From the NCBI RefSeq assembly GCF_903969135.1, contig NZ_LR824569.1, positions 3,059,001 to 3,123,000 on the forward strand: a stretch of DNA of 64,000 bases, in the 5' to 3' direction. Shown one piece after another: positions 1 to 64,000 of this stretch. Below the pieces are notes generated by a model. That model searched no databases. It saw nothing but the letters and a program-made list of their open reading frames with translations, and had not been told where the DNA came from. Each line of letters starts with the position of its first letter. The stretch's first letter is position 1. The translations under genes were made by a program, and so were the position numbers. Source of the DNA: Chryseobacterium sp. JV274 (GTDB lineage Bacteria; Bacteroidota; Bacteroidia; Flavobacteriales; Weeksellaceae).

Positions 1-169
1 TAAGGGCATCATTACTGTCCTCAATCCAGGGACATTCATCTTCCAGAGTTACGGAAGCATCGTTCCAGTTTCTCATAAACAAAGCCACCACTTCATGGCC
101 TTGCTGTTGCAGCAAATACGCTGTAACACTAGAATCTACACCTCCGGAGAGGCCTACTACTATTTTCAT
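1..169 (-). CDS. mnmA: tRNA-specific 2-thiouridylase MnmA (N-terminal part)
   Basis: Only the first 56 or so codons lie in the window; the gene runs off the left edge. The translation starts [17 protein letters not shown], which carries the SGGVDSS PP-loop that binds and adenylates with ATP in the MnmA/ThiI-type sulfur transferases. It continues with ALFMRNWND, a segment typical of MnmA. The family makes the 2-thio group of s2U34 in the wobble position of tRNA-Lys, Glu and Gln in the cytoplasm. The start is the ATG whose complement lies at 167-169, about 45 bases downstream of a promoter-like element. The catalytic cysteines lie outside the window, so integrity cannot be judged. Confidence 0.9.
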
Positions 170-219
170 TGTATTTCAATTTTACGAAACTCTTAACGGG
201 AGTTCTTAGTTTGATGCGG

Positions 220-227
220 CAAAAATA
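220..227 (-). promoter_or_regulatory. -7 promoter element for mnmA
   Basis: On the minus strand this reads TATTTTTG, matching the Bacteroidota sigma -7 consensus TAnnTTTG. It lies about 50 bases upstream of the mnmA start. I see no good TTG -33 element at the right distance, so the call rests on one half of the promoter. Confidence 0.4.
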
Positions 228-360
228 CAACTAAATAAATTCGTAAAAAAACCATAATTTTAAACATTGATAAAAACGATATTAATCGTATTTGCCATTA
301 TACCGTACTATAACAAGTGATGGGAGTATACAATATCATCAAAACAAAATATATCTACAT

Positions 361-888
361 ATGAAAAAAATTATTATTTCAATGATGCTGATCATCTCGG
401 GGTCAGCGTTTTCCCAGGTTTCAGTAGGAACTCCGGTGCAGGAAAACAGCAAATGGACTTTTGGAGGGGGAATCGGATTAGGATTCGGGAGTAATAGTGC
501 TTTTAATCTGTCTGCTTCACCAAGAGTAGGTTACAGGCTTACGGATGATCTTGAGGCAGGTGTTGTGGGAAGTGTATCCTGGCAGACTTCCAATTCTTAT
601 AAATCTACCATGTTTGGGGTAGGGCCATTTGTCAATTACTATTTTGCCAGATCATTTTATGTGGGAGCAAACTATCAGCATTATTTTGTTGACTATAAAG
701 ATAAATACTATGATTATAAATACAATACAGAAGAAAATGCATTGTATCTTGGAGGAGGATATATGCAAAGAATCGGGAATAATTCTTTTATGCAGATTGG
801 ATTGATGTATAATGTACTCTGGAAGCAGAATTCCAGTGTGTTTTCAAGCGGTCTGATCCCGAATATCGGTTTTGTAGTAGGGCTTTAA
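361..888 (+). CDS. Outer-membrane beta-barrel protein, small
   Basis: The 175-residue product begins with a clear signal peptide (MKKIIISMMLIISGSAFSQ, cleavage before Q or V), followed by alternating glycine- and aromatic-rich strands (FGGGIGLGFGS, AGVVGSV, VGANYQHYF, LYLGGGYMQRIG, IGFVVGL), the usual pattern of an eight-stranded outer-membrane barrel of the PF13505 type. An upstream in-frame codon at 292 would add 23 residues in front of the signal peptide, so the start at 361 is preferred. The last residues form a terminal strand as expected for BAM recognition. No ligand or enzymatic role can be read from it. It stands alone, divergent from mnmA and convergent with clpC. Confidence 0.75.
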   Translation: MKKIIISMMLIISGSAFSQVSVGTPVQENSKWTFGGGIGLGFGSNSAFNLSASPRVGYRLTDDLEAGVVGSVSWQTSNSYKSTMFGVGPFVNYYFARSFYVGANYQHYFVDYKDKYYDYKYNTEENALYLGGGYMQRIGNNSFMQIGLMYNVLWKQNSSVFSSGLIPNIGFVVGL

Positions 889-905
889 TGCCTGGTTTAT
901 CAATA

Positions 906-965
906 GGAACGGGCTTTAGCCCGTTTAATCAAAGAACAAAATTCATTCGGCTTCAGCCAAACCTC
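906..965. repeat. Intergenic palindromic repeat element
   Basis: Positions 908-925 form a palindrome with 8-base arms (AACGGGCT, 2-base loop, AGCCCGTT). About 20 bases later GGCTTCAGCC gives a second small palindrome at roughly 949-958. Nothing codes here. The layout, two short GC-rich palindromes in an AT-rich gap after a gene end, resembles dispersed repeats of flavobacterial genomes, but only one copy is in this window. Confidence 0.5.
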
Positions 966-1044
966 ATAATGTTAAGCCACAAAGATATTTGGAGTTCAAT
1001 ACAATACTCAATATAATTGGTTTTAACGTAAAACTTATAAAACG

Positions 1045-1076
1045 AAAAGCCCCGGAAAATTTCCCGGGGCTTTTCT
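1045..1076. terminator. Bidirectional intrinsic terminator (barrel gene / clpC)
   Basis: An 11-bp perfect stem (AAAAGCCCCGG with CCGGGGCTTTT) encloses a short loop; the A-run on one side and T-run on the other let it stop transcripts from both converging genes. Confidence 0.85.
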
Positions 1077-1101
1077 ATTTGAAATTAAATTATTTATTCA
1101 A

Positions 1102-3639
1102 TTATGATTGAGAAGACTTCTCAGCAGCTGATTTTTTCGCTTTCTGCGTTTTTCCAATCAGTCCGTCTTTAGCATCATTAAGGTCAAGAACTACGGTTTC
1201 TCCTTCATTCAATTGCTTGTTTACCAACATTTCTGCCAATAAGTCTTCAATATATTTCTGGATTGCTCGTTTCAATGGTCTTGCACCGAAATCTTTATCC
1301 CATCCTTTTTCAGAAATGAAGTTTTTAGCATCTTCAGTTAAGTCAACTTTATATCCTAATTTTTCAAGTCTGCCATACAATTTGTTCAATTCAATATCAA
1401 TAATCTTCTTGATATCATCCTGAACAAGAGAGTTGAAGATCACAATGTCATCAATTCTGTTTAAGAATTCAGGAGCAAATGCTTTCTTAAGAGCACTTTC
1501 AATGGTACTTCTCGCTCTTGTATCTGAGCTTGTCTTTTTAGCTGAAGTTCCGAATCCTACACCATCTCCAAAGTCTTTAAGATCTCTGGTTCCGATATTG
1601 GAAGTAAGAATGATAATCGTATTTCTGAAGTCGATTTTTCTCCCTAAGCTGTCTGTAACGTGACCTTCATCAAGGATCTGTAACAGAATATTGAATACAT
1701 CCGGGTGAGCTTTTTCAATCTCATCCAAAAGAACCACAGCATAAGGTTTTCTTCTTACCGCTTCAGTCAGCTGACCACCTTCTTCATATCCTACGTATCC
1801 CGGAGGCGCACCCACCAATCTTGAAACTGCGAATTTCTCCATGTATTCACTCATGTCAATTCTGATCAAAGATTCGTCGGATTCAAACAGTTCTCTCGCC
1901 ATTACTTTAGCCAGCTCGGTTTTACCAACCCCGGTTGTTCCAAGGAAAATAAATGTACCGATAGGACGATTTGGATCTTTAAGACCGGCTCTGTTTCTTT
2001 GAATTGCTTTCACAACTTTTTTCACAGCATCTTCCTGACCGATTACTTTTCCGTTCAGTTTTTCATCCATCTGGGCAAGCTTATCAAGCTCGTTCTTGCC
2101 AACTTTTGTTACAGGAACTCCACTCATCATAGAAACCACTTCCGCTACACTTTCCTCACTCACGGTTTCTTTTTTCTCTTTTACATCTTTATCCCATTTT
2201 TCCTGAGCAGCATTCAGTTCCATCTGAAGTCTTTCCTCTTCATCTTTAAGCTTTCTTGCCTCAAGATAATCCTGAGCTTTTACAGCTTTCTGCTTCAGTT
2301 CTTTGATATCTTCAATTTTCTTTTCAAAATCAATGATCTCCGTAGGAACTTTCATGTTCTTGATGTAAACTCTTGACCCAGCTTCGTCCATTGCATCAAT
2401 CGCTTTGTCCGGTAAGAAACGGTCTGTAATATATCTTGCTGTCAGATTGACACAGGCATTAATTGCTTCAGGCGTATAAATTACATTGTGGTGTTCTTCA
2501 TACTTATCCTTAATCTGGTTCAGAATCTGAATGGTTTCATCAATAGAAGTAGGCTCCACCATTACTTTCTGGAATCTTCTTTCTAAAGCACCGTCTTTTT
2601 CAATATACTGACGATATTCATCCAGAGTCGTAGCCCCGATGCATTGAATTTCTCCTCTTGCCAAAGCCGGTTTGAACATATTGGAAGCATCTAAACTTCC
2701 TGTAGAACTTCCCGCTCCTACAATCGTATGAAGCTCATCAATAAATAAGATGACATCTCTGTTTTTTTCCAGTTCCGTCATGATGGCCTTCATTCTTTCT
2801 TCAAACTGACCACGGTATTTAGTTCCGGCAACTAAACTTGCCAGGTCTAAAGTGATCACACGTTTTCCGTAAAGAACTCTTGACACTTTTTTCTGTTGAA
2901 TTCTTAATGCTAAACCTTCAGCAATAGCAGATTTACCAACTCCCGGCTCTCCAATAAGAAGAGGATTGTTTTTCTTTCTACGGGATAAGATCTGAGAAAC
3001 TCTCTCAATTTCTTTTTCACGGCCGATTACCGGGTCTAGCTTTCCATCCCTGGCCAAAGAAGTAAGGTCTCTACCAAAGTTATCCAATGTAGGTGTTTTA
3101 CTTTTTGCAGAACCTAGATTTCCTGTAGGCTTTCTCATTTGCTCAAATTCTTCTCTTTCATCATCGTCATCATAAGCACTCATCTGTGGAGACTGGCCTG
3201 AATTTTTAAGCATAGTCTGGTATTCTCTTGAAACTCCCTCATAGTCTATGTCATAAGCTCCCAGGATATTTGAAGTAGGATCCTCATATTTATAAAGAAT
3301 ACCTAAAAGCAGGTGAACGGTATTAATTTCATTGCTTTTATATTGACGGCATTCTAGCTCTGCACGTTTAATGGCATGGTCTGCCATCTTGGTGAAAGAA
3401 ATATTGGTAACCTCTTCAGAAATAGGATTTAGACTTGCTGTATTTAAAGTTTCAATTTTTCTTCTGATTTGTGTTAAATCCGCATTAAGGTTTTGAAGGA
3501 TTTCTTTTGCAGAGTTTTCCGTTTTTATAATACCTAAAAGTAGATGTTCTGTATTAAGAAATTCACTTTTCAGCCTTTTAGCTTCGCTTTTGCTTTGTTT
3601 GAACACCTGGCTCAAACCTTGTGAAAACTTATAATCCAT
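1102..3639 (-). CDS. clpC: ClpC-type AAA+ unfoldase, Clp protease ATP-binding subunit
   Basis: The 845-residue protein has the ClpC layout: an N-terminal double Clp-N domain (residues 1-150), a first AAA+ module with Walker A GEPGVGKS near residue 230 and Walker B ILFIDELHT, a central coiled insert with a UVR-like segment (DYLEARKLKDEEERL), and a second AAA+ module with GTTGVGKT and VVLLDEIEKAHPDV. It should unfold substrates for ClpP in the cytoplasm as a hexamer. The start at MDYKFSQGL is chosen over an in-frame ATG four codons upstream because family members begin at this position; both are possible. Length fits the family. No clpP is nearby, and the gene seems to be transcribed alone. The C-terminal tail is rich in K, A and S. 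Confidence 0.95.
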   Translation of the reverse strand: MDYKFSQGLSQVFKQSKSEAKRLKSEFLNTEHLLLGIIKTENSAKEILQNLNADLTQIRRKIETLNTASLNPISEEVTNISFTKMADHAIKRAELECRQYKSNEINTVHLLLGILYKYEDPTSNILGAYDIDYEGVSREYQTMLKNSGQSPQMSAYDDDDEREEFEQMRKPTGNLGSAKSKTPTLDNFGRDLTSLARDGKLDPVIGREKEIERVSQILSRRKKNNPLLIGEPGVGKSAIAEGLALRIQQKKVSRVLYGKRVITLDLASLVAGTKYRGQFEERMKAIMTELEKNRDVILFIDELHTIVGAGSSTGSLDASNMFKPALARGEIQCIGATTLDEYRQYIEKDGALERRFQKVMVEPTSIDETIQILNQIKDKYEEHHNVIYTPEAINACVNLTARYITDRFLPDKAIDAMDEAGSRVYIKNMKVPTEIIDFEKKIEDIKELKQKAVKAQDYLEARKLKDEEERLQMELNAAQEKWDKDVKEKKETVSEESVAEVVSMMSGVPVTKVGKNELDKLAQMDEKLNGKVIGQEDAVKKVVKAIQRNRAGLKDPNRPIGTFIFLGTTGVGKTELAKVMARELFESDESLIRIDMSEYMEKFAVSRLVGAPPGYVGYEEGGQLTEAVRRKPYAVVLLDEIEKAHPDVFNILLQILDEGHVTDSLGRKIDFRNTIIILTSNIGTRDLKDFGDGVGFGTSAKKTSSDTRARSTIESALKKAFAPEFLNRIDDIVIFNSLVQDDIKKIIDIELNKLYGRLEKLGYKVDLTEDAKNFISEKGWDKDFGARPLKRAIQKYIEDLLAEMLVNKQLNEGETVVLDLNDAKDGLIGKTQKAKKSAAEKSSQS

Positions 3640-3790
3640 AATATATCTCATTAGAACAAAGGCAACATTACCTTTTATTCATTATCTAAATTACAAATAT
3701 TTTACCAAAAATCAATTAATGACTTTATGGCAGAAAAAATTTTATTATCTTATTGAAAATGATTAAGTTTGTTATCCTTAAATTTCCCCC

Positions 3791-4015
3791 ATGAATACTG
3801 AAATTACCACCTACATCGGCTATTCTGCATCTCTTTTTATCGTATTGAGTTTCATACTGAAAGATGTAAGAAAAATTAGGGTAGTCAATATGATCGGCTG
3901 TATTTGTTTTGTCATTTATGGTATCTTCAATGGAATGCTTTGGCCGGTTATCATTCCAAACGGGCTCATTTGTTTCATTCAGATCTATTATTTAATATTA
4001 GACAAGAAAAATTGA
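3791..4015 (+). CDS. Small membrane protein, YgjV/SemiSWEET-like
   Basis: A 74-residue protein with three hydrophobic helices (roughly residues 8-24, 34-50 and 53-70) and the pattern of a half-SWEET-type triple-helix bundle (GYSASLFIVLSFILKD, then a conserved N-M-I-G-C segment and FVIYGIFNGMLWP). Proteins of this kind are variously named YgjV family or misnamed uroporphyrinogen decarboxylase; a sugar transport role is only suggested by the fold. Its stop codon overlaps the start of the next gene (TGATG), so it is translationally coupled to the glycosyltransferase that follows. Confidence 0.7.
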   Translation: MNTEITTYIGYSASLFIVLSFILKDVRKIRVVNMIGCICFVIYGIFNGMLWPVIIPNGLICFIQIYYLILDKKN

Positions 4016-5109
4016 TGAAGAAAAAAATACTAGTATCTGCCTTTAGCAGTTTGTATACCGATCAGCGAATAGAAAAGGTATGCAAAACCCTTTTTGACAA
4101 CGGATATCCCATTGAATTGATCGGAAACGATTGGGAAGGAAATGAGACAATGGAACGTCCTTATCCTTTTTCAAGAATAGGACTGACGTCAAAAAGCCTA
4201 AAGACAGCTTATTTTGAGTTCAACTGGAAATTATACCATGAGCTTAAGAAAAAAGCAGACAAAGATACTATCCTTCATGCCAATGACATTGATGCGCTTC
4301 TGCCAAATTATCTCATTGCCAAAAAACTCAATATTCCATTGGTCTTTGACAGCCATGAAATTTTCACGGAAATGCCATCAGTACAAAACAGGTTTTCACA
4401 AAAATTCTGGAGAGTGCTGGAAAGAAAGCTGGTTCCTTATGTGAAATTTATGATGACAGAAAGTGAAAGCTATGCTGAGTGGTTTCACGAAAAATATAAG
4501 GTAAACCCGGTAGTTGTCAGAAATATCCCGAGAAAAATTCTTTCTGCCCCTGAAATTCCTGAAAACCATCCTAAAATTATTCTGTATCAGGGAGCGATTA
4601 ATCAATCCAGAGGAATTGAAAAAATGATTGCCGCCATGCATCATATTAAAGATGCTGTTCTGAAAATTGCTGGTGACGGACCGAAGAAAAAAGAATATGA
4701 AGAACTTGTCATTCAGGAAAAACTGCAGGACAAAGTCTTTTTCCTGGGTAAACTGAAACCGGAAAATCTCAGAGAAATTACAAAAACAGCAGATGTAGGA
4801 TTTAGTCTTGAAGAGAATAACGGAGTTAGTTATTATTACTCACTTCCCAATAAAGTTTGTGACTATATCCAGTCCAGAGTGCCGCTTGTTATGATTAATT
4901 TCCCGGAAATGCAGCGTATAAAAAATCAGTTTAATGTAGGAGAGATCATTACAGATCATCAGCCTGAAACGATTGAAAAAGCAATTAATCTGGTTCTTGA
5001 AAGAGGAAGACTGTACTATCAGGGCGAATTGAACAAAGCTGCAGATGTATTTTGCTGGGAGAACGAAGAAACAAAAATTCTTCAGCTTTTTGAAAAAGCA
5101 TCCCGGTAA
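4015..5109 (+). CDS. Glycosyltransferase, GT4 family
   Basis: The 364-residue product has a GT-B glycosyltransferase layout. The N-terminal Rossmann half includes ILHANDIDALLP and VFDSHEIFTEMP. The C-terminal half has the donor-binding signature ILYQGAINQSRGIEKMI, KIAGDGPKKKEYEEL and an E-x7-E-like region around SLEENNGVSYYYSLPNKVCDY. It would transfer a sugar from a nucleotide donor onto a surface polysaccharide or lipid; the acceptor cannot be predicted. The start at 4015 overlaps the stop of the small membrane protein upstream; a longer frame beginning at 3904 overlaps that gene and is rejected. Two more glycosyltransferases lie within 3 kb. Confidence 0.88.
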   Translation: MKKKILVSAFSSLYTDQRIEKVCKTLFDNGYPIELIGNDWEGNETMERPYPFSRIGLTSKSLKTAYFEFNWKLYHELKKKADKDTILHANDIDALLPNYLIAKKLNIPLVFDSHEIFTEMPSVQNRFSQKFWRVLERKLVPYVKFMMTESESYAEWFHEKYKVNPVVVRNIPRKILSAPEIPENHPKIILYQGAINQSRGIEKMIAAMHHIKDAVLKIAGDGPKKKEYEELVIQEKLQDKVFFLGKLKPENLREITKTADVGFSLEENNGVSYYYSLPNKVCDYIQSRVPLVMINFPEMQRIKNQFNVGEIITDHQPETIEKAINLVLERGRLYYQGELNKAADVFCWENEETKILQLFEKASR

Positions 5110-5128
5110 TAAATTTTACAAAATTGGT

Positions 5129-5136
5129 TATCTTTG
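5129..5136 (+). promoter_or_regulatory. -7 promoter element for sufE and the following gene
   Basis: TATCTTTG matches TAnnTTTG and sits 20 bases before the sufE start. No clear TTG is seen 19-21 bases upstream. Confidence 0.45.
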
Positions 5137-5156
5137 CAAAAGAAATTTGATTAAAA

Positions 5157-5576
5157 ATGACCATTAAAGAAAAACAGCAGGAAATAATAGACGAATTCGC
5201 TTTTCTGGACGATTGGGAGCAAAAGTACGAGTACATCATTGATCTTGGAAAAGAACTGAAAGGCCTGCCGGAAGAAAGAAAGACAGAAGAAAATCTGATT
5301 AAAGGCTGCCAGAGTAAAGTTTGGATTGATGCCGAATTTAAAGATGGGAAACTTTTCTTTAATGCAGATTCTGACGGTATTTTACCCAAAGGAATCGTTT
5401 CTCTTTTAGTAAGTATTTATAGTGGGCATTCCACTCAGGAAATTCTGGATTCTGATTTTGATTTTATTGCAGAAATAGGGTTACAGGAATTTCTTTCGCC
5501 ATCCAGAGCCAACGGATTGATGGCAATGACCAAACAGATCAAGTTTTATGCAGTTGCTTATCAACTGAAATCATAG
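5157..5576 (+). CDS. sufE: SufE family cysteine desulfurase activator
   Basis: 139 residues, the usual length of SufE. The conserved cysteine is present at residue 51 in the IKGCQSKVW motif, which accepts persulfide sulfur from the SufS cysteine desulfurase and passes it to the SufBCD scaffold. The N-terminal LDDWEQKYEYIIDLGKEL helix and the C-terminal LSPSRANG region also match the family. The rest of the suf operon is not in the window, but a SufT-like gene lies at 56.6 kb. The next gene begins 2 bases after the stop, so the two are probably co-transcribed although they share no obvious pathway. Confidence 0.93.
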   Translation: MTIKEKQQEIIDEFAFLDDWEQKYEYIIDLGKELKGLPEERKTEENLIKGCQSKVWIDAEFKDGKLFFNADSDGILPKGIVSLLVSIYSGHSTQEILDSDFDFIAEIGLQEFLSPSRANGLMAMTKQIKFYAVAYQLKS

Positions 5577-5578
5577 CC

Positions 5579-6550
5579 GTGACAAAAATTTTAGCATATC
5601 GTTTTTCCGCATTCGGAGATGTTGCGATGACCGTACCTGTTTTCAGAGAATTTCTGGAGCAGAACCCTGGTGTGGAAATTATTATGGTGTCCAGGAAGAA
5701 TTTCGAAGCGTTGTTTGCGGGAGTTCCCAATGTAACTTTTAAAGGAATTGATCTTGATGACTATAAAGGTCTCTTTGGATTGAGGAAACTGAGCAATGAA
5801 CTGATCCGGGAGTTTAATCCTGACTGTATTGCCAATCTTCATGATGTAATCCGGACCAAGGTTTTAGACAGGATATATAGAAGAAAAGGACTTAAAGTTT
5901 TCAAAATAGATAAGGGTAAAGAGGAGAAAGAACACCTTACAGATGTCTGGAATCTTGAGAAAGTGCAGCTGAGGAAAACCGTGGAACGTTATGCTGATGT
6001 ATTCCGTAAAATGGGATTCAAAGTTGAGCTTTCACATCAGCTCAGACCTACTTCGGAGCATCAATCAGGAATTGGTTTTGCCCCTTTTGCCCAACACAAA
6101 GGAAAGATGCTTCCTCTGGAAAAATCCTATGAACTGGTCAGAATTCTGGCTCAGAAACATACGGTGTACTTCTTTGGTGGAGGTAAAAAAGAAACCGAAA
6201 CCCTTGACAAATGGGAAAGTGAGATTCCCAATACCAAAAATCTTTCCGGAAAATTAAACCTTACCGAAGAACTCAATCATATTGCCGGGCTGGAACTGAT
6301 GATATCCATGGATTCTGCGAATATGCATCTTGCGAGTCTTGTAGGAACAAGATGTGTTTCTATTTGGGGTGCTACTCATCCCTATGCAGGATTTTTAGGA
6401 TTCGGGCAGAGTGAAGAAGATGTTGTTCAGGTAAAAGATCTCACCTGCAGACCATGTTCTGTTTTTGGAGATAAAGAATGTTACAGAGGAGACTGGGCTT
6501 GTCTTGAGGAATTCAATATTCAGAAAGTGATAGATAGGGTTAATTTTTAA
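5579..6550 (+). CDS. Glycosyltransferase family 9 (heptosyltransferase-like)
   Basis: 323 residues beginning with GTG (MTKILAYRFSAFGDVAMTVP), the typical nucleotide-binding opening of ADP-heptose transferases. The C-terminal half has the diagnostic segment SMDSANMHLASLVGTR followed by SIWGATHPYAG, which positions the ADP-heptose donor. A short cysteine-bearing tail (CRPCSVFGDKECYRGDWACL) may be a metal or disulfide site; similar tails occur in many Bacteroidota members. The probable role is addition of a core sugar to lipopolysaccharide at the inner-membrane face. The GTG start is taken because it lies 2 bases after the sufE stop and no ATG precedes the conserved opening. Its last 11 bases overlap the end of the convergent gene. 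Confidence 0.88.
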   Translation: MTKILAYRFSAFGDVAMTVPVFREFLEQNPGVEIIMVSRKNFEALFAGVPNVTFKGIDLDDYKGLFGLRKLSNELIREFNPDCIANLHDVIRTKVLDRIYRRKGLKVFKIDKGKEEKEHLTDVWNLEKVQLRKTVERYADVFRKMGFKVELSHQLRPTSEHQSGIGFAPFAQHKGKMLPLEKSYELVRILAQKHTVYFFGGGKKETETLDKWESEIPNTKNLSGKLNLTEELNHIAGLELMISMDSANMHLASLVGTRCVSIWGATHPYAGFLGFGQSEEDVVQVKDLTCRPCSVFGDKECYRGDWACLEEFNIQKVIDRVNF

Positions 6551-7661
6551 AAATAATCTTTACCATCTCTTCGGCTTTAGTATGATCCGAATGTGTTTTT
6601 TCTAAGATTTGCTTTCTTTTTTCAGTATCATTATAATCTTTTTCGGCAGAGCTGATAATCTGTTGGCGAATTTCAGCCATATCAGCCCCATACAGGCATA
6701 AATCCTTCAAAGCAGGGTTATCTGTAATATTTCCATTAATAATCACAAAACGACTATTGTAAAGGGTGTTGAAAAGCTTCACCTTGGTTCCTGAATTCTG
6801 GTAAGAAATCAGAATGTTGGCATGGGCATTTTCCAGGAGATGGTGAAGGTTTTCTGTCGTCAGGATAGGAGTGAGGGTGATATTTTCAACCGCTGACATC
6901 CTTTTTTTAATATCTTCATTGGCACGATCGGAGGCAACAATCAGTTTATACTGTGGGAGAGTTTTGAATAAATCAATAGTCTCAATCAGTGCTTTTTTAT
7001 TATCAGCAGTAGTGAGATCTCCATGGAAAAGAAAATAATTTCCTTTTTTATCCAGTTGCTTTACCGATTGATTGCCATGGAAAATATGGATCAATTGTGC
7101 ATTTCCCGAATAAATATTCACTTCATTATATTCTTTTTCAGACAGGCAGAATACAGTTTCAAACTTCTTTAAAAGCTTTTCCTGGTATCCTTTATATTTT
7201 AAAGATTCAATGCTGTAAACAATCTTTTTGAGGATGTTTTTTTCTGATAATGAAAGTCCTTTATAATACGCTGTTTCGTTGTTGTGGTGGCGAAGATACA
7301 GTTTATGACGACTGTTTTTCAGAAACTTGATAATATGCGTTGTCTGCAGGCCTTCAAACAATATTGGAGCTTTGATCTTTTCCAGATTTTTAAGGAGAGC
7401 TTCAGAATCTCTTATTGCGGCCGCGAAAGGCGTTTTTGAGAAATAAAGAAGAAAATTCTTTTTCTTTTCATAAAAAAATACGCTTTCTGTGATTCCTCCT
7501 ATTTCCGGATCAATCTTTACAGGAATTTTGTCTACAAAACAATGAAGGTGAATTTTTATCCCCAGATCAGATAAAGCCTTGATCTTGTAATACACATCAA
7601 TGATGCCGCCATAAGAAGGAGGGTAGGGATAGTTGAATGATATGATATGGAGTTCCTTCAC
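6540..7661 (-). CDS. Glycosyltransferase, GT-B fold, probable GT4 type
   Basis: About 373 residues from a GTG start at 7661 (VKELHIISFNYPYPPSYGG). The opening with a glycine-rich PSYGG loop, the central LRHHNNETAYYKG and the C-terminal FLFHGDLTTADNKKA and LISYQNSGTKVKLFN segments fit a GT4-like enzyme, although the usual E-x7-E motif is degenerate. The open frame continues upstream through both a promoter and a tRNA gene, so the start near 7838 is clearly wrong. A -7 element ends about 22 bases before the chosen GTG. The 3' end overlaps the convergent heptosyltransferase gene by 11 bases. Substrate unknown. Confidence 0.8.
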   Translation of the reverse strand: MKELHIISFNYPYPPSYGGIIDVYYKIKALSDLGIKIHLHCFVDKIPVKIDPEIGGITESVFFYEKKKNFLLYFSKTPFAAAIRDSEALLKNLEKIKAPILFEGLQTTHIIKFLKNSRHKLYLRHHNNETAYYKGLSLSEKNILKKIVYSIESLKYKGYQEKLLKKFETVFCLSEKEYNEVNIYSGNAQLIHIFHGNQSVKQLDKKGNYFLFHGDLTTADNKKALIETIDLFKTLPQYKLIVASDRANEDIKKRMSAVENITLTPILTTENLHHLLENAHANILISYQNSGTKVKLFNTLYNSRFVIINGNITDNPALKDLCLYGADMAEIRQQIISSAEKDYNDTEKRKQILEKTHSDHTKAEEMVKIIFKN

Positions 7662-7683
7662 GTCAAGCAAATTCAAATGCAGG

Positions 7684-7691
7684 CAAAGGTA
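7684..7691 (-). promoter_or_regulatory. -7 promoter element for the minus-strand glycosyltransferase
   Basis: On the minus strand this is TACCTTTG, a perfect TAnnTTTG match. Its position about 22 bases upstream of the GTG at 7661 decides the start of that gene. Confidence 0.5.
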
Positions 7692-7747
7692 AATAAATAT
7701 AAGGAAAAGTGGTGAGGAAACTCTAAAATAGCTTAGGTATAAAAATA

Positions 7748-7777
7748 AAAAATCTCCCAATTTCTTGAGAGATTTTT
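7748..7777 (-). terminator. Intrinsic terminator after the tRNA-Val pair
   Basis: A 9-bp stem (AAAAATCTC / GAGATTTTT) with a T-run on the minus strand, directly downstream of the second tRNA in the transcription direction. Confidence 0.75.
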
Positions 7778-7778
7778 G

Positions 7779-7853
7779 TGGGCCCTGAGGGATTCGAACC
7801 CCCGACCCTCTGGGTGTAAACCAGATGCTCTGAACCAACTGAGCTAAGAGCCC
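7779..7853 (-). tRNA. tRNA-Val (anticodon TAC), copy 2
   Basis: The minus strand gives a complete cloverleaf. The acceptor stem GGGCTCT pairs with AGGGCCC (one U-G pair), the D arm has GCTCAGTTGGTTCAGAGC, the anticodon stem TCTGG/CCAGA holds loop TTTACAC with anticodon TAC, and the T arm has GGGGGTTCGAATCCC. It matches the copy at 7888-7962 at every base. The 34-base spacer and the terminator at its 3' side indicate a joint transcript. Confidence 0.97.
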
Positions 7854-7887
7854 TGAAATTTTTTGAAAGGCTTCAGTATCCTTTTTG

Positions 7888-7962
7888 TGGGCCCTGAGGG
7901 ATTCGAACCCCCGACCCTCTGGGTGTAAACCAGATGCTCTGAACCAACTGAGCTAAGAGCCC
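7888..7962 (-). tRNA. tRNA-Val (anticodon TAC), copy 1
   Basis: Same structure and sequence as the neighbouring tRNA-Val: UAC anticodon in a 7-base loop closed by a 5-bp stem, canonical TTCGAAT T-loop and a full 7-bp acceptor stem. It is the promoter-proximal copy of the pair. Confidence 0.97.
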
Positions 7963-8004
7963 CTATAACTTGTTTCCTCGTTTAGAGTGGTGCAAATATA
8001 CGAC

Positions 8005-9249
8005 TTATTCGGAAATCTCCAAATTTTTTTCTAAAAAATCTCCCACAACAAAGTTACTTCCCCCGATAAAAATCATTTCTTCATTTGTACATTGTTCTTT
8101 TGCAGCAAGATACGCTTCCTGTACAGAATCGAAAATTTTATAAAAAATTTTCGCCTCCTGAAGCAGATTTTCATAATCTTCTGGATGTCTTCCCCTGTTG
8201 ACAGATGGTTTTGCAAAATAGAACTCAGAATTTCCAGGAAGTAATTTCATCACATCATCTATTTTTTTGTCATTCACAAACCCCAAAATAATATGCTTGT
8301 GACGGTCAATTGAATTTAATTGCGAAAAAACATATTCCAAACCTGCCTGGTTGTGTCCCGTATCACAAATTGTAAGCGGATTTTTTGAAAACTCAAACCA
8401 ACGGCCAATGAATCCTGTGTTCTGATGAACATGGAGCAGTCCGTTTTCAAGATCTTTGTAGGAAATAGGAACCTCCAGTTTTCTTAATTCCTCTACCGCA
8501 GCCAATACAACTCTGATATTTTTCTTCTGATAATTTCCTTTCAAATCAGATTCAAGGTTTGTATTAATAAGAGTGGCGTCTATAAGGGGAGCATTTTCTT
8601 TAATCGCTTTTTCCTGGATGATATTTTTGACTGTTTCATTCTCATCACCTGAAATAATCGGGATATTACTTTTAATAATTCCCGCTTTCTCAGTGGCAAT
8701 TTCTTCAATGGTATCTCCCAAAATATTCTGATGATCCAGCTGAACATTCGTAATTACAGAGATCAGTGGTTTAATAATGTTTGTTGAATCCAGTCTTCCT
8801 CCCAATCCAACTTCAATAATGGCAAAATCTACCTGTTGCTGATAAAAATATTCAAAAGCCATGATAGTGGTAAATTCAAAGAAAGAAGGGCGGATATCTT
8901 CCGGAAGAGCCCTTAGCTTTTGAATAAACTCAAAGACAAATTTTTTATTACAGTTTTTTCCGTTAACCTTGATGCGTTCTGTAAAGTCTATCAGGTGAGG
9001 AGAATTGTATAACCCGGTTTTATAACCAGCTTCCTGAAGGACAGATGCCAGCATATTGCTTGAAGAACCTTTTCCATTGGTACCTCCAACGTGGATACAT
9101 TTGATTTTATCTTGAGGATTTTCAAAGAAAGCACAAAGCTTTGTAATATTGTCAAGTCCGGGTTTATAAGCCTTCTGCCCATCTATCTGATAGTTGGGCA
9201 TCTGCACGAAAAGCCAGTCAATAGCTTCCTGATATTGTTCATTTGTCAT
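8005..9249 (-). CDS. folC: Folylpolyglutamate synthase / dihydrofolate synthase
   Basis: 414 residues with the Mur-ligase-like ATP-binding motif GTNGKGS at residues 56-62, the NSPHLIDFTERIKVNG folate-site segment, a LGGRLDSTNI motif and the DGHNQAG-like CDTGHNQAG motif that begins the C-terminal domain. The family adds glutamate to dihydropteroate and folates in the cytoplasm. Length and motif order are normal. The gene lies upstream of the tRNA pair on the same strand and divergent from the TolC-like gene; no other folate gene is close. Confidence 0.95.
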   Translation of the reverse strand: MTNEQYQEAIDWLFVQMPNYQIDGQKAYKPGLDNITKLCAFFENPQDKIKCIHVGGTNGKGSSSNMLASVLQEAGYKTGLYNSPHLIDFTERIKVNGKNCNKKFVFEFIQKLRALPEDIRPSFFEFTTIMAFEYFYQQQVDFAIIEVGLGGRLDSTNIIKPLISVITNVQLDHQNILGDTIEEIATEKAGIIKSNIPIISGDENETVKNIIQEKAIKENAPLIDATLINTNLESDLKGNYQKKNIRVVLAAVEELRKLEVPISYKDLENGLLHVHQNTGFIGRWFEFSKNPLTICDTGHNQAGLEYVFSQLNSIDRHKHIILGFVNDKKIDDVMKLLPGNSEFYFAKPSVNRGRHPEDYENLLQEAKIFYKIFDSVQEAYLAAKEQCTNEEMIFIGGSNFVVGDFLEKNLEISE

Positions 9250-9427
9250 GGTGCAAAATTCCCAAAAGTTTTTTTAAAAAAAAATATAATTTTTCAATCT
9301 GTAACTTTTTTATATTTAATTCGTCTAATATTGAAAAATCTTAATATGAAATCGCTGTGATTTACAAATTACAATGCAGGTGACACGATTCCATATGCCA
9401 TTAAAAACAAATAAACATCTACATAAT

Positions 9428-10750
9428 ATGAAAAAAGTTTGGATCATCGTTTTTGGATTAGGTTATCTGGGTTTAAGTGCTCAGAAGAAATGGTCCTTAA
9501 AAGAATGTGTAAGCTATGCAGTGGAGCATAATCTTCAGGTTATCCAAAATCAGTATAACAAACAAAACCAGGAATACAATCTTAAAGCAGCTCAAAAAGA
9601 ATATTTGCCTTCGGTAACAGGGAGTATGACGACTGGGGTGAGTTTCGGACAAGGATCATTAGGAGCCGGAAGCTTTAGAAACGATAGATTCAATAACAGT
9701 GTTGGCCTGGGAGCCGATATCTTGGTTTATAATAATAGGAGATTAGAGAAGAATGTTCGAAAAGCTCAGTTTGATGTAGAAGCAAGCCAATATGACATTG
9801 AAACCATTAAAAATGATATTTCTCTTCAGATTGCTCAACAATATCTAACCACTTTGTTGAATAAAGAGATTGTTAAAATCTCTCAGAGTGCTGTGGGGAA
9901 TGCTCAGAAGCAGTTTGACAGAGCTAAAATCACAACTCAGGTTGGAACAACTGCCCAGACGGTTCTGGCAGAGGCTGAAGCAGCACTGGCAAGAGAAAAA
10001 CAAAACCTTAAAACAGCAGAAGTAAATGTTGGACGTGCTTTGTTTGCCATCGCTCAGCTTTTACAACTGTCAGATTATAAGGGTTTTGATGTGGAAGATG
10101 TGAATATTCCGGAAAAACTTGATTTACAACTTACTACCGCAGATGATGTGCTTGCAACTGCATATGAGATACAACCTCAGATAAAAGCAGCGGAAAGCCG
10201 TATAAGATCTGCCGAAGCACAAACTGAAGTAAGCAAAACAGCATTCTGGCCTACATTAACAGCAAGCGCTGGTCTTAACACTTTCTATAACAGGCAGTTT
10301 GATCCTATGCCAGGTACTGTGCAGGGGAATTTTTTTGAACAATATAAAGATCAGTTTGGACAAAATGTAGGGCTATCACTTAATATCCCTATTTTCAATA
10401 AAGGAAAAACAAAATTACAGGTAGAACAATCTAAGGTTAACGAAAGTCTTGCTAAAAATACACTTGAGCAGCAGAAACAGACCGTAAGACAGAATGTACA
10501 GAAAGCTCAGTTTGATGCAGACGCCAATTATGAAAATTACCTGGCAGCTGTGGAAGCCGAAAAAAGCTCCAAACTGGCTCTTGATTTTGCAGACAAAAGT
10601 TATGCTGCAGGAAGATCTACCATCTATGACGTAAACGTGGCAAGAAATAATTATGCAAATGCACAGGGATCAGTAGCGCAGGCAAAATATAATTATCTTT
10701 TTAGTCTTAAACTATTGAATTTCTATGCCGGAATTCCATTAAGTTTGTAA
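9428..10750 (+). CDS. TolC-family outer-membrane channel
   Basis: 440 residues from the ATG at 9428, which begins a signal peptide (MKKVWIIVFGLGYLGLSAQ). The body has two homologous halves with the TolC pattern of long alpha-helical stretches (EYNLKAAQKEYLPSVTGSM in the first, AESRIRSAEAQTEVSKTAFWP in the second) joined to beta segments (VGLSLNIPIFNKGKTK). It should form a trimeric exit duct for a tripartite efflux or type I secretion system. Membrane-fusion and inner-membrane pump genes are absent nearby, so the partner is encoded elsewhere. An in-frame start at 9374 would put 18 residues before the signal peptide and is rejected. Confidence 0.92.
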   Translation: MKKVWIIVFGLGYLGLSAQKKWSLKECVSYAVEHNLQVIQNQYNKQNQEYNLKAAQKEYLPSVTGSMTTGVSFGQGSLGAGSFRNDRFNNSVGLGADILVYNNRRLEKNVRKAQFDVEASQYDIETIKNDISLQIAQQYLTTLLNKEIVKISQSAVGNAQKQFDRAKITTQVGTTAQTVLAEAEAALAREKQNLKTAEVNVGRALFAIAQLLQLSDYKGFDVEDVNIPEKLDLQLTTADDVLATAYEIQPQIKAAESRIRSAEAQTEVSKTAFWPTLTASAGLNTFYNRQFDPMPGTVQGNFFEQYKDQFGQNVGLSLNIPIFNKGKTKLQVEQSKVNESLAKNTLEQQKQTVRQNVQKAQFDADANYENYLAAVEAEKSSKLALDFADKSYAAGRSTIYDVNVARNNYANAQGSVAQAKYNYLFSLKLLNFYAGIPLSL

Positions 10751-10751
10751 A

Positions 10752-11342
10752 ATGTCTATCCAATCATTAGAAAAATATTTACCTCAAAATACACTCAAAT
10801 ATTTAAGGGTATGGTTTTCAGATTACTATATCCACATAAAAGTTACAAGAAACAGGAATTCAAAACTGGGAGATTACAGAAAACTTCCGGACAATTCACA
10901 TGAAATAACGGTAAACTCTACGCTTACCCCGCAGCTTTTTTTCTTTGTATTGACCCATGAGCTCGCGCACCTGATTGCGTTTGAAAAATATGGAAGAAAA
11001 ATCTCTCCTCACGGTAACGAATGGAAAGAAACTTTCAGAAATATGCTCCTCGAAAGCCTTGAAATTTATGATGAAGAACTAAAGCCTATCATTGTAAAAT
11101 TTTCAAAATCCCCAAAGGCCAATTTCATGGCCAGCCCGGATCTGGTAAGATATTTTCATACTGAGAAACAAGATGATACTCTTCATTTTATTGAACAACT
11201 TCAGAAGGGTGAATTTTTTATATACCGCAACGAAAAGTATTTATTAGAAGGTCTAGTTAAAAAAAACTATCTTTGTAAGAACCTGGCTACTGGAAGGAAG
11301 TATTCTTTCAAGCCTTTAGCGAGGGTAGAAAAATGTAGCTAA
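10752..11342 (+). CDS. SprT-like zinc metalloprotease-fold protein
   Basis: 196 residues containing an HELAH zinc-binding motif at residues 69-73, preceded by LFFFVLT and followed by PHGNEWKETFRNM, the layout of the SprT-like domain (a protease fold shared with the DNA-protein crosslink protease Spartan). The third ligand is likely His84 in ISPHG. A C-terminal 60-residue part with two cysteines (NYLCKN, VEKCS) resembles a reduced zinc-ribbon. Function in bacteria is unproven. The start is 1 base after the TolC stop and the stop is 2 bases before manC, so the three form one transcription unit. Confidence 0.85.
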   Translation: MSIQSLEKYLPQNTLKYLRVWFSDYYIHIKVTRNRNSKLGDYRKLPDNSHEITVNSTLTPQLFFFVLTHELAHLIAFEKYGRKISPHGNEWKETFRNMLLESLEIYDEELKPIIVKFSKSPKANFMASPDLVRYFHTEKQDDTLHFIEQLQKGEFFIYRNEKYLLEGLVKKNYLCKNLATGRKYSFKPLARVEKCS

Positions 11343-11344
11343 GA

Positions 11345-12427
11345 ATGTTAAAATCAGATAGATACTGCGTTATAATGGCGGGGGGAATCGGAAGCCGGTT
11401 CTGGCCCATGAGCACGCAGAAATTTCCAAAACAGTTTCAGGATATTTTAGGAACCGGACGCACTATGATTCAGCAGACCTATGACAGAATCAGCAAGGTA
11501 ATTCCTAAAGAGCAAATATTCGTGATTACGAATAAAGAGTATGTGGCTCTTTCCCATCAGCAGCTTCCGGAGATTCCTGAAGAAAACATTGTGGGTGAAC
11601 CGCTTATGAAAAATACAGCTGCATGTAACCTGTATATGGCCAACAAGATTGCTGAGATCAATCCGGATGCAACAATGATTGTGCTTCCGGCGGATCATCT
11701 GATCCTTAAAGAGGATGTATTTTTGGAAAAAGTGGAGCTGGCATTTGAGGTGGCTTCAAAACATGATTATCTGGTAACATTAGGGATTACTCCAACAAGG
11801 CCTGATACAGGCTACGGCTACATTCAATTTGTAGAAAAGAAGGGTTCTGATTATTTTAAAGTCAAAACATTCACAGAAAAACCGATCCTTGAAATTGCCC
11901 AAAGCTTCTTAGAGAGTGGTGATTTCCTTTGGAATGCAGGTATTTTTATATGGAACGTAAAAAGTATTCACCATGCTTTTGATCTTTATCTTCCTGAGAT
12001 GATGCAGCATTTTATGGCTTGTGAATACAATTCAGAAAAGGAAAATAGCTGTATTGAAACCATTTATCCAAAAGTTCAGAAAATCTCAATTGATAACGGA
12101 ATTTTAGAAAAAGCAAAAAATGTATATGTGATTCCATCGGATTTGGGATGGAGTGATCTGGGAACATGGACATCTGTTTACGAAAATACAGAAAAAGATA
12201 AAGACGGAAATGCTGTGAAATTAAAGCATTTACTTTCCTATAATTCAAAAGGAAACATTATCCGTCTGAGAAATAATAATAAGGCGGTAATCATTGACGG
12301 CCTTGAAAACTACATTGTTGTAGATACCGATAAAGCACTTCTTATCTGCCCGCGAGATAACGACCAGCTTATAAAGGATTATGTCCTTGACTTAAAAAAC
12401 TTTAAGAAAGGAGATAAGTTTATGTAA
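11345..12427 (+). CDS. manC: Mannose-1-phosphate guanylyltransferase
   Basis: 360 residues. The nucleotidyltransferase signature MAGGIGSRFWPMSTQKFPKQF at residues 11-31 binds GTP and metal; later FTEKP and FLWNAGIFIWN are the sugar-phosphate site motifs of GDP-mannose pyrophosphorylases. It makes GDP-mannose from mannose-1-phosphate for surface polysaccharides or GDP-fucose. The length fits the monofunctional form without a fused phosphomannose isomerase cupin. It is the third gene of a tight unit with the TolC-like and SprT-like genes; the pathway link is probably to the glycosyltransferases upstream. Confidence 0.93.
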   Translation: MLKSDRYCVIMAGGIGSRFWPMSTQKFPKQFQDILGTGRTMIQQTYDRISKVIPKEQIFVITNKEYVALSHQQLPEIPEENIVGEPLMKNTAACNLYMANKIAEINPDATMIVLPADHLILKEDVFLEKVELAFEVASKHDYLVTLGITPTRPDTGYGYIQFVEKKGSDYFKVKTFTEKPILEIAQSFLESGDFLWNAGIFIWNVKSIHHAFDLYLPEMMQHFMACEYNSEKENSCIETIYPKVQKISIDNGILEKAKNVYVIPSDLGWSDLGTWTSVYENTEKDKDGNAVKLKHLLSYNSKGNIIRLRNNNKAVIIDGLENYIVVDTDKALLICPRDNDQLIKDYVLDLKNFKKGDKFM

Positions 12428-12459
12428 TATTTGGTATATTTTCTGCTGATTTTTAAATT

Positions 12460-13122
12460 ATGAGTAAAGCCGCAACCCGAATTACAATTCTTACATTTTT
12501 ACTTTTGGGAATCTTAGGATTTTCTCAGGAGAAGAAAAAATTTTCAAGCATCCCGAATATTTTACAGCAGATCAACCCAAGCAATAGGGTAGACTCATGG
12601 ATTTTGGTATATAACAGCTATGGAAAAGGGGAGGAAATAAAGGTTTCGGGTAAACTGGATTATACCCCTCAGTTCTCCGGATTTAATCTTTTCCCTAGTG
12701 AAGACAGCTTTTATTATATTGCTTATTCAGAAGGTGGTAAAATCAATTATGTTGCCGATGTTGAGGGACTTAAGAAGTTTATAGACCGGATTGATAATGC
12801 TCAGGAAGCTGCTGTAATGCTGGCTGCCGAAGGATATATGGTGGATGAAGAATTCAAAGACCTTGCGGGTAACTATCATGAAGATAAATCAAACTATTAT
12901 CTGGACCTTGGAAAACTGACCTCAAAGGAGTGTCCTTACCAAAAAACACATTATACAGTGACTGTAAATAAATCAACAGGCGCAGTAAGTAATGTGAAGG
13001 ACAATGGAACCTATATTGAGCTTTACAATAAAAAATGTGCTAATAATCCGAGACTTTTAAAAATCGAAAAAAAAGAAGAACCAAAGAAAGATGAGCCTAA
13101 AAAAACACCCAAGCGCAGATAA
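12460..13122 (+). CDS. Secreted protein of unknown function
   Basis: 220 residues. The N-terminus (ITILTFLLLGILGFSQ) is a signal peptide. The mature part has no recognised catalytic motif; it contains a mixed alpha/beta core, two cysteines (SKECPYQ, NKKCANN) that could pair, and a lysine-, glutamate- and proline-rich tail (EPKKDEPKKTPKRR) that resembles a periplasmic linker. It follows manC by 32 bases and overlaps the next gene by 32 bases in another frame. I cannot assign a function. Confidence 0.7.
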   Translation: MSKAATRITILTFLLLGILGFSQEKKKFSSIPNILQQINPSNRVDSWILVYNSYGKGEEIKVSGKLDYTPQFSGFNLFPSEDSFYYIAYSEGGKINYVADVEGLKKFIDRIDNAQEAAVMLAAEGYMVDEEFKDLAGNYHEDKSNYYLDLGKLTSKECPYQKTHYTVTVNKSTGAVSNVKDNGTYIELYNKKCANNPRLLKIEKKEEPKKDEPKKTPKRR

Positions 13123-13624
13123 TACCTATGAAACGGAACGATTAATACTTCGCCCGATGTCCCGTGAAGACAGTGATTTTATCTTTGAGCTTTACAACAG
13201 ACCCAAATTTATTCAACATATCGGCAACCGTAATGTCAATAGCATTGAAGATGCCGAAAATTATATACTGAACAGATTTGCTCCACAGATTGAAAGACTG
13301 GGATTTGGGAACTATCTTTTAGTAACTAAAGAAGGGAATGAAAAAGTAGGAGCAGTAGGAATCTTTGAAAGAGAAGGTCTGGATATTGTAGATATAGGAT
13401 ATTCTCTACTGGAAGAGTTTGAAGGCAAAGGATATGCTTTTGAAGCGGCTCAGAAGGTCAAATCCATTGGGATGGATGATTTTGGACTGTTAAAAATATC
13501 GGCTATCATTTCAAAAGATAACGTTTCTTCCCAAAAACTGATCGAAAAATTGGGACTAAGATTTAAAAATTTTGTAACTCTTCCCGGAGAAACAGAAGAA
13601 TTAAACTATTACGAAACAGAATAA
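13091..13624 (+). CDS. GNAT-family N-acetyltransferase (RimJ/RimL-like)
   Basis: 177 residues. The opening ETERLILRPMSREDSDFIFELYN is typical of the RimJ/RimL subgroup, and the acetyl-CoA pyrophosphate loop region is seen at LLEEFEGKGYAFEAAQ. Near the end KISAIISKDNVSSQKLIEKLGL completes the GNAT fold. The substrate may be an amino group of a protein, antibiotic or metabolite; it cannot be told. The gene begins inside the 3' end of the preceding one, a 32-base overlap that suggests translational coupling. Confidence 0.85.
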   Translation: MSLKKHPSADNTYETERLILRPMSREDSDFIFELYNRPKFIQHIGNRNVNSIEDAENYILNRFAPQIERLGFGNYLLVTKEGNEKVGAVGIFEREGLDIVDIGYSLLEEFEGKGYAFEAAQKVKSIGMDDFGLLKISAIISKDNVSSQKLIEKLGLRFKNFVTLPGETEELNYYETE

Positions 13625-13640
13625 TAAATACATAAAAATT

Positions 13641-13688
13641 TATTTTCACAAATAACACAGATACATAATTGTGTTATTTGTGAAAATA
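13641..13688. repeat. 19-bp perfect inverted repeat, hairpin
   Basis: Arms at 13641-13659 and 13670-13688 are perfectly complementary, with a 10-base loop. The arm sequence (TATTTTCACAAATAACACA) is AT-rich. It lies between converging genes and may serve as a terminator, but the low GC and lack of a separate T-run make it look more like a dispersed repeat unit. Confidence 0.7.
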
Positions 13689-13717
13689 GTTGTGATATCT
13701 GTGTTTCAAAAAAGAAA

Positions 13718-14167
13718 TTATCCCTCCAGAATCTGTTCAGCAGCAGTCTTTGAAGTCACTTTTTCAATGACTCTTGTGCAGATACCATTTTCATCAAAAA
13801 TAAAAGTGGTTCTTACAATTCCCATATAGGTTTTTCCAAATGTTTTTTTCTCCTGCCATACCCCGAATTTTTCAATGATATTACGGTTTTCATCCGCAAT
13901 CAGATCATAAGGAAAGGCAAATTTGCTGTGAAAATTCTTTTGTTTTTTTACAGAATCACCGCTTATTCCCAATAATTGGAATCCCGCTTTTTTAAGCTTA
14001 GTATAGTTATCACTCAGGTTGCAGGCTTCCACCGTACAGGTTGGCGTATTCGCTTGTGGATAAAAGAAAACCACTAGTTTTTTTCCAATTAATTTTGATG
14101 AGGCTACTGTTTCTCCGTCTTGGTTGAGTTCTTCAAATTCAGGTAATTTATCTCCAACTTTCAGCAT
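13718..14167 (-). CDS. bcp: Thioredoxin-dependent peroxiredoxin, Bcp/PrxQ type
   Basis: 149 residues with the peroxiredoxin core FFYPQANTPTCTVEACNL. The peroxidatic cysteine is Cys44 and the resolving cysteine is Cys49, the 5-residue spacing of atypical two-cysteine PrxQ/Bcp enzymes. In most relatives the motif is TPGCT; here glycine is replaced by threonine. The partner threonine, the Arg in IVRTTFIFDE and the GVW segment are all present. It reduces hydrogen peroxide and organic hydroperoxides in the cytoplasm using thioredoxin. It is transcribed divergently from nth; the nth promoter lies only a few bases from the bcp start. Confidence 0.92.
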   Translation of the reverse strand: MLKVGDKLPEFEELNQDGETVASSKLIGKKLVVFFYPQANTPTCTVEACNLSDNYTKLKKAGFQLLGISGDSVKKQKNFHSKFAFPYDLIADENRNIIEKFGVWQEKKTFGKTYMGIVRTTFIFDENGICTRVIEKVTSKTAAEQILEG

Positions 14168-14174
14168 AATGATT

Positions 14175-14182
14175 TAATTTTG
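14175..14182 (+). promoter_or_regulatory. -7 promoter element for nth
   Basis: TAATTTTG matches TAnnTTTG. It lies 18 bases before the ATG at 14201, so the in-frame TTG inside it (14180) cannot be the translation start. Confidence 0.5.
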
Positions 14183-14200
14183 TTCAAATTTAAGGGTTAC

Positions 14201-14821
14201 ATGACAAAAAAACAAAGAGCTGAGCTCGTTCAGATAGAACTGGAGAAATTATATCCTACAACGCCTATCCCGTTAGATCACACTGATCCGTATACATTGA
14301 TGGTTGCCGTAGCACTTTCTGCACAAACAACAGATAAAAAAGTAAACCAGGTTACCCCTGATCTTTTTGCAGTAGCAGGAACACCACAAAGAATGGCGAA
14401 GCTGGAAGAATTTGAAATCAAAGAATTAATCAAAGAAATAGGATTATCCAATACCAAAGCCAAAAACCTGAAAAAAATGGCTGAACTTCTATTGGAAAGG
14501 CACAACGGTATTGTTCCCCAGACTTATGAAGAACTGGAAGCACTTCCGGGAGTAGGACACAAAACGGCTTCAGTAGTAATGAGCCAGGGATTCGGATTTC
14601 CTGCTTTTCCTGTAGATACACATATTCACCGTCTGATGACACAATGGAAACTTACTTCAGGAAAAAATGTTGTGGAAACAGAGCGTGATGCCAAGAGTTT
14701 ATTCCCTGAAGAGGTATGGAATAAACTTCATCTTCAGATCATTTTTTATGGAAGAGAATATTCTCCGGCAAGAGGAAAAGGAGAGAAGGATTTTATTACG
14801 AAAATGATGTTTGAAAAATAA
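14201..14821 (+). CDS. nth: Endonuclease III-like DNA glycosylase lacking the Fe-S cluster
   Basis: 206 residues. The helix-hairpin-helix LPGVGHKTA (115-123) carries the catalytic Lys121 and the downstream VDTHIHRL carries Asp139, as in bifunctional endonuclease III. The N-terminal LSAQTTDKKVN segment is standard. It should remove oxidised pyrimidines and nick the abasic site. The usual C-terminal C-x6-C-x2-C-x5-C iron-sulfur loop is missing: the tail reads YGREYSPARGKGEKDF, and I find no cysteine anywhere in the protein. The frame ends normally with no sign of a frameshift, so the loss looks genuine. Confidence 0.9.
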   Translation: MTKKQRAELVQIELEKLYPTTPIPLDHTDPYTLMVAVALSAQTTDKKVNQVTPDLFAVAGTPQRMAKLEEFEIKELIKEIGLSNTKAKNLKKMAELLLERHNGIVPQTYEELEALPGVGHKTASVVMSQGFGFPAFPVDTHIHRLMTQWKLTSGKNVVETERDAKSLFPEEVWNKLHLQIIFYGREYSPARGKGEKDFITKMMFEK

Positions 14822-14832
14822 TTCATTGATTT

Positions 14833-14950
14833 TAGCACTATGCTCGCAAGGATTTTATAAAAAATTACGTTGAAATAGCTCGCAAAGGCACTTCGTTTAG
14901 CAAAGGCAATATTTTCCTAGCTGAGTGAAACGTCTTTGTGAACGAAAAAG
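14833..14950. repeat. Interspersed intergenic repeat, family A, copy 1
   Basis: This non-coding stretch contains CGCAAAGGC, ATTT-type tracts and a GAGTGAAACG segment like the other two copies at 22139-22316 and 30541-30705. The three are far from identical; the shared feature is a chain of short CGCAA / TTGCG and AGCG words with a roughly palindromic order. It lies between convergent genes. Confidence 0.45.
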
Positions 14951-14952
14951 AA

Positions 14953-14987
14953 AACGCAACAATTACTTAGTGATTGTTGCGTTATTT
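14953..14987. terminator. Intrinsic terminator between nth and the DinB-like gene
   Basis: An 11-bp perfect stem (AACGCAACAAT / ATTGTTGCGTT) with a 9-base loop followed by an AT-rich T-run; suited to stop transcription of nth. Confidence 0.8.
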
Positions 14988-15004
14988 TAATTTTTATTGA
15001 TGGA

Positions 15005-15451
15005 TTAAATGTCTAATAACCTTCTGTGGTAATTGATCTGTCCCAAATGATAATCCAGATGAGCAATCAGATGAATCAGAAAGTAATCTGTTGTCATAGC
15101 GCTTTCAAAAACAACCAGTGGATATTCTTTTTTCAGATCATCATCTGATAATTGTGGAAGCACGGAATCTATCATGGCTGCTGTAGCTTCAATTTTTTCA
15201 ATAAGTTCAGCTTTTGAAATATCTTTTAATGAAAATTCCAGCTCACGGTGTCTTATATATCCTGTATTTCCTAGCTGTGCACCTATAAAATGATTGATAT
15301 TTCCAACCAAATGAAGACAAAGGTTACCAGCAGAATTGGCAATACTTTTATCAATTTTCCAGAGATTTTCTTCATTTTGATAGGCTTCTATCTCTGATTT
15401 TAGTTTGTTTAAATCTCTGTTGTAAAGAGATCTAAGGCTTTCTGTGATCAT
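15005..15451 (-). CDS. DinB-like four-helix metal-binding protein
   Basis: 148 residues, all helical, with histidines in the positions typical of the DinB/YfiT superfamily: HLVGNINHF in helix two and HLIAHLDYHLGQINYHRR near the end. Three of these would bind a nickel or zinc ion. Members act in thiol-dependent detoxification or are of unknown role. Length fits the single-domain DUF1572-like group. The terminator at 15483-15516 separates it from the DUF885 gene upstream, so it is probably transcribed alone. Despite the family name there is no link to DNA polymerase IV. Confidence 0.8.
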   Translation of the reverse strand: MITESLRSLYNRDLNKLKSEIEAYQNEENLWKIDKSIANSAGNLCLHLVGNINHFIGAQLGNTGYIRHRELEFSLKDISKAELIEKIEATAAMIDSVLPQLSDDDLKKEYPLVVFESAMTTDYFLIHLIAHLDYHLGQINYHRRLLDI

Positions 15452-15482
15452 ATCAATTTTTGTTTATTTAGAAGGGTAAATA

Positions 15483-15516
15483 AAAAAGGGTACTTTTTTC
15501 AATCGTACCCCTTTTT
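15483..15516 (-). terminator. Intrinsic terminator after the DUF885 gene
   Basis: The stem AAAAAGGGTAC / GTACCCCTTTTT (one unpaired C) is followed on the minus strand by TTTTTTATTT. Confidence 0.75.
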
Positions 15517-15528
15517 ATTAGTATAAGT

Positions 15529-17325
15529 TTATTTCTGTTTTTGGGCCCAAAGCTCCATTTTTCTGTTCAGAACATCTAAAGGAAGACATCCCTGGCTTAA
15601 TATTTCATCATGGAAGCTCGCCAGATTGAATTTGTTTCCAAGTTCTTTCTGATACTTTTCTCTCAGCTCACGAATTCTTAAAGAACCTATTTTATAGCCT
15701 AAAGCCTGTCCCGGCATAGCCATATATCTTTCCACTTCTGCTACAGCAGCTCCTTCATCATAAGAAATATTGCTTAAGAAATATTTAATAGCTTCTTCTC
15801 TTGACATTTTTCCCGTATGAAGCCCTGTATCTACCACAAGTCGTACAGCTCTTAGCATCTGATCGCTCAAGTATCCCATTTTCTGGTAAGGATCTGTATA
15901 TAAACCGAACTCAGGACCTAGTGTTTCACAATAATGTGCCCATCCTTCACCATACGCTCCAAACCATCCGAATCTCATGAATTTTGGAAGCTTTGTGTTT
16001 TCCTGTTGAAGAGAAACCTGGTAATGATGTCCTGGAATTGCTTCATGAAGGAAAAGAGACTCCATTCCTGAAGTAACATTGAATTTCGTAGGATCTGGAA
16101 GCGGAACATAAAATATACCCGCTCTCTTCCCGTCAGGAGTTCCCGGAATGTATTCTGCACTGGCACTGGCCTCTCTGAATTTTTCCGTCTGTCTGATTTC
16201 AAACTTTGTTTTTGGAGTTACATTGAACATCGTTTTCAGTTTCGGAGTAATCTTTGTCAGAATACCGTTGAAGGCATTTAAAACTTCTTTAGACGTTTTA
16301 TAAGGCATTGCCTTTGGATCTGTTTTCACAAAAGTAATAAACTCTTCCAGGCTTCCGGTAAAACCTACCTGCTGCTTTACTTTTTCCATTTCTGCACGAA
16401 GCATAGCTACCTGCTGCAGACCAATTTTATTGATCTCATCAGGAGATTTCTTCGTAGTTGTCCAGCTTTTTACGTAATAGCTGTAAATTTCATTGCCATT
16501 GGGAAGACTGTTGTATCCGTCTGTATTTCTAGCTTTGGGAAGATAATCCTTTTCTAAAAATACTCCCATTTTAGTATAAGCCGGAATAATTTTTTTCGTG
16601 ATTGCCTCTTTAAAAAGTGCTGAAAATTTATCTTTCTGATCCTGCGTGAAGTTTTTCGGGAAATTTTTAACCGGTCCGTAGAAAATATTTTTTTCCATAT
16701 CAGACGTTGTGATTTCCTCGGCTTTCATCTGAGGAATCATTTTGGCAACCAGTTTTTTAGGAAGTACCACCTTATTGTTGATTCCCTCACGGAAGTTGTC
16801 TGCTGCGGCATCCATCCATTCCGGGAATTTTTCCATTCTTTTCAGCCAGTCGCTGTAATCCTTTTCAGTTTTGAAAGGCTGACTGCCCTGTCCGCTCCCA
16901 TACAACGGAAAAGTAAGCGGTAGACCTCCGAATTGGGTAAAAGGAATATATTCCGGATGATAGGCATAGGCCTCAATTTTATCTTTTAAAGTATAATCCA
17001 GTACATCATACACCACTTTATCTTCATCAGACAAGGATTTGTAATCTACATGCTCCAGTTGTTTCTGTACAGAATTGTAGAAAGCGATTTCTCCTGAGAT
17101 AAAATCTTTATCAATATTAATAGGAAGCTGGTCGTTGTATCTTGTATCTCCCTGAGATGTAGCATCTAAAGGGTATAGCTTAAGATATTGCTCATAATAG
17201 TTGGAAGCAATAGAATCCAGGTTGCTGGGGGTTACTTTGGTAAGAGGAGAGTCCGTTTTTTTGCATGAAGCAAGCCCGATTATCAATCCTAATCCAAGAA
17301 TACCTTTTGATAAAATGTTTTTCAT
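15529..17325 (-). CDS. DUF885 lipoprotein, putative zinc metallopeptidase
   Basis: 598 residues. The signal GLIIGLASC places the lipobox cysteine at residue 21 and a KK follows, so it is probably held in a membrane facing the periplasm. The C-terminal half contains HEAIPGHHYQ, the HExxH-like motif of the DUF885 group, and a downstream GAYGEGWAHYCETL with a likely glutamate ligand. These resemble M2/M32-type peptidases, and cleavage of peptides is the best guess, without proof. It has its own promoter and terminator. Length is normal for the family. Confidence 0.88.
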   Translation of the reverse strand: MKNILSKGILGLGLIIGLASCKKTDSPLTKVTPSNLDSIASNYYEQYLKLYPLDATSQGDTRYNDQLPINIDKDFISGEIAFYNSVQKQLEHVDYKSLSDEDKVVYDVLDYTLKDKIEAYAYHPEYIPFTQFGGLPLTFPLYGSGQGSQPFKTEKDYSDWLKRMEKFPEWMDAAADNFREGINNKVVLPKKLVAKMIPQMKAEEITTSDMEKNIFYGPVKNFPKNFTQDQKDKFSALFKEAITKKIIPAYTKMGVFLEKDYLPKARNTDGYNSLPNGNEIYSYYVKSWTTTKKSPDEINKIGLQQVAMLRAEMEKVKQQVGFTGSLEEFITFVKTDPKAMPYKTSKEVLNAFNGILTKITPKLKTMFNVTPKTKFEIRQTEKFREASASAEYIPGTPDGKRAGIFYVPLPDPTKFNVTSGMESLFLHEAIPGHHYQVSLQQENTKLPKFMRFGWFGAYGEGWAHYCETLGPEFGLYTDPYQKMGYLSDQMLRAVRLVVDTGLHTGKMSREEAIKYFLSNISYDEGAAVAEVERYMAMPGQALGYKIGSLRIRELREKYQKELGNKFNLASFHDEILSQGCLPLDVLNRKMELWAQKQK

Positions 17326-17345
17326 TTTCAGAATCTTTATGAAAA

Positions 17346-17353
17346 CAAAAGTA
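17346..17353 (-). promoter_or_regulatory. -7 promoter element for the DUF885 gene
   Basis: The minus strand reads TACTTTTG, a match to TAnnTTTG, about 20 bases upstream of the ATG at 17325. Confidence 0.45.
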
Positions 17354-17438
17354 AGTATTATTGGGATATTCAGACTTATGGTATGAGTTGATTTTAAAAA
17401 ATTATTTTCAAAATCCTTTCAACTTTGAATCAATTTTT

Positions 17439-17446
17439 TATCTTTG
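17439..17446 (+). promoter_or_regulatory. -7 promoter element for the acidic protein gene
   Basis: TATCTTTG matches TAnnTTTG. The start codon is 48 bases downstream. Confidence 0.4.
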
Positions 17447-17494
17447 TCTAAAACGTTTAACAATCATATTATTACAGTTCTTTTTTAAGAAAAA

Positions 17495-17956
17495 ATGAAA
17501 GGGATTTTAAAAATTTACCATCCGGAGGAGACGCTAAAATACAATATCAGAAATACTTATTGTAAGGCAGTTTACAGCAACCAACAACATTTTTTAGAGG
17601 TTGAAGTTATTACGGATGACAGTTTGGATCACGTAGACGATGATTCACTACAGTACAACTTTCCGCAGCTTTCACTTGAAGTTTTTGATTTTCCTATCGA
17701 ATCAGCGGAAATAGAAGGAAAAACTATCACAATCAATGACTCTGATGAAGAAACCTACACAGAAGTAGACCTTTTCGATGACGAAGATGCCTATATCTAT
17801 GACAATGAGCTTCTCTTCGAAAGGAATGAAGAAGGAGAGCTTCAGGTCATCTGGAAGGGTACCATTGATGATTTCTACACCGGATCAGATACACCTATTC
17901 CTTTTAGATTAAAATGCGAATTCAAGCAGGATGATATTGAGGTAGACGAGGATTAA
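17495..17956 (+). CDS. Acidic cytoplasmic protein of unknown function
   Basis: 153 residues with very many Asp and Glu residues, notably in DSLDHVDDDSLQ, NDSDEETYTEVDLFDDEDAY and the end DDIEVDED. There is no signal peptide or membrane segment. The predicted structure is mostly beta with hydrophobic alternation. The single cysteine pair (TYCKAVY, LKCEF) is not a recognised motif. I know no characterised homologue. It is transcribed alone from a promoter-like element and lies ahead of the ExbB operon, with 170 bases between. Confidence 0.65.
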   Translation: MKGILKIYHPEETLKYNIRNTYCKAVYSNQQHFLEVEVITDDSLDHVDDDSLQYNFPQLSLEVFDFPIESAEIEGKTITINDSDEETYTEVDLFDDEDAYIYDNELLFERNEEGELQVIWKGTIDDFYTGSDTPIPFRLKCEFKQDDIEVDED

Positions 17957-18092
17957 CGATCGTCTTCATCCTTTTTTAATACCGGATTTCTTTTCAAATT
18001 TATTTTTGGAAAGAAATTTGCTATTGGTAAATCATAACAAATTTTAAGTTGTTTTTAAGCAATTTTTAAGAGTTCAATTCATAATATTCTAC

Positions 18093-18100
18093 TACATTTG
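18093..18100 (+). promoter_or_regulatory. -7 promoter element for the ExbB-ExbD-TonB operon
   Basis: TACATTTG matches TAnnTTTG and lies 30 bases before the ATG at 18130. Confidence 0.45.
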
Positions 18101-18129
18101 TCGTTGAAATTTAATAAAATTTACATTTA

Positions 18130-18834
18130 ATGCTGTTAACGGAACTTTCTCAGATTTTATTTGCACAAATCGCCACCCCTGCAGTTGCTGCAGACAACTT
18201 AGAGTTCTCATTCTGGAAAATTATGTTCCACGGAGGAGCGTTCGCTAAAATAGTGATGGTCACGGTATTGCTGTTGGGAATATTTTCTCTGTATCTGTTT
18301 TTTGAAAGATTTTTCTTTATCAAAAGACTGACTTCAAAAACGGATTCCAACTTCATGAATAATATTGAAGACTTTATTAAAGCAGGAAAAATAGAGGCTG
18401 CTGCAGATTACTGCAAAACACAAAACTCTCCGGAAGGAAGAATTTTAGAAAAAGGAATTTCAAGATTGGGACGTCCTGTTTCTGATATCGTGAGTGCTAT
18501 GGAAGCGCAGGCCCAGGTGGAGGTTGCTAATATGGAGAAAAATCTGAATCTTTTGGCTGTAGTACCAAGTATTGCACCAATGTTAGGTCTTTTGGGTACC
18601 GTAATCGGGATGATTATCGCTTTCTTTAATTTATCCCATGCCACAGGATCTTTCTCTCCGAAAACACTTTCAGAAGGTATTTATACCGCTTTGGGACAGA
18701 CTGCGGTAGGTTTGGCAGTGGCAATTCCTGCAAACTTCTGCTATAACATTCTTTTGACAAGGATTGATAAATTTGTACTGAAGGCTCAGAATATGTCAGG
18801 AGAATTTTTAGACCTTATCAATAAACCTTTATAA
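18130..18834 (+). CDS. exbB: MotA/TolQ/ExbB proton channel protein
   Basis: 234 residues. It has three membrane helices: residues about 35-60 (AKIVMVTVLLLGIFSLYLFF), and two at 145-170 and 190-215. The conserved ExbB core LLAVVPSIAPMLGLLGTVIGMI and LGQTAVGLAVAIPANF includes the channel-lining Thr residues. It forms the pentameric proton channel that drives TonB in the inner membrane. It is the first gene of a three-gene operon: exbD starts 12 bases after its stop. Confidence 0.95.
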   Translation: MLLTELSQILFAQIATPAVAADNLEFSFWKIMFHGGAFAKIVMVTVLLLGIFSLYLFFERFFFIKRLTSKTDSNFMNNIEDFIKAGKIEAAADYCKTQNSPEGRILEKGISRLGRPVSDIVSAMEAQAQVEVANMEKNLNLLAVVPSIAPMLGLLGTVIGMIIAFFNLSHATGSFSPKTLSEGIYTALGQTAVGLAVAIPANFCYNILLTRIDKFVLKAQNMSGEFLDLINKPL

Positions 18835-18846
18835 ATCTTTCTTACG

Positions 18847-19245
18847 ATGAAAATTCAGAGAAGAAATAAAGCAAACCCGGAATTCAGTTTAGCAGCGATG
18901 ACAGACGTTATCCTGTTGATGCTGATTTTCTTTATGATCACATCTTCTGCCGCCAATCAAAGTGCTATTGATGTGAATCTGCCGAAAGCCGGAGCTGTTG
19001 ACGATAATATACCCAATCCTGTGACAGTAAGCATTAAGCCGGATGGCTCATTCTTTGTAGATGACAATCCTGCCAATAAAGGAGAACTGGAGAAGATTAT
19101 TGTAGATAAATTGACTGGTCAGACCAATCAATCGTTCACAATCAGAGCTGACGAAAACACACTGCATAAAGATGTTGTTTTTGTGATGGAAATTGCTGAA
19201 AAACATAAGTTTAATATTGCGATTGCAACAGTTAAAGATAAATAA
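18847..19245 (+). CDS. exbD: ExbD/TolR biopolymer transport protein
   Basis: 132 residues with a single N-terminal membrane helix that contains the proton-carrying aspartate in AAMTDVILLMLIFFMITSS. A periplasmic domain with the ExbD/TolR pattern follows (VSIKPDGSFFVDDNPANKGEL, TIRADENTLHKDVVFVMEIAEKHKF). It pairs with ExbB to convert the proton gradient to motion in TonB. Sited between exbB and tonB with small spacers, it leaves little doubt about the operon. Confidence 0.95.
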   Translation: MKIQRRNKANPEFSLAAMTDVILLMLIFFMITSSAANQSAIDVNLPKAGAVDDNIPNPVTVSIKPDGSFFVDDNPANKGELEKIIVDKLTGQTNQSFTIRADENTLHKDVVFVMEIAEKHKFNIAIATVKDK

Positions 19246-19277
19246 TAAATCCGGATCTCCGGAAATTACCTGTTAAG

Positions 19278-20162
19278 ATGAGAAGCTATACAGCAAATAG
19301 AAACGAAGAAAACAAAGATAGGATAAAGAGCGCTCTGCTTTCTGTTCTTATCTGGGCTGCTATTTTGCTTTTTGTTTTTTTATATAAATTGAAACCTGAA
19401 CTGGACAAAGATCCTGAAGTGATTACTACTATGCTGGTCAACTTTGGGGACAACAGAAATGGGAAAGGAATTGAAGAACCTGCTGAACAGCCGGGAAGTC
19501 TTGCTGCAGCAACAGAAGAAGTAACACCTGAACCCGCAGAAACACCTGTCCCGGAAACAAAAACTGTTGTAAAGCCGGAACCAACTCCTGAGCCAAAGAA
19601 AGCAGACGTTAAGGAGAAAGTTATCACAGGAAACAATTCAAAAGCAACAGTTCCTAAAAAAGAGGAATCAAAAAAAGCGGTAAAAAAGGAAGCAACAAGT
19701 ACCAGCGCGTCTAAAAATACTAAGAAATCCGGGGCTGCAACAGCCAATTCAAAGACCGGAAATGGAGATGGAAAAGGAAATGCCGCTATTGGAAACCTGA
19801 TTAAAGGAAGAGGAACAAAAGCCGGAAGCCAGGGAACGGGCGAGGGTATAGGAAACGCAGGAGATCCTTTAGGTGGTGACGGAAATGGAGACAGTAAAGT
19901 AGGAATCGACAGAAAGCTGGTTGGATATATTCCCGGGACAATGGGCAGAGGAGGAGCACAACCCTCTCACAGCTGTACAGCAAGTGGATCAATTACCGTT
20001 GCCTACACCGTAGATAAAGCAGGAAATGTGGTGTCTGCAAGAAGATTGGGAGGTGTTTCAGATCCTTGTGTATCATCTACATCAGTAGCTTGGGTAAAGA
20101 AATATGTAAAAGCAGAGAAAGCCAGTACTTCTTCCACCGGAACTTATAAAATTACATTCTAA
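19278..20162 (+). CDS. TonB-like energy transducer
   Basis: 294 residues: a cytoplasmic N-terminus, one membrane helix (LLSVLIWAAILLFVFLY), a long proline-, lysine- and glutamate-rich stretch (residues 70-150), a glycine-rich and basic linker (150-220) and a short C-terminal domain with two cysteines (SHSCTASGS, SDPCVSS) whose strands (ITVAYTVDKAGNVVSARR) match the TonB C-terminal fold. Its role is to reach across the periplasm and energise outer-membrane receptors. The linker is unusual in composition, rich in G, N, K and A. A terminator follows the stop at 20169. Confidence 0.85.
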   Translation: MRSYTANRNEENKDRIKSALLSVLIWAAILLFVFLYKLKPELDKDPEVITTMLVNFGDNRNGKGIEEPAEQPGSLAAATEEVTPEPAETPVPETKTVVKPEPTPEPKKADVKEKVITGNNSKATVPKKEESKKAVKKEATSTSASKNTKKSGAATANSKTGNGDGKGNAAIGNLIKGRGTKAGSQGTGEGIGNAGDPLGGDGNGDSKVGIDRKLVGYIPGTMGRGGAQPSHSCTASGSITVAYTVDKAGNVVSARRLGGVSDPCVSSTSVAWVKKYVKAEKASTSSTGTYKITF

Positions 20163-20168
20163 AAATAC

Positions 20169-20197
20169 AAAAGCACTTTATTCAAGTGCTTTTTTTA
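20169..20197. terminator. Terminator at the end of the ExbB-ExbD-TonB operon
   Basis: A 10-bp stem (AAAAGCACTT / AAGTGCTTTT, 5-base loop) followed by T-run. It overlaps the stop codon of the convergent gene ending at 20178. Confidence 0.85.
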
Positions 20198-20570
20198 ATT
20201 CGTTGATTCTGTTAATTATCGGAAGTGCAAAAATACCACTGGTCTGAAGATACAGCTCGTAGAATGTTTTTGCCTTATCCTGAAAATCTTTGTTATGATC
20301 ATGTCTGCTGTTAAAGTAGAAAAGATTTCCCAGCATCTCATAATAATCTTTGTGATCTCTTTCCTGTCTTTCATTGACAATGGCAATCATTTCTTCCTTC
20401 GTTTTAGAAGAAACTTCTGTGAAGCTCATCTTGAAAATGTCCCGCATGAGTGTATCAAAATCCAGTTCTTTCTGCATTAAACTTTCTTCAGGTTTATCGA
20501 GAATAAGTTTTTCCAGTGCCTGGGTTAACTGGCGGATGAGTCTTAAGGTAAATTCTTTATCGGTAATCAT
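20178..20570 (-). CDS. Helical cytoplasmic protein of unknown function
   Basis: 130 residues, predicted almost entirely alpha-helical with heptad-like spacing (LIRQLTQALEKLILD, FYELYLQTSGIFALPIINRINELKKALE). It has no signal peptide, membrane span or cysteine. The pattern resembles small TPR-like or DUF6483-like proteins but I cannot name the family. It sits between the TonB operon and the SpmA/B fusion gene on the minus strand; the 49-base spacer upstream contains a GTTTAAAGTTTAGAGTTTA repeat-like sequence. Confidence 0.6.
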   Translation of the reverse strand: MITDKEFTLRLIRQLTQALEKLILDKPEESLMQKELDFDTLMRDIFKMSFTEVSSKTKEEMIAIVNERQERDHKDYYEMLGNLFYFNSRHDHNKDFQDKAKTFYELYLQTSGIFALPIINRINELKKALE

Positions 20571-20619
20571 ATGATAGTTTAAAGTTTAGAGTTTAATGTT
20601 TTTAAAGGAGCGGGGTAGG

Positions 20620-22023
20620 TTAAGCAAAGAACAGATAAGCCAATGCAATTGCAGTGATAACACCCACCAAATCGGCCAGAAGCATAGCAATTACCGTATA
20701 TCTTGTATTCTTAACAGCTACAGCGCCAAAATAGACTGCGATCACGTAAAAAGTAGTATCTGAGCTTCCCTGAAGTACCGCGGCTAATTTCCCCTGGAAG
20801 CTGTCGGCTCCGAACGTTGCCATTGTATCTACCATCATTCCTCTGGCTCCTGAACCTGATAAGGGCTTGATTAGCGCTGTCGGAAGCCCGTCCACAAATC
20901 TCGGATCCATATTGGCTATATTGGCAACCCATTTCATTCCGTCAATGATAACATCAAAAACACCGGAAGTTCGTAACAATGAAATAGCAATCAGCATCCC
21001 AACCAGATAAGGAATAATCTTAACGCAGGTAGTAAACCCTTCTTTCGCTCCTTCAATAAAGGCATCAAAAACATTTATTTTCTTGTAAACGGCTCCAAGC
21101 ACAATAGCAAGGAATATGAACAGGATTAAACCATTGCTTAAGACTTTACTGAAGTCATCCAATTGATCTTTACTCAGCTGTACAAGGTATACGACCAATA
21201 AAGCGATAACTGCCGAAATTCCTCCTACATAAGCTATAACTACAGGGCGAAGCAGATTGATCTTCTGATAGAGAGAAACAATAATCATTGCAGCCAAAGT
21301 AGCCGCAAAAGTAGCAATCATACATGGAAGAAAGATATCAGTAGGTGTCTTTGAGCCCATAGATGCTCTGATAGCAATAATGGATACGGGAATCAAAGTC
21401 ATACCTCCGGCATGGAGACACAGAAACATAATCTGTGAATTACTGGCTGTATCTTTATTTGGATTTAAAGACTGGAGGCTTTCCATGGCTTTTAGTCCAA
21501 AAGGAGTCGCCGCATTATCCAATCCCAGAAGATTGGCGCTGAAATTCATCAGCATATGTCCGAATGCGGGATGATTTTTAGGGATATCAGGAAACAGCTT
21601 TGAGAAAAATGGTTGAATCAGACGGCTTAGAAGGTTGATTCCTCCTGCTTTTTCAGCAATACTCATGAATCCCATGAATAAGGTCATGATCCCGATAAGG
21701 CCAAGGCAGATCTTCACCGCTGTTTCAGATGTTCCGATGACTCCATCAGCTTCCTGAACACGATAAACATTTACATTTTGTTTTAAAGAATCTGTTTTAT
21801 AGTGAATTCTGCTGTCTGCAAAATCATTTTTTTTCATCAGGCTGTCTCTTACAACAGGGGAGAGGCTGTTCATCGGTTGTGATGCAATCTTCACTGTATC
21901 ACCTCCTTTTCCTACCACCATATCATTGAAAATGGTTTTGTAGTGACCTGACGAAACGTATTTTATACTGGCAATGGCAATGGCAATGATAATAAAAGCC
22001 GACCAAATTCTGCTGAGAACCAT
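20620..22023 (-). CDS. Fused SpmA-SpmB-type membrane protein (nucleoside-recognition domains)
   Basis: 467 residues. Two Gate/nucleoside-recognition domains are joined: the first half (ETAVKICLGLIGIMTLFMGFM, HPAFGHMLMNFSANLLGLDNAATPFGLKAMESL) matches spore maturation protein A, the second (GAKEGFTTCVKIIPYLVGML, ALIKPLSGSGARGMMVDTM, LQGSSDTTFYVIAVYFGAV) matches SpmB. About ten membrane helices are visible. In sporulating Firmicutes the pair affects spore core dehydration; here it is a single protein in a non-spore-former, so a transport or gate role is more plausible. An extended N-terminal region of about 100 residues between the first helix and SpmA is periplasmic. Not obviously in an operon. 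Confidence 0.9.
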   Translation of the reverse strand: MVLSRIWSAFIIIAIAIASIKYVSSGHYKTIFNDMVVGKGGDTVKIASQPMNSLSPVVRDSLMKKNDFADSRIHYKTDSLKQNVNVYRVQEADGVIGTSETAVKICLGLIGIMTLFMGFMSIAEKAGGINLLSRLIQPFFSKLFPDIPKNHPAFGHMLMNFSANLLGLDNAATPFGLKAMESLQSLNPNKDTASNSQIMFLCLHAGGMTLIPVSIIAIRASMGSKTPTDIFLPCMIATFAATLAAMIIVSLYQKINLLRPVVIAYVGGISAVIALLVVYLVQLSKDQLDDFSKVLSNGLILFIFLAIVLGAVYKKINVFDAFIEGAKEGFTTCVKIIPYLVGMLIAISLLRTSGVFDVIIDGMKWVANIANMDPRFVDGLPTALIKPLSGSGARGMMVDTMATFGADSFQGKLAAVLQGSSDTTFYVIAVYFGAVAVKNTRYTVIAMLLADLVGVITAIALAYLFFA

Positions 22024-22138
22024 TTGATTGATTTAATTGTTTAAACTTATCAAAAATACTTTAAACCACAAAAATAACTAAAGTCTTTTGTTATTCTGGA
22101 GTGAGAGAACTAATGATGGTTTACTGATTTCAAATTAT

Positions 22139-22316
22139 TTTGACGCAATGTTCGCAAGTTTCTAATGAAGATAAATATGATTTTTTGTTCGCAAAGACTT
22201 TAACACTAAGCAAATAACCACAATCAGGAAATATTGCTGAATGAAATACCCTTGCGGACAAAAAATATACGTTAAGTTTTTAGATTTCCCTTGCGATCCT
22301 TAGCGTTTAAAATGAA
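22139..22316. repeat. Interspersed intergenic repeat, family A, copy 2
   Basis: This 178-base stretch fills the gap between two minus-strand genes. It opens with TTGACGCAATGTTCGCAAG, contains GTTCGCAAAGACT and TGAATGAAATACCCTTGCGGAC, and ends TTGCGATCCTTAGCGTTTAAA. The ends are near complements of each other, and the same words occur in copy 3. No gene is present in it. Confidence 0.6.
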
Positions 22317-22320
22317 TTAT

Positions 22321-22830
22321 TTACTCTTCCAAATAGACAAGGTGCCCTTCAAAATCATCATCCAGATTTTTCAGAACTTTGGCATCATCCATTTTTTTGA
22401 CTAATGCATCCACAAAAAAACTTTTTTCAAAAAACTGGCGGTGAATACCCGGCAGAAGTTCCATAAAATAATCCATTCCGATTTTGTTATTGTGGAGATC
22501 CATTTTTGTTTCCAAAGGTTCATTCGGGAATAGCTCTTCATGCATGTCTGTTATTCTTTTGCAGAAATCAAGCGCTTTCTCAGGGGAAGAAATTTTACAG
22601 CAGTACATCATAATGAAGCTGCACCAAAGAGCATGTCTGAAAGCATTTCCAATTCCATTATTGGAAGCCGTATCAGGGAATCTTTTCTGAGCGATGGTAA
22701 ATGCCTTTACAGTGGCATGAAAGCTCAACAGGGCAAAAAGAGGATGGGGAAGGATAAGTGATAAAAGACGGATAATCTTTTTAAAACTCATGCTTCTGAT
22801 GGTATTGAAAAATATCTTAAAAGTCCTCAT
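22321..22830 (-). CDS. DUF6973-like protein with NAFRHALW motif
   Basis: 169 residues. The conserved motifs are NGIGNAFRHALWCSFI at about 60-75, an acidic DMHEELFPNEP segment and MDLHNNKIGMDYF. This combination of histidine- and aspartate-bearing motifs is that of a family placed by memory in DUF6973, of unknown activity; the spaced His/Asp/Glu suggest a metal site. The N-terminus has a hydrophobic stretch (LLSLILPHPLFALLSFHA) that may be a membrane anchor. It lies between repeat copy 2 and accD, in the same direction but after a terminator. Confidence 0.65.
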   Translation of the reverse strand: MRTFKIFFNTIRSMSFKKIIRLLSLILPHPLFALLSFHATVKAFTIAQKRFPDTASNNGIGNAFRHALWCSFIMMYCCKISSPEKALDFCKRITDMHEELFPNEPLETKMDLHNNKIGMDYFMELLPGIHRQFFEKSFFVDALVKKMDDAKVLKNLDDDFEGHLVYLEE

Positions 22831-22837
22831 AAATAAA

Positions 22838-22863
22838 AATCTCTCCCTAATTAGAGAGAGATT
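22838..22863 (-). terminator. Intrinsic terminator after accD
   Basis: Stem AATCTCTC / GAGAGATT with a T-run on the minus strand, 20 bases past the accD stop. Confidence 0.7.
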
Positions 22864-22884
22864 GTATTGTTTTTGTTACAGATA

Positions 22885-23739
22885 CTATGCTTTTACAGCT
22901 AATAAATTAACTGTTTTTGCAACAGTATCCTGAATTTCAGTTCTTTTTACAATGAAATCTACAAATCCTTTTTCTTGTAAGAATTCTGATGTCTGGAATC
23001 CTTCCGGTAAGTCTCTACCAATTGTTTCACGGATTACTCTTGGTCCTGCGAAACCGATCAGTGCTCCCGGCTCTGCCATAATGATATCAGCGGTCATTGC
23101 GAAAGAAGCTGTAATTCCTCCGAATGTAGGGTCACAAAGATAAGCGATGTATAAAAGCCCTGCTTCAGAAAGCTGAGCCAACTTAGCCTGAACTTTTGCC
23201 AGCTGCATCAAAGAGTAAGTGGCTTCCTGCATTCTTGCTCCTCCGGACTGACAGATAATCATATACGGAAGTTTGTGCTTGATACAGTAATCTACTGCTC
23301 TTCTGATCTTTTCTCCCATTACAGAACCCAAAGATCCACCGATGAAAGCAAAATCCATACAAGAAACTACCATTTCAGTTCCTTTTACGGTTCCTACAGC
23401 ATTTCTGATAGAATCAGTAAGCTTGGTCTTTGCTTTTACTTCTTTCAAACGGTCTTTGTAAGGCTTTGTATCTTTGAAGTTTAAGATATCAATACTTTCA
23501 ACATTGGCATCCAGTTCGGTAAATTTACCACCGTCAAAAAGGATGTCAAAAAATTCCGCACTTCCTATTCTTACATGAAATCCGTCTTCAGGAGAAACAT
23601 AGTTATTTCTCTTTAGTTCATCATGTTCCACAACTTTTCCGGATGGAGTCTGATGCCAAAGGCCTTTGGGAACGTCCTTTTTTTCATCAGTAGAAGTGGT
23701 AATGTTTTTTGCTTTTCTTTTAAACCAGTCGAATGCCAT
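22885..23739 (-). CDS. accD: Acetyl-CoA carboxylase carboxyltransferase beta subunit
   Basis: 284 residues. The crotonase-like core is intact: [31 protein letters not shown] and [11 protein letters not shown], which build the CoA and biotin sites. It transfers the carboxyl group from biotin to acetyl-CoA to make malonyl-CoA. The N-terminal zinc ribbon that AccD usually carries is degenerate: in place of C-x2-C-x15-C-x2-C the region 28-53 reads LWHQTPSGK ... YVSPEDGFH, without any cysteine. The gene is read alone, ahead of fbaA on the same strand. Confidence 0.95.
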
Positions 23740-23769
23740 TTTTGCTTGTATTAATGTATAAATGTAAAA

Positions 23770-23817
23770 TGTACCAATGTAAATGTATTTCTTATGAATA
23801 CTTTTTACATCGGTACA
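23770..23817. repeat. Imperfect inverted repeat between accD and fbaA
   Basis: TGTACCAATGTAAATGTATT (23770-23789) is matched by a near-complement at 23797-23817 that reads TGTACCGATGTAAAAAGTATT on the other strand. It lies in the accD upstream region and could form a hairpin in the fbaA read-through transcript. Confidence 0.55.
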
Positions 23818-23829
23818 AATGTACAGTTC

Positions 23830-24900
23830 TTATTTTAAAGTATTTACGTTATTTAAATCTTCAAATGCTTTCACCAATCTTGTAGAGAATGTATCCTCAC
23901 CTTTTCTTACCCAAACTCTTGGATCATAGAATTTCTTGTTAGGTTTTTCTTCTCCTTCAGGGTTTCCGATTTGAGTTCTTAAATAATCAATATTGTTTAC
24001 CATATAATCTCTAACGCCTTCTGTATATGCAAACTGAAGGTCAGTATCGATATTCATTTTGATTACTCCGTAGTCGATAGCTTCTCTGATTTCCTCTAAA
24101 GTAGATCCTGAACCTCCGTGGAATACAAAGTTTACAGGTTTAGCAGCCGTTCCGAATTTCTCCTGAACATATTTCTGAGAATTGTCAAGGATTTTCGGTG
24201 TAAGAACTACATTTCCTGGCTTGTAAACTCCGTGTACGTTACCGAAAGCAGCAGCAATGGTAAAGTTGTCAGAAATAGCTTTTAGTTTTTCATAAGTGTA
24301 AGCTATATCTTCAGGCTGAGTATATAATTTAGAGTTATCAACGTCTGAGTTGTCAACACCATCTTCTTCACCTCCTGTAACCCCGATTTCTACTTCAAGA
24401 GTCATCTGAAGCTTAGCCATTCTTTCGAAATACTGAGCTGAAATCTCAAGGTTTTCTTCTAAAGATTCTTCAGAAAGGTCTAACATGTGAGAAGAGTAAA
24501 GAGATTTTCCTGTCTGCTTGAAGAATTCTTCGTTAGCATCCATCAACCCATCGATCCAAGGAAGTAATTTCTTTGCACAGTGGTCTGTGTGTAGAATTAC
24601 TGTTGCTCCGTAAGCTTCTGCAAGAGTGTGAATATGTTTTGCTCCAGCGATTGCTCCTAAGATTGCAGACTTTTGTCCGTCATTGCTTAATCCTTTCCCT
24701 GCGTTGAATGCAGCTCCACCATTTGAAAACTGAATAATTACAGGAGAGTTCAATTTCGCTGCAGTTTCCATCACAGCATTAATGTTGCTTGATCCAATTA
24801 CGTTTACTGCAGGCAATGCAAATTTGTTTTCTTTAGCATACTGAAAGATATCAGTAACTAACTGACCTGTGGCAACTCCTGCCGGAAAAATTCTGCTCAT
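23830..24900 (-). CDS. fbaA: Class II fructose-bisphosphate aldolase
   Basis: 356 residues, the length of the class IIA type. Zinc ligands and catalytic aspartate appear in ILHTDHCAKKLLPW, and LEVEIGVTGGEEDGVDNS and FVFHGGSGSTLEEI are family motifs for metal and phosphate binding. It interconverts fructose-1,6-bisphosphate with the two triose phosphates in the cytoplasm. Codon usage and length are normal, and a TACCTTTA element near 24953 may be its promoter. Confidence 0.96.
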   Translation of the reverse strand: MSRIFPAGVATGQLVTDIFQYAKENKFALPAVNVIGSSNINAVMETAAKLNSPVIIQFSNGGAAFNAGKGLSNDGQKSAILGAIAGAKHIHTLAEAYGATVILHTDHCAKKLLPWIDGLMDANEEFFKQTGKSLYSSHMLDLSEESLEENLEISAQYFERMAKLQMTLEVEIGVTGGEEDGVDNSDVDNSKLYTQPEDIAYTYEKLKAISDNFTIAAAFGNVHGVYKPGNVVLTPKILDNSQKYVQEKFGTAAKPVNFVFHGGSGSTLEEIREAIDYGVIKMNIDTDLQFAYTEGVRDYMVNNIDYLRTQIGNPEGEEKPNKKFYDPRVWVRKGEDTFSTRLVKAFEDLNNVNTLK

Positions 24901-24970
24901 GTTTTACTTTTTATTATAAATTTATTAGGTGTTTTAATTTCGTGTAAAGGTAATCATTTTTAAGAAATTA

Positions 24971-25837
24971 CTAATTTCTTTTATCTCTTCCCCAAAGTAA
25001 CTTCTGACGGATCGTTTCATAGAAACTTAAACCGTTGGGCTGTACCAGAAGAAGCTGGAATGCGGCCTTTTTGATGATAATTTCCTTATCGGTTTCTATA
25101 TGGATCAGTCGGGAGTCCAGAGAAAGGGAATACTGAGGTACACGGCTTTCCACCCTGAATTTTATTTCTACTTTGTCATTTACCACTAAAGGTCTCACAT
25201 TCAGATTGTGAGGCGCGATTGGAGTAATGACGAAATTTTCGTTGTTTGGAGAAATGATAGGCCCGCCACAGCTCAAAGAGTAAGCGGTAGAACCCGTAGG
25301 AGTAGAGATGATAACACCATCACCCCAGAAGACATTCAAAAATTCATCGTTGATGTAAGAATCTACGGTAATCATTGATGTGGTTTCTTTTCTTGAAACA
25401 GTAACGTCGTTCAAAGCATAAGGGAAAGATCCCTCAAGTTTTGGAGAAACAACTTCAATTACGGAACGGCGACTTGTTTTTACATCTCCTTTTAATATGG
25501 AATCAAGCTCTTTAAAAGCTTCTTCCTTAGTGAAAAAGGCTAAAAATCCAAGTCTTCCGGTATTAACTCCTACAACAGGAATTTCAAGATCTTCAATGAA
25601 GGTTAAAGAATTTACAATCGTTCCGTCTCCACCAAAAGTGAAAAACAGATCAACTTCCTTATCCAGAAGATCCTGCTTACAGTTGAAGGTTTCGAAAATT
25701 TTTGAGAACTGAAGTGCTTCAGCCATTTCATCATACAGAACAGATTTTACATCTCTGGCTTCAAGTTCAGAGATAAACTTGCTTAAATATAAAAAAGTAT
25801 CAAGATCTTTTTTCTGAGAATATATGGCTGCCTTCAT
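24971..25837 (-). CDS. nadK: NAD kinase
   Basis: 288 residues with the GGDGT motif at 69-73, GVNTGRLGFLAF, the NDVTVSRKETTSMI segment and STPTGSTAYSLSCGGPII, all diagnostic for NAD kinase. It phosphorylates NAD to NADP using ATP. The gene starts 1 base after the end of the CBS-domain gene, so the two are co-transcribed and perhaps coupled. Confidence 0.95.
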   Translation of the reverse strand: MKAAIYSQKKDLDTFLYLSKFISELEARDVKSVLYDEMAEALQFSKIFETFNCKQDLLDKEVDLFFTFGGDGTIVNSLTFIEDLEIPVVGVNTGRLGFLAFFTKEEAFKELDSILKGDVKTSRRSVIEVVSPKLEGSFPYALNDVTVSRKETTSMITVDSYINDEFLNVFWGDGVIISTPTGSTAYSLSCGGPIISPNNENFVITPIAPHNLNVRPLVVNDKVEIKFRVESRVPQYSLSLDSRLIHIETDKEIIIKKAAFQLLLVQPNGLSFYETIRQKLLWGRDKRN

Positions 25838-25838
25838 G

Positions 25839-26492
25839 TTATATTTCTATGAATTTTTGTAAAAAACCAAATCGGTCTTTAAACAGATCGGATTTCTCAT
25901 CAGAATAGTATTTTTCAACAATTCTGTAGTCGTACCGGTCAAAAGTTGAGTCTATCGAGGCTAGGTTTTCATTGCTGATCTTTATTGTGATTTGGACCAC
26001 TTCTTCAGACATAAAGCTTATAAACCCTCCATAAAACTTCGAGTTGTTGCTTTCTACGATATTGGTAATTTCCGTCATAGAATATTTTCTGGCAGGAGTT
26101 TCTACCGTAAGAATAGCACCTGTTTCTGAAAATAAAGGATAACGGGAAAGGTCTTGAAAAACATCTTCACAGGTAATATACCCCAGATACTTTTCATTTT
26201 TATTAATCACCGGGATCACATTGCTGGTGAAGGTGTAAAACAGACGGATACTGTCCATAATATTGCTGTCCTCCAGGATAGCGAACCGTTCAATCTGATG
26301 TTCAAGATCCTTCAGAGTCCCGCCATCTTCTTCATACAGAAAGTCCATTGCAAGAGCTCCGTAGAAATGGTGGGATTTTTTGATGAAAATATGGGAATAT
26401 CCAAAATCCTCCAACATATTTCTGGCTGACTCTATGGAGTCAGACAGGCTAAAACATGGAAAGTCTTTTGAGATATAGTCCTTGATAAACAT
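25839..26492 (-). CDS. CBS-domain protein, two tandem CBS motifs
   Basis: 217 residues. The N-terminal half (residues 1-130) holds two CBS motifs (SDSIESARNMLEDFGYSHIFI and ILEDSNIMDSIRLFYTFTSNVIPVIN ending in YLGYITCEDVF), which form a Bateman module that binds adenosine nucleotides. The C-terminal 80 residues (TEITNIVESNNSKFYGGFIS, VQITIKISNENLASI) have the pattern of an ACT-like domain. The tight linkage to nadK suggests a regulatory link to nucleotide levels, but this is inference. Confidence 0.85.
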   Translation of the reverse strand: MFIKDYISKDFPCFSLSDSIESARNMLEDFGYSHIFIKKSHHFYGALAMDFLYEEDGGTLKDLEHQIERFAILEDSNIMDSIRLFYTFTSNVIPVINKNEKYLGYITCEDVFQDLSRYPLFSETGAILTVETPARKYSMTEITNIVESNNSKFYGGFISFMSEEVVQITIKISNENLASIDSTFDRYDYRIVEKYYSDEKSDLFKDRFGFLQKFIEI

Positions 26493-26577
26493 TGTGCTAA
26501 TTTATAAAAAATTAAATGAAACTTTTTCTGAAAACCCGACTTTTTTTAAGCTGAAACAAAAAAAATGCCATCAAAAT

Positions 26578-26607
26578 TTGTTTGTAAGGAAAAAAAAAGT
26601 ACCTTTG
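26578..26607 (+). promoter_or_regulatory. Full promoter (TTG-N19-TACCTTTG) with no gene behind it
   Basis: TTG at 26578-26580, exactly 19 bases, then TACCTTTG at 26600-26607: the best promoter match I found in the window. No downstream plus-strand gene exists before a terminator at 26644. Confidence 0.6.
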
Positions 26608-26612
26608 TCGCC

Positions 26613-26686
26613 TTTCATTTTTACTTTTTATTAGATTTATTTCAAACTGCACTGTCTACTAAGGACATATGCAGTTTTTTTTATTT
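26613..26686 (+). ncRNA. Candidate small RNA of about 75 nt
   Basis: The promoter at 26578-26607 would start transcription near 26613. About 30 bases later a hairpin (AAACTGCA at 26644-26651 with TGCAGTTT at 26670-26677, inner TGTC/GACA) is followed by a run of eight T, an intrinsic terminator. There is no ATG in a plausible position. The transcript's leader is AT-rich; its 3' part is complementary to the end of the convergent methyltransferase transcript, so an antisense effect is possible. No known RNA family is recognised. Confidence 0.35.
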
Positions 26687-27211
26687 TAACGCTTTTGCAA
26701 ACTCCCACATTACAATTCCGGCACATACACTTACATTCAGAGAATGCTTTGTTCCAAGCTGTGGAATTTCTAAAAATACATCAACATTTGGAAGTACTTC
26801 ATCACTGATTCCTTCTACCTCGTTTCCTAAAATCAATGCATATTTTTTCGAGTTGTCAATCGTAAAATCAGTAATCAGCTGGCTGCCGGTAGTCTGCTCA
26901 ATTCCGATGATTTCGTACCCTTTGCTTTTCAGATCAGAAATCGCCGTATTGGTTTCTGCCTTATGAGACCAGTCTACACTTTCTGTTGCTCCCAATGCCG
27001 CTTTATGGATCTCACGGTGGGGTGGTTGTGGTGTAATTCCACAAAGGATTATTTTTTCAATTAAAAAGGCATCTGCCGTTCTGAAAGCAGCACCTACATT
27101 GTGCATACTTCTGATATTATCTAAAATGATGACCAACGGAATTTTTTCAACCTTCTTAAATGTTTCTACATCTATTCTGTTAAGTTCTTCCAGTTTTAGT
27201 TTCTGTACCAA
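26681..27211 (-). CDS. TrmH/SpoU-family RNA 2'-O-methyltransferase
   Basis: 176 residues with the SPOUT knotted-fold motifs: NIRSMHNVGAAFRTADAF (motif 1), LILGNEVEGIS (motif 2) and IPQLGTKHSLNVSVCAGIVMWE (motif 3), which bind S-adenosylmethionine. It methylates ribose in tRNA or 23S rRNA; which position cannot be told, as there is no N-terminal substrate domain like that of RlmB. Six bases separate it from the gene at 27217-27837, so the two are probably co-transcribed. Confidence 0.92.
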   Translation of the reverse strand: MVQKLKLEELNRIDVETFKKVEKIPLVIILDNIRSMHNVGAAFRTADAFLIEKIILCGITPQPPHREIHKAALGATESVDWSHKAETNTAISDLKSKGYEIIGIEQTTGSQLITDFTIDNSKKYALILGNEVEGISDEVLPNVDVFLEIPQLGTKHSLNVSVCAGIVMWEFAKALK

Positions 27212-27216
27212 TTGTA

Positions 27217-27837
27217 TTATTTTGTTGAGATTAATTTTCCGTCTTTATAGACCTCTGTTTTTTCTATGCTTCCGTCTTCACGGTAATGAACCCTGTTGCC
27301 ATTTCTCTTGTCGTTGGCAAGTTCAGTTTCACGCTGTAATTTTCCTGATGGATAAAATACTTTCCATTTTCCGGTTGCAAGGCCGTTGTCATACTGGCCA
27401 ATGTCTTTCACTGATTTTCCGTCTTCATGGAAGGTTTTGCTTTCACCCTGTAATTTATTGAATTTATAATTTGAAATTTCAGTTATTTTGCCGGCTGGAG
27501 AATAAAAAGTAGCCGTAAGACTGTTATCATAAATATTCTTTTCTCCGTTTCTGAAAGCCTCTTTGGAAGTAAGTACTCCGTTCTTATCAAAATAGGACCA
27601 TTCTTTTACTTTAAATCCTTTTTTATACTCTCCTTTAGACTGCATTTTTCCGTTGTCATAATAAAAAATAGCCTCTCCGTCCAGCTTTCCTTTTTCCCAT
27701 TCTACTGTATTTTTTACCTGCCCGTTGTCATAAAATTCTTTACAGGATCCTTCCTGTAACCCGTTTTTATATCCACATGGTTTCTGTGCCATAATCATGG
27801 CAGACGTGGAAAAAAACAATAGAAACATGTACTTCAT
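27217..27837 (-). CDS. Secreted protein with MORN-variant repeats (YwqK-like)
   Basis: 206 residues with a signal peptide (MKYMFLLFFSTSAMIMAQ). The mature part is a series of 20-24-residue repeats of the form YDNGKMQSKGEYKKG and YPSGKLQRE, the MORN variant of the YwqK family (annotated elsewhere as antitoxin, with little support for exported members). The repeats form beta hairpins that stack, and a surface or periplasmic scaffold is likely. It precedes the TrmH gene by 6 bases and is divergent from the next gene. Confidence 0.8.
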   Translation of the reverse strand: MKYMFLLFFSTSAMIMAQKPCGYKNGLQEGSCKEFYDNGQVKNTVEWEKGKLDGEAIFYYDNGKMQSKGEYKKGFKVKEWSYFDKNGVLTSKEAFRNGEKNIYDNSLTATFYSPAGKITEISNYKFNKLQGESKTFHEDGKSVKDIGQYDNGLATGKWKVFYPSGKLQRETELANDKRNGNRVHYREDGSIEKTEVYKDGKLISTK

Positions 27838-27892
27838 AGCTATTTTTATTTCAAAAATAGTAAAATACTTATATTTGACTCAAAAATATACT

Positions 27893-28492
27893 ATGAAAAA
27901 ATTATTCACATTATTCATATTGATGTGGGGATTTATGTATCTGGGAGCACAAAATGCATATTATCCTCAAGCTTTTTTTGATAAAAAACTAGCCAGAGAC
28001 ATGCTGGGATTCGGGAATTCTACGATTGAAGGCGTTGCTTCCACAAAACAAAAAAACAATTGGGGCATCAAACCATTGCTTGGAGAAAAACATTATGCAC
28101 CCAAAGGAACAGTTATCATGCTTTTTCCTGTCACTCCTTATTTTGAGGAATTTTATGACATGAGAAGGAAGTATGAAAACAAAAAAACAACGGTGTACAT
28201 GTCTGAAGAAGCTTTTAAATACAGAGTGGAAGCTTTAACGGATGATCACGGCAGGTTTAAATTCGAAAAACTGAAACCTGGTAAATATTATCTTGAAACG
28301 ATCGTAAATTTTACAGCGACGGCAAGCTATCAGCAGCAGACAGGAACTTCAAATGCTTATAACGGGTATGGAGCTTATCTGTATTCAACCCCCATATACA
28401 GTACGTTTTTCTATGGATACTCGGCTGCCAACAGGGAAAGCAAGTTTGTAGAAATAAAACAGGACGGCGAACTCAAAGAAATCAAGCTTTAA
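27893..28492 (+). CDS. Secreted protein with a prealbumin-like beta-sandwich segment
   Basis: 199 residues. The signal peptide (LFTLFILMWGFMYLGAQ) begins at the ATG at 27893; an upstream in-frame codon at 27797 lies in the divergent gene and is rejected. Near residues 115-140, DDHGRFKFEKLKPGKYYLE is the hallmark of carboxypeptidase-regulatory-like or SdrD-B-like domains. A following Y-, N- and G-rich stretch (YQQQTGTSNAYNGYGAYLYS) may be disordered. No function is known. Its stop codon lies in the loop of a terminator. Confidence 0.7.
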   Translation: MKKLFTLFILMWGFMYLGAQNAYYPQAFFDKKLARDMLGFGNSTIEGVASTKQKNNWGIKPLLGEKHYAPKGTVIMLFPVTPYFEEFYDMRRKYENKKTTVYMSEEAFKYRVEALTDDHGRFKFEKLKPGKYYLETIVNFTATASYQQQTGTSNAYNGYGAYLYSTPIYSTFFYGYSAANRESKFVEIKQDGELKEIKL

Positions 28493-28506
28493 CAGCTTGA
28501 TTTTTT
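28479..28506. terminator. Bidirectional terminator whose loop contains a stop codon
   Basis: AAATCAAGCT (28479-28488) pairs with AGCTTGATTT (28494-28503), and the loop TTAAC carries the TAA of the plus-strand gene. T-run follows. Confidence 0.8.
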
Positions 28507-29383
28507 ATTTTCTGTTCATAATCTGATGTACATTCTTCTCAATATTCTGGGCTAAGGTCTCCATTGGAATATCATTTTCATCATTATTGAAAGGATCTTC
28601 AATTTCTTCTGCAATAAGCTCAAGACTCATTAAAACATAATATACAAAAACAGTAAGAGGAATCATGAAAAGACCAATAGTGATCACATAAGCAATAGGC
28701 AGAGCGAAAACGTACAGAATAATAAATTTCTTGATAAAAGAAGAATATGAATAAGGGATCGGAGTGTTTTTGATTCTCTCACAGCCTCCGCATACATCAA
28801 GAAATCCTGAAAGCTGAGTGTCTAAATACAGCATTTCAATTTCTGAAATTTTACCTTCTTTTTTTAATAAGTTCAATTTATGGGTGAGCAGGATGACAAT
28901 TTCACTTGGGCCATGGTTTTTTAATGAACTTTCTATTTCAGAATAATCTTCATCCAAAGCCAGCCTTGTAGATTCTTTAGAAAGATGTTTGGCTAAAAAG
29001 TGAGGGAAATATTTTAAATATCTTGCAATCTGTTCAGCATCCTGACGGTTGTCACCAAGAATAGTATTGATTTTTATAGCGAAATTTCTGGTATCATTGA
29101 CCAGTTTCCCCCAAAGCTTCCGGCCCTCCCACCATCTGTCATAAGCCGTATTGGTCCTGAAAACCAATAAAAGCGAGAGTACGAAACCTAACAGCGAGTG
29201 AATCATCCCCACATTACTGATTCCTGATTTTGAGGTAAGGTGCAGATATTCCACTTCCAGATACTGAATTCCCCAGGAATACAACCCTATAAGAACCATA
29301 CTTGGAAAAAGAATCTTCAGTGTATCACTTTTGTGTAAACTGAAAAGGATTTTAAGGAAATGTTTGGTATTGTAGACTCTCAT
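28505..29383 (-). CDS. Bestrophin-like channel (UPF0187 family)
   Basis: 292 residues. Two membrane pairs (LKILFPSMVLIGLYSWGI and SLLGFVLSLLLVF, then IILYVFALPIAYVITIGLFMIPL) and the family signature RTNTAYDRWWEGRKLWG are clear. Bacterial homologues form pentameric ion channels. The start at 29383 (MRVYNTKHF) is chosen because the alternative GTG six codons upstream overlaps the -7 promoter element at 29401-29408 and would precede the transcript start. Transcribed alone. Confidence 0.9.
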   Translation of the reverse strand: MRVYNTKHFLKILFSLHKSDTLKILFPSMVLIGLYSWGIQYLEVEYLHLTSKSGISNVGMIHSLLGFVLSLLLVFRTNTAYDRWWEGRKLWGKLVNDTRNFAIKINTILGDNRQDAEQIARYLKYFPHFLAKHLSKESTRLALDEDYSEIESSLKNHGPSEIVILLTHKLNLLKKEGKISEIEMLYLDTQLSGFLDVCGGCERIKNTPIPYSYSSFIKKFIILYVFALPIAYVITIGLFMIPLTVFVYYVLMSLELIAEEIEDPFNNDENDIPMETLAQNIEKNVHQIMNRK

Positions 29384-29400
29384 AAATTCACTTGTTACCA

Positions 29401-29408
29401 CAAATATA
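29401..29408 (-). promoter_or_regulatory. -7 promoter element for the bestrophin-like gene
   Basis: The minus strand reads TATATTTG, a perfect TAnnTTTG match, 17 bases upstream of the ATG at 29383. This rules out the GTG at 29401. Confidence 0.5.
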
Positions 29409-29448
29409 AATTTTTCATCTGAGCTCTGCTAATAAAGTAAAGAAGCCT

Positions 29449-29574
29449 GAAGCTGGAAGAGGGAAGTTATTGAAGCCGAAGAAGAGGTCTAAGTTTCCAT
29501 AAAAAGATTTTATGGAATGAGGTATATATGTTTGTAGACAAATCTTAACTTCCAGCATCTCTCTTCCAGCTTCC
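29449..29574. repeat. Intergenic repeat with GAAGCTGGAAGAG ends, family B
   Basis: GAAGCTGGAAGAGGGAAGTTA at 29449-29469 is matched inversely by a complement ending GGAAGCTGGAAGAG at 29546-29574, forming a long imperfect palindrome with a 75-base centre. A related tract occurs at 47890-47918. The rest of the 29384-29645 gap holds no gene that I can see. Confidence 0.55.
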
Positions 29575-29645
29575 TGCTCTTTTAATCTTAATTTTCTCAG
29601 GTTTCAAAAAAACACTATTTTTATTTCGCATTAAATACAAAATAC

Positions 29646-30524
29646 ATGATCCTCGAAAACGTAGATATTGTAAATGATATCAGTAAAGAAGATTTTCAGA
29701 AGAATTATTTTAAAAAGCAGAAACCTCTTTTAATTAAGAATTTTGCCAGTCGATGGGATGCTTTTGACAAATGGAATCTGGCTTACATCCGTGAAAAAGC
29801 GGGAGATCAGGAAGTGCCGCTGTATGACAATAAACCTGCGGATGCTGCGAAAAGCTCTGATGCTCCGGTAGCCCGGATGAAAATGAAAGAATATATTGAT
29901 ACTATAAAAAGTAAACCTTCAGATCTGCGTATCTTTTTCTATATCATTACAGACAGACTTCCTGAGCTGCTGAAAAACTTTACGTATCCGGATTTGGGGA
30001 TGAAGTTTTTTAAAAGACTTCCAACGTTATTCTTCGGGGGAAGTGATGCTCATGTTTTAATGCATTATGATGTGGATTTGGGTGATTTTATGCATATCCA
30101 TTTTGAAGGAAAGAAAAGAATTCTTTTGTTTGATCAGAAGCAGTCACCATTTTTATATAAAGTTCCTTTATCTGTTCATACCGTTTATGAGCTGGATTAT
30201 GAAAACCCTGATTATGAAAAGTTTCCGGCTTTACAATATGCCAAAGGGTACGAAATTTTTATGGAGCATGGTGATGCACTCTTTATTCCGGGAGCTTTCT
30301 GGCACTTCAACAGATATCTGGAGCCTGGTTTTTCACTTTCTTTGAGAGCGCTTCCCAATAAACCGAATGTCTTTGCCAATATGCTGTATCATGTTTTCAT
30401 TATGAGATATACGGATAAACTCATGAGAAAACTTTTCAAAGCCAAATGGGTGAGCTATAAACAAAAATGGGCTTACAGAAAGAGTTCGGAAGCCCTGGAA
30501 AAACATCTAAAGTCGGGAAAATAG
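29646..30524 (+). CDS. JmjC/cupin-like oxygenase
   Basis: 292 residues. The cupin core is MHYDVDLGDFMHIHFEGKKRILLF, in which H-x-D supplies two iron ligands, and HGDALFIPGAFWHFN near residues 210-225 supplies the third histidine, the layout of Fe(II)/2-oxoglutarate JmjC-like hydroxylases (cupin_8 group). The N-terminal KKQKPLLIKNFASRWDAFDKW also matches. Substrate is unknown; related enzymes hydroxylate proteins, tRNA or small molecules. Soluble, no signal peptide. Stands alone between two repeat regions. Confidence 0.82.
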   Translation: MILENVDIVNDISKEDFQKNYFKKQKPLLIKNFASRWDAFDKWNLAYIREKAGDQEVPLYDNKPADAAKSSDAPVARMKMKEYIDTIKSKPSDLRIFFYIITDRLPELLKNFTYPDLGMKFFKRLPTLFFGGSDAHVLMHYDVDLGDFMHIHFEGKKRILLFDQKQSPFLYKVPLSVHTVYELDYENPDYEKFPALQYAKGYEIFMEHGDALFIPGAFWHFNRYLEPGFSLSLRALPNKPNVFANMLYHVFIMRYTDKLMRKLFKAKWVSYKQKWAYRKSSEALEKHLKSGK

Positions 30525-30540
30525 ACAGTATACCTTAGAT

Positions 30541-30705
30541 TATTTTAACGCAGGGAACGCAAACTTTTATTTGCTGATAAGGGTTCGCAAAGGCGTTTCA
30601 CTCAGCGAAGAAAGCTTTCGGTTGCTAAATGAAATGCCTTCGAACGAAAATAAAAGGAGTCAATATCAATTTTCTTTGCCTCTTAGCGTTAAATTTTGGA
30701 TTAAT
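30541..30705. repeat. Interspersed intergenic repeat, family A, copy 3
   Basis: A non-coding 165-base stretch between convergent genes. It opens TTTTAACGCAGGGAACGCAAAC, has GTTCGCAAAGGCGTTTCACT and ATGAAATGCCTTCGAACG in the middle and ends TTTGCCTCTTAGCGTTAAA. The order of short words is that of copy 2. Confidence 0.6.
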
Positions 30706-30706
30706 T

Positions 30707-31237
30707 TTATTTATTGATAAGACCGAAGATCGTGGCATCTACGAATTTTCCTTTTTCAAAAAAATAATCTTTCAAGGTTCCTTCTTTACTGAAATTTAAT
30801 GAAGACAGTAGCTTTTCAGAAGAAATATTGGAGGGATCAATGAAAGCATCCACCCGGTGAAGTCTCATAGATTCAAATCCGTAAGTCAGAATAGGGAGAA
30901 TAGCCTCTTTCATATAAGATTGCTGCCAGAATTTAGGATTGAGCTCATAACCAATTTCAGCTCTAAAGTGTTCCCTGTACCAATTATGATAGCCGCAGGT
31001 GCCAATGACTTTTCCATTGGATTTCAGCTCCAAAGCCCATCTGAAACCTTTCCCATTTTCGAATTCATTGTTAAAATGCTGAATAATGCGTCGGGAGTCT
31101 TCTTCTGTTTTGAAGGTATCCAGATCATAATATTCCATAACTTCATCCAGAGAAAAATACTCGAACAGGTCTTGGATATCATCGAAAGTAAGCTGACGTA
31201 AAATAAGCCTTTCAGTCTCTAAAACAGGAAATTCCAT
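30707..31237 (-). CDS. GNAT-family N-acetyltransferase
   Basis: 176 residues from MEFPVLETERLILRQL, the RimJ/RimL-like opening. An acetyl-CoA-binding region is seen at IGYELNPKFWQQSYMKEAILPI, and VDAFIDPSNISSEKLLSSLNF is the typical C-terminal part. The target is unknown. A longer frame beginning at 31267 adds 10 residues with no homology-like pattern, so the inner ATG is chosen. It ends at repeat copy 3. Confidence 0.85.
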   Translation of the reverse strand: MEFPVLETERLILRQLTFDDIQDLFEYFSLDEVMEYYDLDTFKTEEDSRRIIQHFNNEFENGKGFRWALELKSNGKVIGTCGYHNWYREHFRAEIGYELNPKFWQQSYMKEAILPILTYGFESMRLHRVDAFIDPSNISSEKLLSSLNFSKEGTLKDYFFEKGKFVDATIFGLINK

Positions 31238-31337
31238 GAATGATGTGATTTGATGGTGAAAATACAATTAATTACTGATAAAGAAAAGTGGGGAAGATTA
31301 ACCTCTAAACAATTCTCTTACCCTGAATTTATTTTTC

Positions 31338-31345
31338 TAAATTTG
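31338..31345 (+). promoter_or_regulatory. -7 promoter element for mutS
   Basis: TAAATTTG matches TAnnTTTG and lies 17 bases before the mutS ATG. Confidence 0.45.
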
Positions 31346-31361
31346 GGGCTCATTTTTTACT

Positions 31362-33956
31362 ATGGCAAAAGCAGCGAAGAAAGAAACTCCGTTAATGACG
31401 CAGTACAATACCATCAAGGGTAAATATCCTGATGCGCTATTATTATTCAGGGTTGGGGATTTTTATGAAACTTTTGGGCAGGATGCTGTCAGAACTTCTC
31501 AGATTCTGGGAATTGTCCTTACCAAAAGAGCCAATGGCGATGGGCATATAGAGCTGGCCGGATTTCCGCATCACTCTGTAGATTCTTATCTTCCAAAATT
31601 GGTAAGAGCAGGGATGAGGGTGGCGATCTGCGATCAGCTGGAAGATCCTAAAATGGTGAAAGGGATTGTAAAAAGAGGGGTAACTGAATTGGTTACACCC
31701 GGTGTTACCTTCAATGATCAGGTTTTAAATTCAAAAAAGAATAATTTCCTGCTTTCTCTACACAAAGAAAAAGAGAAATATGGAATTGCTTTAGTGGATA
31801 TTTCTACAGGAGAATTTCTGGTAAGTGAAGGAAACCTGGAAAAGCTGCTTCATATTGTCAATACTTTTGACCCAAGTGAGATTATTTACCAGAGAAGTGT
31901 ACAGATTCCGGAGCAGATTAAGAATAAAAGTGCCTTTAAACTGGAAGACTGGGCGTTCCAATATAATTTTGCCTACGAGAAATTAACGAATCATTTTAAA
32001 ACCAATTCTTTAAAAGGGTTTGGAGTAGAAAACCTTCCACTGGCTATTACTGCAGCAGGAGCTATTTTTGCCTATCTGGTAGAAGATACCCACCACAATC
32101 TGCTGGCCCATATTACAAAACTTCAGATCATTCCACAGGAAGATTATCTGATGATGGATAATTTTACCCTGAGAAACCTTGAAATTGTTTATCCCAGTAA
32201 TCCACAGGGAAAATCGCTGCTGGATATCATTGATAAAACCTCTACTCCGATGGGAGGAAGGCTTTTGAGAAGAAGAATCATTCTTCCTTTAAAATCAGTG
32301 GATGAGATTATGAGAAGGCTTTCTCTGATTGATTTCTTAAACGAAAATGATCATCTGAAATATGAAATCTGCCAGCTTCTGAGATCGATTTCTGACTTAG
32401 ACCGATTGATGGGAAAACTGGCTGCAGAGAAAATTTCACCTAAAGAATTGGGATATCTTCGCCAAAGTTTAATTAATATCCATAAAATCAAAGCATTACT
32501 GCATCCTCATGCGGATGTGCTGGCGTGGCTGGAACCTTTGTTTGATCTTGAAGAATTGATTAAGTTCCTGCAGAATCATCTTAATGAAGAACTTCCGGTA
32601 AGTATTGCCAAAGGAAATATCATTAAAGAAGGGGTTTCTGAAGAGCTTGACAGATTGAGAAATCTACAGAATAAAGGACGCGGATTCCTGGACGAAATGT
32701 GCCAGAGAGAAATTGAGAGAACAGGTATCACAAGCCTTAAAATTGATTTTAATAATGTTTTCGGATACTATATTGAAGTTCGAAATACTCATAAAGATAA
32801 AGTTCCGGATGATTGGGTAAGAAAGCAGACCCTGGTGAATGCTGAAAGATACATTACCGAAGAATTAAAGGAATACGAAAGCCAGATCCTGGGTGCCGAA
32901 GAAAAAATAGGGGTTCTGGAAACTTCACTGTACAGAAATTTATGTGCAGAAACAATGGTTTATATTGATCAGATCCAGGGGAACTCCAATATTATTGCAC
33001 AGCTTGATGTGGCTGCCGGACTATCTGAACTGGCTGTTTCTGAGAGCTATACTAAGCCTGTTTTAAATGATGGCTATGCTATCGATTTAAAAGAAGCCAG
33101 ACACCCGATCATTGAGAATGCACTTCCTCTGGGTGAAAAGTATATTCCGAATGATATCTTTCTGGATAAAGATTCCCAGCAGATTATCATGGTGACAGGA
33201 CCGAACATGGCCGGTAAATCTGCAATTCTGCGCCAGACGGCAATTGTTTGTCTTTTGGCTCAGATTGGAAGTTTTGTGCCTGCAAAACATGCTGAAATAG
33301 GAATGCTGGATAAGATTTTCACAAGGGTAGGAGCTACAGACAATATCTCTGCAGGTGAATCAACTTTCATGGTAGAAATGAATGAAGCCGCCAATATTCT
33401 GAACAATATTTCAGAGCGAAGCCTGATTTTGCTTGATGAAATCGGTCGTGGAACTTCCACTTATGACGGGGTTTCTATTGCATGGGCGATTGCTGAATAC
33501 CTTCATCAGCATCCAACGCAATCCAAGACTTTATTTGCCACGCACTATCATGAGCTGAATGAAATGACAGTCAATTTCGAAAGAGTGAAAAACTTTCACG
33601 TTTCTATTCAGGAAAATAAAGGAAACATCATTTTCCTGAGAAAACTGATTCCTGGTGGAAGTGAACACAGTTTCGGTATCCATGTGGCAAAACTGGCCGG
33701 AATGCCTGCCAAAGTGGTCAACAGAGCCAATGAAATTCTTAAAACACTTGAGGCGAGCAGAACTCAGGGAGGAGGAGGTACTTCTGAAAGTATCAAAAGA
33801 GTGACTGAGGAAAATATGCAGCTTTCCTTCTTCCAGCTGGATGATCCTGTTCTGGAAAATATCCGTGAGGAACTTACAAAAATAGATATCAATACATTGA
33901 CACCTATTGAAGCTTTAATGAAGCTGAATGCGATAAAAAAAATGATTGGAGGTTAA
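31362..33956 (+). CDS. mutS: DNA mismatch repair protein MutS
   Basis: 864 residues. The mismatch-binding motif FRVGDFYETFGQDA (Phe in the F-x-E motif) lies near residue 35, and the ABC-type ATPase has Walker A GPNMAGKS near 613-620, followed by DNISAGESTFMVEMNEAA, LILLDEIGRGTSTYDG and TLFATHYHEL. It recognises base mismatches as a dimer and recruits MutL. Length and order of domains fit MutS1, not MutS2. The stop codon lies within the loop of a bidirectional terminator shared with the peptide genes. Confidence 0.97.
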   Translation: MAKAAKKETPLMTQYNTIKGKYPDALLLFRVGDFYETFGQDAVRTSQILGIVLTKRANGDGHIELAGFPHHSVDSYLPKLVRAGMRVAICDQLEDPKMVKGIVKRGVTELVTPGVTFNDQVLNSKKNNFLLSLHKEKEKYGIALVDISTGEFLVSEGNLEKLLHIVNTFDPSEIIYQRSVQIPEQIKNKSAFKLEDWAFQYNFAYEKLTNHFKTNSLKGFGVENLPLAITAAGAIFAYLVEDTHHNLLAHITKLQIIPQEDYLMMDNFTLRNLEIVYPSNPQGKSLLDIIDKTSTPMGGRLLRRRIILPLKSVDEIMRRLSLIDFLNENDHLKYEICQLLRSISDLDRLMGKLAAEKISPKELGYLRQSLINIHKIKALLHPHADVLAWLEPLFDLEELIKFLQNHLNEELPVSIAKGNIIKEGVSEELDRLRNLQNKGRGFLDEMCQREIERTGITSLKIDFNNVFGYYIEVRNTHKDKVPDDWVRKQTLVNAERYITEELKEYESQILGAEEKIGVLETSLYRNLCAETMVYIDQIQGNSNIIAQLDVAAGLSELAVSESYTKPVLNDGYAIDLKEARHPIIENALPLGEKYIPNDIFLDKDSQQIIMVTGPNMAGKSAILRQTAIVCLLAQIGSFVPAKHAEIGMLDKIFTRVGATDNISAGESTFMVEMNEAANILNNISERSLILLDEIGRGTSTYDGVSIAWAIAEYLHQHPTQSKTLFATHYHELNEMTVNFERVKNFHVSIQENKGNIIFLRKLIPGGSEHSFGIHVAKLAGMPAKVVNRANEILKTLEASRTQGGGGTSESIKRVTEENMQLSFFQLDDPVLENIREELTKIDINTLTPIEALMKLNAIKKMIGG

Positions 33957-33972
33957 TCCAATCATTTTTTTT
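33935..33972. terminator. Bidirectional terminator with the mutS stop codon in its loop
   Basis: AAAAAAAATGATTGG (33935-33949) pairs with CCAATCATTTTTTTT (33958-33972). The 8-base loop AGGTTAAT includes the mutS TAA. It ends both mutS and the last peptide gene. Confidence 0.88.
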
Positions 33973-33996
33973 AATGATGTTAAAGTTTAGTTTTAA

Positions 33997-34152
33997 TTAG
34001 CAGCAATAGCCGTCTTTACCCCTCGGTCCGATAATAAGGAAATGGCTTACTCCTCTTAGTTTACATAGACCTTCTGCACATGCAGCTGCACCTCCGTTGA
34101 TTTCTTTGAGCTCAGCTTTGGTGAGCCTTCTTTTAAGGTTTGAATTTTTCAT
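33997..34152 (-). CDS. Double-glycine leader peptide A, cysteine-rich (bacteriocin-like)
   Basis: 51 residues, found by translating the minus strand directly. The leader MKNSNLKRRLTKAELKEINGG ends at a Gly-Gly site like those cut by C39 peptidases during export. The 30-residue core AAACAEGLCKLRG continues to a C-terminal GKDGYCC; it has four cysteines at 25, 30, 50 and 51, enough for two disulfides or other cross-links. It is the second gene of a pair with peptide B, whose stop is 30 bases upstream. No modifying enzyme or transporter is close. A signal, bacteriocin or ribosomally made modified peptide are all possible. Confidence 0.8.
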   Translation of the reverse strand: MKNSNLKRRLTKAELKEINGGAAACAEGLCKLRGVSHFLIIGPRGKDGYCC

Positions 34153-34182
34153 ATCCGCCTTGTTTAAATATTATCAACCTGG

Positions 34183-34350
34183 TTAACAGCAAAATCCATC
34201 CTGCATGCCAGGCACTCCTGAGCGTTCTTCTCCGGTGTGAGGATCTGTGCAGCTTATTACTCTTGGGCAGATGGGTCTGTTGGCTCCGCCACTGATTTCT
34301 TTAAGCTCATTTTTACTAAGCTTTCTTTTTTGATTTTTTGAATTTTTCAT
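34183..34350 (-). CDS. Double-glycine leader peptide B, cysteine-rich (bacteriocin-like)
   Basis: 55 residues on the minus strand. The leader is MKNSKNQKRKLSKNELKEISGG, nearly the same as in its three neighbours, followed by a 33-residue core ANRPICPRVISC ... MQDGFCC. Cysteines fall at 28, 34, 54 and 55, the same 2+2 plan as peptide A. It is first in a unit with peptide A and has a promoter with full TTG and near-consensus -7 elements 23 bases upstream. Core sequence differs strongly from the others except at the G-x-C-C end, which suggests paralogues under divergence. Confidence 0.82.
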   Translation of the reverse strand: MKNSKNQKRKLSKNELKEISGGANRPICPRVISCTDPHTGEERSGVPGMQDGFCC

Positions 34351-34372
34351 AATAATTTGAATTTGGTGAAAG

Positions 34373-34402
34373 CTAATTTACAAGTTATTTTATTATGTTC
34401 AA
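34373..34402 (-). promoter_or_regulatory. Promoter for peptides B and A
   Basis: On the minus strand TTG (34400-34402) is followed after exactly 19 bases by TAAATTAG (34373-34380), one mismatch from TAnnTTTG. Confidence 0.5.
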
Positions 34403-34452
34403 AATATTGTAAGTCAAATTGTTAACTTTTTTTGACGCAAATGTCATTTCAT

Positions 34453-34486
34453 AAAAAAGATTGAGGAAACCCCTCAATCTTTTTTA
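34453..34486 (-). terminator. Terminator after peptides D and C
   Basis: A 14-bp perfect stem (AAAAAAGATTGAGG / CCTCAATCTTTTTT) with a 5-base loop between the two peptide-gene pairs. Confidence 0.85.
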
Positions 34487-34506
34487 TTTAACAAAGTTTT
34501 TTGCTA

Positions 34507-34662
34507 TTAACAGCATCTTCCTTTGGTGTCACATGAGCCTATAGTCATTTCACCGTCAATATTGCAGAAACAAGTTCCCGGGCAAAGGGGGCCGCTACCT
34601 CCATTGATTTGTTTCAATTCACTTTTTGTCAATTTTCTTTTTTGAATGTTTGATTTTTTCAT
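34507..34662 (-). CDS. Double-glycine leader peptide C, six-cysteine core
   Basis: 51 residues from MKKSNIQKRKLTKSELKQINGG; the core of 29 residues (SGPLCPGTCFCNIDGEM, then a GSCDTKGRCC end) has six cysteines, two more than its neighbours. A frame extending 16 codons upstream reaches 34710 but lacks sense as a leader, so the internal ATG that matches the other three leaders is chosen. Co-transcribed behind peptide D, with 41 bases between; a strong terminator follows 21 bases after its stop. Confidence 0.82.
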   Translation of the reverse strand: MKKSNIQKRKLTKSELKQINGGSGPLCPGTCFCNIDGEMTIGSCDTKGRCC

Positions 34663-34703
34663 GATAATTTTAGTTTTGATTTGATTTCTTGAAATTTTTT
34701 TGA

Positions 34704-34865
34704 TTAGCAACAGAATCCGTCTTTTCCTACAAGACCCGGAACCATTTCTCCCGAATCAGGATGTGTACAGAACCCTCGAAGGCATCTTGGAGGAAGTGCT
34801 CCACCATTAATTTCTTTTAGTTCGCTTTTGGAAAGCTTTCTCTTTTGAGTTTTTGATTTTTTCAT
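34704..34865 (-). CDS. Double-glycine leader peptide D, cysteine-rich (bacteriocin-like)
   Basis: 53 residues: leader MKKSKTQKRKLSKSELKEINGG and a core that starts ALPPRCLRGFCTHPDSGE and ends VGKDGFCC. Cysteines lie at 28, 33, 52 and 53. It is the promoter-proximal gene of the D-C pair. Leader identity among all four is high while cores vary, the pattern expected if one protease or exporter recognises the leader. Confidence 0.82.
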   Translation of the reverse strand: MKKSKTQKRKLSKSELKEINGGALPPRCLRGFCTHPDSGEMVPGLVGKDGFCC

Positions 34866-34889
34866 GGTAATTTAGTTTTTGATTCTACT

Positions 34890-34897
34890 CAAATATA
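34890..34897 (-). promoter_or_regulatory. -7 promoter element for peptides D and C
   Basis: The minus strand reads TATATTTG, a perfect TAnnTTTG match, 24 bases upstream of the peptide D start. No TTG at the right distance. Confidence 0.45.
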
Positions 34898-34956
34898 CAA
34901 AATCATCTGTATAATTCTATAGCTTGTGAAAAAAATTAACACCTCTGTGTCTAAAA

Positions 34957-34982
34957 ATAAAAAAGAGCGCCTTAAGCGCTCT
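34957..34982 (-). terminator. Terminator after the 34988-35818 lipoprotein gene
   Basis: AGAGCGC / GCGCTCT stem with a 5-base loop and T-rich tail on the minus strand (CTCTTTTTTATTTTT). Confidence 0.75.
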
Positions 34983-34987
34983 GTGTT

Positions 34988-35818
34988 TTATAAATGATTG
35001 TATTCGTAAGTATTAACATCCGTGGAACCTGAAGGTGTATTCCCTGTTTTCTCGTAATAGCTTCGAATTTCTTTTGTAGGGTAACCACTGGCATTGTATT
35101 CAAAATTGGATTTGAAGATTGTCCATTCCGTTCCGGTTCCATTATTGTAACTGACGATGTGATTGTAGCTTAATGTATTGTGAGCAGATCCGCTTTCATC
35201 TTCATTATCAATGATTTTTAGGTATCCGGTAATATTTTTTAAAGGAGCATTTTTGGTATCATATACCACTGTTTTTAAGGTAGAAGTTGCTGTTTCAGTA
35301 GTGTTATTTTGAGTTCTTGAAAGAGTACCAGTCCAGCTGCTCATCGATCCATCAGCATTCAGTACAGCATTTCTTGTTTCAGATCTTGTTGATCCTGAAG
35401 TAGACGCAGTGTATACTATTTTCACATTGTTATTCGCTTGATAAGTATAGTTGGATTCTGAGTTCCATGATCCACCGAAATCAATCCCGTTAATTGTTTT
35501 TTTTGATAATCTGCCATTTCCGTCGTAGGTAAATTTCGTAGTAAGAGAGGTATTTGAACCATTGACTACAGACTGGGAAATAAGATCACCTGCATAGATA
35601 AATGTAGTTACACTTCCTTCAGTAAGATTTTTGATCTGAGAAATTTTTGAACCGTTATACGTAAACGTTAAAACATCTCCGTCCATCGTCATTTTTGTTA
35701 CCAAAACCGGACTGTTATCATTGTTATTTCCGTTGTTGTTAGGTGAATCATTATCGTCGTTGCTGCTAGAGCATGATGCCAACAAGAAAATTGGCAGAAG
35801 CAAATAAGTTTTTTTCAT
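34988..35818 (-). CDS. Lipoprotein with YD-like repeat stretches
   Basis: 276 residues. The signal LLLPIFLLASC marks a lipoprotein; a low-complexity region rich in N, D and S (residues 17-37) tethers the domain. The body has repeats such as LTFTYNGSKISQIKN, TKFTYDGNGRLSKKT and FEYNASGYPTKEI, which recall the YD/RHS-type beta repeats common in Bacteroidota surface lipoproteins. No toxin domain or protease is attached. It lies upstream of the peptide genes on the same strand but ends in its own terminator. Function unknown. Confidence 0.75.
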   Translation of the reverse strand: MKKTYLLLPIFLLASCSSSNDDNDSPNNNGNNNDNSPVLVTKMTMDGDVLTFTYNGSKISQIKNLTEGSVTTFIYAGDLISQSVVNGSNTSLTTKFTYDGNGRLSKKTINGIDFGGSWNSESNYTYQANNNVKIVYTASTSGSTRSETRNAVLNADGSMSSWTGTLSRTQNNTTETATSTLKTVVYDTKNAPLKNITGYLKIIDNEDESGSAHNTLSYNHIVSYNNGTGTEWTIFKSNFEYNASGYPTKEIRSYYEKTGNTPSGSTDVNTYEYNHL

Positions 35819-35957
35819 GGTTTTAAGTTTAAGGCTGTAAAAGTATTAAAAAAATGTATCCATGATAAAAATAAATTGTTCATTTGTAAATAATTTATGA
35901 AATAGGTGAATTTTATTTTTATATATCGTTGAATTTTAGTGTTTTATGGTTTTTAAT

Positions 35958-36446
35958 ATGAAGAATTTAATAAAGATATTAGCTATATTTATATTTTGTA
36001 CGGTTTTTAAAGCCCAGCAGACTGAAGTTTCTGTGATAAAATATGAAGATCTGGAAAAGCGGATTCAGCAGGAAAAAAACAAATTATTGGTTGTCAATTT
36101 CTGGTCAACAACCTGTGGGCCATGCGTAAAAGAGCTTCCTCACTTTATGGAAGTGAATGTTGAGTTTGCTGATAATCAGAAATTTAAAATGATTTTGGTT
36201 TCACTGGACAGGCTTGCAGATAAAGAAAGAGTATTGAAATTTATTAAAAATAAAAATCTTACTGCTGAGGTTCTCTTGCTGGATGATATCAAAAGAATGA
36301 ATACCTGGATCCCCAAGTTTGAAAAAGACTGGGATGGGAATATTCCTGTAACGCTGTTCTATAAAAATGGAGTGAAAGTTCATTTCAATGACGGTGAAAT
36401 GAGCAAAGAAGACCTTGGGAAAACAATTAAAGAAAATCTACAATAA
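35958..36446 (+). CDS. TlpA-like periplasmic thioredoxin
   Basis: 162 residues. The signal peptide (IKILAIFIFCTVFKAQ) is followed by a thioredoxin fold with active site WSTTCGPC at about residue 50; the cis-proline is in NIPVTLFYKNG. The class is that of the TlpA/ResA-type disulfide reductases that work in the periplasm. The ATG at 35958 is preferred to the one four codons upstream, as it starts the signal peptide. It is followed by a second thioredoxin-like gene 10 bases later, evidently an operon. Confidence 0.88.
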   Translation: MKNLIKILAIFIFCTVFKAQQTEVSVIKYEDLEKRIQQEKNKLLVVNFWSTTCGPCVKELPHFMEVNVEFADNQKFKMILVSLDRLADKERVLKFIKNKNLTAEVLLLDDIKRMNTWIPKFEKDWDGNIPVTLFYKNGVKVHFNDGEMSKEDLGKTIKENLQ

Positions 36447-36456
36447 ATAATCAATT

Positions 36457-37110
36457 ATGAAAAACCTGAAAATTTTAATGACCGCATTCATCGTTGGGCT
36501 TGGATTACTGAGCTTTACAACGACAGATCATGATAAAAACAAAATTCAGAAAGAGAATATTTCTTCAAAAGGCTATGAAGTAGGAGATGAAGCTGCTGAT
36601 TTTAAGCTTAAAAATATTGATGGCAAAATGGTTTCTTTAAGCGATTTTAAGAGTGCAAAAGGATTCATTGTTGTATTTACATGCAATCACTGCCCATACG
36701 CCAAGAAATATGAAGACAGAATTATTGAGCTGGATAAAAAATATAAAGCTCAGGGTTACCCGGTAATCGCGATTAATCCTAACGATCCTAATGTACAGCC
36801 TGAAGACGGCTTCCAGCAGATGATTGAAAGAGCAAAGCAAAAAAGTTTTACTTTCCCATACCTAGTAGATGAAGGGCAGAAAATTTATCCACAGTACGGA
36901 GCGACAAAGACTCCTCATGTTTTTGTACTGAAGAAAGAAAACGGAAAGAATATCGTGAAATATATTGGTGCTATCGACAATAATTATGATAACCCGAATG
37001 ATGTATCCGAATATTATGCTCAGGATGCCGTAAATGCTCTGATAAAAGGAGAGCCGGTAAAAATGACTAAAACGGTAGCTATCGGATGTACAATTAAAAT
37101 AAAGAAATAA
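36457..37110 (+). CDS. Secreted thioredoxin-like protein (AhpC/TSA-type fold)
   Basis: 217 residues with a signal peptide (MTAFIVGLGLLSFTTTD). The fold is of the AhpC/TSA-Redoxin class: GYEVGDEAADFKLKNIDGKMVSLSDFK opens it, and the redox motif is TCNHCPYAKKYEDRI, a C-x2-C with a shape seen in a group of periplasmic thioredoxin-family proteins of uncertain role. A cis-Pro loop (KTPHVFVLKKE) is present. A pair of terminal cysteines is lacking apart from IGCTIKIKK. Together with TlpA it may keep periplasmic thiols reduced. Confidence 0.85.
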   Translation: MKNLKILMTAFIVGLGLLSFTTTDHDKNKIQKENISSKGYEVGDEAADFKLKNIDGKMVSLSDFKSAKGFIVVFTCNHCPYAKKYEDRIIELDKKYKAQGYPVIAINPNDPNVQPEDGFQQMIERAKQKSFTFPYLVDEGQKIYPQYGATKTPHVFVLKKENGKNIVKYIGAIDNNYDNPNDVSEYYAQDAVNALIKGEPVKMTKTVAIGCTIKIKK

Positions 37111-37131
37111 TATATTTGCTCACATAAAAAT

Positions 37132-37162
37132 AAAATCGGTGTTCCTTGAATACCGATTTTTT
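37132..37162 (+). terminator. Terminator after the thioredoxin pair
   Basis: AAAATCGGT (37132-37140) pairs with ACCGATTTT (37152-37160) followed by T's. It excludes the ATG at 37146, inside the hairpin, as a start of the next gene. Confidence 0.75.
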
Positions 37163-37181
37163 ATGCCTAATCCCTTTTGAA

Positions 37182-37583
37182 ATGAAATTACAATTCAGCC
37201 TTAAATATCTCCTTCTGACCCTATTTATTTTTCTTGTAGAAGTATTGATTGCCACTAAACTGAGCGGTATTTTCTTCGTAAGAGCTTATCTCGGGGATGT
37301 TATTGTGGTGATGCTTCTTTATACTTTCGTAAAGAGTTTTGTAAAAGTAAATGATGAGAAACTGATTCTGAGGATCCTTATTTTTTCATTTTTGATAGAA
37401 TTTGCACAGTATTTCCATATTGCAGAAAAATTAGGCTTCCGTTCTGGAAGCCTGATGTATATTGTTATTGGAAATTCTTTTTCATGGATTGATAACCTTT
37501 GCTATGCCATAGGCTGTCTACTGCTCTATATTTTCGTAAGAATAACAAAAAGTGAAGGCGTAACCTCAACCTCTAATTCCTAA
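37182..37583 (+). CDS. DUF2809 membrane protein
   Basis: 133 residues with four membrane helices (LLLTLFIFLVEVLIA, LGDVIVVMLLYTFVK, ILRILIFSFLIEFAQYF and LCYAIGCLLLYIFVR) and the DUF2809 signature LGDVIVVMLLY and EFAQYF. Function unknown. The start at 37182 (MKLQFSLKYL) is taken because the upstream ATG lies in a terminator hairpin. The last nine residues (GVTSTSNS) are encoded in a pyrimidine-rich intergenic repeat, so the natural C-terminus may have been extended by repeat insertion. Confidence 0.8.
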   Translation: MKLQFSLKYLLLTLFIFLVEVLIATKLSGIFFVRAYLGDVIVVMLLYTFVKSFVKVNDEKLILRILIFSFLIEFAQYFHIAEKLGFRSGSLMYIVIGNSFSWIDNLCYAIGCLLLYIFVRITKSEGVTSTSNS

Positions 37584-37618
37584 TCCCTGCAACCTAACCC
37601 CTATTACCTACCTCCCAA
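37562..37618. repeat. Pyrimidine-rich AACCTNNAACCT-type repeat
   Basis: A tract of AACCTCAACCTCT, CCTAATCCCTGC, AACCTAACCCC and TACCTACCTCCC without purine runs. It spans the 3' end of the DUF2809 gene and the stop codon of the convergent YARHG gene. Confidence 0.6.
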
Positions 37619-38528
37619 AACTGTCATATTTATCCTCTGCATATTTGGTAAAACGGTTCAATAAAGCCACATTTTCCTTTTCCATTGGAGAAAGATCATT
37701 GTCTACATTGCTGGAAACCGGGATGTACCAGTCTGTTTGTTCGAAGAAATTTCTGTAGGTTTCTTTTTTGAAAGAGTAACCATGTCTTGCAAATACGGAA
37801 TTTTTGATGATCTCAAGATCAAGTTTTCTTAAGTTTTTAAGATCTTTTTCTGTCAGTTTCTGCTTGGAGGCATTTAGTTTGAATATTGCTTCTGAAGCGA
37901 TACGGTTCTTAGACGTTTTATAGCTTTCTGTCTTTCCGGTTTCTTCATCTTTGTACTTTTCTGTAAATTCTTTGGGATTGGACCAGTCTACCAGATCAGA
38001 ATCCTTATCAAGCATAAAGTTGGGATTATAAACAAACTCTTTTTTAGTGAGCTTAAGTGTTTTTGAAGGCGCTTTAACTGTTGTTTTATCGAAGGCATTC
38101 CATTTTCCGGTTAAGCTGTCACCTTTTAGTTTTACTTCAAACCTTCCGTCTGTTTTGTCATTTCCCGGTTCATCCAGGACAAAAGAGGTAGATGTTTCAT
38201 TGAAAACACCTCTGAACGGGCGTTGGTTGCCATTTACAATACTTTGTCCGTAAACGCTGTCCTTTGTAATTCTGTTGATCTTTAAAGAAATTCTTTTATA
38301 ATTGTTGACATCATATTCCGAACCATCTGTCTCGTCAACTACCTTTTCCATTCCGGCAAATTCACCTGTGTAAATTCCGTAATATTCTTGATGAACTTCA
38401 GGTACTACGACAGAGTCCTTTTTGGCGGTCAGAGAATCTTTCCCCGATTCATTGGTATTTCCCTCTTTTTTACAGCTTGCCAAAGAAACTGCCAGTAAAG
38501 AAATAAGAGTGTAATTTACAATTTTCAT
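37608..38528 (-). CDS. YARHG-domain lipoprotein
   Basis: 306 residues. The lipobox is SLASCKK at residue 19. The C-terminal 70 residues form a YARHG domain (NLRKLDLEIIKNSVFARHGYSFKK, then FFEQTDWYIP and LSPMEKENVALLNRF), an extracytoplasmic module of unknown ligand, thought to bind cell wall or peptide. A central beta-rich region (residues 45-160) may be another sensor. The start overlaps the stop of the DUF2306 gene by four bases (ATGA), which indicates translational coupling. Confidence 0.85.
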   Translation of the reverse strand: MKIVNYTLISLLAVSLASCKKEGNTNESGKDSLTAKKDSVVVPEVHQEYYGIYTGEFAGMEKVVDETDGSEYDVNNYKRISLKINRITKDSVYGQSIVNGNQRPFRGVFNETSTSFVLDEPGNDKTDGRFEVKLKGDSLTGKWNAFDKTTVKAPSKTLKLTKKEFVYNPNFMLDKDSDLVDWSNPKEFTEKYKDEETGKTESYKTSKNRIASEAIFKLNASKQKLTEKDLKNLRKLDLEIIKNSVFARHGYSFKKETYRNFFEQTDWYIPVSSNVDNDLSPMEKENVALLNRFTKYAEDKYDSFGR

Positions 38529-39163
38529 ATATGTTTTTTTGTGATTAAATATTCAATAATAAGGATATTGGGAATCCAGCCCAACCAGGCAATGATCTGA
38601 TAGACATCCATTGGATTGGGATGAAATAAATATACAATAATTACTTTCCACATTCTCAGAGTAATGGCAGATAATGTAAAAGCAAAACTCCGCCACATCC
38701 ATTGCTTGTGCTCTTTGAACCTTTTCTGTCTTGCCAGTTGATATGCTTTATATGTTGAAAACCACCATGAAAAGCCCAAAATAACAAAAGAAACCTTTGA
38801 TAAAAGCCCTCCGTTTGCAAAGAGTCCCATATAGATTCCAGAAGGGGCAGCGAAAATCAGAATGAGAAAAATATACATTTTTCCCATATTCCGATGAAAG
38901 TTTTTTAATCCAAAATTCAGTCTGAGAATAGCCAGAAATCCTGAAAGAAGGACAAAAATGCTTGTATAAACGTGAGTATAAAAAAATGTAAGATATTCAG
39001 GTCTGTCTATAACTTCCGTCTGTTTGATCATCAGAAAACTGACTTCAGGATTAAAAGGAATGTATTCTAAGGTGATCTTCAGCATCAGCCAAAAGAAATA
39101 CCCGAATCCTATGATGAGAAGGATTTTAAAGAAGGAATTACTATTTCTTTTAGCAGAGAGCAT
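38525..39163 (-). CDS. DUF2306 membrane protein
   Basis: 212 residues with about six membrane helices. The family signature is HVYTSIFVLLSGFLAILR, GKMYIFLILIFAAPSGIYMG and FKEHKQWMWRSFAFTLSAITLR, in which histidines lie in the membrane and may bind heme or metal. No function is known. It is first in a coupled pair with the YARHG lipoprotein and is preceded, on the same strand, by the small TonB-domain proteins after a 5-base gap, so all four genes may be a unit. Confidence 0.85.
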   Translation of the reverse strand: MLSAKRNSNSFFKILLIIGFGYFFWLMLKITLEYIPFNPEVSFLMIKQTEVIDRPEYLTFFYTHVYTSIFVLLSGFLAILRLNFGLKNFHRNMGKMYIFLILIFAAPSGIYMGLFANGGLLSKVSFVILGFSWWFSTYKAYQLARQKRFKEHKQWMWRSFAFTLSAITLRMWKVIIVYLFHPNPMDVYQIIAWLGWIPNILIIEYLITKKHI

Positions 39164-39168
39164 TTTAA

Positions 39169-39585
39169 TTATTCAAAATTGATAGTGAAAGGGACGGTAA
39201 ACCAAATCAACGCAGGATGCCCTTTGTATTCTCCGGGAGTCCACTTGGTTTTCATAGATTTCATAGCTCTTTCCACTTCATGATTAAGAGATTCATTTTC
39301 TCCTGTTACGATAATAGTTTCTATCTCACCTTTAGCATTGACTGAGAATTTTGCATTGGAGCGGGCTTTACCTTTTGGCCCTTTTATTCGATTAGAATTA
39401 ATTTTTTGAGTTACATCCCGCATGAATGCAGAAATTCCACCAGGATATTCTGATGGCTTACTTTGCTCAGGTATATTCTCATTTCTGGAATGATCTTCTG
39501 TGGGCTGCGTTTTAGTTTCCTGTGTCTGAGCAAAAGCCAGCCCAAATCCAAGGCATAAAATGAATGTTGATATTTTTTTCATCAT
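39169..39585 (-). CDS. Secreted TonB C-terminal-domain protein, unanchored (1)
   Basis: 138 residues. It has a cleavable signal peptide (FILCLGFGLAFAQ) instead of the membrane anchor of real TonB, a short polar linker (residues 20-45) and a C-terminal TonB-like fold (SNAKFSVNAKGEIETIIVTGEN, VERAMKSMKTKWTPGEYKGHPALIWFTVPFTINF). The conserved P-G motif and WTPG are present. As a free periplasmic protein it cannot be energised by ExbBD, so its job differs. A paralogue lies just upstream (39616-40044). Confidence 0.8.
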   Translation of the reverse strand: MMKKISTFILCLGFGLAFAQTQETKTQPTEDHSRNENIPEQSKPSEYPGGISAFMRDVTQKINSNRIKGPKGKARSNAKFSVNAKGEIETIIVTGENESLNHEVERAMKSMKTKWTPGEYKGHPALIWFTVPFTINFE

Positions 39586-39615
39586 ATTAGTTTATAGTCT
39601 GTTTGGATTAGTTTT

Positions 39616-40044
39616 TTAAATACTTAGGCCCATCGGCATGGTAAATTTGGTTTTAACCGGTTGTCCGTTTATAGTACCGGGCTTCCATTTTTTCTTTAAT
39701 TTCTTCATAATACGATCCATTTCTTTATTCAGAATAGGACTATTGCCAGTTGTAGAAATTGAGCTAATACTTCCATCAGGATTAACATCAAAAGTCGTTA
39801 CAGATTTAAATGTTCCAGGAGAGTTCGAAAATTTAGAAATATCCATTTCACTGCTTATATACTTTCTTATGGCTACCATTCCACCTGGAAATTCCGGAGC
39901 AATAGATATAGTATCATCTACCTTATGCTCATCTTTATTTATCTCTGACGAAGGAGATGGTGATTGCTGCTCTTCTTTTTGTGTTGTTTGGGAAAAGGCA
40001 AACTGAGCTCCTAACAGTAAAATCAGTATTGATATTTTTTTCAT
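39616..40044 (-). CDS. Secreted TonB C-terminal-domain protein, unanchored (2)
   Basis: 142 residues, paralogous to the previous gene: signal peptide (ILLLGAQFAFSQ), glutamine- and serine-rich linker, then FPGGMVAIRKYISSEM and the TonB-like TTFDVNPDGSISSISTTGN, IMKKLKKKWKPGTINGQPVKTKFTMPM. It too lacks a membrane anchor. The gap to its neighbour is 30 bases. A duplicate at 52415 resembles these two less closely. Confidence 0.8.
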   Translation of the reverse strand: MKKISILILLLGAQFAFSQTTQKEEQQSPSPSSEINKDEHKVDDTISIAPEFPGGMVAIRKYISSEMDISKFSNSPGTFKSVTTFDVNPDGSISSISTTGNSPILNKEMDRIMKKLKKKWKPGTINGQPVKTKFTMPMGLSI

Positions 40045-40063
40045 GGTTTATGGGGAATTCAGA

Positions 40064-41365
40064 TTATTTATTTTCAAAAAAATCGATAACGAGTTCATTG
40101 AACAATTCTGGTTTTTCTTCAGGAACATAATGGCTTGTATTCGGAATAATAGCCAGTTGCCCTTGTGGAATAGATTCCGCTATTTTTACCGTATGTTCTG
40201 TTTTTATAAGATCTTTATCGCCAGCAATAATCAATGACGGACACTGAATTTTTTTCAGATCTTCATATTGCCAGTTTGGATATTTAAGGTCAAGATTCAA
40301 AAGGTCTATGAAAACATCATTTTTATGGTCTTTATTCTCTTTAGTAAGGCTGGCGAGCATTTCTTTCATAGATTTAAACTCATCATCTTTGACTCCTTCA
40401 GGGAAAATATTGGCTCCGGAACAGGCAATTTTATCTACTAGCTGAGGGTATTTCATAGCCATGGATAAAGCAAGAATTCCGCCGTCACTCCAGCCCAGAA
40501 TCTTTGTTTTTTTGATGTTCAGTTTCTCTAAAAACTGCTTAAGGTCCTCTGTCTGAATATCAAAGGTAAGTTCTTTCGTTTTGTCATAAGTAGATTTTCC
40601 ACGCTCACGGCAATCTACAATGATAACTTTGTACTTTTTAGCAAAAGTATCCTTTTGGTTCATAAAAGCACTGATGGATTGTCCATTCCCATGAAGCATA
40701 AGCAATGGTTCTCCTTCTCCATAGATCTCGTAATATAATTTAATACCATTGACCTCCATAAATTTTCCATCCGGCATGGAACCTATAATGCCCTGACCCT
40801 TTATCAGCAATGATTTATGGCCACTGAATGGCTTGTAATCTGAAGATCCAACCGTAAAATGTTTTACATGGGTTATTTTCTGAGAATGGATTCCTTCAAA
40901 CCAGGCATTTGATGCAGTAATATCGTTCTCAAAACCTGAATTTTCTAAAGGAATTTCAAGCCATTTTTTTGACTTTCCATCATTGACTTCCAACTTGAAA
41001 TCGTCAAAATAAAAATCTCCATTGTCTTGTGCAAAAGCTCCGATATTGATTGTTTTCGCATTGGTATTGATGATTCCTTTTATTTCATATGTTTTCCATT
41101 CATTAGTGACTTTGATTCCATAATATTGATTCTCAAAAAAACCAGTAGAACGGTCTTTATTGTCTATTCTGCACCATAGGCCGCAGTTGGAATTATTATC
41201 TTTATTGTCTTTTCGGATTTTTGCCGTTACCCGGAAATTCCAGTTTTGTTTATTCTCTATATTTAGGGCTTGTGCAAATGCGGTCCAGCTAGAAACAATA
41301 GATCTTTCCTGGCTATATCCTAAGAACAGCCAGAACAGAAGAAGGAATACGAAATTTTTTTTCAT
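40064..41365 (-). CDS. Secreted alpha/beta hydrolase with N-terminal beta domain
   Basis: 433 residues. After a signal peptide (FVFLLLFWLFLGYSQ) comes a beta-sandwich resembling a carbohydrate-binding module (residues 20-190, with FYFDDFKLEV), then an alpha/beta hydrolase (205-433): oxyanion loop LLMLHGNGQS, nucleophile elbow LGWSDGGIL, acid in IIAGDKDLI and the catalytic His in PNTSHYVP. It should hydrolyse an ester or lactone in the periplasm or outside; the substrate may be a sugar ester given the first domain. Genes downstream encode TonB-domain proteins with a 19-base gap. Confidence 0.82.
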   Translation of the reverse strand: MKKNFVFLLLFWLFLGYSQERSIVSSWTAFAQALNIENKQNWNFRVTAKIRKDNKDNNSNCGLWCRIDNKDRSTGFFENQYYGIKVTNEWKTYEIKGIINTNAKTINIGAFAQDNGDFYFDDFKLEVNDGKSKKWLEIPLENSGFENDITASNAWFEGIHSQKITHVKHFTVGSSDYKPFSGHKSLLIKGQGIIGSMPDGKFMEVNGIKLYYEIYGEGEPLLMLHGNGQSISAFMNQKDTFAKKYKVIIVDCRERGKSTYDKTKELTFDIQTEDLKQFLEKLNIKKTKILGWSDGGILALSMAMKYPQLVDKIACSGANIFPEGVKDDEFKSMKEMLASLTKENKDHKNDVFIDLLNLDLKYPNWQYEDLKKIQCPSLIIAGDKDLIKTEHTVKIAESIPQGQLAIIPNTSHYVPEEKPELFNELVIDFFENK

Positions 41366-41395
41366 GTATTTAGTTTTTAGTAAAAATAGTGTTTT

Positions 41396-42598
41396 TTACA
41401 AATTATTGAGATCCTGTGCAATAAGCCATCCTTCACTCCAGCATGCCTGGAAATTGAAACCGCCAGTCACTGCATCTATATTCAAAACTTCTCCGGCAAT
41501 ATAGAAATTAGGAAGTAATTTTGAAGACATGTTTTTAAAGTTAATTTCCTTTAAATCAACACCTCCAGCCGTCACAAACTCATCTTTAAAAGTAGACTTT
41601 CCGGTTACCTGAAACTTCTTTTGACAAAGATTTTCCAGGATCTTCTGCATTTCCTTTCCGGAAATATTAGCAACCTGTTTGTTCAGGTCAACCTTTGAAA
41701 TGTCTAAAATCTTCTGCCAGAATCGGTTGGTAATATCAAAAATCTTCGATTGTCCGATGGTCTTTTTAGGATTGCTTTGTTTAAAATTATGGAAGATTTC
41801 CTCAGCCTCATCCATTTCTATGGAAACAAAATTAACTTCAATTTCAAAGTTATATTTAAGTTTTGCCAGACTTATAGCTTCCCATGCGGAGATTTTCAGA
41901 ACAGCAGGTCCGGAAAGTCCCCAGTGGGTAATAAGCAGCGGCCCGCTCTCGTCAGTTTTCAGCTTTGGAATGGAAATTCCTGCATTTTCAAAGCTTGTTC
42001 CCGGAAGATCTTTAAGCAATTCATCTTTAATATTAAATGTAAAAAGGGAAGGGACGAGGTCTACAATTTTATGACCCAGATTTTCAACCATTTTTAGAGA
42101 TTTTGGTGAGCTTCCGGTAGTATATACGATATAATCGGCTTCAAAATCCCCCGAATTGGTCTTTACGATATATTTTTCATCCTGCTTTTCAATCTCTTTT
42201 ACCGTACATTTTGTTTTTACAGAGACATTTTTCTTTTGGGTTTCGTTCAGAAAAGTATTGATGATCGTCTGAGAAGAATTACTTTCAGGGAAAGTTCTGT
42301 TGTCATTTTCAATTTTCAACGGAACATTACGCTGGTCAAACCATTCCATCGTGTCTCCAGGCTGAAATTTGCTGAAAACACTTAATAGTTCCTTATTTCC
42401 ACGAGGATAAAACTGAACAAGCTCTCTGGGATCAAAGCATGCGTGAGTCACATTGCAACGCCCACCTCCGGAAATTTTAACCTTCTGAAGAACATCCGAG
42501 TTCTGTTCTAAAATCGTAATTGTATATTTCTTTTCGTCAAGATTGGATGCGCAGAAAAAGCCTGCAGCACCGCCTCCGATAATAATGATCTGTTTCAT
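41396..42598 (-). CDS. HI0933-like flavoprotein (BaiN family)
   Basis: 400 residues. The opening IIIGGGAAGFFCASNL is an FAD Rossmann motif; the HI0933 signature KVKISGGGRCNVTH follows near residue 35-50, and the C-terminal NFYIAGEVLNIDAVTGGFNFQACWSEG closes the FAD site. The family reduces unknown substrates; one member acts on bile acid intermediates. Cytoplasmic, normal length. Downstream lies the alpha/beta hydrolase gene with a 30-base gap, but the two functions appear unrelated. Confidence 0.88.
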   Translation of the reverse strand: MKQIIIIGGGAAGFFCASNLDEKKYTITILEQNSDVLQKVKISGGGRCNVTHACFDPRELVQFYPRGNKELLSVFSKFQPGDTMEWFDQRNVPLKIENDNRTFPESNSSQTIINTFLNETQKKNVSVKTKCTVKEIEKQDEKYIVKTNSGDFEADYIVYTTGSSPKSLKMVENLGHKIVDLVPSLFTFNIKDELLKDLPGTSFENAGISIPKLKTDESGPLLITHWGLSGPAVLKISAWEAISLAKLKYNFEIEVNFVSIEMDEAEEIFHNFKQSNPKKTIGQSKIFDITNRFWQKILDISKVDLNKQVANISGKEMQKILENLCQKKFQVTGKSTFKDEFVTAGGVDLKEINFKNMSSKLLPNFYIAGEVLNIDAVTGGFNFQACWSEGWLIAQDLNNL

Positions 42599-42666
42599 GT
42601 ATATGTAATCCTATGCGGAAGATTATTTTTTCAAAAGTACAATTTTTATAAACCATCTTATTTGAG

Positions 42667-42674
42667 TATTTTTG
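42667..42674 (+). promoter_or_regulatory. -7 promoter element for the thioesterase gene
   Basis: TATTTTTG matches TAnnTTTG; the longer open frame beginning at 42672 starts within it, so translation from 42702 is favoured. Confidence 0.45.
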
Positions 42675-42701
42675 AAGATTATAATTTTAACGAGACCAAA
42701 A

Positions 42702-43196
42702 ATGATTTTCTACCATAAATTTGAAGTGCGATGGAGCGATCTTGATGCCAATAAGCACTTAGCCAATTCATCATATGTACAGTATTGTGCGCAAGCCAGA
42801 ATGGCTTTTATGACTAAAGAGAAAATGGGAGTTACCCAGCTAAGCAGATGGGGAATTGGTCCTGTTATCCTGCACGAAAGATATTCTTTCTTCAAAGAAA
42901 TATATGCAGATCAAATTGTCATTGTAAGTGTGGAAATAGATGGTTGTGCAGAAGATTCTTCCATTTATCGTTTCGTACACAAATTCTATACACCAGATGG
43001 AATGCACTGCGCCACTGCAGAAGCTACAGGAGTATGGATTGATATGATGCTTAGAAAAATGACCACTCCGCCGGATGATGTAGTGGAAGCAATGAATAAA
43101 TATAAAAGCCCGGAAACGGTTGTATTATCGAAAGAAGATTTCAAAAAATTTCCTTTCCATCCACACAATATCGACCCGGCAGAATTGATTAAATAA
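42702..43196 (+). CDS. Acyl-CoA thioesterase, hot-dog fold
   Basis: 164 residues. KFEVRWSDLDANKHLANSSYVQYCAQAR is the conserved N-terminal motif of 4-hydroxybenzoyl-CoA thioesterase-like enzymes (Asp in the D-x-N-x-H catalytic region), followed by a single hot-dog strand set. It hydrolyses an acyl-CoA thioester in the cytoplasm; chain-length preference is not evident. The start at 42702 is favoured by the position of the promoter. A repeat-like tract and thiL follow. Confidence 0.85.
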   Translation: MIFYHKFEVRWSDLDANKHLANSSYVQYCAQARMAFMTKEKMGVTQLSRWGIGPVILHERYSFFKEIYADQIVIVSVEIDGCAEDSSIYRFVHKFYTPDGMHCATAEATGVWIDMMLRKMTTPPDDVVEAMNKYKSPETVVLSKEDFKKFPFHPHNIDPAELIK

Positions 43197-43198
43197 TT

Positions 43199-43240
43199 CA
43201 AAGTTTAAAATTCAAGGTTCAAGGTTTAGAGTTTGAGAAG
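43199..43240. repeat. TTCAAGGTTTAGAGTTT-type repeat tract
   Basis: A purine/T-rich tract with TTCAAAGTTTAAAATTC, AAGGTTCAAGG and TTTAGAGTTTGAG. A similar GTTTAAAGTTTAGAGTTT tract occurs at 20577-20594. It carries no gene. Confidence 0.4.
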
Positions 43241-43291
43241 CAATTTTAAATCATTCATACTTTTTACATTGGACATTAATAAAAAAAAATC

Positions 43292-44344
43292 ATGTTTGAA
43301 GATAAATCACAGGAGCTGACGCCCATTTCAAAATTAGGAGAATTCGGTCTTATTAAGCATTTGACAGAGCATTTTCCGTTATCCAATGAATCTTCGGAGC
43401 TTGGAGTAGGAGATGATGCAGCGGTTATCAATCCTGATAACAAAAAAGTAGTTCTTACCACAGATGTACTGGCGGAAGGAGTACACTTCAATCTTGGATA
43501 TGTACCATTGAAGCATTTAGGTTATAAAGCGGTGGTAGTAAACCTTAGCGATATTGCAGCAATGAACGCAACTCCTACACAGATATTGGTTTCTCTTGCG
43601 GTTTCCAACCGTTTTCCGGTGGAAGCTTTAGAAGAAATCTATTCCGGAATTCAGGCTGCTTGCGGAAGATACAAGGTTGATCTGATTGGAGGAGATACTA
43701 CAAGTTCCAATTCGGGGCTGGTGATGAGTATTACCGCTGTAGGAATTGAAAATGAGGAAAATATCGTAAAAAGAAGCGGAGCAAAACCTAATGATCTTCT
43801 TGTGGTAACCGGAGATTTAGGGGGTGCCTACATGGGATTACAGATTCTGGAAAGAGAACATGCTGTGTATCTTGCAGATCCGAACATGCAGCCGGAAATG
43901 GAAGGCTACGACTATATACTGGAAAGACAGCTGAAACCTGAAGCAAGAACAGACGTTAAAACGATTTTGGAAGAACTGGATATAAAGCCAACTTCTATGA
44001 TTGATATTTCAGACGGCCTGGCTTCCGAAATCCTTCACCTTTCAGATCAGTCAAAAGTAGGATTCAGATTGTATGAAGAAAAAGTACCACTGGACAACCT
44101 TACGATCTCTACCGCGGATGAAATGAATTTGAATCCGGTAATGACTGCTTTAAGCGGTGGTGAAGATTATGAACTTTTATTTACGATTTCGCCAGATGAT
44201 TTTGATAAAATTAAAAATCACCCGGATTTTACCATTATAGGTCATGCCGTAGAAAAAGAAGAAGGAAACTTTATGGTGGCGAGAGGATCTAACCAGTTGG
44301 TAGCACTTACTGCTCAGGGTTGGGATGCTTTTTTAAACCAATAA
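43292..44344 (+). CDS. thiL: Thiamine-monophosphate kinase
   Basis: 350 residues with the ThiL/PurM-type motifs: GVGDDAAVI, TTDVLAEGVHFN, NLSDIAAMNATP, LIGGDTTSS and the later MIDISDGLASEI and ALSGGEDYEL, which bind ATP and Mg. It phosphorylates thiamine phosphate to the diphosphate cofactor. No TPP riboswitch is evident upstream. A 55-codon membrane-protein gene starts 1 base after its stop. Confidence 0.96.
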   Translation: MFEDKSQELTPISKLGEFGLIKHLTEHFPLSNESSELGVGDDAAVINPDNKKVVLTTDVLAEGVHFNLGYVPLKHLGYKAVVVNLSDIAAMNATPTQILVSLAVSNRFPVEALEEIYSGIQAACGRYKVDLIGGDTTSSNSGLVMSITAVGIENEENIVKRSGAKPNDLLVVTGDLGGAYMGLQILEREHAVYLADPNMQPEMEGYDYILERQLKPEARTDVKTILEELDIKPTSMIDISDGLASEILHLSDQSKVGFRLYEEKVPLDNLTISTADEMNLNPVMTALSGGEDYELLFTISPDDFDKIKNHPDFTIIGHAVEKEEGNFMVARGSNQLVALTAQGWDAFLNQ

Positions 44345-44345
44345 A

Positions 44346-44513
44346 ATGTATACGTTTACCGTACTACCGGTTTTAGTTATTATTGCATTCATAATAGTGA
44401 CTCTTTATAAACATTACATTAAAAAACAGGATCAGAATCTGAAAGAATCGCTCTTTTTTGTTTTTTTCTTCGTAACAGTCTGGAGTTTGATTTATTATTT
44501 TGTTTTTAGCTAA
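44346..44513 (+). CDS. Small membrane protein, 55 residues
   Basis: Starting 1 base after the thiL stop, this frame encodes MYTFTVLPVLVIIAFIIVTLY (a membrane helix), a short polar loop KHYIKKQDQNLKESL, then FFVFFFVTVWSLIYYFVFS, a second helix with the stop right after. The close spacing suggests coupled expression. The topology is a hairpin. I cannot match it to a known family; it could be an assembly or stability partner of an adjacent membrane component. Confidence 0.6.
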   Translation: MYTFTVLPVLVIIAFIIVTLYKHYIKKQDQNLKESLFFVFFFVTVWSLIYYFVFS

Positions 44514-44586
44514 AAATAGACTGATGATTATAAATATCAGTCTGATAAAATTGAAAAATTATATTTAATTTTAAATATTGTAAGAG

Positions 44587-44618
44587 AACCGCAGCACTTT
44601 TTTTGCTGTGGTTTTTGT
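44587..44618 (+). terminator. Terminator after thiL and the small membrane-protein gene
   Basis: Stem AACCGCAGCA / TGCTGTGGTT (one G-U pair) with a T-rich loop and downstream T-run. Confidence 0.75.
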
Positions 44619-44646
44619 TTATAGTTAATTACTTTACAATATAGTG

Positions 44647-45468
44647 ATGATTACACCCGAAAAAGAAATCCCGGTTCACCATCTGACTTCCGAAGAATTT
44701 CAGATGAGTACTCTGAGTGCAGCAGGCCCGGAGAATTTTCATGATGTTCACCGGCATAATTTTTTTGAAATTATCTGGTTCAGGGAAGTGTATGAAAATA
44801 GCCGTTTGGAACTGGATTTTGAAAGCTATAAACTTGAAAACAATCAGATCTGTATCATTGCACCAGGACAGGCATTCAACATGAAGCTGGAAGGAGAGGA
44901 GGGATACGCAATGGCGATAAGCAGGGAGATTTTCAACGAAGCCTGTGATATAGAATCGGTACTTACAGGAGGAGAGCTTCCCTTTTTTTTAAATCCGGAA
45001 AATGAAAAAACCTGCAGTACAATTATATCATTGATTGAGCAGGAATATAAAGCTACATCAAGAACAGAACTCTTAAAGGCATATCTGAAAGCATTTTGTA
45101 TCATTATTGGAGAACAAATTCATACTCAGGAACCTTTATTGAATGACCGTCAACGGATTCAGGAACTGGTGGGGCTTATTGAGAAGCATTATATAGTGCA
45201 TAAAGAAACAAGTTTCTATGCAGCTCAATTAAAGATAAGTACACATCATCTTAATGATATTGTGCGCCTTTTGAGAGGAACGACAGTCAAAAAAATGATT
45301 TCCCAGCGTCTTATCCTGGAAGCCAAAAGAGAACTTAGCTTTGGAGCGCTCACAGTAAAGGAAATTGCTTTTAAACTCGGTTTTAACGATGCTTCATATT
45401 TTTCAAGGTTTTTTAAGAAACATACTAGCCAAAATCCTGACAGTTTTAAGAATAATGAAAAAATATAA
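44647..45468 (+). CDS. AraC-family transcriptional regulator
   Basis: 273 residues. The N-terminal 150 residues form a cupin-type sensor domain (VHRHNFFEIIWFREVYEN, NQICIIAPGQAFNMKLE). The C-terminal AraC domain has two helix-turn-helix motifs: KISTHHLNDIVRLLRGTTVKKMI and AFKLGFNDASYFSRFFKKHT. It binds a small ligand and controls promoters; the adjacent Bcr/CflA exporter gene 165 bases downstream is the best candidate target. GTG at 44644 precedes the chosen ATG. Confidence 0.9.
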   Translation: MITPEKEIPVHHLTSEEFQMSTLSAAGPENFHDVHRHNFFEIIWFREVYENSRLELDFESYKLENNQICIIAPGQAFNMKLEGEEGYAMAISREIFNEACDIESVLTGGELPFFLNPENEKTCSTIISLIEQEYKATSRTELLKAYLKAFCIIIGEQIHTQEPLLNDRQRIQELVGLIEKHYIVHKETSFYAAQLKISTHHLNDIVRLLRGTTVKKMISQRLILEAKRELSFGALTVKEIAFKLGFNDASYFSRFFKKHTSQNPDSFKNNEKI

Positions 45469-45633
45469 TCCTCAATATTTACTGTAATGATGGGCTTAAA
45501 ATAATATTTTTCATTTATTGTTGTATTTAAATCTTCAGTTTGTCCTATACTTCCTTCAGTTCTTTTATTGAAATGTGGTGCTTTTTACAGCAACTTTGCA
45601 GCTGAAAAACCGCCTGTGAAGGCTTATGTATTT

Positions 45634-46869
45634 ATGAAGAAGAATTTGAATATTGTAGTGTTTATTTTGGCACTGCTCAACACACTGGAGTCGCTAAGTA
45701 TAGATCTTTATCTTCCCGCTTTCCCAAGTATGGCTAAAATCTTTAATACCGATATCGGACATATCCAGATATCCATTTCGGTGTTCTTTGCCGGGTTTGC
45801 TTTTGGACAACTGTTATGGGGGCCTTTATCTGACAAAAAAGGGAGAAAACCCATGCTGTATTGCGGGCTTTTACTTTTTATTATAGGAGCTACGGCCATC
45901 TATTTTACCTCAGATATTTATGTTTTATGGGCAATGCGTTTTCTGCAGGCGTTCGGAGGAAGTGCCGGAATTGTTATTGGTAGAGCGATCATTATTGATC
46001 TTTATGATAAACAAAAATCGGTAACAATCTTTTCCCAGCAGTCTCAGATCAGTGGTATCGCTCCTATTGTGGCTCCGCTATTGGGAAGTGTTTTCCTTAA
46101 ATTCTGGGGCTGGAACAGCTCTTTTGCCTTTTTATGCATCATGGGACTGATCACATTTTTCATGGTATACAAATATGTACCGGAAACCAACAGCAGAATC
46201 AATCTTCCTGATGAGGAGCTGGTGAATGAAAAAGGATTAAAAGACCAGCTGAAAATGATCATTTCCAACAAAGATTTTATCAACAGTACAATGGTGGGAA
46301 GTATTGCTTTTGCATCCCTTATTATTTACATTTCAAATGCGCCTTTTCTATTCATGGAGATCCATGGGTTTTCGAGCAGTACATTTAGTTTTATATTTGC
46401 TTTTAATTCCCTGGCATTGATCACTGCGGCCTATATTACCCCAAAGCTGATCAAGAGAATAAGCAACTCAGCACTGTTATTTACAGCTACCATTGTATTA
46501 CTGGTGGTATGTTCCCTTCATATTCTGATTGCCGCTGAAAACGTTTCTGTAGCCCTGGAAATTGCAATGCTTTATCTGTCATTACTGGCTATCGGTATCT
46601 TATTTCCTATTACATCCGCCCATGCGCTGTCTCCATTTAAAGAAGGAAGAGGAACAGCGGCGGCTTTACTTGGATTCATGCAGCTGATGGTTACATTCTT
46701 AATCTCAGCATTACTGGGTTTTTTAGAAGCAGATTCTATCATTCCAATGGTGGTAACACGCTCTGCAATGGCATTGATTGCAGTATGGTTCGGGTATTGT
46801 ATTTTTAAAAATCAAAAAAGAGAAAGCTTACTTGCCAGTTCTAGTCCGGAAACTCATCCTCTTATTTGA
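45634..46869 (+). CDS. MFS multidrug exporter, Bcr/CflA type
   Basis: 411 residues with twelve predicted membrane helices. DLYLPAFPSMAK near residue 24 and FGQLLWGPLSDKKGRKP (MFS motif A) are diagnostic for the Bcr/CflA group of drug/proton antiporters. Substrates include bicyclomycin and sulfonamides in relatives; here unknown. The ATG at 45634 begins at the first helix; the longer frame from 45568 is rejected. It follows the AraC regulator and is likely controlled by it. Confidence 0.9.
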   Translation: MKKNLNIVVFILALLNTLESLSIDLYLPAFPSMAKIFNTDIGHIQISISVFFAGFAFGQLLWGPLSDKKGRKPMLYCGLLLFIIGATAIYFTSDIYVLWAMRFLQAFGGSAGIVIGRAIIIDLYDKQKSVTIFSQQSQISGIAPIVAPLLGSVFLKFWGWNSSFAFLCIMGLITFFMVYKYVPETNSRINLPDEELVNEKGLKDQLKMIISNKDFINSTMVGSIAFASLIIYISNAPFLFMEIHGFSSSTFSFIFAFNSLALITAAYITPKLIKRISNSALLFTATIVLLVVCSLHILIAAENVSVALEIAMLYLSLLAIGILFPITSAHALSPFKEGRGTAAALLGFMQLMVTFLISALLGFLEADSIIPMVVTRSAMALIAVWFGYCIFKNQKRESLLASSSPETHPLI

Positions 46870-46909
46870 TCCTGTTGTCATACTATCCGGACACTTAATC
46901 AAGTAATTT

Positions 46910-46939
46910 TTGTGAAAAATAACCAAAGGGTTCTCTTTG
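46910..46939 (+). promoter_or_regulatory. Promoter for the DUF6268-type barrel gene
   Basis: TTG (46910-46912), 19 bases, TCTCTTTG (46932-46939), one mismatch to TAnnTTTG. The ATG is 16 bases downstream. Confidence 0.5.
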
Positions 46940-46954
46940 CATAAAATTTAAAAT

Positions 46955-47863
46955 ATGAAAAGAACCCTTTCGACAGTTTTATGCTGTTTATTGCCATTAG
47001 GATATTGGGTAAATGCACAATCCGGGCTCTCTGCGGAGCTAAAAACAGAATATATTCCGGGCTCAAACTATATCCGCCCTGAAGACAGTACAAAGACAAA
47101 TTCTAAAAGTGATTTTAAAAGAATAGATCTTAACCTGAGTATTCCTTTATCTGTAAAAAAAGATACCGACGGAAAAGTAAGATCATGGTCGATGTTATTG
47201 AGCGGATCTTATGCGAAGATGACGCATAAAAATTATGAAACTCAATTATTTCCGGATGAGATGCTGAATGCACAGGTCGGAATACAGCATATGAGACCTT
47301 TAGGCAAAAAGTGGAGTATGATGATGACGGCATCCGTGGGAGTGTATACAGACCTTGAAAGAGTCAGTTTTGATGATGTACTGGGACAGGGAGGAATTTT
47401 GTTTATCAGACATTTTAATCCAAATCTTTCGTTGGGTGGAGGGCCGGTGCTCACCACAGCTTTTGGAGTTCCTATGATTTTACCATGGATCTATTTTGAC
47501 TGGAAGACCAACGGGAAAATTAAATTCAACATCAATTTCCCACAAGGGATGGAAGCCGGTTATCTGTTTTCAGATAAATTTGCTTTAAAAGCTGTTGTAG
47601 ATCTTAACGGGATGACGGCAGAGAGAAATGTAGGCGGAAAATCTATACTTTTGGGTTATCAGCAAATCACTGCAGGACTCAGACCGGAATTAAAAATCAA
47701 TGACAATCTTACATTGCGTCTCACGGGTGGAACAGCAATACTGAGAAGTTTCAACGAAAATGACCGAAAGATCAAAAGTATTTTCAGAGACAAAAAAGTA
47801 GCAGATCCAAGGTTTGCAAGTACATTCTACGCTGCCGTATCACTGCGCTGGAATCTGCCATAA
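46955..47863 (+). CDS. Outer-membrane beta-barrel, DUF6268-like
   Basis: 302 residues with a signal peptide (MKRTLSTVLCCLLPLGYWVNAQ). Amphipathic strands run throughout (WSMLLSGSYAKMTH, WSMMMTASVGVYTD, LRLTGGTAIL) and the last residues FASTFYAAVSLRWNLP form a terminal strand. The layout fits the DUF6268 family of outer-membrane proteins of unknown substrate. It lies between the MFS exporter and the two-component system, on the opposite strand from the latter. Confidence 0.78.
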   Translation: MKRTLSTVLCCLLPLGYWVNAQSGLSAELKTEYIPGSNYIRPEDSTKTNSKSDFKRIDLNLSIPLSVKKDTDGKVRSWSMLLSGSYAKMTHKNYETQLFPDEMLNAQVGIQHMRPLGKKWSMMMTASVGVYTDLERVSFDDVLGQGGILFIRHFNPNLSLGGGPVLTTAFGVPMILPWIYFDWKTNGKIKFNINFPQGMEAGYLFSDKFALKAVVDLNGMTAERNVGGKSILLGYQQITAGLRPELKINDNLTLRLTGGTAILRSFNENDRKIKSIFRDKKVADPRFASTFYAAVSLRWNLP

Positions 47864-47889
47864 AAAATGCCGGAGGCGGGGAATTTGAT

Positions 47890-47918
47890 AACTCCCAGCT
47901 TCCAGCTTCTCTCTTCCA
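47890..47918. repeat. Partial copy of repeat family B
   Basis: AACTCCCAGCTTCCAGCTTC, followed by TCTCTTCCA, resembles the end of the inverted repeat at 29546-29574. It lies between the convergent barrel and regulator genes. Confidence 0.45.
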
Positions 47919-48632
47919 CTACTTACTTATTAATTTCTTATACACCACCTGATTAAGCAACTCTTCTTTACGGGTACGGGAAATAGGAAGCTCAATTTTA
48001 TTAATGAAAAGACGTCCTCCCGAGATCATATCAATATGGGTAATATTGATGAGGTAAGATTTATGAATCCTGAAAAAATGATCTGAAGGAAGAGATTCCT
48101 CAATCGCCTTCATCGTCTGGTGAATAGTCAGTGATTTGTCTTTAAAATGAAGTCTGGTGTAATTCTGCATACTTTCAATATATAAAATATCTACCCAGGA
48201 AACCTTAATAAAGGAGTCGGACTGTCTCACATACAGAAAAGGATCATCCAGAGGTGTATTTTTTTTCAATTTTTCACTGATGATAAACTGCTGCTGGGCC
48301 TTATTTACAGCCTGATAAAAACGGTTAAAGGCAATGGGTTTTAAAAGATAATCCACTACCTGTAAACGGAATCCCTCCAAAGCATATTCAGAATAGGCTG
48401 TGGTAAGAATACACAAAGGCGGATTTTCCAGCTGTTCCAGAAATTCAAGACCAGTAAGATAGGGCATGTTGATATCCAAAAAAAGAAGATCTATTTGGTT
48501 TTCCTTTACTTTGGTGTCTGCTTCCAGTGCTGTAGCGCACGTATCTTCAACGGATAAAAAATCAATTTGACCAGCCAGTTCTTTAAGATGGAATCTTGCA
48601 AGAGGTTCATCATCTATAATCAGGCATTTCAT
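47919..48632 (-). CDS. LytTR-type response regulator
   Basis: 237 residues. The receiver domain has IIDDEP at 5-10 and phosphoacceptor Asp53 in LLFLDINMPYLTG, Thr in LTTAYSEYA and Lys in DYLLKPI. The LytTR DNA-binding domain (residues 135-237) has the typical IKVSWVDILYIESMQNYTRLHF and FFRIHKSYLINI. The start at MKCLIIDDEP is usual for the family; an ATG seven codons upstream overlaps the kinase gene by 11 bases and is also possible. It is co-transcribed behind the histidine kinase. Confidence 0.88.
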   Translation of the reverse strand: MKCLIIDDEPLARFHLKELAGQIDFLSVEDTCATALEADTKVKENQIDLLFLDINMPYLTGLEFLEQLENPPLCILTTAYSEYALEGFRLQVVDYLLKPIAFNRFYQAVNKAQQQFIISEKLKKNTPLDDPFLYVRQSDSFIKVSWVDILYIESMQNYTRLHFKDKSLTIHQTMKAIEESLPSDHFFRIHKSYLINITHIDMISGGRLFINKIELPISRTRKEELLNQVVYKKLISK

Positions 48633-48642
48633 TTTAGGAATA

Positions 48643-49704
48643 TTACAGCTCATGATGATCAGATAAAGTAAGAATTAAAGTTATTTTGAAGATATGATGA
48701 TCTGATTCAATTTTTAAATCATGAGAATCAGGGTATTGCAGCTTTAAACGTTTTTTTACATTTTGAAGACCAATTCCGCCCGCTCCGTCTTTCTTTTTAT
48801 GGGTTGCCATATCGGAATAGGGATTTTCAACATAGAAATAGAGGTTATTGTCTTTTTCTTTACAGGAGATTTTCACATACCCTTTATGCCCGGGAAGTCT
48901 GCAGACATATTTAAAGGCATTTTCAATAAAAGGAACCAGCAGTAAAGGAGCAATAAATGTTTTCCTGTTATCAATTTCCCAGGAAGCCTTTACCCCAAGC
49001 TCATTTCCCCATCTTAATTTTTCTACCTCCACAAGATTCTGAAGGTATTCTATCTCTTTATACAAAGGAACCAAAGGCTGGTTACAATGATACAGCTGAT
49101 ACCGTAGAATATCTGAAAATTTCATCAGTAAAAAATCTGCAAGCTGCGTGTCCGTTTTCATCAGAATATGAATGTGGTTCAGAATATTGAATACCACATG
49201 CGGATTGATCTGATCCTGTAGAAGTTTGAGCTGGTTTTCAAGATGAGCCTGCTGAAGGAGAATATGGTCACGTTCTATTCTTCCGTGTTCTTTATAAAAT
49301 TTTATGCCACATGCCACTCCGGTAATAAGAAAGGAGGCTGGTAAAGACATATAAAAGCCCTGCCATACAATAGGCAGCTGATCTGAAAAACTCTGTGGAA
49401 GAGGGTTTTTTGGAGTGACTTCAAGATAAGTAAAAATAACAGCGAAGATCAGGCTCAATATGAAAATAACAATGACTGCCTGTATCAGAAACTGGTTCAT
49501 CTTTTTTTCCCGTAAGGCTTTTGATAGAAGCTTATTGGTTAAAAAATGGGTGAATGTAAAAGAAGAAGCTGTAATGATAATAGCCTGAATAACAGCAAGA
49601 TATTTTTCTGTAGAAATCTGAATATTACACCACAATACAATAGCAAGAGTAAGCCAGAATATAAAAGTAAATACGTATTCTTTGAAAACAAAAGATTTTG
49701 TCAT
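48643..49704 (-). CDS. LytS-like sensor histidine kinase
   Basis: 353 residues. Four membrane helices occupy residues 10-150 without a large extracytoplasmic domain. The kinase core is of the His_kinase (PF06580) type: QINPHVVFNILNHIHIL with the phosphorylated His in QINPHVVFN (usually NPHFLFN), then LVPFIENAFKYV and GGIGLQNVKKRL. It phosphorylates the LytTR regulator encoded next to it. The signal is unknown. A weak promoter-like TATCTTTA lies upstream. Confidence 0.9.
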   Translation of the reverse strand: MTKSFVFKEYVFTFIFWLTLAIVLWCNIQISTEKYLAVIQAIIITASSFTFTHFLTNKLLSKALREKKMNQFLIQAVIVIFILSLIFAVIFTYLEVTPKNPLPQSFSDQLPIVWQGFYMSLPASFLITGVACGIKFYKEHGRIERDHILLQQAHLENQLKLLQDQINPHVVFNILNHIHILMKTDTQLADFLLMKFSDILRYQLYHCNQPLVPLYKEIEYLQNLVEVEKLRWGNELGVKASWEIDNRKTFIAPLLLVPFIENAFKYVCRLPGHKGYVKISCKEKDNNLYFYVENPYSDMATHKKKDGAGGIGLQNVKKRLKLQYPDSHDLKIESDHHIFKITLILTLSDHHEL

Positions 49705-49728
49705 AGAACTGGAAATAGGTTGATAAAA

Positions 49729-49756
49729 AAATAGAAACTGCAGGGAAACAGTTTCT
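49729..49756 (-). terminator. Weak terminator after the porin-like gene
   Basis: AGAAACTG / CAGTTTCT, 8-bp stem, with a T-run on the minus strand. It separates the barrel gene at 49781 from the kinase. Confidence 0.6.
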
Positions 49757-49780
49757 AATGGTAAAGATAATTTAAGTTTT

Positions 49781-50377
49781 TTAGAACAGGAAATAACCTA
49801 TTCCAAGGGAAAAACTATGGGGTTTGGACTTAAACTCTTTACTGATGCTTGAAAGACCTGTTTCATACCTGAGATCTACCGTGAAGTTTTTATAATCTAC
49901 CCCGATACCTCCCGTAATTCCAATATTGGATTTGTCGAATTTTTTAAAACCTTCCTGCAAAGCCTCAGAAGAAGATAAATTATTATTAAAGGCATAGCTG
50001 TAAACACCTCCGGCAAATGCTCTTACATTAAAATCATTGGTTTTGATGAATTTATACCCTACCACTACAGGAATATCAATAGCGTTCCATGAAAGTTTGG
50101 AAGAGCTTCCGTCTTGGGATTGGTATGATGTTTTTCTTTTGTTGAACAGAGCCTCTCCCTGCACATATAGTCTTCCGATATCCATTCTTGTCATTACTCC
50201 TGCCTGATAACCGAATCCGTATTTCCCTTCTAAGGAAGAAGATTCCGTTGAGGTTTTTGTAAAATTTGCTCCTCCCTTTACTCCGATGTGAAAAGCCGGG
50301 GTCTGCTGTGCTTTCGTTTCTATGGTGCAGGAAATGCACAATAATAGTGAGCTCAGCGCTAAAAATTGCTGCTTCAT
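49781..50377 (-). CDS. Outer-membrane porin-like beta-barrel protein
   Basis: 198 residues. The signal peptide ends SCTIETKAQ. HIGVKGGANFTK is the hallmark opening of the PF13568 outer-membrane barrel family common in Bacteroidota, followed by strands such as GYQAGVMTRMDIG, GYKFIKTNDF and SFSLGIGYFLF, the last being the terminal strand. A role as a small porin or anchoring protein is likely. It ends before the weak terminator ahead of the kinase gene. Confidence 0.8.
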   Translation of the reverse strand: MKQQFLALSSLLLCISCTIETKAQQTPAFHIGVKGGANFTKTSTESSSLEGKYGFGYQAGVMTRMDIGRLYVQGEALFNKRKTSYQSQDGSSSKLSWNAIDIPVVVGYKFIKTNDFNVRAFAGGVYSYAFNNNLSSSEALQEGFKKFDKSNIGITGGIGVDYKNFTVDLRYETGLSSISKEFKSKPHSFSLGIGYFLF

Positions 50378-50493
50378 AAATTAAGTGTTGTTAAAAATCT
50401 GTTGCAAAACAACAATTATGAAGTATGGGATGAAATTTTATTTGATGAACGGTAAAGATACTTTGACAAGAATCTGTTTTAGGGTGAAAAATA

Positions 50494-50521
50494 AAACCGA
50501 AAGTATCTCTACTTCCGGTTT
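50494..50521 (-). terminator. Terminator after the cysteine-rich peptide gene
   Basis: AAACCGGAAGTA pairs with TACTTTCGGTTT on the minus strand (one wobble), with a short loop and AT-rich T-tail. Confidence 0.75.
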
Positions 50522-50528
50522 GCTATTA

Positions 50529-50771
50529 CTAATACGGTTGTTCTTCACAGATCGAAGGTGGATTACATCCGCCGCCGCCAGGATTTCCGCCGCCTCCTAC
50601 AAAGATGCATTGTCCCGGATTTCCGTCTTCATACATTTCACATGCATACCCCCAGGCACATTGGCAGTCGTCCTGACAATTATAAGAATTACCTCCCATA
50701 TGGCAGCCATCTATTCCGCTGCCCAGAATTGTAGTTAAGTCCTTTCTCAAAAGTTTTTTCATTGTTTTCAT
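50529..50771 (-). CDS. Bacteriocin-like leader peptide with cysteine- and glycine-rich core
   Basis: 80 residues. The leader MKTMKKLLRKDLTTILGSG resembles bacteriocin-type leaders ending in a glycine-small residue pair, but differs from the cluster at 34 kb. The core has eight cysteines (GCHMGG, CQDDCQCAWGYACEM, GQCIF, GGCNPPSICEE) and a glycine run (GGGGNPGGGG). The cysteine spacing recalls disulfide-rich peptides, and no modification enzyme is near. The start may instead be the ATG three codons later. Alone, between a barrel gene and a lipoprotein gene. Confidence 0.75.
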   Translation of the reverse strand: MKTMKKLLRKDLTTILGSGIDGCHMGGNSYNCQDDCQCAWGYACEMYEDGNPGQCIFVGGGGNPGGGGCNPPSICEEQPY

Positions 50772-50877
50772 GATTAATTTGGTATTAAATGTTATTGTTT
50801 AAAATTGTACATCCTTGTAAATATAATAAAATTGTCTTAATGAATTGTAAATGAATTGCATGCAGATGCATTATGAG

Positions 50878-50906
50878 AATAAAGCCACTACAGGAGCGGC
50901 TTTATT
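50878..50906. terminator. Terminator between the lipoprotein and peptide genes
   Basis: AATAAAGCC / GGCTTTATT, 9-bp stem, 11-base loop, at the 3' side of the 50929 gene. Confidence 0.75.
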
Positions 50907-50928
50907 ATGATAGATAGAAAGTTTTGTC

Positions 50929-52236
50929 TTAGAAACTGAAATCCTTTTGATACAGCATATATTCTTTTTTGAAAAGAGGAATCGTTCCTTCATATCTGAG
51001 AGGAGCTATTCCAAAACCATAAAACATATCAGCCTGAATTTTGCCTTTTACGGAGATCACGCCTTTTCTTTCAGGAATGAATGTGAGCCCTAAAGATGAA
51101 AGGGCAGAAGCTCTTCCTCTCAATCCGGAATTAGCAATTGGAATAGAAATAAACATCAGTCCTACTGCTCCTTTAGCCTCTACGCCTGCTTCAGCAGACA
51201 GGTTTCCTTCAGCACCGGTGATAACGGGATCTGACTTCTTTTTCAGATTGATATTGAGTGCCGGGGTTTTGCTTACCAGAAAGTTGGCATTTCCTTCAAG
51301 ATCCAAAAGCTGTCCCTGTACTTTTCCTGCCGCTTCTACACCCAGAAAAGGTCCGGCAGAAAGGGTAGGACTTAAAATAAGTCCTGTAGGTCCCAACACA
51401 ATAGGAACAATAGGAATATTCAGGTAATCTGTAGTACTTGCTGTATACCCTAAGCTTCCTACAATACTCGCAGAACTTTTAAGCTGGATGTCATCCATGA
51501 TAAGATTGACATAAAAATCAGCTAAATGTCCCCATGAGAATGTGATATTATAATCAATTTTTGGAGTAAATCCACCTTTTACGTTCACGCTGGATGCTCC
51601 TGCTGAAGATAAAGGAAAAGAAAAAGTTTTATCAAAATTAAAACGGTTGAAGGCAACTATCTTTTGATTTTGGAGATTCTTTGCTTCAATAGAAAGTATT
51701 TTACGATTAATTTCCTGGGAAACCAAGCCTTCTACGGGAACATAATTCACCATTTTCCCATTGATGCTTACAGGTGCTTTATCTGAAGGATCATACACTC
51801 CGCTTAACGTTCCGCTATAGATAAATTCTTCAAGCTTCGCGCTGGAGGCTTGTACAGTAAACTGATTATTGGCCTTAGAAACAGAGCTTACTTTTGAAAG
51901 GATTGTGCTCACCTGGTCACCTTCTACTTTTGTACCAACAATAACGGTTCCTGCCGAAATACTATCCGTTTGCGGAGTTGTACGGCTAAATGTAATTTCC
52001 CTGTCATTGTGAATGGAAATCGCATTGACAGATTCATCATTCAGAATGATAACATTTCTCTGTAAAGTAAGATTTCCTAATGTTTTCATAGGAAATGACT
52101 CTGCGGGCTTTTCAACAGGAGCTTCCGCCGGATCTTCCTGAGAACAAGACGTTAAAAGAAACAAACAGAAAATAGAAAAAATAAGAGAAAAATAAAATTT
52201 TCTGTTGATTTTGAAGAAATTAGATTTCCTTTTCAT
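50929..52236 (-). CDS. Large lipoprotein of unknown function
   Basis: 435 residues. The signal IFCLFLLTSC is followed by a proline- and glutamate-rich linker (EDPAEAPVEKPAESFP). The mature part is beta-rich with long repeats of alternating residues (VKGGFTPKIDYNITFSWGH, LSPTLSAGPFLGVEAAGK, LSAEAGVEAKGAVGLMF). The C-terminal third looks like an outer-membrane-associated or self-assembling beta domain. No enzyme motif is seen. Not part of an obvious operon. Confidence 0.7.
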   Translation of the reverse strand: MKRKSNFFKINRKFYFSLIFSIFCLFLLTSCSQEDPAEAPVEKPAESFPMKTLGNLTLQRNVIILNDESVNAISIHNDREITFSRTTPQTDSISAGTVIVGTKVEGDQVSTILSKVSSVSKANNQFTVQASSAKLEEFIYSGTLSGVYDPSDKAPVSINGKMVNYVPVEGLVSQEINRKILSIEAKNLQNQKIVAFNRFNFDKTFSFPLSSAGASSVNVKGGFTPKIDYNITFSWGHLADFYVNLIMDDIQLKSSASIVGSLGYTASTTDYLNIPIVPIVLGPTGLILSPTLSAGPFLGVEAAGKVQGQLLDLEGNANFLVSKTPALNINLKKKSDPVITGAEGNLSAEAGVEAKGAVGLMFISIPIANSGLRGRASALSSLGLTFIPERKGVISVKGKIQADMFYGFGIAPLRYEGTIPLFKKEYMLYQKDFSF

Positions 52237-52383
52237 AAGCAGTGATTTTAAGTTTTCTCTAATTTAAGTGAATTATTTAAAGATTACAAAAGAATCATAT
52301 TAAATTACTGTCAATAACATAATGGTTTTCAATGGAATTTATATTTTAATTCCTCATAATATATTCCTAAAAAGGCAAAGAAA

Positions 52384-52407
52384 AACCCGCTCTTATGGGA
52401 GCGGGTT
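52384..52407 (-). terminator. Terminator after the 52415-52981 gene
   Basis: AACCCGCTC / GAGCGGGTT, 9-bp GC-rich stem, loop TTATGG, downstream of the TonB-domain gene. Confidence 0.8.
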
Positions 52408-52414
52408 ACTTATA

Positions 52415-52981
52415 TTATTTTTTAAAAGTCAACGCCAAAGGAATAGAAACATTTGATGACACTGGTTTTCCTTTGTCTTCTGCCGGTTTCCACTTGCCTT
52501 TATCTTTCATCCGGTAAAAAGCGGCTTCAATAAATGCATTTACATCTTCATTATTTCCTTTTACATTAGGATTCAGAGCATTTCCTTTAGAATCAACAAC
52601 AAAAGTTATTGTTGATTTGTATGTTTCTGAAGAAAAGTTTAAAAAATCAAGATCCACAGCTTCATATAATAATTTTTGAAAGGCTGCTTTGCCTTTATCA
52701 TATTCAGCTTCTTTAGTGACTTTTGCTTTTGTCGGAGGATCTGCAGCAATCATTTTCTGATCTTCAAGAGAGGCTTTATCTAAAGCATCCTGGTAAGCCG
52801 CTATTTTATCTTCCGTCAAAAGCCATTCTTTTTTCGTTCTTAAATCATTAGGCTTAGGATATTTGTTATACAGAGCCGTTTTCTTTCTTTCATAGCGTGA
52901 ATCTGCCCTTTGAAATTCAGAAATCTGGGCACTGCCGAAAATAAAAGTGAAAATGAATGCTGATGCTAAGACCTTTTTCAT
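52415..52981 (-). CDS. Secreted protein with TonB-like C-terminal domain (3)
   Basis: 188 residues. Signal peptide (LASAFIFTFIFGSAQ), a long helical middle (residues 25-105, rich in K, A and E), then a TonB-like domain: STITFVVDSKGNALNPNVKGNNEDVN, AAFYRMKDKGKWKPAEDKGKPVSSNVSIPLALTF. Like the two proteins at 39 kb it lacks a membrane anchor. The helical part is extra and could be a coiled-coil spacer. It starts 6 bases after the pepT stop, so the two may share a transcript. Confidence 0.75.
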   Translation of the reverse strand: MKKVLASAFIFTFIFGSAQISEFQRADSRYERKKTALYNKYPKPNDLRTKKEWLLTEDKIAAYQDALDKASLEDQKMIAADPPTKAKVTKEAEYDKGKAAFQKLLYEAVDLDFLNFSSETYKSTITFVVDSKGNALNPNVKGNNEDVNAFIEAAFYRMKDKGKWKPAEDKGKPVSSNVSIPLALTFKK

Positions 52982-52987
52982 GATTTA

Positions 52988-54235
52988 TTAAGCTTTTACA
53001 ATATTAATAATTACTTCAGTCGCTTTTTCCATACTTTCCAGAGCTACATACTCATAGGGTCCGTGGAAGTTGATTCCTCCTGCGAAAATATTCGGACATG
53101 GAAGTCCCATATAAGAAAGCTGAGCACCGTCTGTTCCTCCTCTGATTGCCTTGATCTTAGGTTCAATACCAGCTTCAGTCATTGCTTTTGCAGCAAGATC
53201 TACAATGTGCATTTTACCTTCAAACTGCTGCTTCATGTTTCTGTATTGCTCCTTGATCTCCACTTCAGCAGTTCCTTCACCATGCTTTTGATTGAATTCC
53301 GCGATTTTTCCTTCCATGAATTTCTTTCTGGCTTCAAATTTATCTGCATCATGATCACGGATAATGTACTGAAGTTTAGCTTCAGAGATATCAGCGGTAA
53401 TATCCATTAAATGATAGAATCCGTCAAAACCTTTTGTTGTTGAAGGTGTTTCATTAGCCGGAAGTGTCTGAGCAAATTCAGCCGCTAAAAGAGCTGCATT
53501 GATCATTTTTCCGTAAGCATAACCCGGGTGAACGCTCAATCCATGAATTTTTACCACAGCTCCGGCAGCGTTAAAGTTCTCATATTCAAGTTCTCCAACT
53601 TCTCCACCGTCCATTGTATACGCCCATTCAGCACCGAATTTAGCGACATCAAATTTATGTGCTCCTCTTCCGATTTCTTCATCAGGAGTAAATCCTATAG
53701 CAATTCTTCCGTGTTTGATTTCCGGATGAGCAATAAGATATTCTGCAGCCGTTACAATCTCTGCACAACCCGCTTTATCATCAGCACCGAGAAGAGTAGT
53801 TCCGTCAGTAGTAATTAACGTCTGGCCGATATATTTTTTTAAACTTTCAAATCTTGCAGGAGATAATGTGAATCCTGTCGTCTGGTTCAAAAGAAGATCA
53901 TTTCCATCATAATTTTCCCAAACCTGAGGTTTTACATTTTCTCCACTGAAGTCCGGTGAAGTATCATAGTGTGAAATAAATCCGATCGTAGGTCTGTCAT
54001 CATTTTCAAGGTTAGAAGGAACATATCCCATAATATATCCATGCTCATCAATTGAAACATTTTCCAGGCCGATAGTTTTCAGCTCTTCAGTAATGTAATT
54101 GGCAATATCCCACTGGCGGGGAGTAGAAGGTGTAATTTCACTTTCTGCATCGCTGGTTGAATATATTTTTACATAGCTAAGAAAACGGTTCAGTAATTTC
54201 TCTTTCCACAATGGGTTGAATTCTATTGTACTCAT
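52988..54235 (-). CDS. pepT: Tripeptide aminopeptidase (peptidase T)
   Basis: 415 residues of the M20 family. Zinc ligands appear in SHYDTSPDFSGENV, TTLLGADDKAGCAE, FTPDEEIGRGAH (catalytic Glu and ligand Glu) and YTMDGGEVGELEYENFNAAG, with a ligand His in ifAGGINFHGPYE. It trims N-terminal residues from tripeptides in the cytoplasm. Length is normal. A -7 element lies 20 bases upstream. It is divergent from the HMG-CoA lyase-like gene. Confidence 0.95.
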   Translation of the reverse strand: MSTIEFNPLWKEKLLNRFLSYVKIYSTSDAESEITPSTPRQWDIANYITEELKTIGLENVSIDEHGYIMGYVPSNLENDDRPTIGFISHYDTSPDFSGENVKPQVWENYDGNDLLLNQTTGFTLSPARFESLKKYIGQTLITTDGTTLLGADDKAGCAEIVTAAEYLIAHPEIKHGRIAIGFTPDEEIGRGAHKFDVAKFGAEWAYTMDGGEVGELEYENFNAAGAVVKIHGLSVHPGYAYGKMINAALLAAEFAQTLPANETPSTTKGFDGFYHLMDITADISEAKLQYIIRDHDADKFEARKKFMEGKIAEFNQKHGEGTAEVEIKEQYRNMKQQFEGKMHIVDLAAKAMTEAGIEPKIKAIRGGTDGAQLSYMGLPCPNIFAGGINFHGPYEYVALESMEKATEVIINIVKA

Positions 54236-54254
54236 CAGATATCATAAATTTTAA

Positions 54255-54262
54255 CAAAGTTA
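54255..54262 (-). promoter_or_regulatory. -7 promoter element for pepT
   Basis: The minus strand reads TAACTTTG, a match to TAnnTTTG, about 20 bases before the ATG. Confidence 0.45.
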
Positions 54263-54395
54263 GCAAATTTGATGCTGAGAATACGTTATTTGCGATTTAA
54301 TATCAGTTATCGAAATTATAAATCAGATATAAAACTTTGAAAATCAAAATAGTGTTAGCTTTGTATGTACAGTATATTAAGTAGTTTAGTTTTAT

Positions 54396-54403
54396 TATAT
54401 TTG
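54396..54403 (+). promoter_or_regulatory. -7 promoter element for the HMG-CoA lyase-like gene
   Basis: TATATTTG matches TAnnTTTG; a second match, TAGCTTTG, lies at 54356-54363. The ATG is 19 bases beyond the nearer one. Confidence 0.45.
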
Positions 54404-54422
54404 AGAAAATCAAAAAGTAACA

Positions 54423-55271
54423 ATGTTTCTTACCGAATGTCCTAGAGATGCCATGCAGGGATGGGGAGAATTTATCCCTACCGATAAAAAAATAGATTAT
54501 ATCAACTCCTTGATGGATGTTGGCTTTGATGTATTGGATTGTCTGAGTTTTGTTTCTCCGAAAGCAATTCCGCAGATGGCTGATTCTGATGAGGTGGCCG
54601 AAAATATTGACAAATCACGTTCCAAAACGAAGGTTTCAGCAATTATCGGTAATTATAGAGGTGCTGAAAAAGCATTGAAACACCAATCTGTTGATATTCT
54701 TGGTTTTCCGTTTTCTATTTCCGAAACTTTTCAGCACAGAAATACCAATAAAAGTCAGGAAGAAGCTTTTGATGAAATCATTAAAATGCTTGATCTGGTA
54801 AAAAGTGAAGGCAAGCAGCTTAACATCTATTTCTCCATGGCTTTTGGAAATCCATACGGAGAAATGTGGAAATGGGAAGATGTTGATCATTGGGCACAAA
54901 GATTCTCAGATATCGGAGTGAAAGATATTTTATTATCGGATACAACAGGGGTGGCAACACCGGAAACTATTGCCCTTTTGTTTGAAAAAATACCTTCAAA
55001 ATATCCTGAAATCAACTTCGGAGGACATTTTCATAACCGTTATGAAGATTCTTATTCAAAATTAAAAGCGGCTTATGATAAAGGCTGCAGAAGATTTGAC
55101 AGCGCCATCAAGGGAATCGGAGGATGTCCTATGGCTAAAGATGATCTTGTTGGGAATATGCCTACTGAGCAGGTGATTAACTTTATGAGCGTTGAAAAAG
55201 CAGAACATAAACTGAATCTTCTGAATTTTGAAAGTTCTTATAATAAAGCGAAGGATATTTTTCATTTTTAA
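54423..55271 (+). CDS. Hydroxymethylglutaryl-CoA lyase-like enzyme
   Basis: 282 residues with the TIM-barrel HMGL/isopropylmalate-type plan. TECPRDAMQGW replaces the usual E-x-x-R-D-G-x-Q catalytic motif with its key Arg and Asp retained, DCLSFVSPKAIPQM follows, and GIKGIGGCPMAKDDLVGN carries the mobile cysteine loop (GIGGCP). HFHNRYEDSYSKL holds the metal-binding His pair. It splits HMG-CoA to acetoacetate and acetyl-CoA in leucine breakdown. Slightly shorter than animal enzymes. No other leucine-degradation gene is close. Confidence 0.9.
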   Translation: MFLTECPRDAMQGWGEFIPTDKKIDYINSLMDVGFDVLDCLSFVSPKAIPQMADSDEVAENIDKSRSKTKVSAIIGNYRGAEKALKHQSVDILGFPFSISETFQHRNTNKSQEEAFDEIIKMLDLVKSEGKQLNIYFSMAFGNPYGEMWKWEDVDHWAQRFSDIGVKDILLSDTTGVATPETIALLFEKIPSKYPEINFGGHFHNRYEDSYSKLKAAYDKGCRRFDSAIKGIGGCPMAKDDLVGNMPTEQVINFMSVEKAEHKLNLLNFESSYNKAKDIFHF

Positions 55272-55342
55272 AAAGAATAAATCATAAATTTCACAGATCT
55301 AACAATTTAAATAGATCTTAGGATGGATAAGAGTTAAATTTG

Positions 55343-55403
55343 TCATTCCGTTAGGAATCCAGATTGTTTTTTCAATAATGGAATTAAGATTCCTACGGAA
55401 TGA
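55343..55403. repeat. Inverted repeat TCATTCCGT-AGGAATC
   Basis: TCATTCCGTTAGGAATC (55343-55359) is mirrored by GATTCCTACGGAATGA (55388-55403) with one extra base in the left arm and a 28-base centre. It looks like a mobile or dispersed element of the flavobacterial type. No gene overlaps it convincingly. Confidence 0.6.
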
Positions 55404-55498
55404 AAAAAATACGGCTGAACTATCTGTCTTCTTAATGTGTTCAAATATAATGGATTGTGTCCATGATCATATTTAGTATTAATTCCAAAATCGACAAA

Positions 55499-56335
55499 AT
55501 GACTCCAATAATCTCCCCATCCGATTTGAAAAACCTTCCAACAGAAAATCTTATCATTCTTGATGCAAGAACCGGAAAAGACATAAAGCAGAATTACCTT
55601 GAAAGACACATAAAAGGAGCTCGATTCATAGATCTGGATAAAGATCTGGCTGAGATAGGGGAAGATGCTGCTTTTGGCGGGAGACATCCGCTTCCTTCCG
55701 TAAAAAAATTTGCGGAAACACTTTCAAACCTTGGAATTGCAGAAAATTCTCATATCATTGTGTATGATGATAAAAATGCCTCAAATGCTGCTGCAAGAGC
55801 CTGGTGGATGTTAAGATCTTTCGGTTTTGAAAAAGTTCAGGTTCTTGATGGCGGAATGCAGGCCGCTGAAAAAAACGGACTTGAATTTTCTTCTGGAGAG
55901 GAAACATTTGAGAAAGCTTCTCTAATCAAAAAAGAACATTGGTTTCTTCCTGTTTCGAGTTTGGAAGTTGTTGAAAACGAGTTGAAAAACAATTTTTCTA
56001 CGGTCATTGATGTAAGAGATGCCTATCGTTATAAAGGGGAATCTGAACCCATTGACCTGGTTGCGGGGCATATTCCCGGAGCGATCAATATTCCTTTTTC
56101 TGAAAATCTTGATGAAAACGGAAACTTTCTGAATCCGAAAGTGTTAAAAGAAAAATATAAGCAGTTATTAGAGAATAAACCTGAGCATCTGATCATTCAT
56201 TGTGGCTCAGGAGTTACAGCCTGTCATACTATTTTGGCGCTGGACTATGCAGGTTTCCCAGTGCCGGATCTGTATGTAGGTTCATGGAGTGAGTGGAGCA
56301 GAAGAGATGGAAAGGAAATAGCAAAAGAAATGTAA
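55499..56335 (+). CDS. Thiosulfate/3-mercaptopyruvate sulfurtransferase (two rhodanese domains)
   Basis: 278 residues. Two tandem rhodanese domains: the first (LDARTGKDIKQNYLERHIKGA) is inactive as usual, with an NASNAAARAWW segment at the equivalent loop. The second (VIDVRDAYRYKGESEPI, GHIPGAINIPF) carries the active-site cysteine in HCGSGVTACHT (CGSGVTA loop, typical for mercaptopyruvate sulfurtransferases). It moves sulfane sulfur to thiols or cyanide. The ATG at 55499 is preferred to one at 55457 that lies closer to the repeat. Confidence 0.9.
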   Translation: MTPIISPSDLKNLPTENLIILDARTGKDIKQNYLERHIKGARFIDLDKDLAEIGEDAAFGGRHPLPSVKKFAETLSNLGIAENSHIIVYDDKNASNAAARAWWMLRSFGFEKVQVLDGGMQAAEKNGLEFSSGEETFEKASLIKKEHWFLPVSSLEVVENELKNNFSTVIDVRDAYRYKGESEPIDLVAGHIPGAINIPFSENLDENGNFLNPKVLKEKYKQLLENKPEHLIIHCGSGVTACHTILALDYAGFPVPDLYVGSWSEWSRRDGKEIAKEM

Positions 56336-56352
56336 GCAATATGAATACAGAA

Positions 56353-56384
56353 AAAAGGATGTCTAATCAGACATCCTTTTCTTT
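56353..56384. terminator. Terminator after the sulfurtransferase gene
   Basis: 12-bp perfect stem (AAAAGGATGTCT / AGACATCCTTTT) with a 4-base loop. Confidence 0.88.
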
Positions 56385-56409
56385 TATGGTACAATATTTT
56401 CAGCTGTAC

Positions 56410-56553
56410 TTATTTTTTAGTTAAGTGAAACAGAGAAATAATGATGAAGCCTACTCCAGTAATAAAAGGAGGTTGTGCCTGCATCCGGGCTCCTAAATAA
56501 AGCATATATATTCCAAGAAAGGCAAGGGCTACTGCTCCGATTTTTTTTGCCAT
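56410..56553 (-). CDS. Small membrane protein, 47 residues
   Basis: The minus strand codes MAKKIGAVALAFLGIYMLYLG (helix 1), a short ARMQAQPPFIT turn, then GVGFIIISLFHLTKK (helix 2) and a stop. The size, two-helix plan and position 16 bases behind the SufT-like gene on the same strand support a real gene, although no family is recognised. Its downstream side is the terminator at 56353-56384, which can act in both directions. Confidence 0.6.
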   Translation of the reverse strand: MAKKIGAVALAFLGIYMLYLGARMQAQPPFITGVGFIIISLFHLTKK

Positions 56554-56569
56554 TATTTTCTGAATGATT

Positions 56570-56896
56570 TTATAGCATTCCTAATTCAAACTTCGCTTCC
56601 TCGCTCATCATATCCTTATTCCAGCTTGGTTCGAAAGTCAACTCTAAATCTACACTTTTTACGTTCTCTACTTCAGCCACTTTATCTTTTACCTCCTGAG
56701 GAAGTGTTTCTGCAACAGGGCAGTTGGGAGTAGTAAGGGTCATTATAATTTTTACGTCAGCATCATCGGAGATCTGAACATCGTAAATCAGTCCTAATTC
56801 GTAAATATCTACCGGAATTTCGGGGTCATATACGGTTTTCAGTACACCAATGATTTCCTCACCAATGTCAGCAATTTGATCGTCTGTAAATTTCAT
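56570..56896 (-). CDS. sufT: SufT-like Fe-S assembly protein (MIP18/DUF59 family)
   Basis: 108 residues. LKTVYDPEIPVDIYELGLIYDVQI is the conserved N-terminal part of the MIP18 family; TLTTPNCPVAETLPQEV has the reactive cysteine. Such proteins help mature iron-sulfur enzymes alongside the SUF pathway. It starts 3 bases after the stop of the exonuclease gene, with which it is co-transcribed. Confidence 0.9.
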   Translation of the reverse strand: MKFTDDQIADIGEEIIGVLKTVYDPEIPVDIYELGLIYDVQISDDADVKIIMTLTTPNCPVAETLPQEVKDKVAEVENVKSVDLELTFEPSWNKDMMSEEAKFELGML

Positions 56897-56899
56897 TTT

Positions 56900-57601
56900 T
56901 TAATCTAGATTGATATTCCTTTTCAACAAATCTTCCTGACGCATGCGCCGGAAAATATTCGCCAAAGTTAAGACATCTTTTTCACAATAGTCTACAATTC
57001 TCTGCAAGTCTTTTTCTATGTAGTAAATTGATGAAACCATTGAGCCGTCAATATCATCTTTTGGAGTAGGAATTCCAAAGACATGCGCCAGTAATTCAAG
57101 GGATACAAAACTTTTATAATCTCCAAACTTCCATAGTTCCATCGTATCGATGTGAGGAACCTCCCAGGGTTTCTTTCCAAACATCTGAAACGGAGCAGGA
57201 GGCAGTATCCCGTTGATAAGATATCGTCTGGCAATCCATGGGAAATCAAATTCTTTTCCATTATGAGCACAGAGAATCACGTTGTAAAGTCTTGGGCTGT
57301 TGAAAATTTCGCCAAATTCCTGAAGCATTTTCTTTTCATCGTGTCCGGAAAAACTTTTTATTTTTAGAGTTTCATTCTTTTCAAGCATTCCGATGGAGAT
57401 ACAGATGATTTTTCCAAATTCGGCCATAATACCGGCTCTGTCATAAAACTCTTCTGCAGAGATTTCTTCTTTTCTCTGAAACCGGGTTTTCTTGTCCCAT
57501 AGATATTGCTCAGTTTCGGATAAGTCGTCCCAGGACCCCGCCTGTGGAACGGTCTCAATATCAAGGAATAAAACTCTTTCTAAAGGTATACTCTGTATCA
57601 T
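56900..57601 (-). CDS. Ribonuclease H-like 3'-5' exonuclease
   Basis: 233 residues. DEDDy-type catalytic motifs are present: LFLDIETVP (motif I with D-x-E), a CAHNGKEFDFPWIARRY segment (motif II, N-x-x-x-F-D) and IVDYCEKDVLTLANI (motif III, Y-x3-D). It is similar to polymerase-B-like exonucleases and would degrade single-stranded DNA or RNA in the cytoplasm. Upstream of sufT and near csaA on the same strand, forming a loose cluster. Confidence 0.85.
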   Translation of the reverse strand: MIQSIPLERVLFLDIETVPQAGSWDDLSETEQYLWDKKTRFQRKEEISAEEFYDRAGIMAEFGKIICISIGMLEKNETLKIKSFSGHDEKKMLQEFGEIFNSPRLYNVILCAHNGKEFDFPWIARRYLINGILPPAPFQMFGKKPWEVPHIDTMELWKFGDYKSFVSLELLAHVFGIPTPKDDIDGSMVSSIYYIEKDLQRIVDYCEKDVLTLANIFRRMRQEDLLKRNINLD

Positions 57602-57618
57602 ATGTGTTGTGTTTTTTA

Positions 57619-57966
57619 TTATCCTACCTGCATCCCATTTTTTGTAGGTAATGAGGGGGTTACAAGAGTGACATCACTTTTGTCTTCACCATATAATCCC
57701 AACACAAGACATTCACTGAAGAAATTGGCAATCTGTTTTTTAGGGAAATTAACTACCGCTAAGATCTGCTTTCCAACAAGTTCCTCTTTTTTGTAAAGAG
57801 AGGTAATTTGTGCAGATGATTTTCTGATTCCTAAGTCTCCAAAGTCTATTTCCAGCTGGTAAGACGGTTTTCTTGCCTTTTCAAAATCATTCACAGAGAT
57901 TATCGTTCCGCATCTGATGTCTATTTTTTCAAAATCTGCCCAGGTGATATCTGGTTTTACTGTCAT
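57619..57966 (-). CDS. csaA: tRNA-binding domain protein, CsaA-like
   Basis: 115 residues: a single OB-fold tRNA-binding domain. ADFEKIDIRCGTIISVNDFEKARKPSYQLEIDFG and IRKSSAQITSLY are family motifs, and VVNFPKKQIANFFSECLVLG completes the fold. CsaA dimers act as chaperone-like export helpers in Bacillus; here the role is presumed the same or tRNA-linked. The start overlaps the end of the preceding gene (ATGA), so expression is coupled. Confidence 0.9.
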   Translation of the reverse strand: MTVKPDITWADFEKIDIRCGTIISVNDFEKARKPSYQLEIDFGDLGIRKSSAQITSLYKKEELVGKQILAVVNFPKKQIANFFSECLVLGLYGEDKSDVTLVTPSLPTKNGMQVG

Positions 57967-58472
57967 GGTAATTCGTTGATTAAATGTTCTACTTCTGTTT
58001 TCTGTTCTGCATATTTTTGCTGTAAGACTGATCCTTCACCCATTCTTTTGTAATACTCCAGAGCTTTTCCCCCGAAGAATTTTTTATGAAAATCTGAAAC
58101 TTCAGGAATTTGTGGAAAAACTTTGTGAAAAAGCATTTCATAATAGGCCTGAAATTCTCTCTCATTTTTGTCTTCAATTACCTGTCCGGGAGCTTTCTGC
58201 CTTACATGGAGCATTTCGTGCGCCACCATATTAAGGACAAGGTTCAGGTCAAAATCAAATAAATTTCTTGGGATCATTACGGTTTGCGGCCCGCCCAGAC
58301 CTCCTTCTGCTGTAAGAAGCATTGAAGTGGGAGAAAGTTCTTCCCTGAATCCAAATCCTGCAAAGTTCTCATGTTCAAGATCAAAGGAATGGATCAGATA
58401 TTTTGCTGCATCCAGAATCTGATCATGTTCTTTATAAGCCTCAAGGTGTAAGTTGATCTGCTCGAAATTCAT
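57963..58472 (-). CDS. HExxH-type putative zinc metallopeptidase
   Basis: 169 residues from MNFEQINLHLEAYKEHDQ. VLNMVAHEMLHVRQKAPGQ has an HEMLH zinc-binding site at about residues 85-89, and a downstream EREFQAYYEMLFHK may carry the third ligand. This plan resembles minigluzincin-type peptidases. A frame going back to 58589 adds a hydrophobic leader of dubious nature; the internal ATG is preferred. Its last four bases overlap csaA. Substrate unknown. Confidence 0.72.
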   Translation of the reverse strand: MNFEQINLHLEAYKEHDQILDAAKYLIHSFDLEHENFAGFGFREELSPTSMLLTAEGGLGGPQTVMIPRNLFDFDLNLVLNMVAHEMLHVRQKAPGQVIEDKNEREFQAYYEMLFHKVFPQIPEVSDFHKKFFGGKALEYYKRMGEGSVLQQKYAEQKTEVEHLINELP

Positions 58473-58571
58473 CTGAGATATGTTTTGTAACAAATGTATT
58501 AAAATATTGAGAATACTCCGAAGAATTACTTGAAAATGCTTTAAAAGTAAAATTGTTAAAGCATAAAATAA

Positions 58572-58602
58572 AACCAGCCCACCTTTCAAAGATGGGCTGG
58601 TT
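58572..58602 (-). terminator. Terminator after the serine protease gene
   Basis: 10-bp perfect stem (AACCAGCCCA / TGGGCTGGTT) with an 11-base loop, about 18 bases after the stop codon. Confidence 0.85.
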
Positions 58603-58619
58603 ATTGAAACTAAAAAAAA

Positions 58620-59630
58620 TTAAGGATGTTCATTTCTTGCTCTGATGACCAGATTTACTAAATCTGAGCCGCCACTTGCAAAATTATCGCTTGGGTTGTG
58701 GGCACTTTGAGTAGCCACAGCATACGGAGAGCCATCCCAATATCCCCAGAAAGGGCCTCCGCTTTGTCCAGGCCATATATCTGCTTTATGGCTCATGCTT
58801 TCGTTGTCATCAGCACTCCAGAAATCTCCATCCAGTGCGATACCTGTTTGGTATGTTGGTCTTTGAGTTCCTGTAAGGTCTCCCGGATATCCAGCGTGAG
58901 TCCAGTAAGCGCCTCCATCCCATGAGTCAGAGTAGGATTTTGAACCTAGCCATCCTGTGCTGTTTCCGATAGGTCTGTCTAATACAATGACAACATAATC
59001 GTATTGTATTTCTGTTGAATCAATAGATGGACCTGCTACTTTATACTTGTAATAGGTTAATGTACCCCAAGCGGTTCCGTAAGGAGCACTGCCGTTATAA
59101 TACATTGGAGTGAACTTCAGCCATCCCGTTGTGTTATTAGGCTGCCAGTCAACAATATGAGAACAGGTAAGAAGGTGTCTTGGTCCTATCATTACACCAC
59201 TTCCTGATCCTAAAGAACTTTCTACCCTGCCGACACATCTCCATGGATAGGCTGTAGAATTATATACTTTTCTTTGATCTGCTCCGAAAATTGTTCTTGC
59301 ATTTTCCGGAGTCAGGAAAGAATCTCTGTCAATGAATTTTGGTTTACGGTCTCTTTTCGGTTCAAGCTTTGGATTGTATTCAAAATCAGCATGGGTAGGG
59401 TAGAAATGATCAGTTTCCAGAGATCGGATCTCAGCTGTTTTTTCATCCATAGGCATTCCTATTGTTTTCATTCCTTTCGGAAAAGTTCTTCCGTTAAGGG
59501 TTTCCATAGCTGGAAGCTGGCTGGATAATTTTTCAATTGCTGACGGTTTTTCAGTTGATTTTGCTTTAACAGTTCTAAGTCTTAAAACTTCTTCTGCTGT
59601 CATTGGGTTGTTGTTTTCAATTTTAGACAT
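58620..59630 (-). CDS. V8/trypsin-like serine protease, no signal peptide
   Basis: 336 residues. The catalytic triad is visible: His158 in LLTCSHIVDW, Asp211 in YDYVVIVLD, Ser290 in WPGQSGGPFWG. The segment THAGYPGDLTG matches the glutamyl endopeptidase (V8) group. The first 113 residues are a charged, helix-poor propeptide-like region with a basic tract at 92-98 (KRDRKPK) and Arg120 ahead of the mature domain; either could be a processing site. No secretion signal is present, so the enzyme is likely cytoplasmic. It lies 73 bases after the metacaspase gene in the same direction, which supports a proteolytic partnership. Confidence 0.88.
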   Translation of the reverse strand: MSKIENNNPMTAEEVLRLRTVKAKSTEKPSAIEKLSSQLPAMETLNGRTFPKGMKTIGMPMDEKTAEIRSLETDHFYPTHADFEYNPKLEPKRDRKPKFIDRDSFLTPENARTIFGADQRKVYNSTAYPWRCVGRVESSLGSGSGVMIGPRHLLTCSHIVDWQPNNTTGWLKFTPMYYNGSAPYGTAWGTLTYYKYKVAGPSIDSTEIQYDYVVIVLDRPIGNSTGWLGSKSYSDSWDGGAYWTHAGYPGDLTGTQRPTYQTGIALDGDFWSADDNESMSHKADIWPGQSGGPFWGYWDGSPYAVATQSAHNPSDNFASGGSDLVNLVIRARNEHP

Positions 59631-59703
59631 GATTATTATTTTTAATCTAGTGTATTCCTACTCTTTTAATGGCTTTTCGGATTCCGCCGGTAAAGGTTAT
59701 TGG

Positions 59704-60549
59704 TTAAGTAAATATTTTTTGTGAAAATTCTGCAGTGATGCTTTCTGTTTGGTTGATCTGGGCTGCTCCCATAGCCGCCAATGCAATAGCAACCTGCTTA
59801 TCAAGCGTTTTTCTGACAATACTCCCATTGGTAGCGCGCAAAATTTTGCAGAAATGATAGGTGAAATATCCTCGTATCTGTCCGCTGATACTGCCTTCCA
59901 TAGATACCTGATTGTCTTTTGCAGCTGCCCATAACGTATGATTCATTCCGGCAACAGGGATAAGTGCTTTAGTAAGAACAGTTGATTTTTTTGAATTCTT
60001 AGACGATTCCATTTCACTGGCATAGGTCAGATAAAATTCATCTTCAAGCATGGGCGGAATATAGCGGGCGGTTTCGTTGAGAAAATCCGCTTCCAGTCCC
60101 AGATCCATTTTTCGGGTTCCTGTTCCGGAATAGCAGCAGTCGAAAATGACTTCCATATTGACTCCGGCTTTCAGCTTACTGAGAACTGTTTTAAAATCAT
60201 CATCACGAATGACTCCGTTATTGGCATAATCGTGCGGGCAAATGGCTTCATCCAAACCGTCCAGTTCCAGATCTGATCCTATATTAGCCACTCTGGTCCC
60301 GTGTCCCGAATAATAAAAAACAAGAGAATCTCCTTTTACACTTGTGCTGATCATGGATTTCAGATAGTTTAATATATTCGCTCGTGTTGCATTTTGATTG
60401 GTCAGAATTTTAATCTTTGCCGGACTAAAACCACAGATCACCAATGTATTTGCCATATCTCTTGCGTCATTTACACAACCATTAAGATCCGGTCCTCCGT
60501 AACCGATAGGTGCATAATCATTAATACCTACGATAAGTGCTTTTTTCAT
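59704..60549 (-). CDS. Metacaspase (caspase-family cysteine protease)
   Basis: 281 residues. The peptidase C14 core has the p20-like part with DLNGCVNDARDMANTL, catalytic His83 in FYYSGHGTRV, DLELDGLDEAICPHDY, and the catalytic Cys139 in FDCCYSGTGT. The shape is that of prokaryotic metacaspases, which cut after Arg or Lys and need calcium. There is no signal peptide, no prodomain and no fused sensor domain. The start at 60549 (MKKALIVGIND) is used since the frame to 60648 adds a non-homologous leader. The partner protease is downstream, and a signalling operon lies upstream behind a terminator. Confidence 0.9.
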   Translation of the reverse strand: MKKALIVGINDYAPIGYGGPDLNGCVNDARDMANTLVICGFSPAKIKILTNQNATRANILNYLKSMISTSVKGDSLVFYYSGHGTRVANIGSDLELDGLDEAICPHDYANNGVIRDDDFKTVLSKLKAGVNMEVIFDCCYSGTGTRKMDLGLEADFLNETARYIPPMLEDEFYLTYASEMESSKNSKKSTVLTKALIPVAGMNHTLWAAAKDNQVSMEGSISGQIRGYFTYHFCKILRATNGSIVRKTLDKQVAIALAAMGAAQINQTESITAEFSQKIFT

Positions 60550-60724
60550 TGTATTAGTTTTAAAAATATTCCCTACTCTGTTTCGGCTTTTCAGGTTCTG
60601 CCTTTCTGTGTTTTTTCTATGACAAAATTCCATTATTCTGAAGGACAAAAACAGAGGAGAAAACCGTATTTTGAAAAAGGAAAAACACCTTTTTAATTGT
60701 ATATGAGTATGTTATGAATTAAAA

Positions 60725-60756
60725 ATCCGGCAGCTTGAAAAGCTGCCGGATACGTA
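60725..60756 (-). terminator. Terminator after the response-regulator gene
   Basis: A 12-bp perfect stem (ATCCGGCAGCTT / AAGCTGCCGGAT, 3-base loop) with a T-run on the minus strand. It divides the signalling operon from the metacaspase gene. Confidence 0.88.
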
Positions 60757-60818
60757 AAAAGAATGTAAAGATGTTTATTATATTGGGTAAGAAATAAGTT
60801 TAAAATGAGACTATTCAA

Positions 60819-61463
60819 TCAACATAGATCATGTTTCAAGGCAAAAAGGACTAGGCCTGCTCTGTTTTTGATATCCAGTTTTACAAAAACGGAATCTCTG
60901 TAACCATCTATTGTTTTCGGACTCAGGCACATCTTGTCAGCAATTTCTTTGTAGGTAAGCTCACTGCACGCCCATTTTATAAATTCTCTCTCTCTGTCTT
61001 TAAGCTCGGAAAGCAGGGATGCATTTTTCATTTCCTCTGTTTTTACTTTCAATAATTTCTGAGCTACAAAATCAGTATAAAAACTACCTTTCTCGAATAC
61101 AGTGTCTATGGCCTGAAAGAGAATAGCAGGCTGCATGTCTTTCAGTAAATATCCTTTAGCACCTGCCTTCAGCATTCTGATAAGAACTTTTTCATCATCA
61201 TCCATGGTCAGGGCAATGACTTTGATGTCAGGATAATGCTCCGTAAGCCATTCTGTAGTTTCTATACCGTTTTTATAAGGCATATTAACATCCATCAGTA
61301 CTACGGCGGGTAATTCAGAAGCTTTTTCCACATCTGCAATAAATTCTTCTCCGTTGGGATGATTCATAATTACCCGATATTGAGTGTTTTCTGTGATCAT
61401 ATTTTCCAAAGCTTTGGAAATTAAGGTATGATCATCAACGATCGCTATGGGGATAGTTTTCAT
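60819..61463 (-). CDS. LuxR/NarL-type response regulator
   Basis: 214 residues. The receiver domain has acidic residues DD at 10-11, phosphoacceptor Asp58 in VVLMDVNMPYKNG, the Thr in ALTMDD and Lys in GYLLKDMQ. The HTH of the LuxR/NarL type (LKDREREFIKWACSELTYKEIADKMCLSPKTIDGYR) binds DNA as a dimer after phosphorylation. It is coupled to the kinase gene by a 4-base overlap. Direct targets are unknown; the metacaspase is the nearest downstream gene. Confidence 0.92.
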   Translation of the reverse strand: MKTIPIAIVDDHTLISKALENMITENTQYRVIMNHPNGEEFIADVEKASELPAVVLMDVNMPYKNGIETTEWLTEHYPDIKVIALTMDDDEKVLIRMLKAGAKGYLLKDMQPAILFQAIDTVFEKGSFYTDFVAQKLLKVKTEEMKNASLLSELKDREREFIKWACSELTYKEIADKMCLSPKTIDGYRDSVFVKLDIKNRAGLVLFALKHDLC

Positions 61464-62230
61464 AATAAATTTTTGTGATAGGTTATCAAAGTTTGTGTTC
61501 CTTTATTCAATTCTGAGTGTATAGACAGTTCGGCATGAATCAGTTTTGCTCTCAGTTCCATGTTTTTTAATCCTGAGCCATCCTGAATAATGTTTGTATC
61601 AAAGCCTCTTCCGTTGTCGGAGATACTGATGTGTAATTTTTCACAGTCATCTTCTATCTGTACGGAAACATTTTTGGCCTTGGAATGTTTTAGAATATTG
61701 TTAATACTTTCCTGGACAATCCTGAAAAGGATCAGACCATGTTTAGGGGAAATATCAATATCCTGCTTTTGAGTGATAAATTCTATTTTTAATAATTTCA
61801 ATTTTTTGATCCGCTGAACTTCTCTTTCAATGGATTCTGCCAGTCCGAAATGAATGATCTGTTCGGTAATTAATGTTTTAGACAGGTTTCTTATATCCTG
61901 TATACATTCGCCCAATAGTTCATTTAGCTCAATCAGATCTTCTTTTTCGTTGTTTTTTAATTTGGTAATCAGTTGGTTTTGCCGCAGCCGGACCACAGAA
62001 AGTTTTTGTCCCAGATCATCGTGTAATTCCTGTCCGATATAATTCAAGGTCTGTTCCTTCATTTCTACCTGTGAAGTGGCCAGCTCTTTTTCAAACCGCA
62101 AATCTTTTTCTTTTTGCTCTATCAGCAAGGTTGTCTTTTTCTTAATGAAAACAGCATAAATGAAGATCATTGTCAAAACAACGATGAATAAAGTAATCGT
62201 AAAGATGATGACCAAATTATTCTCTTCCAT
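61460..62230 (-). CDS. Sensor histidine kinase, HisKA_3 type
   Basis: 256 residues: one membrane helix (ITLFIVVLTMIFIYAVFI), a coiled-coil, the dimerisation/phospho-acceptor domain with His70 in YIGQELHDDLGQKLS, and an ATPase domain with FRIVQESINNILKHSKAKN and SISDNGRGFD. It has no extracytoplasmic sensor domain, so it must receive input from elsewhere, most likely the multi-pass membrane protein encoded upstream. It phosphorylates the LuxR-type regulator. Confidence 0.92.
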   Translation of the reverse strand: MEENNLVIIFTITLFIVVLTMIFIYAVFIKKKTTLLIEQKEKDLRFEKELATSQVEMKEQTLNYIGQELHDDLGQKLSVVRLRQNQLITKLKNNEKEDLIELNELLGECIQDIRNLSKTLITEQIIHFGLAESIEREVQRIKKLKLLKIEFITQKQDIDISPKHGLILFRIVQESINNILKHSKAKNVSVQIEDDCEKLHISISDNGRGFDTNIIQDGSGLKNMELRAKLIHAELSIHSELNKGTQTLITYHKNLL

Positions 62231-62243
62231 ATCTGAAAAGGAT

Positions 62244-62888
62244 TTATCTTATTTTTTCTTGTTTGTTCCAAATTAAGCCCAATATGAGTATACCGTTACT
62301 GATCAGATTCAGCATAAATAAAATGAAGAAATAAATAGTCTCCGAAACAGTAGTTCTGAAAAAGAGTATCGGAATACTTCCAATAAAAAAGATCAGTAAA
62401 GCCACTGATATCCAGAATGGTAAATAGCTCTTTATTTCCAGTATCTTATCAGAATTAAAGGTTTGGTACAGGAACAAAATAATTGAAAATAACAACAGAA
62501 GAATATCTACATACAGCATATTAAAAGAAAAATGATGAAGCAGATCGTCTTCCGTAGAAAACATTACAGCAATATTGAGGACGAAAAGAGCCAGGATGAT
62601 AGTCTGTATCTTTTTGAGCAGCGGAACATATAATAACTGGTGATAATAAAATAAATACAAAAAGAATACGATCATTAAAAACCCAATTACATAAAATATG
62701 TCCGTAGGCAGGTTTGTCAGGTCGTAGTAGAAATAACAGAAAATATCAATCAGGGAAAACAACAGATATCCAATAATAAAAAATAAGTTCTCCTTTCCGG
62801 TTTTTCTATGTTTTATGACCATTAAAAGCATCACTATGATGGATAGGATTATCGATATCTGTTTCCCTGTTTCAATATTCCAGTTCAT
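62244..62888 (-). CDS. Multi-pass membrane protein of a sensory operon
   Basis: 214 residues with about seven hydrophobic helices (ISIILSIIVMLLMVI, LFFIIGYLLFSLIDIFCYF, VIGFLMIVFFLYLFYY, IILALFVLNIAVM, and three more to GILILGLIW). No enzymatic motif is seen. Position directly before the kinase, 13 bases away, suggests it senses or modulates for the kinase. It does not match a named family by eye; a 7-helix receptor-like sensor module is a reasonable idea. Confidence 0.7.
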   Translation of the reverse strand: MNWNIETGKQISIILSIIVMLLMVIKHRKTGKENLFFIIGYLLFSLIDIFCYFYYDLTNLPTDIFYVIGFLMIVFFLYLFYYHQLLYVPLLKKIQTIILALFVLNIAVMFSTEDDLLHHFSFNMLYVDILLLLFSIILFLYQTFNSDKILEIKSYLPFWISVALLIFFIGSIPILFFRTTVSETIYFFILFMLNLISNGILILGLIWNKQEKIR

Positions 62889-62900
62889 AATTTTGTGTTT

Positions 62901-63455
62901 TTAAGGCATGGTTCCTGACAGGGTTTTTGGAGGAGGTGCCAGATTGGTCATATTCATAGATTCTATAGAAGTGACGTCTGTATTTTCCTCGGTGGACGCC
63001 GATCTGGCCATCGCATTGTCACCTTTTCTTTTTTGGGATGTAGGAACTAAAAATATGGTTTGATAGCCTGCATATTCAGGTTTTGCCATTTTGTTTTTAG
63101 GATGATTCACAGGATATTTTCCCATATAGATCCTGATTCCCGGATTTTTTAATTTTTGTTTTTTGGCATTTTCTTTTACGTATTTAATATAGCCTTCCAT
63201 ATCTTCCAGTGAAAACCAGTACCATCGGGAATCAGGTTCACCGTTTCTGTATTTCATGAGAATTTCATGATTGGTTCTCGTGTATTCATCAAAAAGGACC
63301 CGGCCTTCACGATAGCTTATCAGTTTCTTTTTATAACTGTTACTAACGGGTTCTTTAGGAGGTTCAGAGCAGCGGGTGCAGCTTAAAAAACAGAGCGTTA
63401 GAATAAATGCTGCACAAAGCAAACTTAAAGTCTTAGTAAAAAAGGAAGTTTTCAT
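62901..63455 (-). CDS. Lipoprotein of a sensory operon
   Basis: 184 residues. The signal LLCAAFILTLCFLSC identifies a lipoprotein with CTRC at the tip. The mature part contains RTNHEILMKYRNGEPDSRWYWFSLEDMEGYI and NPGIRIYMGKYPVNHPKNKMAKPEYAGYQTIFLVPTSQKRK, a compact alpha/beta domain of unknown identity, and an unstructured tail ending PPPKTLSGTMP. It heads a four-gene operon with membrane, kinase and regulator genes at 12-13-base intervals. It may carry the signal from outside the cell. Confidence 0.72.
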   Translation of the reverse strand: MKTSFFTKTLSLLCAAFILTLCFLSCTRCSEPPKEPVSNSYKKKLISYREGRVLFDEYTRTNHEILMKYRNGEPDSRWYWFSLEDMEGYIKYVKENAKKQKLKNPGIRIYMGKYPVNHPKNKMAKPEYAGYQTIFLVPTSQKRKGDNAMARSASTEENTDVTSIESMNMTNLAPPPKTLSGTMP

Positions 63456-63480
63456 TTTTATGGTTTTTAATTTTATGGAA

Positions 63481-63488
63481 CAAAATTA
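63481..63488 (-). promoter_or_regulatory. -7 promoter element for the sensory operon
   Basis: The minus strand reads TAATTTTG, a match to TAnnTTTG, 26 bases upstream of the lipoprotein start. The rest of the 63456-63771 gap has only AT-rich sequence and one terminator. Confidence 0.45.
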
Positions 63489-63664
63489 GCTAACGGCACA
63501 ACTATAAAAAAGAGGGAAAACACTGTTTTTATCCTTTACTAAATTTACGGCTTTTTAATATTCAGTTGAATATGAATTATTGATTTGTTTTTATTTAAAA
63601 AAAAATATTAATTATGATTATTAAAATAACAATATCTGTTTGGTTCCGAAACTAAGTATAAAAA

Positions 63665-63694
63665 ACAGGACCGGGAAGAGATTTCCGGTCCTGT
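63665..63694 (-). terminator. Terminator after the universal-stress-like gene
   Basis: ACAGGACCGG / CCGGTCCTGT, 10-bp stem, with a T-run on the minus strand. Confidence 0.82.
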
Positions 63695-63771
63695 CAAACA
63701 AGATTAAGTGTAAAATTTAGCCTTTAAAGGCAAAAAGGATAATTCAAAATGTGTTCAGATTTTTATTGATC

Positions 63772-64000
63772 TTAATCTATGTTTAGGGGAATTGATAGTA
63801 ATGGTACTTTATTTTTATAAGCCATTATAGCTGTTTTACTTCGGTGAAAAAGAGATTCTATAAGGTTGTATTTGTAGGGAACCATAGTCAGAAGATCCGG
63901 GTTTGTGAGTCTGATTTCCTCCTCAATAGCTTTGATAACTTCTATGGATTGAGTCATTTTAAAACTATATTTAATATCATCCAGATCATATCCGGAATTC
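63772..64000 (-). CDS. Universal stress protein-like gene (C-terminal part)
   Basis: The frame remains open to the right edge of the window, so only the last 75 or so residues are seen. VIKAIEEEIRLTNPDLLTMVP and the following SLFHRSKTAIMAYKNKVPLLSIP match the end of the UspA fold, where the last helix and strand bear the dimer interface. The ATG at 63957 is internal to this reading and is not the start. The usual ATP-binding G-x2-G-x9-G-S motif is not recognisable in this part. Whether the full gene has one or two Usp domains is beyond the window. Confidence 0.65.
   Translation of the reverse strand, partial: NSGYDLDDIKYSFKMTQSIEVIKAIEEEIRLTNPDLLTMVPYKYNLIESLFHRSKTAIMAYKNKVPLLSIPLNID

Follow-up and report, generated by a model that had tools for sequence, protein, structure and literature searches.

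Four double-glycine precursors beside mutS

The locus considered here raises the question of how a row of short cysteine-bearing peptides is matured when no machinery is encoded next to it, and what the mature peptides do. It lies at positions 33997-34865 on the minus strand of the window (the 64,000-nucleotide stretch of Chryseobacterium sp. JV274 DNA that was analysed) and holds four genes, A to D, for precursors of 51-55 aa, 3' of the DNA-repair gene mutS. The precursor of gene D (34704..34865, minus strand, 53 aa) has a leader ending in G21G22 and a 31-aa core with the cysteine plan C-x4-C-x18-CC. Gene C (34507..34662, minus, 51 aa), whose ATG lies within a longer TTG-started frame in the ORF reading, has a 29-aa core with six cysteines. 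Genes B (34183..34350, minus, 55 aa) and A (33997..34152, minus, 51 aa) code for cores of 33 and 30 aa on the plans C-x5-C-x19-CC and C-x4-C-x19-CC. All four combine a double-glycine leader with a C-terminal G-(F/Y/R)-C-C, and their alignment has 19 invariant columns, including G21, G22, C28, C33, C52 and C53 in the numbering of D. The ORFs and the alignment thus agree with a preliminary description of this DNA, which had reported four minus-strand genes with a common double-glycine leader, three with four cysteines in the core and one with six.

The gaps between the genes (41 b for D-C, 30 b for B-A and 156 b for C-B) also fit the two bicistronic units, D-C and B-A, proposed there. Each unit had further been credited with its own promoter-like element and terminator, which holds only in part. 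Unit D-C is preceded by a putative box of the Bacteroidetes -7 type, TATATTTG (34890..34897, minus); no such box was found upstream of B, where the stretch is nevertheless conserved in the aligned upstream stretches of relatives. Terminator-like hairpins with a T-run follow both units, at 34451..34487 after D-C (minus, fold z -5.9) and at 33935..33972 after B-A (minus, fold z -6.7), the latter overlapping the convergent end of mutS (31362..33956, plus). A simple terminator scan listed neither hairpin, but did list the terminator after the upstream lipoprotein-like gene (34988-35818), which bounds the cluster on its other side; mutS, a constant neighbour, lies outside the cluster. No C39 exporter or thiol oxidoreductase gene occurs among the ORFs at 30000-40000, and the ORFs around the cluster include neither LanB nor LanC, nor an ATP-grasp gene beside it.

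Conservation across the genus

A profile built from the four peptides matched 94 of 173 Chryseobacterium genomes at E <= 1e-9, the present one included, and left 79 without a match at that limit. In a separate scan with the leader pattern (one genome per species, confirmed by G-x-C-C alignment), all 53 confirmed loci in named relatives belong to Chryseobacterium. The place is fixed on one side: mutS lies within the fetched stretch in 41/41 genomes, own included. The opposite flank varies; in an initial comparison of 15 genomes, 4 had the lipoprotein-like gene at the locus. We read 119 distinct precursors from the 41 genomes. Most of them (115) end in CC, with four cysteines in 105, six in nine and two in one; one of the four without a CC end is a truncated copy in genome G017. 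In G017, stops interrupt a class A copy that lies next to class B genes (L076; G017:C1, 743272-743429).

The precursors form classes, and every class is kept across species; the D peptide is 100% identical in C. panacisoli. The preliminary description had spoken of variable cores, which is true within the locus, whereas each class is conserved between species. Over pairs of sequences (Nei-Gojobori; cores from equal-length members only, 106 of the 115 class members), core dN/dS is lowest in class A (0.020, 22 sequences), whose cores show few between-species changes, and reaches 0.117 in class B (36 sequences) and 0.111 in class D (17), with 0.072 in the six-cysteine class C6 (10), 0.092 in the four-cysteine class C4 and 0.057 in class E; leaders range from 0.03 to 0.12. 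The cores are under strong purifying selection, and the low values in cores and leaders alike mean that the peptides are translated and constrained. Missing conservation in related genomes had been named beforehand as a reason to abandon the reading; both leader and core are conserved. With homologues in many genomes and core dN/dS of 0.02-0.12, the four peptide genes are confirmed as more than a chance pattern. At the present locus, class C (34507-34662) stands where relatives have a four-cysteine class, with two cysteines more than these relatives, so that the number stays even.

A leader family dispersed over the chromosome

Against the NCBIfam model NF047798 (leader_Chryseo), the four peptides score 21.1, 19.2, 17.2 and 15.7 bits, all below its curated cut-off of 23.5 bits. 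In all four the match runs over model positions 5 or 6 to 18, the N-terminal leader motif ending in the double glycine. The peptides scored below the cut-off of every Pfam family, and no NCBIfam match covers the G-x-C-C core. The earlier reading needs amending here, as the leader is close to a described NCBIfam signature. Like the leader_Chryseo proteins of the same genus, of which a genome may hold only a few or several dozen, the four peptides carry K-L-(S/T)-K-x-E-L-K-x-I-x-G-G; they differ in lying under the cut-off, and the model names no mechanism. A search of titles and the beginnings of abstracts, with subscription papers outside its range, returned nothing on leader_Chryseo peptides.

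An HMM search for further leader copies, which the preliminary description had proposed, found 57 places in the genome at E <= 10. One is part of an enzyme, judged by eye to be an E2 acyltransferase. The other 56 are small frames in which 2 to 8 cysteines follow the leader, spread over the chromosome as singles and small groups. A to D belong to this set and are not orphans in the sense of being isolated. Within the genus, counting the present genome, 160 of 173 genomes have leader-family matches at E <= 0.001. Even sampling of the order gave 395 genomes, 45 of which have matches at E <= 1e-5, namely 40 Chryseobacterium (own included), three of another genus of the family and two of a third genus. 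The set is diverse. One leader-family peptide has a long Gly-Val repeat core with four cysteines near its end (G000:C1:581207-581491), and similarly scoring leader matches occur in 100-aa frames of several congeners; elsewhere five neighbouring genes encode related six-cysteine cores (G000:C1:4493402-4494524).

Even cysteine numbers

The 56 cores of this genome contain two (2 cores), four (19), five (2), six (29) or eight (4) cysteines. To these we added 134 distinct cores that a leader model, built on 49 leaders of this genome, picked out in 36 other genomes at a score of 7 or more (one match at 5.8 was dropped). The number is even in 184 of the 190 distinct cores; one of these is a decayed frame without cysteine (G019), and omitting it leaves 183/189. 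Residue shuffles gave 50% even on average, with a maximum of 61% among 500. At the level of core clusters (single linkage, 40% identity, one cluster holding 118), an even number holds for 33 of 35 (p 2e-8). The odd cores comprise a five-cysteine family of four, a singleton and this genome's frame at 586505, which has no ATG. The four members of the five-cysteine family (G000:C1:2884434-2884595; L218, L220, L229) may pair between molecules. Since the cysteine number is even in so many cores against a shuffle mean of one half, the simplest reading is that the cysteines are used pairwise, which points to disulfides.

An exporter and a predicted thiol oxidase encoded elsewhere

The genome contains two C39 peptidase genes (PF03412; E 3.6e-37 and 2.7e-32). 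The preliminary description had viewed the peptides as C39-type export substrates with a common leader and had held that a genome without such a gene would speak against this; the genes exist and the leaders are conserved. The first (L092) codes for a 731-aa C39-ABC protein. Together with an HlyD-like adaptor gene it occupies G000:C1:3,728,596-3,732,390, about 0.63 Mb from the cluster, with a peptide of the leader family between the two that scores 21.1 bits, again below the cut-off. Beyond lies a gene whose 503-aa product combines VKOR and Thioredoxin_4 domains (C1:3,732,579-3,734,090). It was thus right that no modifying enzyme and no transport machinery is adjacent to A to D, but both exporter and VKOR-thioredoxin protein are encoded elsewhere, side by side. 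A leader-family peptide also lies beside a second VKOR-like gene, 28% identical and with an internal stop (G000:C1:3944167-3945903), which looks like a decayed second system.

We compared VKOR stretches from 19 further genomes, a non-random set in which many were chosen for leader matches near VKOR. In 16 of the 19, VKOR, C39-ABC and HlyD genes lie on one strand; the other three have no C39-ABC or HlyD gene within the stretch. Among the 16, cysteine-bearing leader peptides lie between VKOR and C39-ABC in 14 and between C39-ABC and HlyD in 12. Free of this selection, though uncorrected for the relatedness of the genomes, is the co-occurrence over the 173 genomes (oxidase E <= 1e-100, leader family E <= 0.001): 158 have both, 11 neither and four are discordant, with oxidase only in G114 and G157 and leader only in G094 and G132. 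At looser limits G114 and G157 show weak leader matches, and in G132 a 46% match covers oxidase residues 2-375, the thioredoxin part unmatched, 1 kb from its leader peptide; G094 stays an exception. Genome G063 lacks a leader match but has a remote one to the oxidase, at 25% identity.

This linkage to a predicted thiol oxidase, together with even cysteine numbers in 33 of the 35 core clusters, makes it very improbable that the cysteines bind metal ions instead of forming disulfides, a reading that the C-terminal CC and the small, cysteine-rich nature of the proteins would otherwise suit.

The second C39 gene (L093) belongs to what reads as an ordinary class I lanthipeptide cluster (3209-11061 of G000:C1:3337500-3357000), with LanC, a LanB-like protein of 1047 aa and four precursors; the single precursor compared with leader models carries an L1b leader. 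Such a cluster with its own C39 exporter leaves room for the view that A to D are RiPP precursors modified in trans by another enzyme, through lanthionine, DUF692-type or graspetide chemistry. Published Chryseobacterium pathways also include a cysteine-modifying DUF692 pathway (PMC10214503) and one for the graspetide chryseoviridin (PMC8939145). We nevertheless regard modification in trans as improbable. An even cysteine number is expected for disulfides and not for bridges from Cys to Ser/Thr, and the lanthipeptide precursors of this genome have 9, 7, 8 and 9 cysteines, the one scanned with a different leader; the L1a and L1b lanthipeptide leader models gave no match to A to D.

A C39-like domain on the oxidase and a proposed route

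The modelled N-terminus of the oxidase has the C39 peptidase fold. None of the 23 alignment rows has a cysteine in this domain, and the column set against the catalytic histidine, in an alignment that is not significant, holds S in 19 rows, A in three and T in one. On the model, the domain is a C39-like pseudo-peptidase lacking the catalytic residues, and possibly a docking site for the leader. A literature search of titles and abstract openings, subscription papers lying outside it, returned no C39-like VKOR fusion.

We propose that A to D give rise to secreted mini-proteins, about 30 residues long and held by disulfide bonds. Their shared leader would bring each precursor to the C39-ABC exporter and HlyD-like adaptor 0.63 Mb away, and the C39 peptidase would cut after the double glycine during export. 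The VKOR-thioredoxin protein, expected to form disulfides, would do so on the emerging core, its pseudo-peptidase domain probably docking the leader, and this single machine would serve the genome's roughly 56 dispersed peptides. Computation shows the genes and the selection on them, the leader family, the linkage of its peptides to exporter and oxidase genes in other genomes, the co-occurrence, the prevalence of even cysteine numbers and, in the modelled oxidase N-terminus, a fold like that of C39; we infer that A to D are handled by this exporter and not by the lanthipeptide-linked one, that they are cleaved and their cysteines paired, and that the leader docks. Overall we consider a shared export and disulfide machine the probable explanation for A to D, with confidence slightly lowered because the 19 stretches are a non-random set and the G132 match is partial. 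More tentatively, and with somewhat less than an even chance of being right, a dead-C39 VKOR-thioredoxin oxidase would read the double-glycine leader and couple oxidative folding to C39 export, one operon would mature dozens of scattered mini-proteins, and the conserved G-x-C-C set would possibly serve in signalling.

Activity of the mature peptides

Two readings compete on the activity of the peptides, not on their maturation. The peptides could be bacteriocins of the bacteroidetocin or class II type that kill related Bacteroidota, with self-protection not by immunity proteins. The leader family carries the label bacteriocin-like at NCBI, there are many paralogues with differing cores, and the production logic is that of the bacteroidetocins, which comprises a double-glycine leader, four cysteines, a C39 exporter, a thiol oxidoreductase and no immunity gene (PMC6671954). 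Yet most of the 56 cores of this genome have no net charge or a negative one (range -5 to +2, median -1), against +2 and +6 for bacteroidetocins A and B, and the strong purifying selection and constant place on the mutS side contrast with bacteroidetocin genes on mobile elements (PMC6671954). A bacteriocin role is thus credible, if not quite an even bet.

Alternatively, the shared machine may export them as signals, passing between cells or acting on the producer itself, or as effectors of the envelope that are, like such signals, conserved within the genus. The very low class A dN/dS with its few changes between species, the fixed place beside mutS, the several classes side by side and the near-neutral charge speak for this. 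Against it stand the lack of a receptor or two-component gene among the ORFs listed around the cluster and the 79 genomes of the genus without a match at E <= 1e-9. As the cores are near-neutral, conserved and without immunity genes, an effector or signal fits at least as well; we place it slightly ahead, at close to an even chance.

If the proposed route is correct, each strain of this common genus of environmental and opportunistic bacteria secretes a library of a few to dozens of disulfide-rich mini-proteins through one machine, and bacteria would have a counterpart to the repertoires of disulfide-rich peptides known from animals and plants. Many genes now named bacteriocin-like or hypothetical would gain a testable function, and the fusion of docking domain and oxidase could serve as a tool for making disulfide-rich peptides.

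Comparison with known systems

PCAT1, ComA and the AMS/PCAT proteases likewise combine a C39 domain with double-glycine leader cleavage coupled to export, and their peptidase fold recurs in the model of the oxidase N-terminus; the oxidase domain differs in having no cysteine and in being fused to a redox protein. In HlyB it is the transporter that bears the C39-like domain (3zua), here a VKOR-thioredoxin oxidase. Chryseoviridin comes from the same genus and also has multiple precursors per locus, but its lactam and lactone rings are made by an ATP-grasp enzyme whose own locus contains the precursors (PMC8939145).

The production logic resembles that of the bacteroidetocins. These peptides of Bacteroidota, proposed as class IIf, encoded on mobile elements and cationic in the case of A and B, come from one four-gene region that includes the peptide, a C39-type exporter and no immunity gene, and their activity requires the thiol oxidoreductase and five-TM protein encoded beside the peptide (PMC6671954). 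The system described here shares the phylum, the double-glycine leader, the C39-type ABC exporter, a thiol oxidoreductase and the lack of an immunity gene; three of A to D have the four cysteines, the fourth having six. Exporter and oxidoreductase stand not beside A to D but elsewhere, with another leader-family peptide, and dozens of dispersed chromosomal peptides are apparently served in trans. The VKOR-thioredoxin fusion with its C39-like domain and the near-neutral cores are further differences. The peptides resemble a known kind, double-glycine-leader, C39-exported and disulfide-bonded, but a single machine would here act in trans on many substrates encoded across the chromosome.
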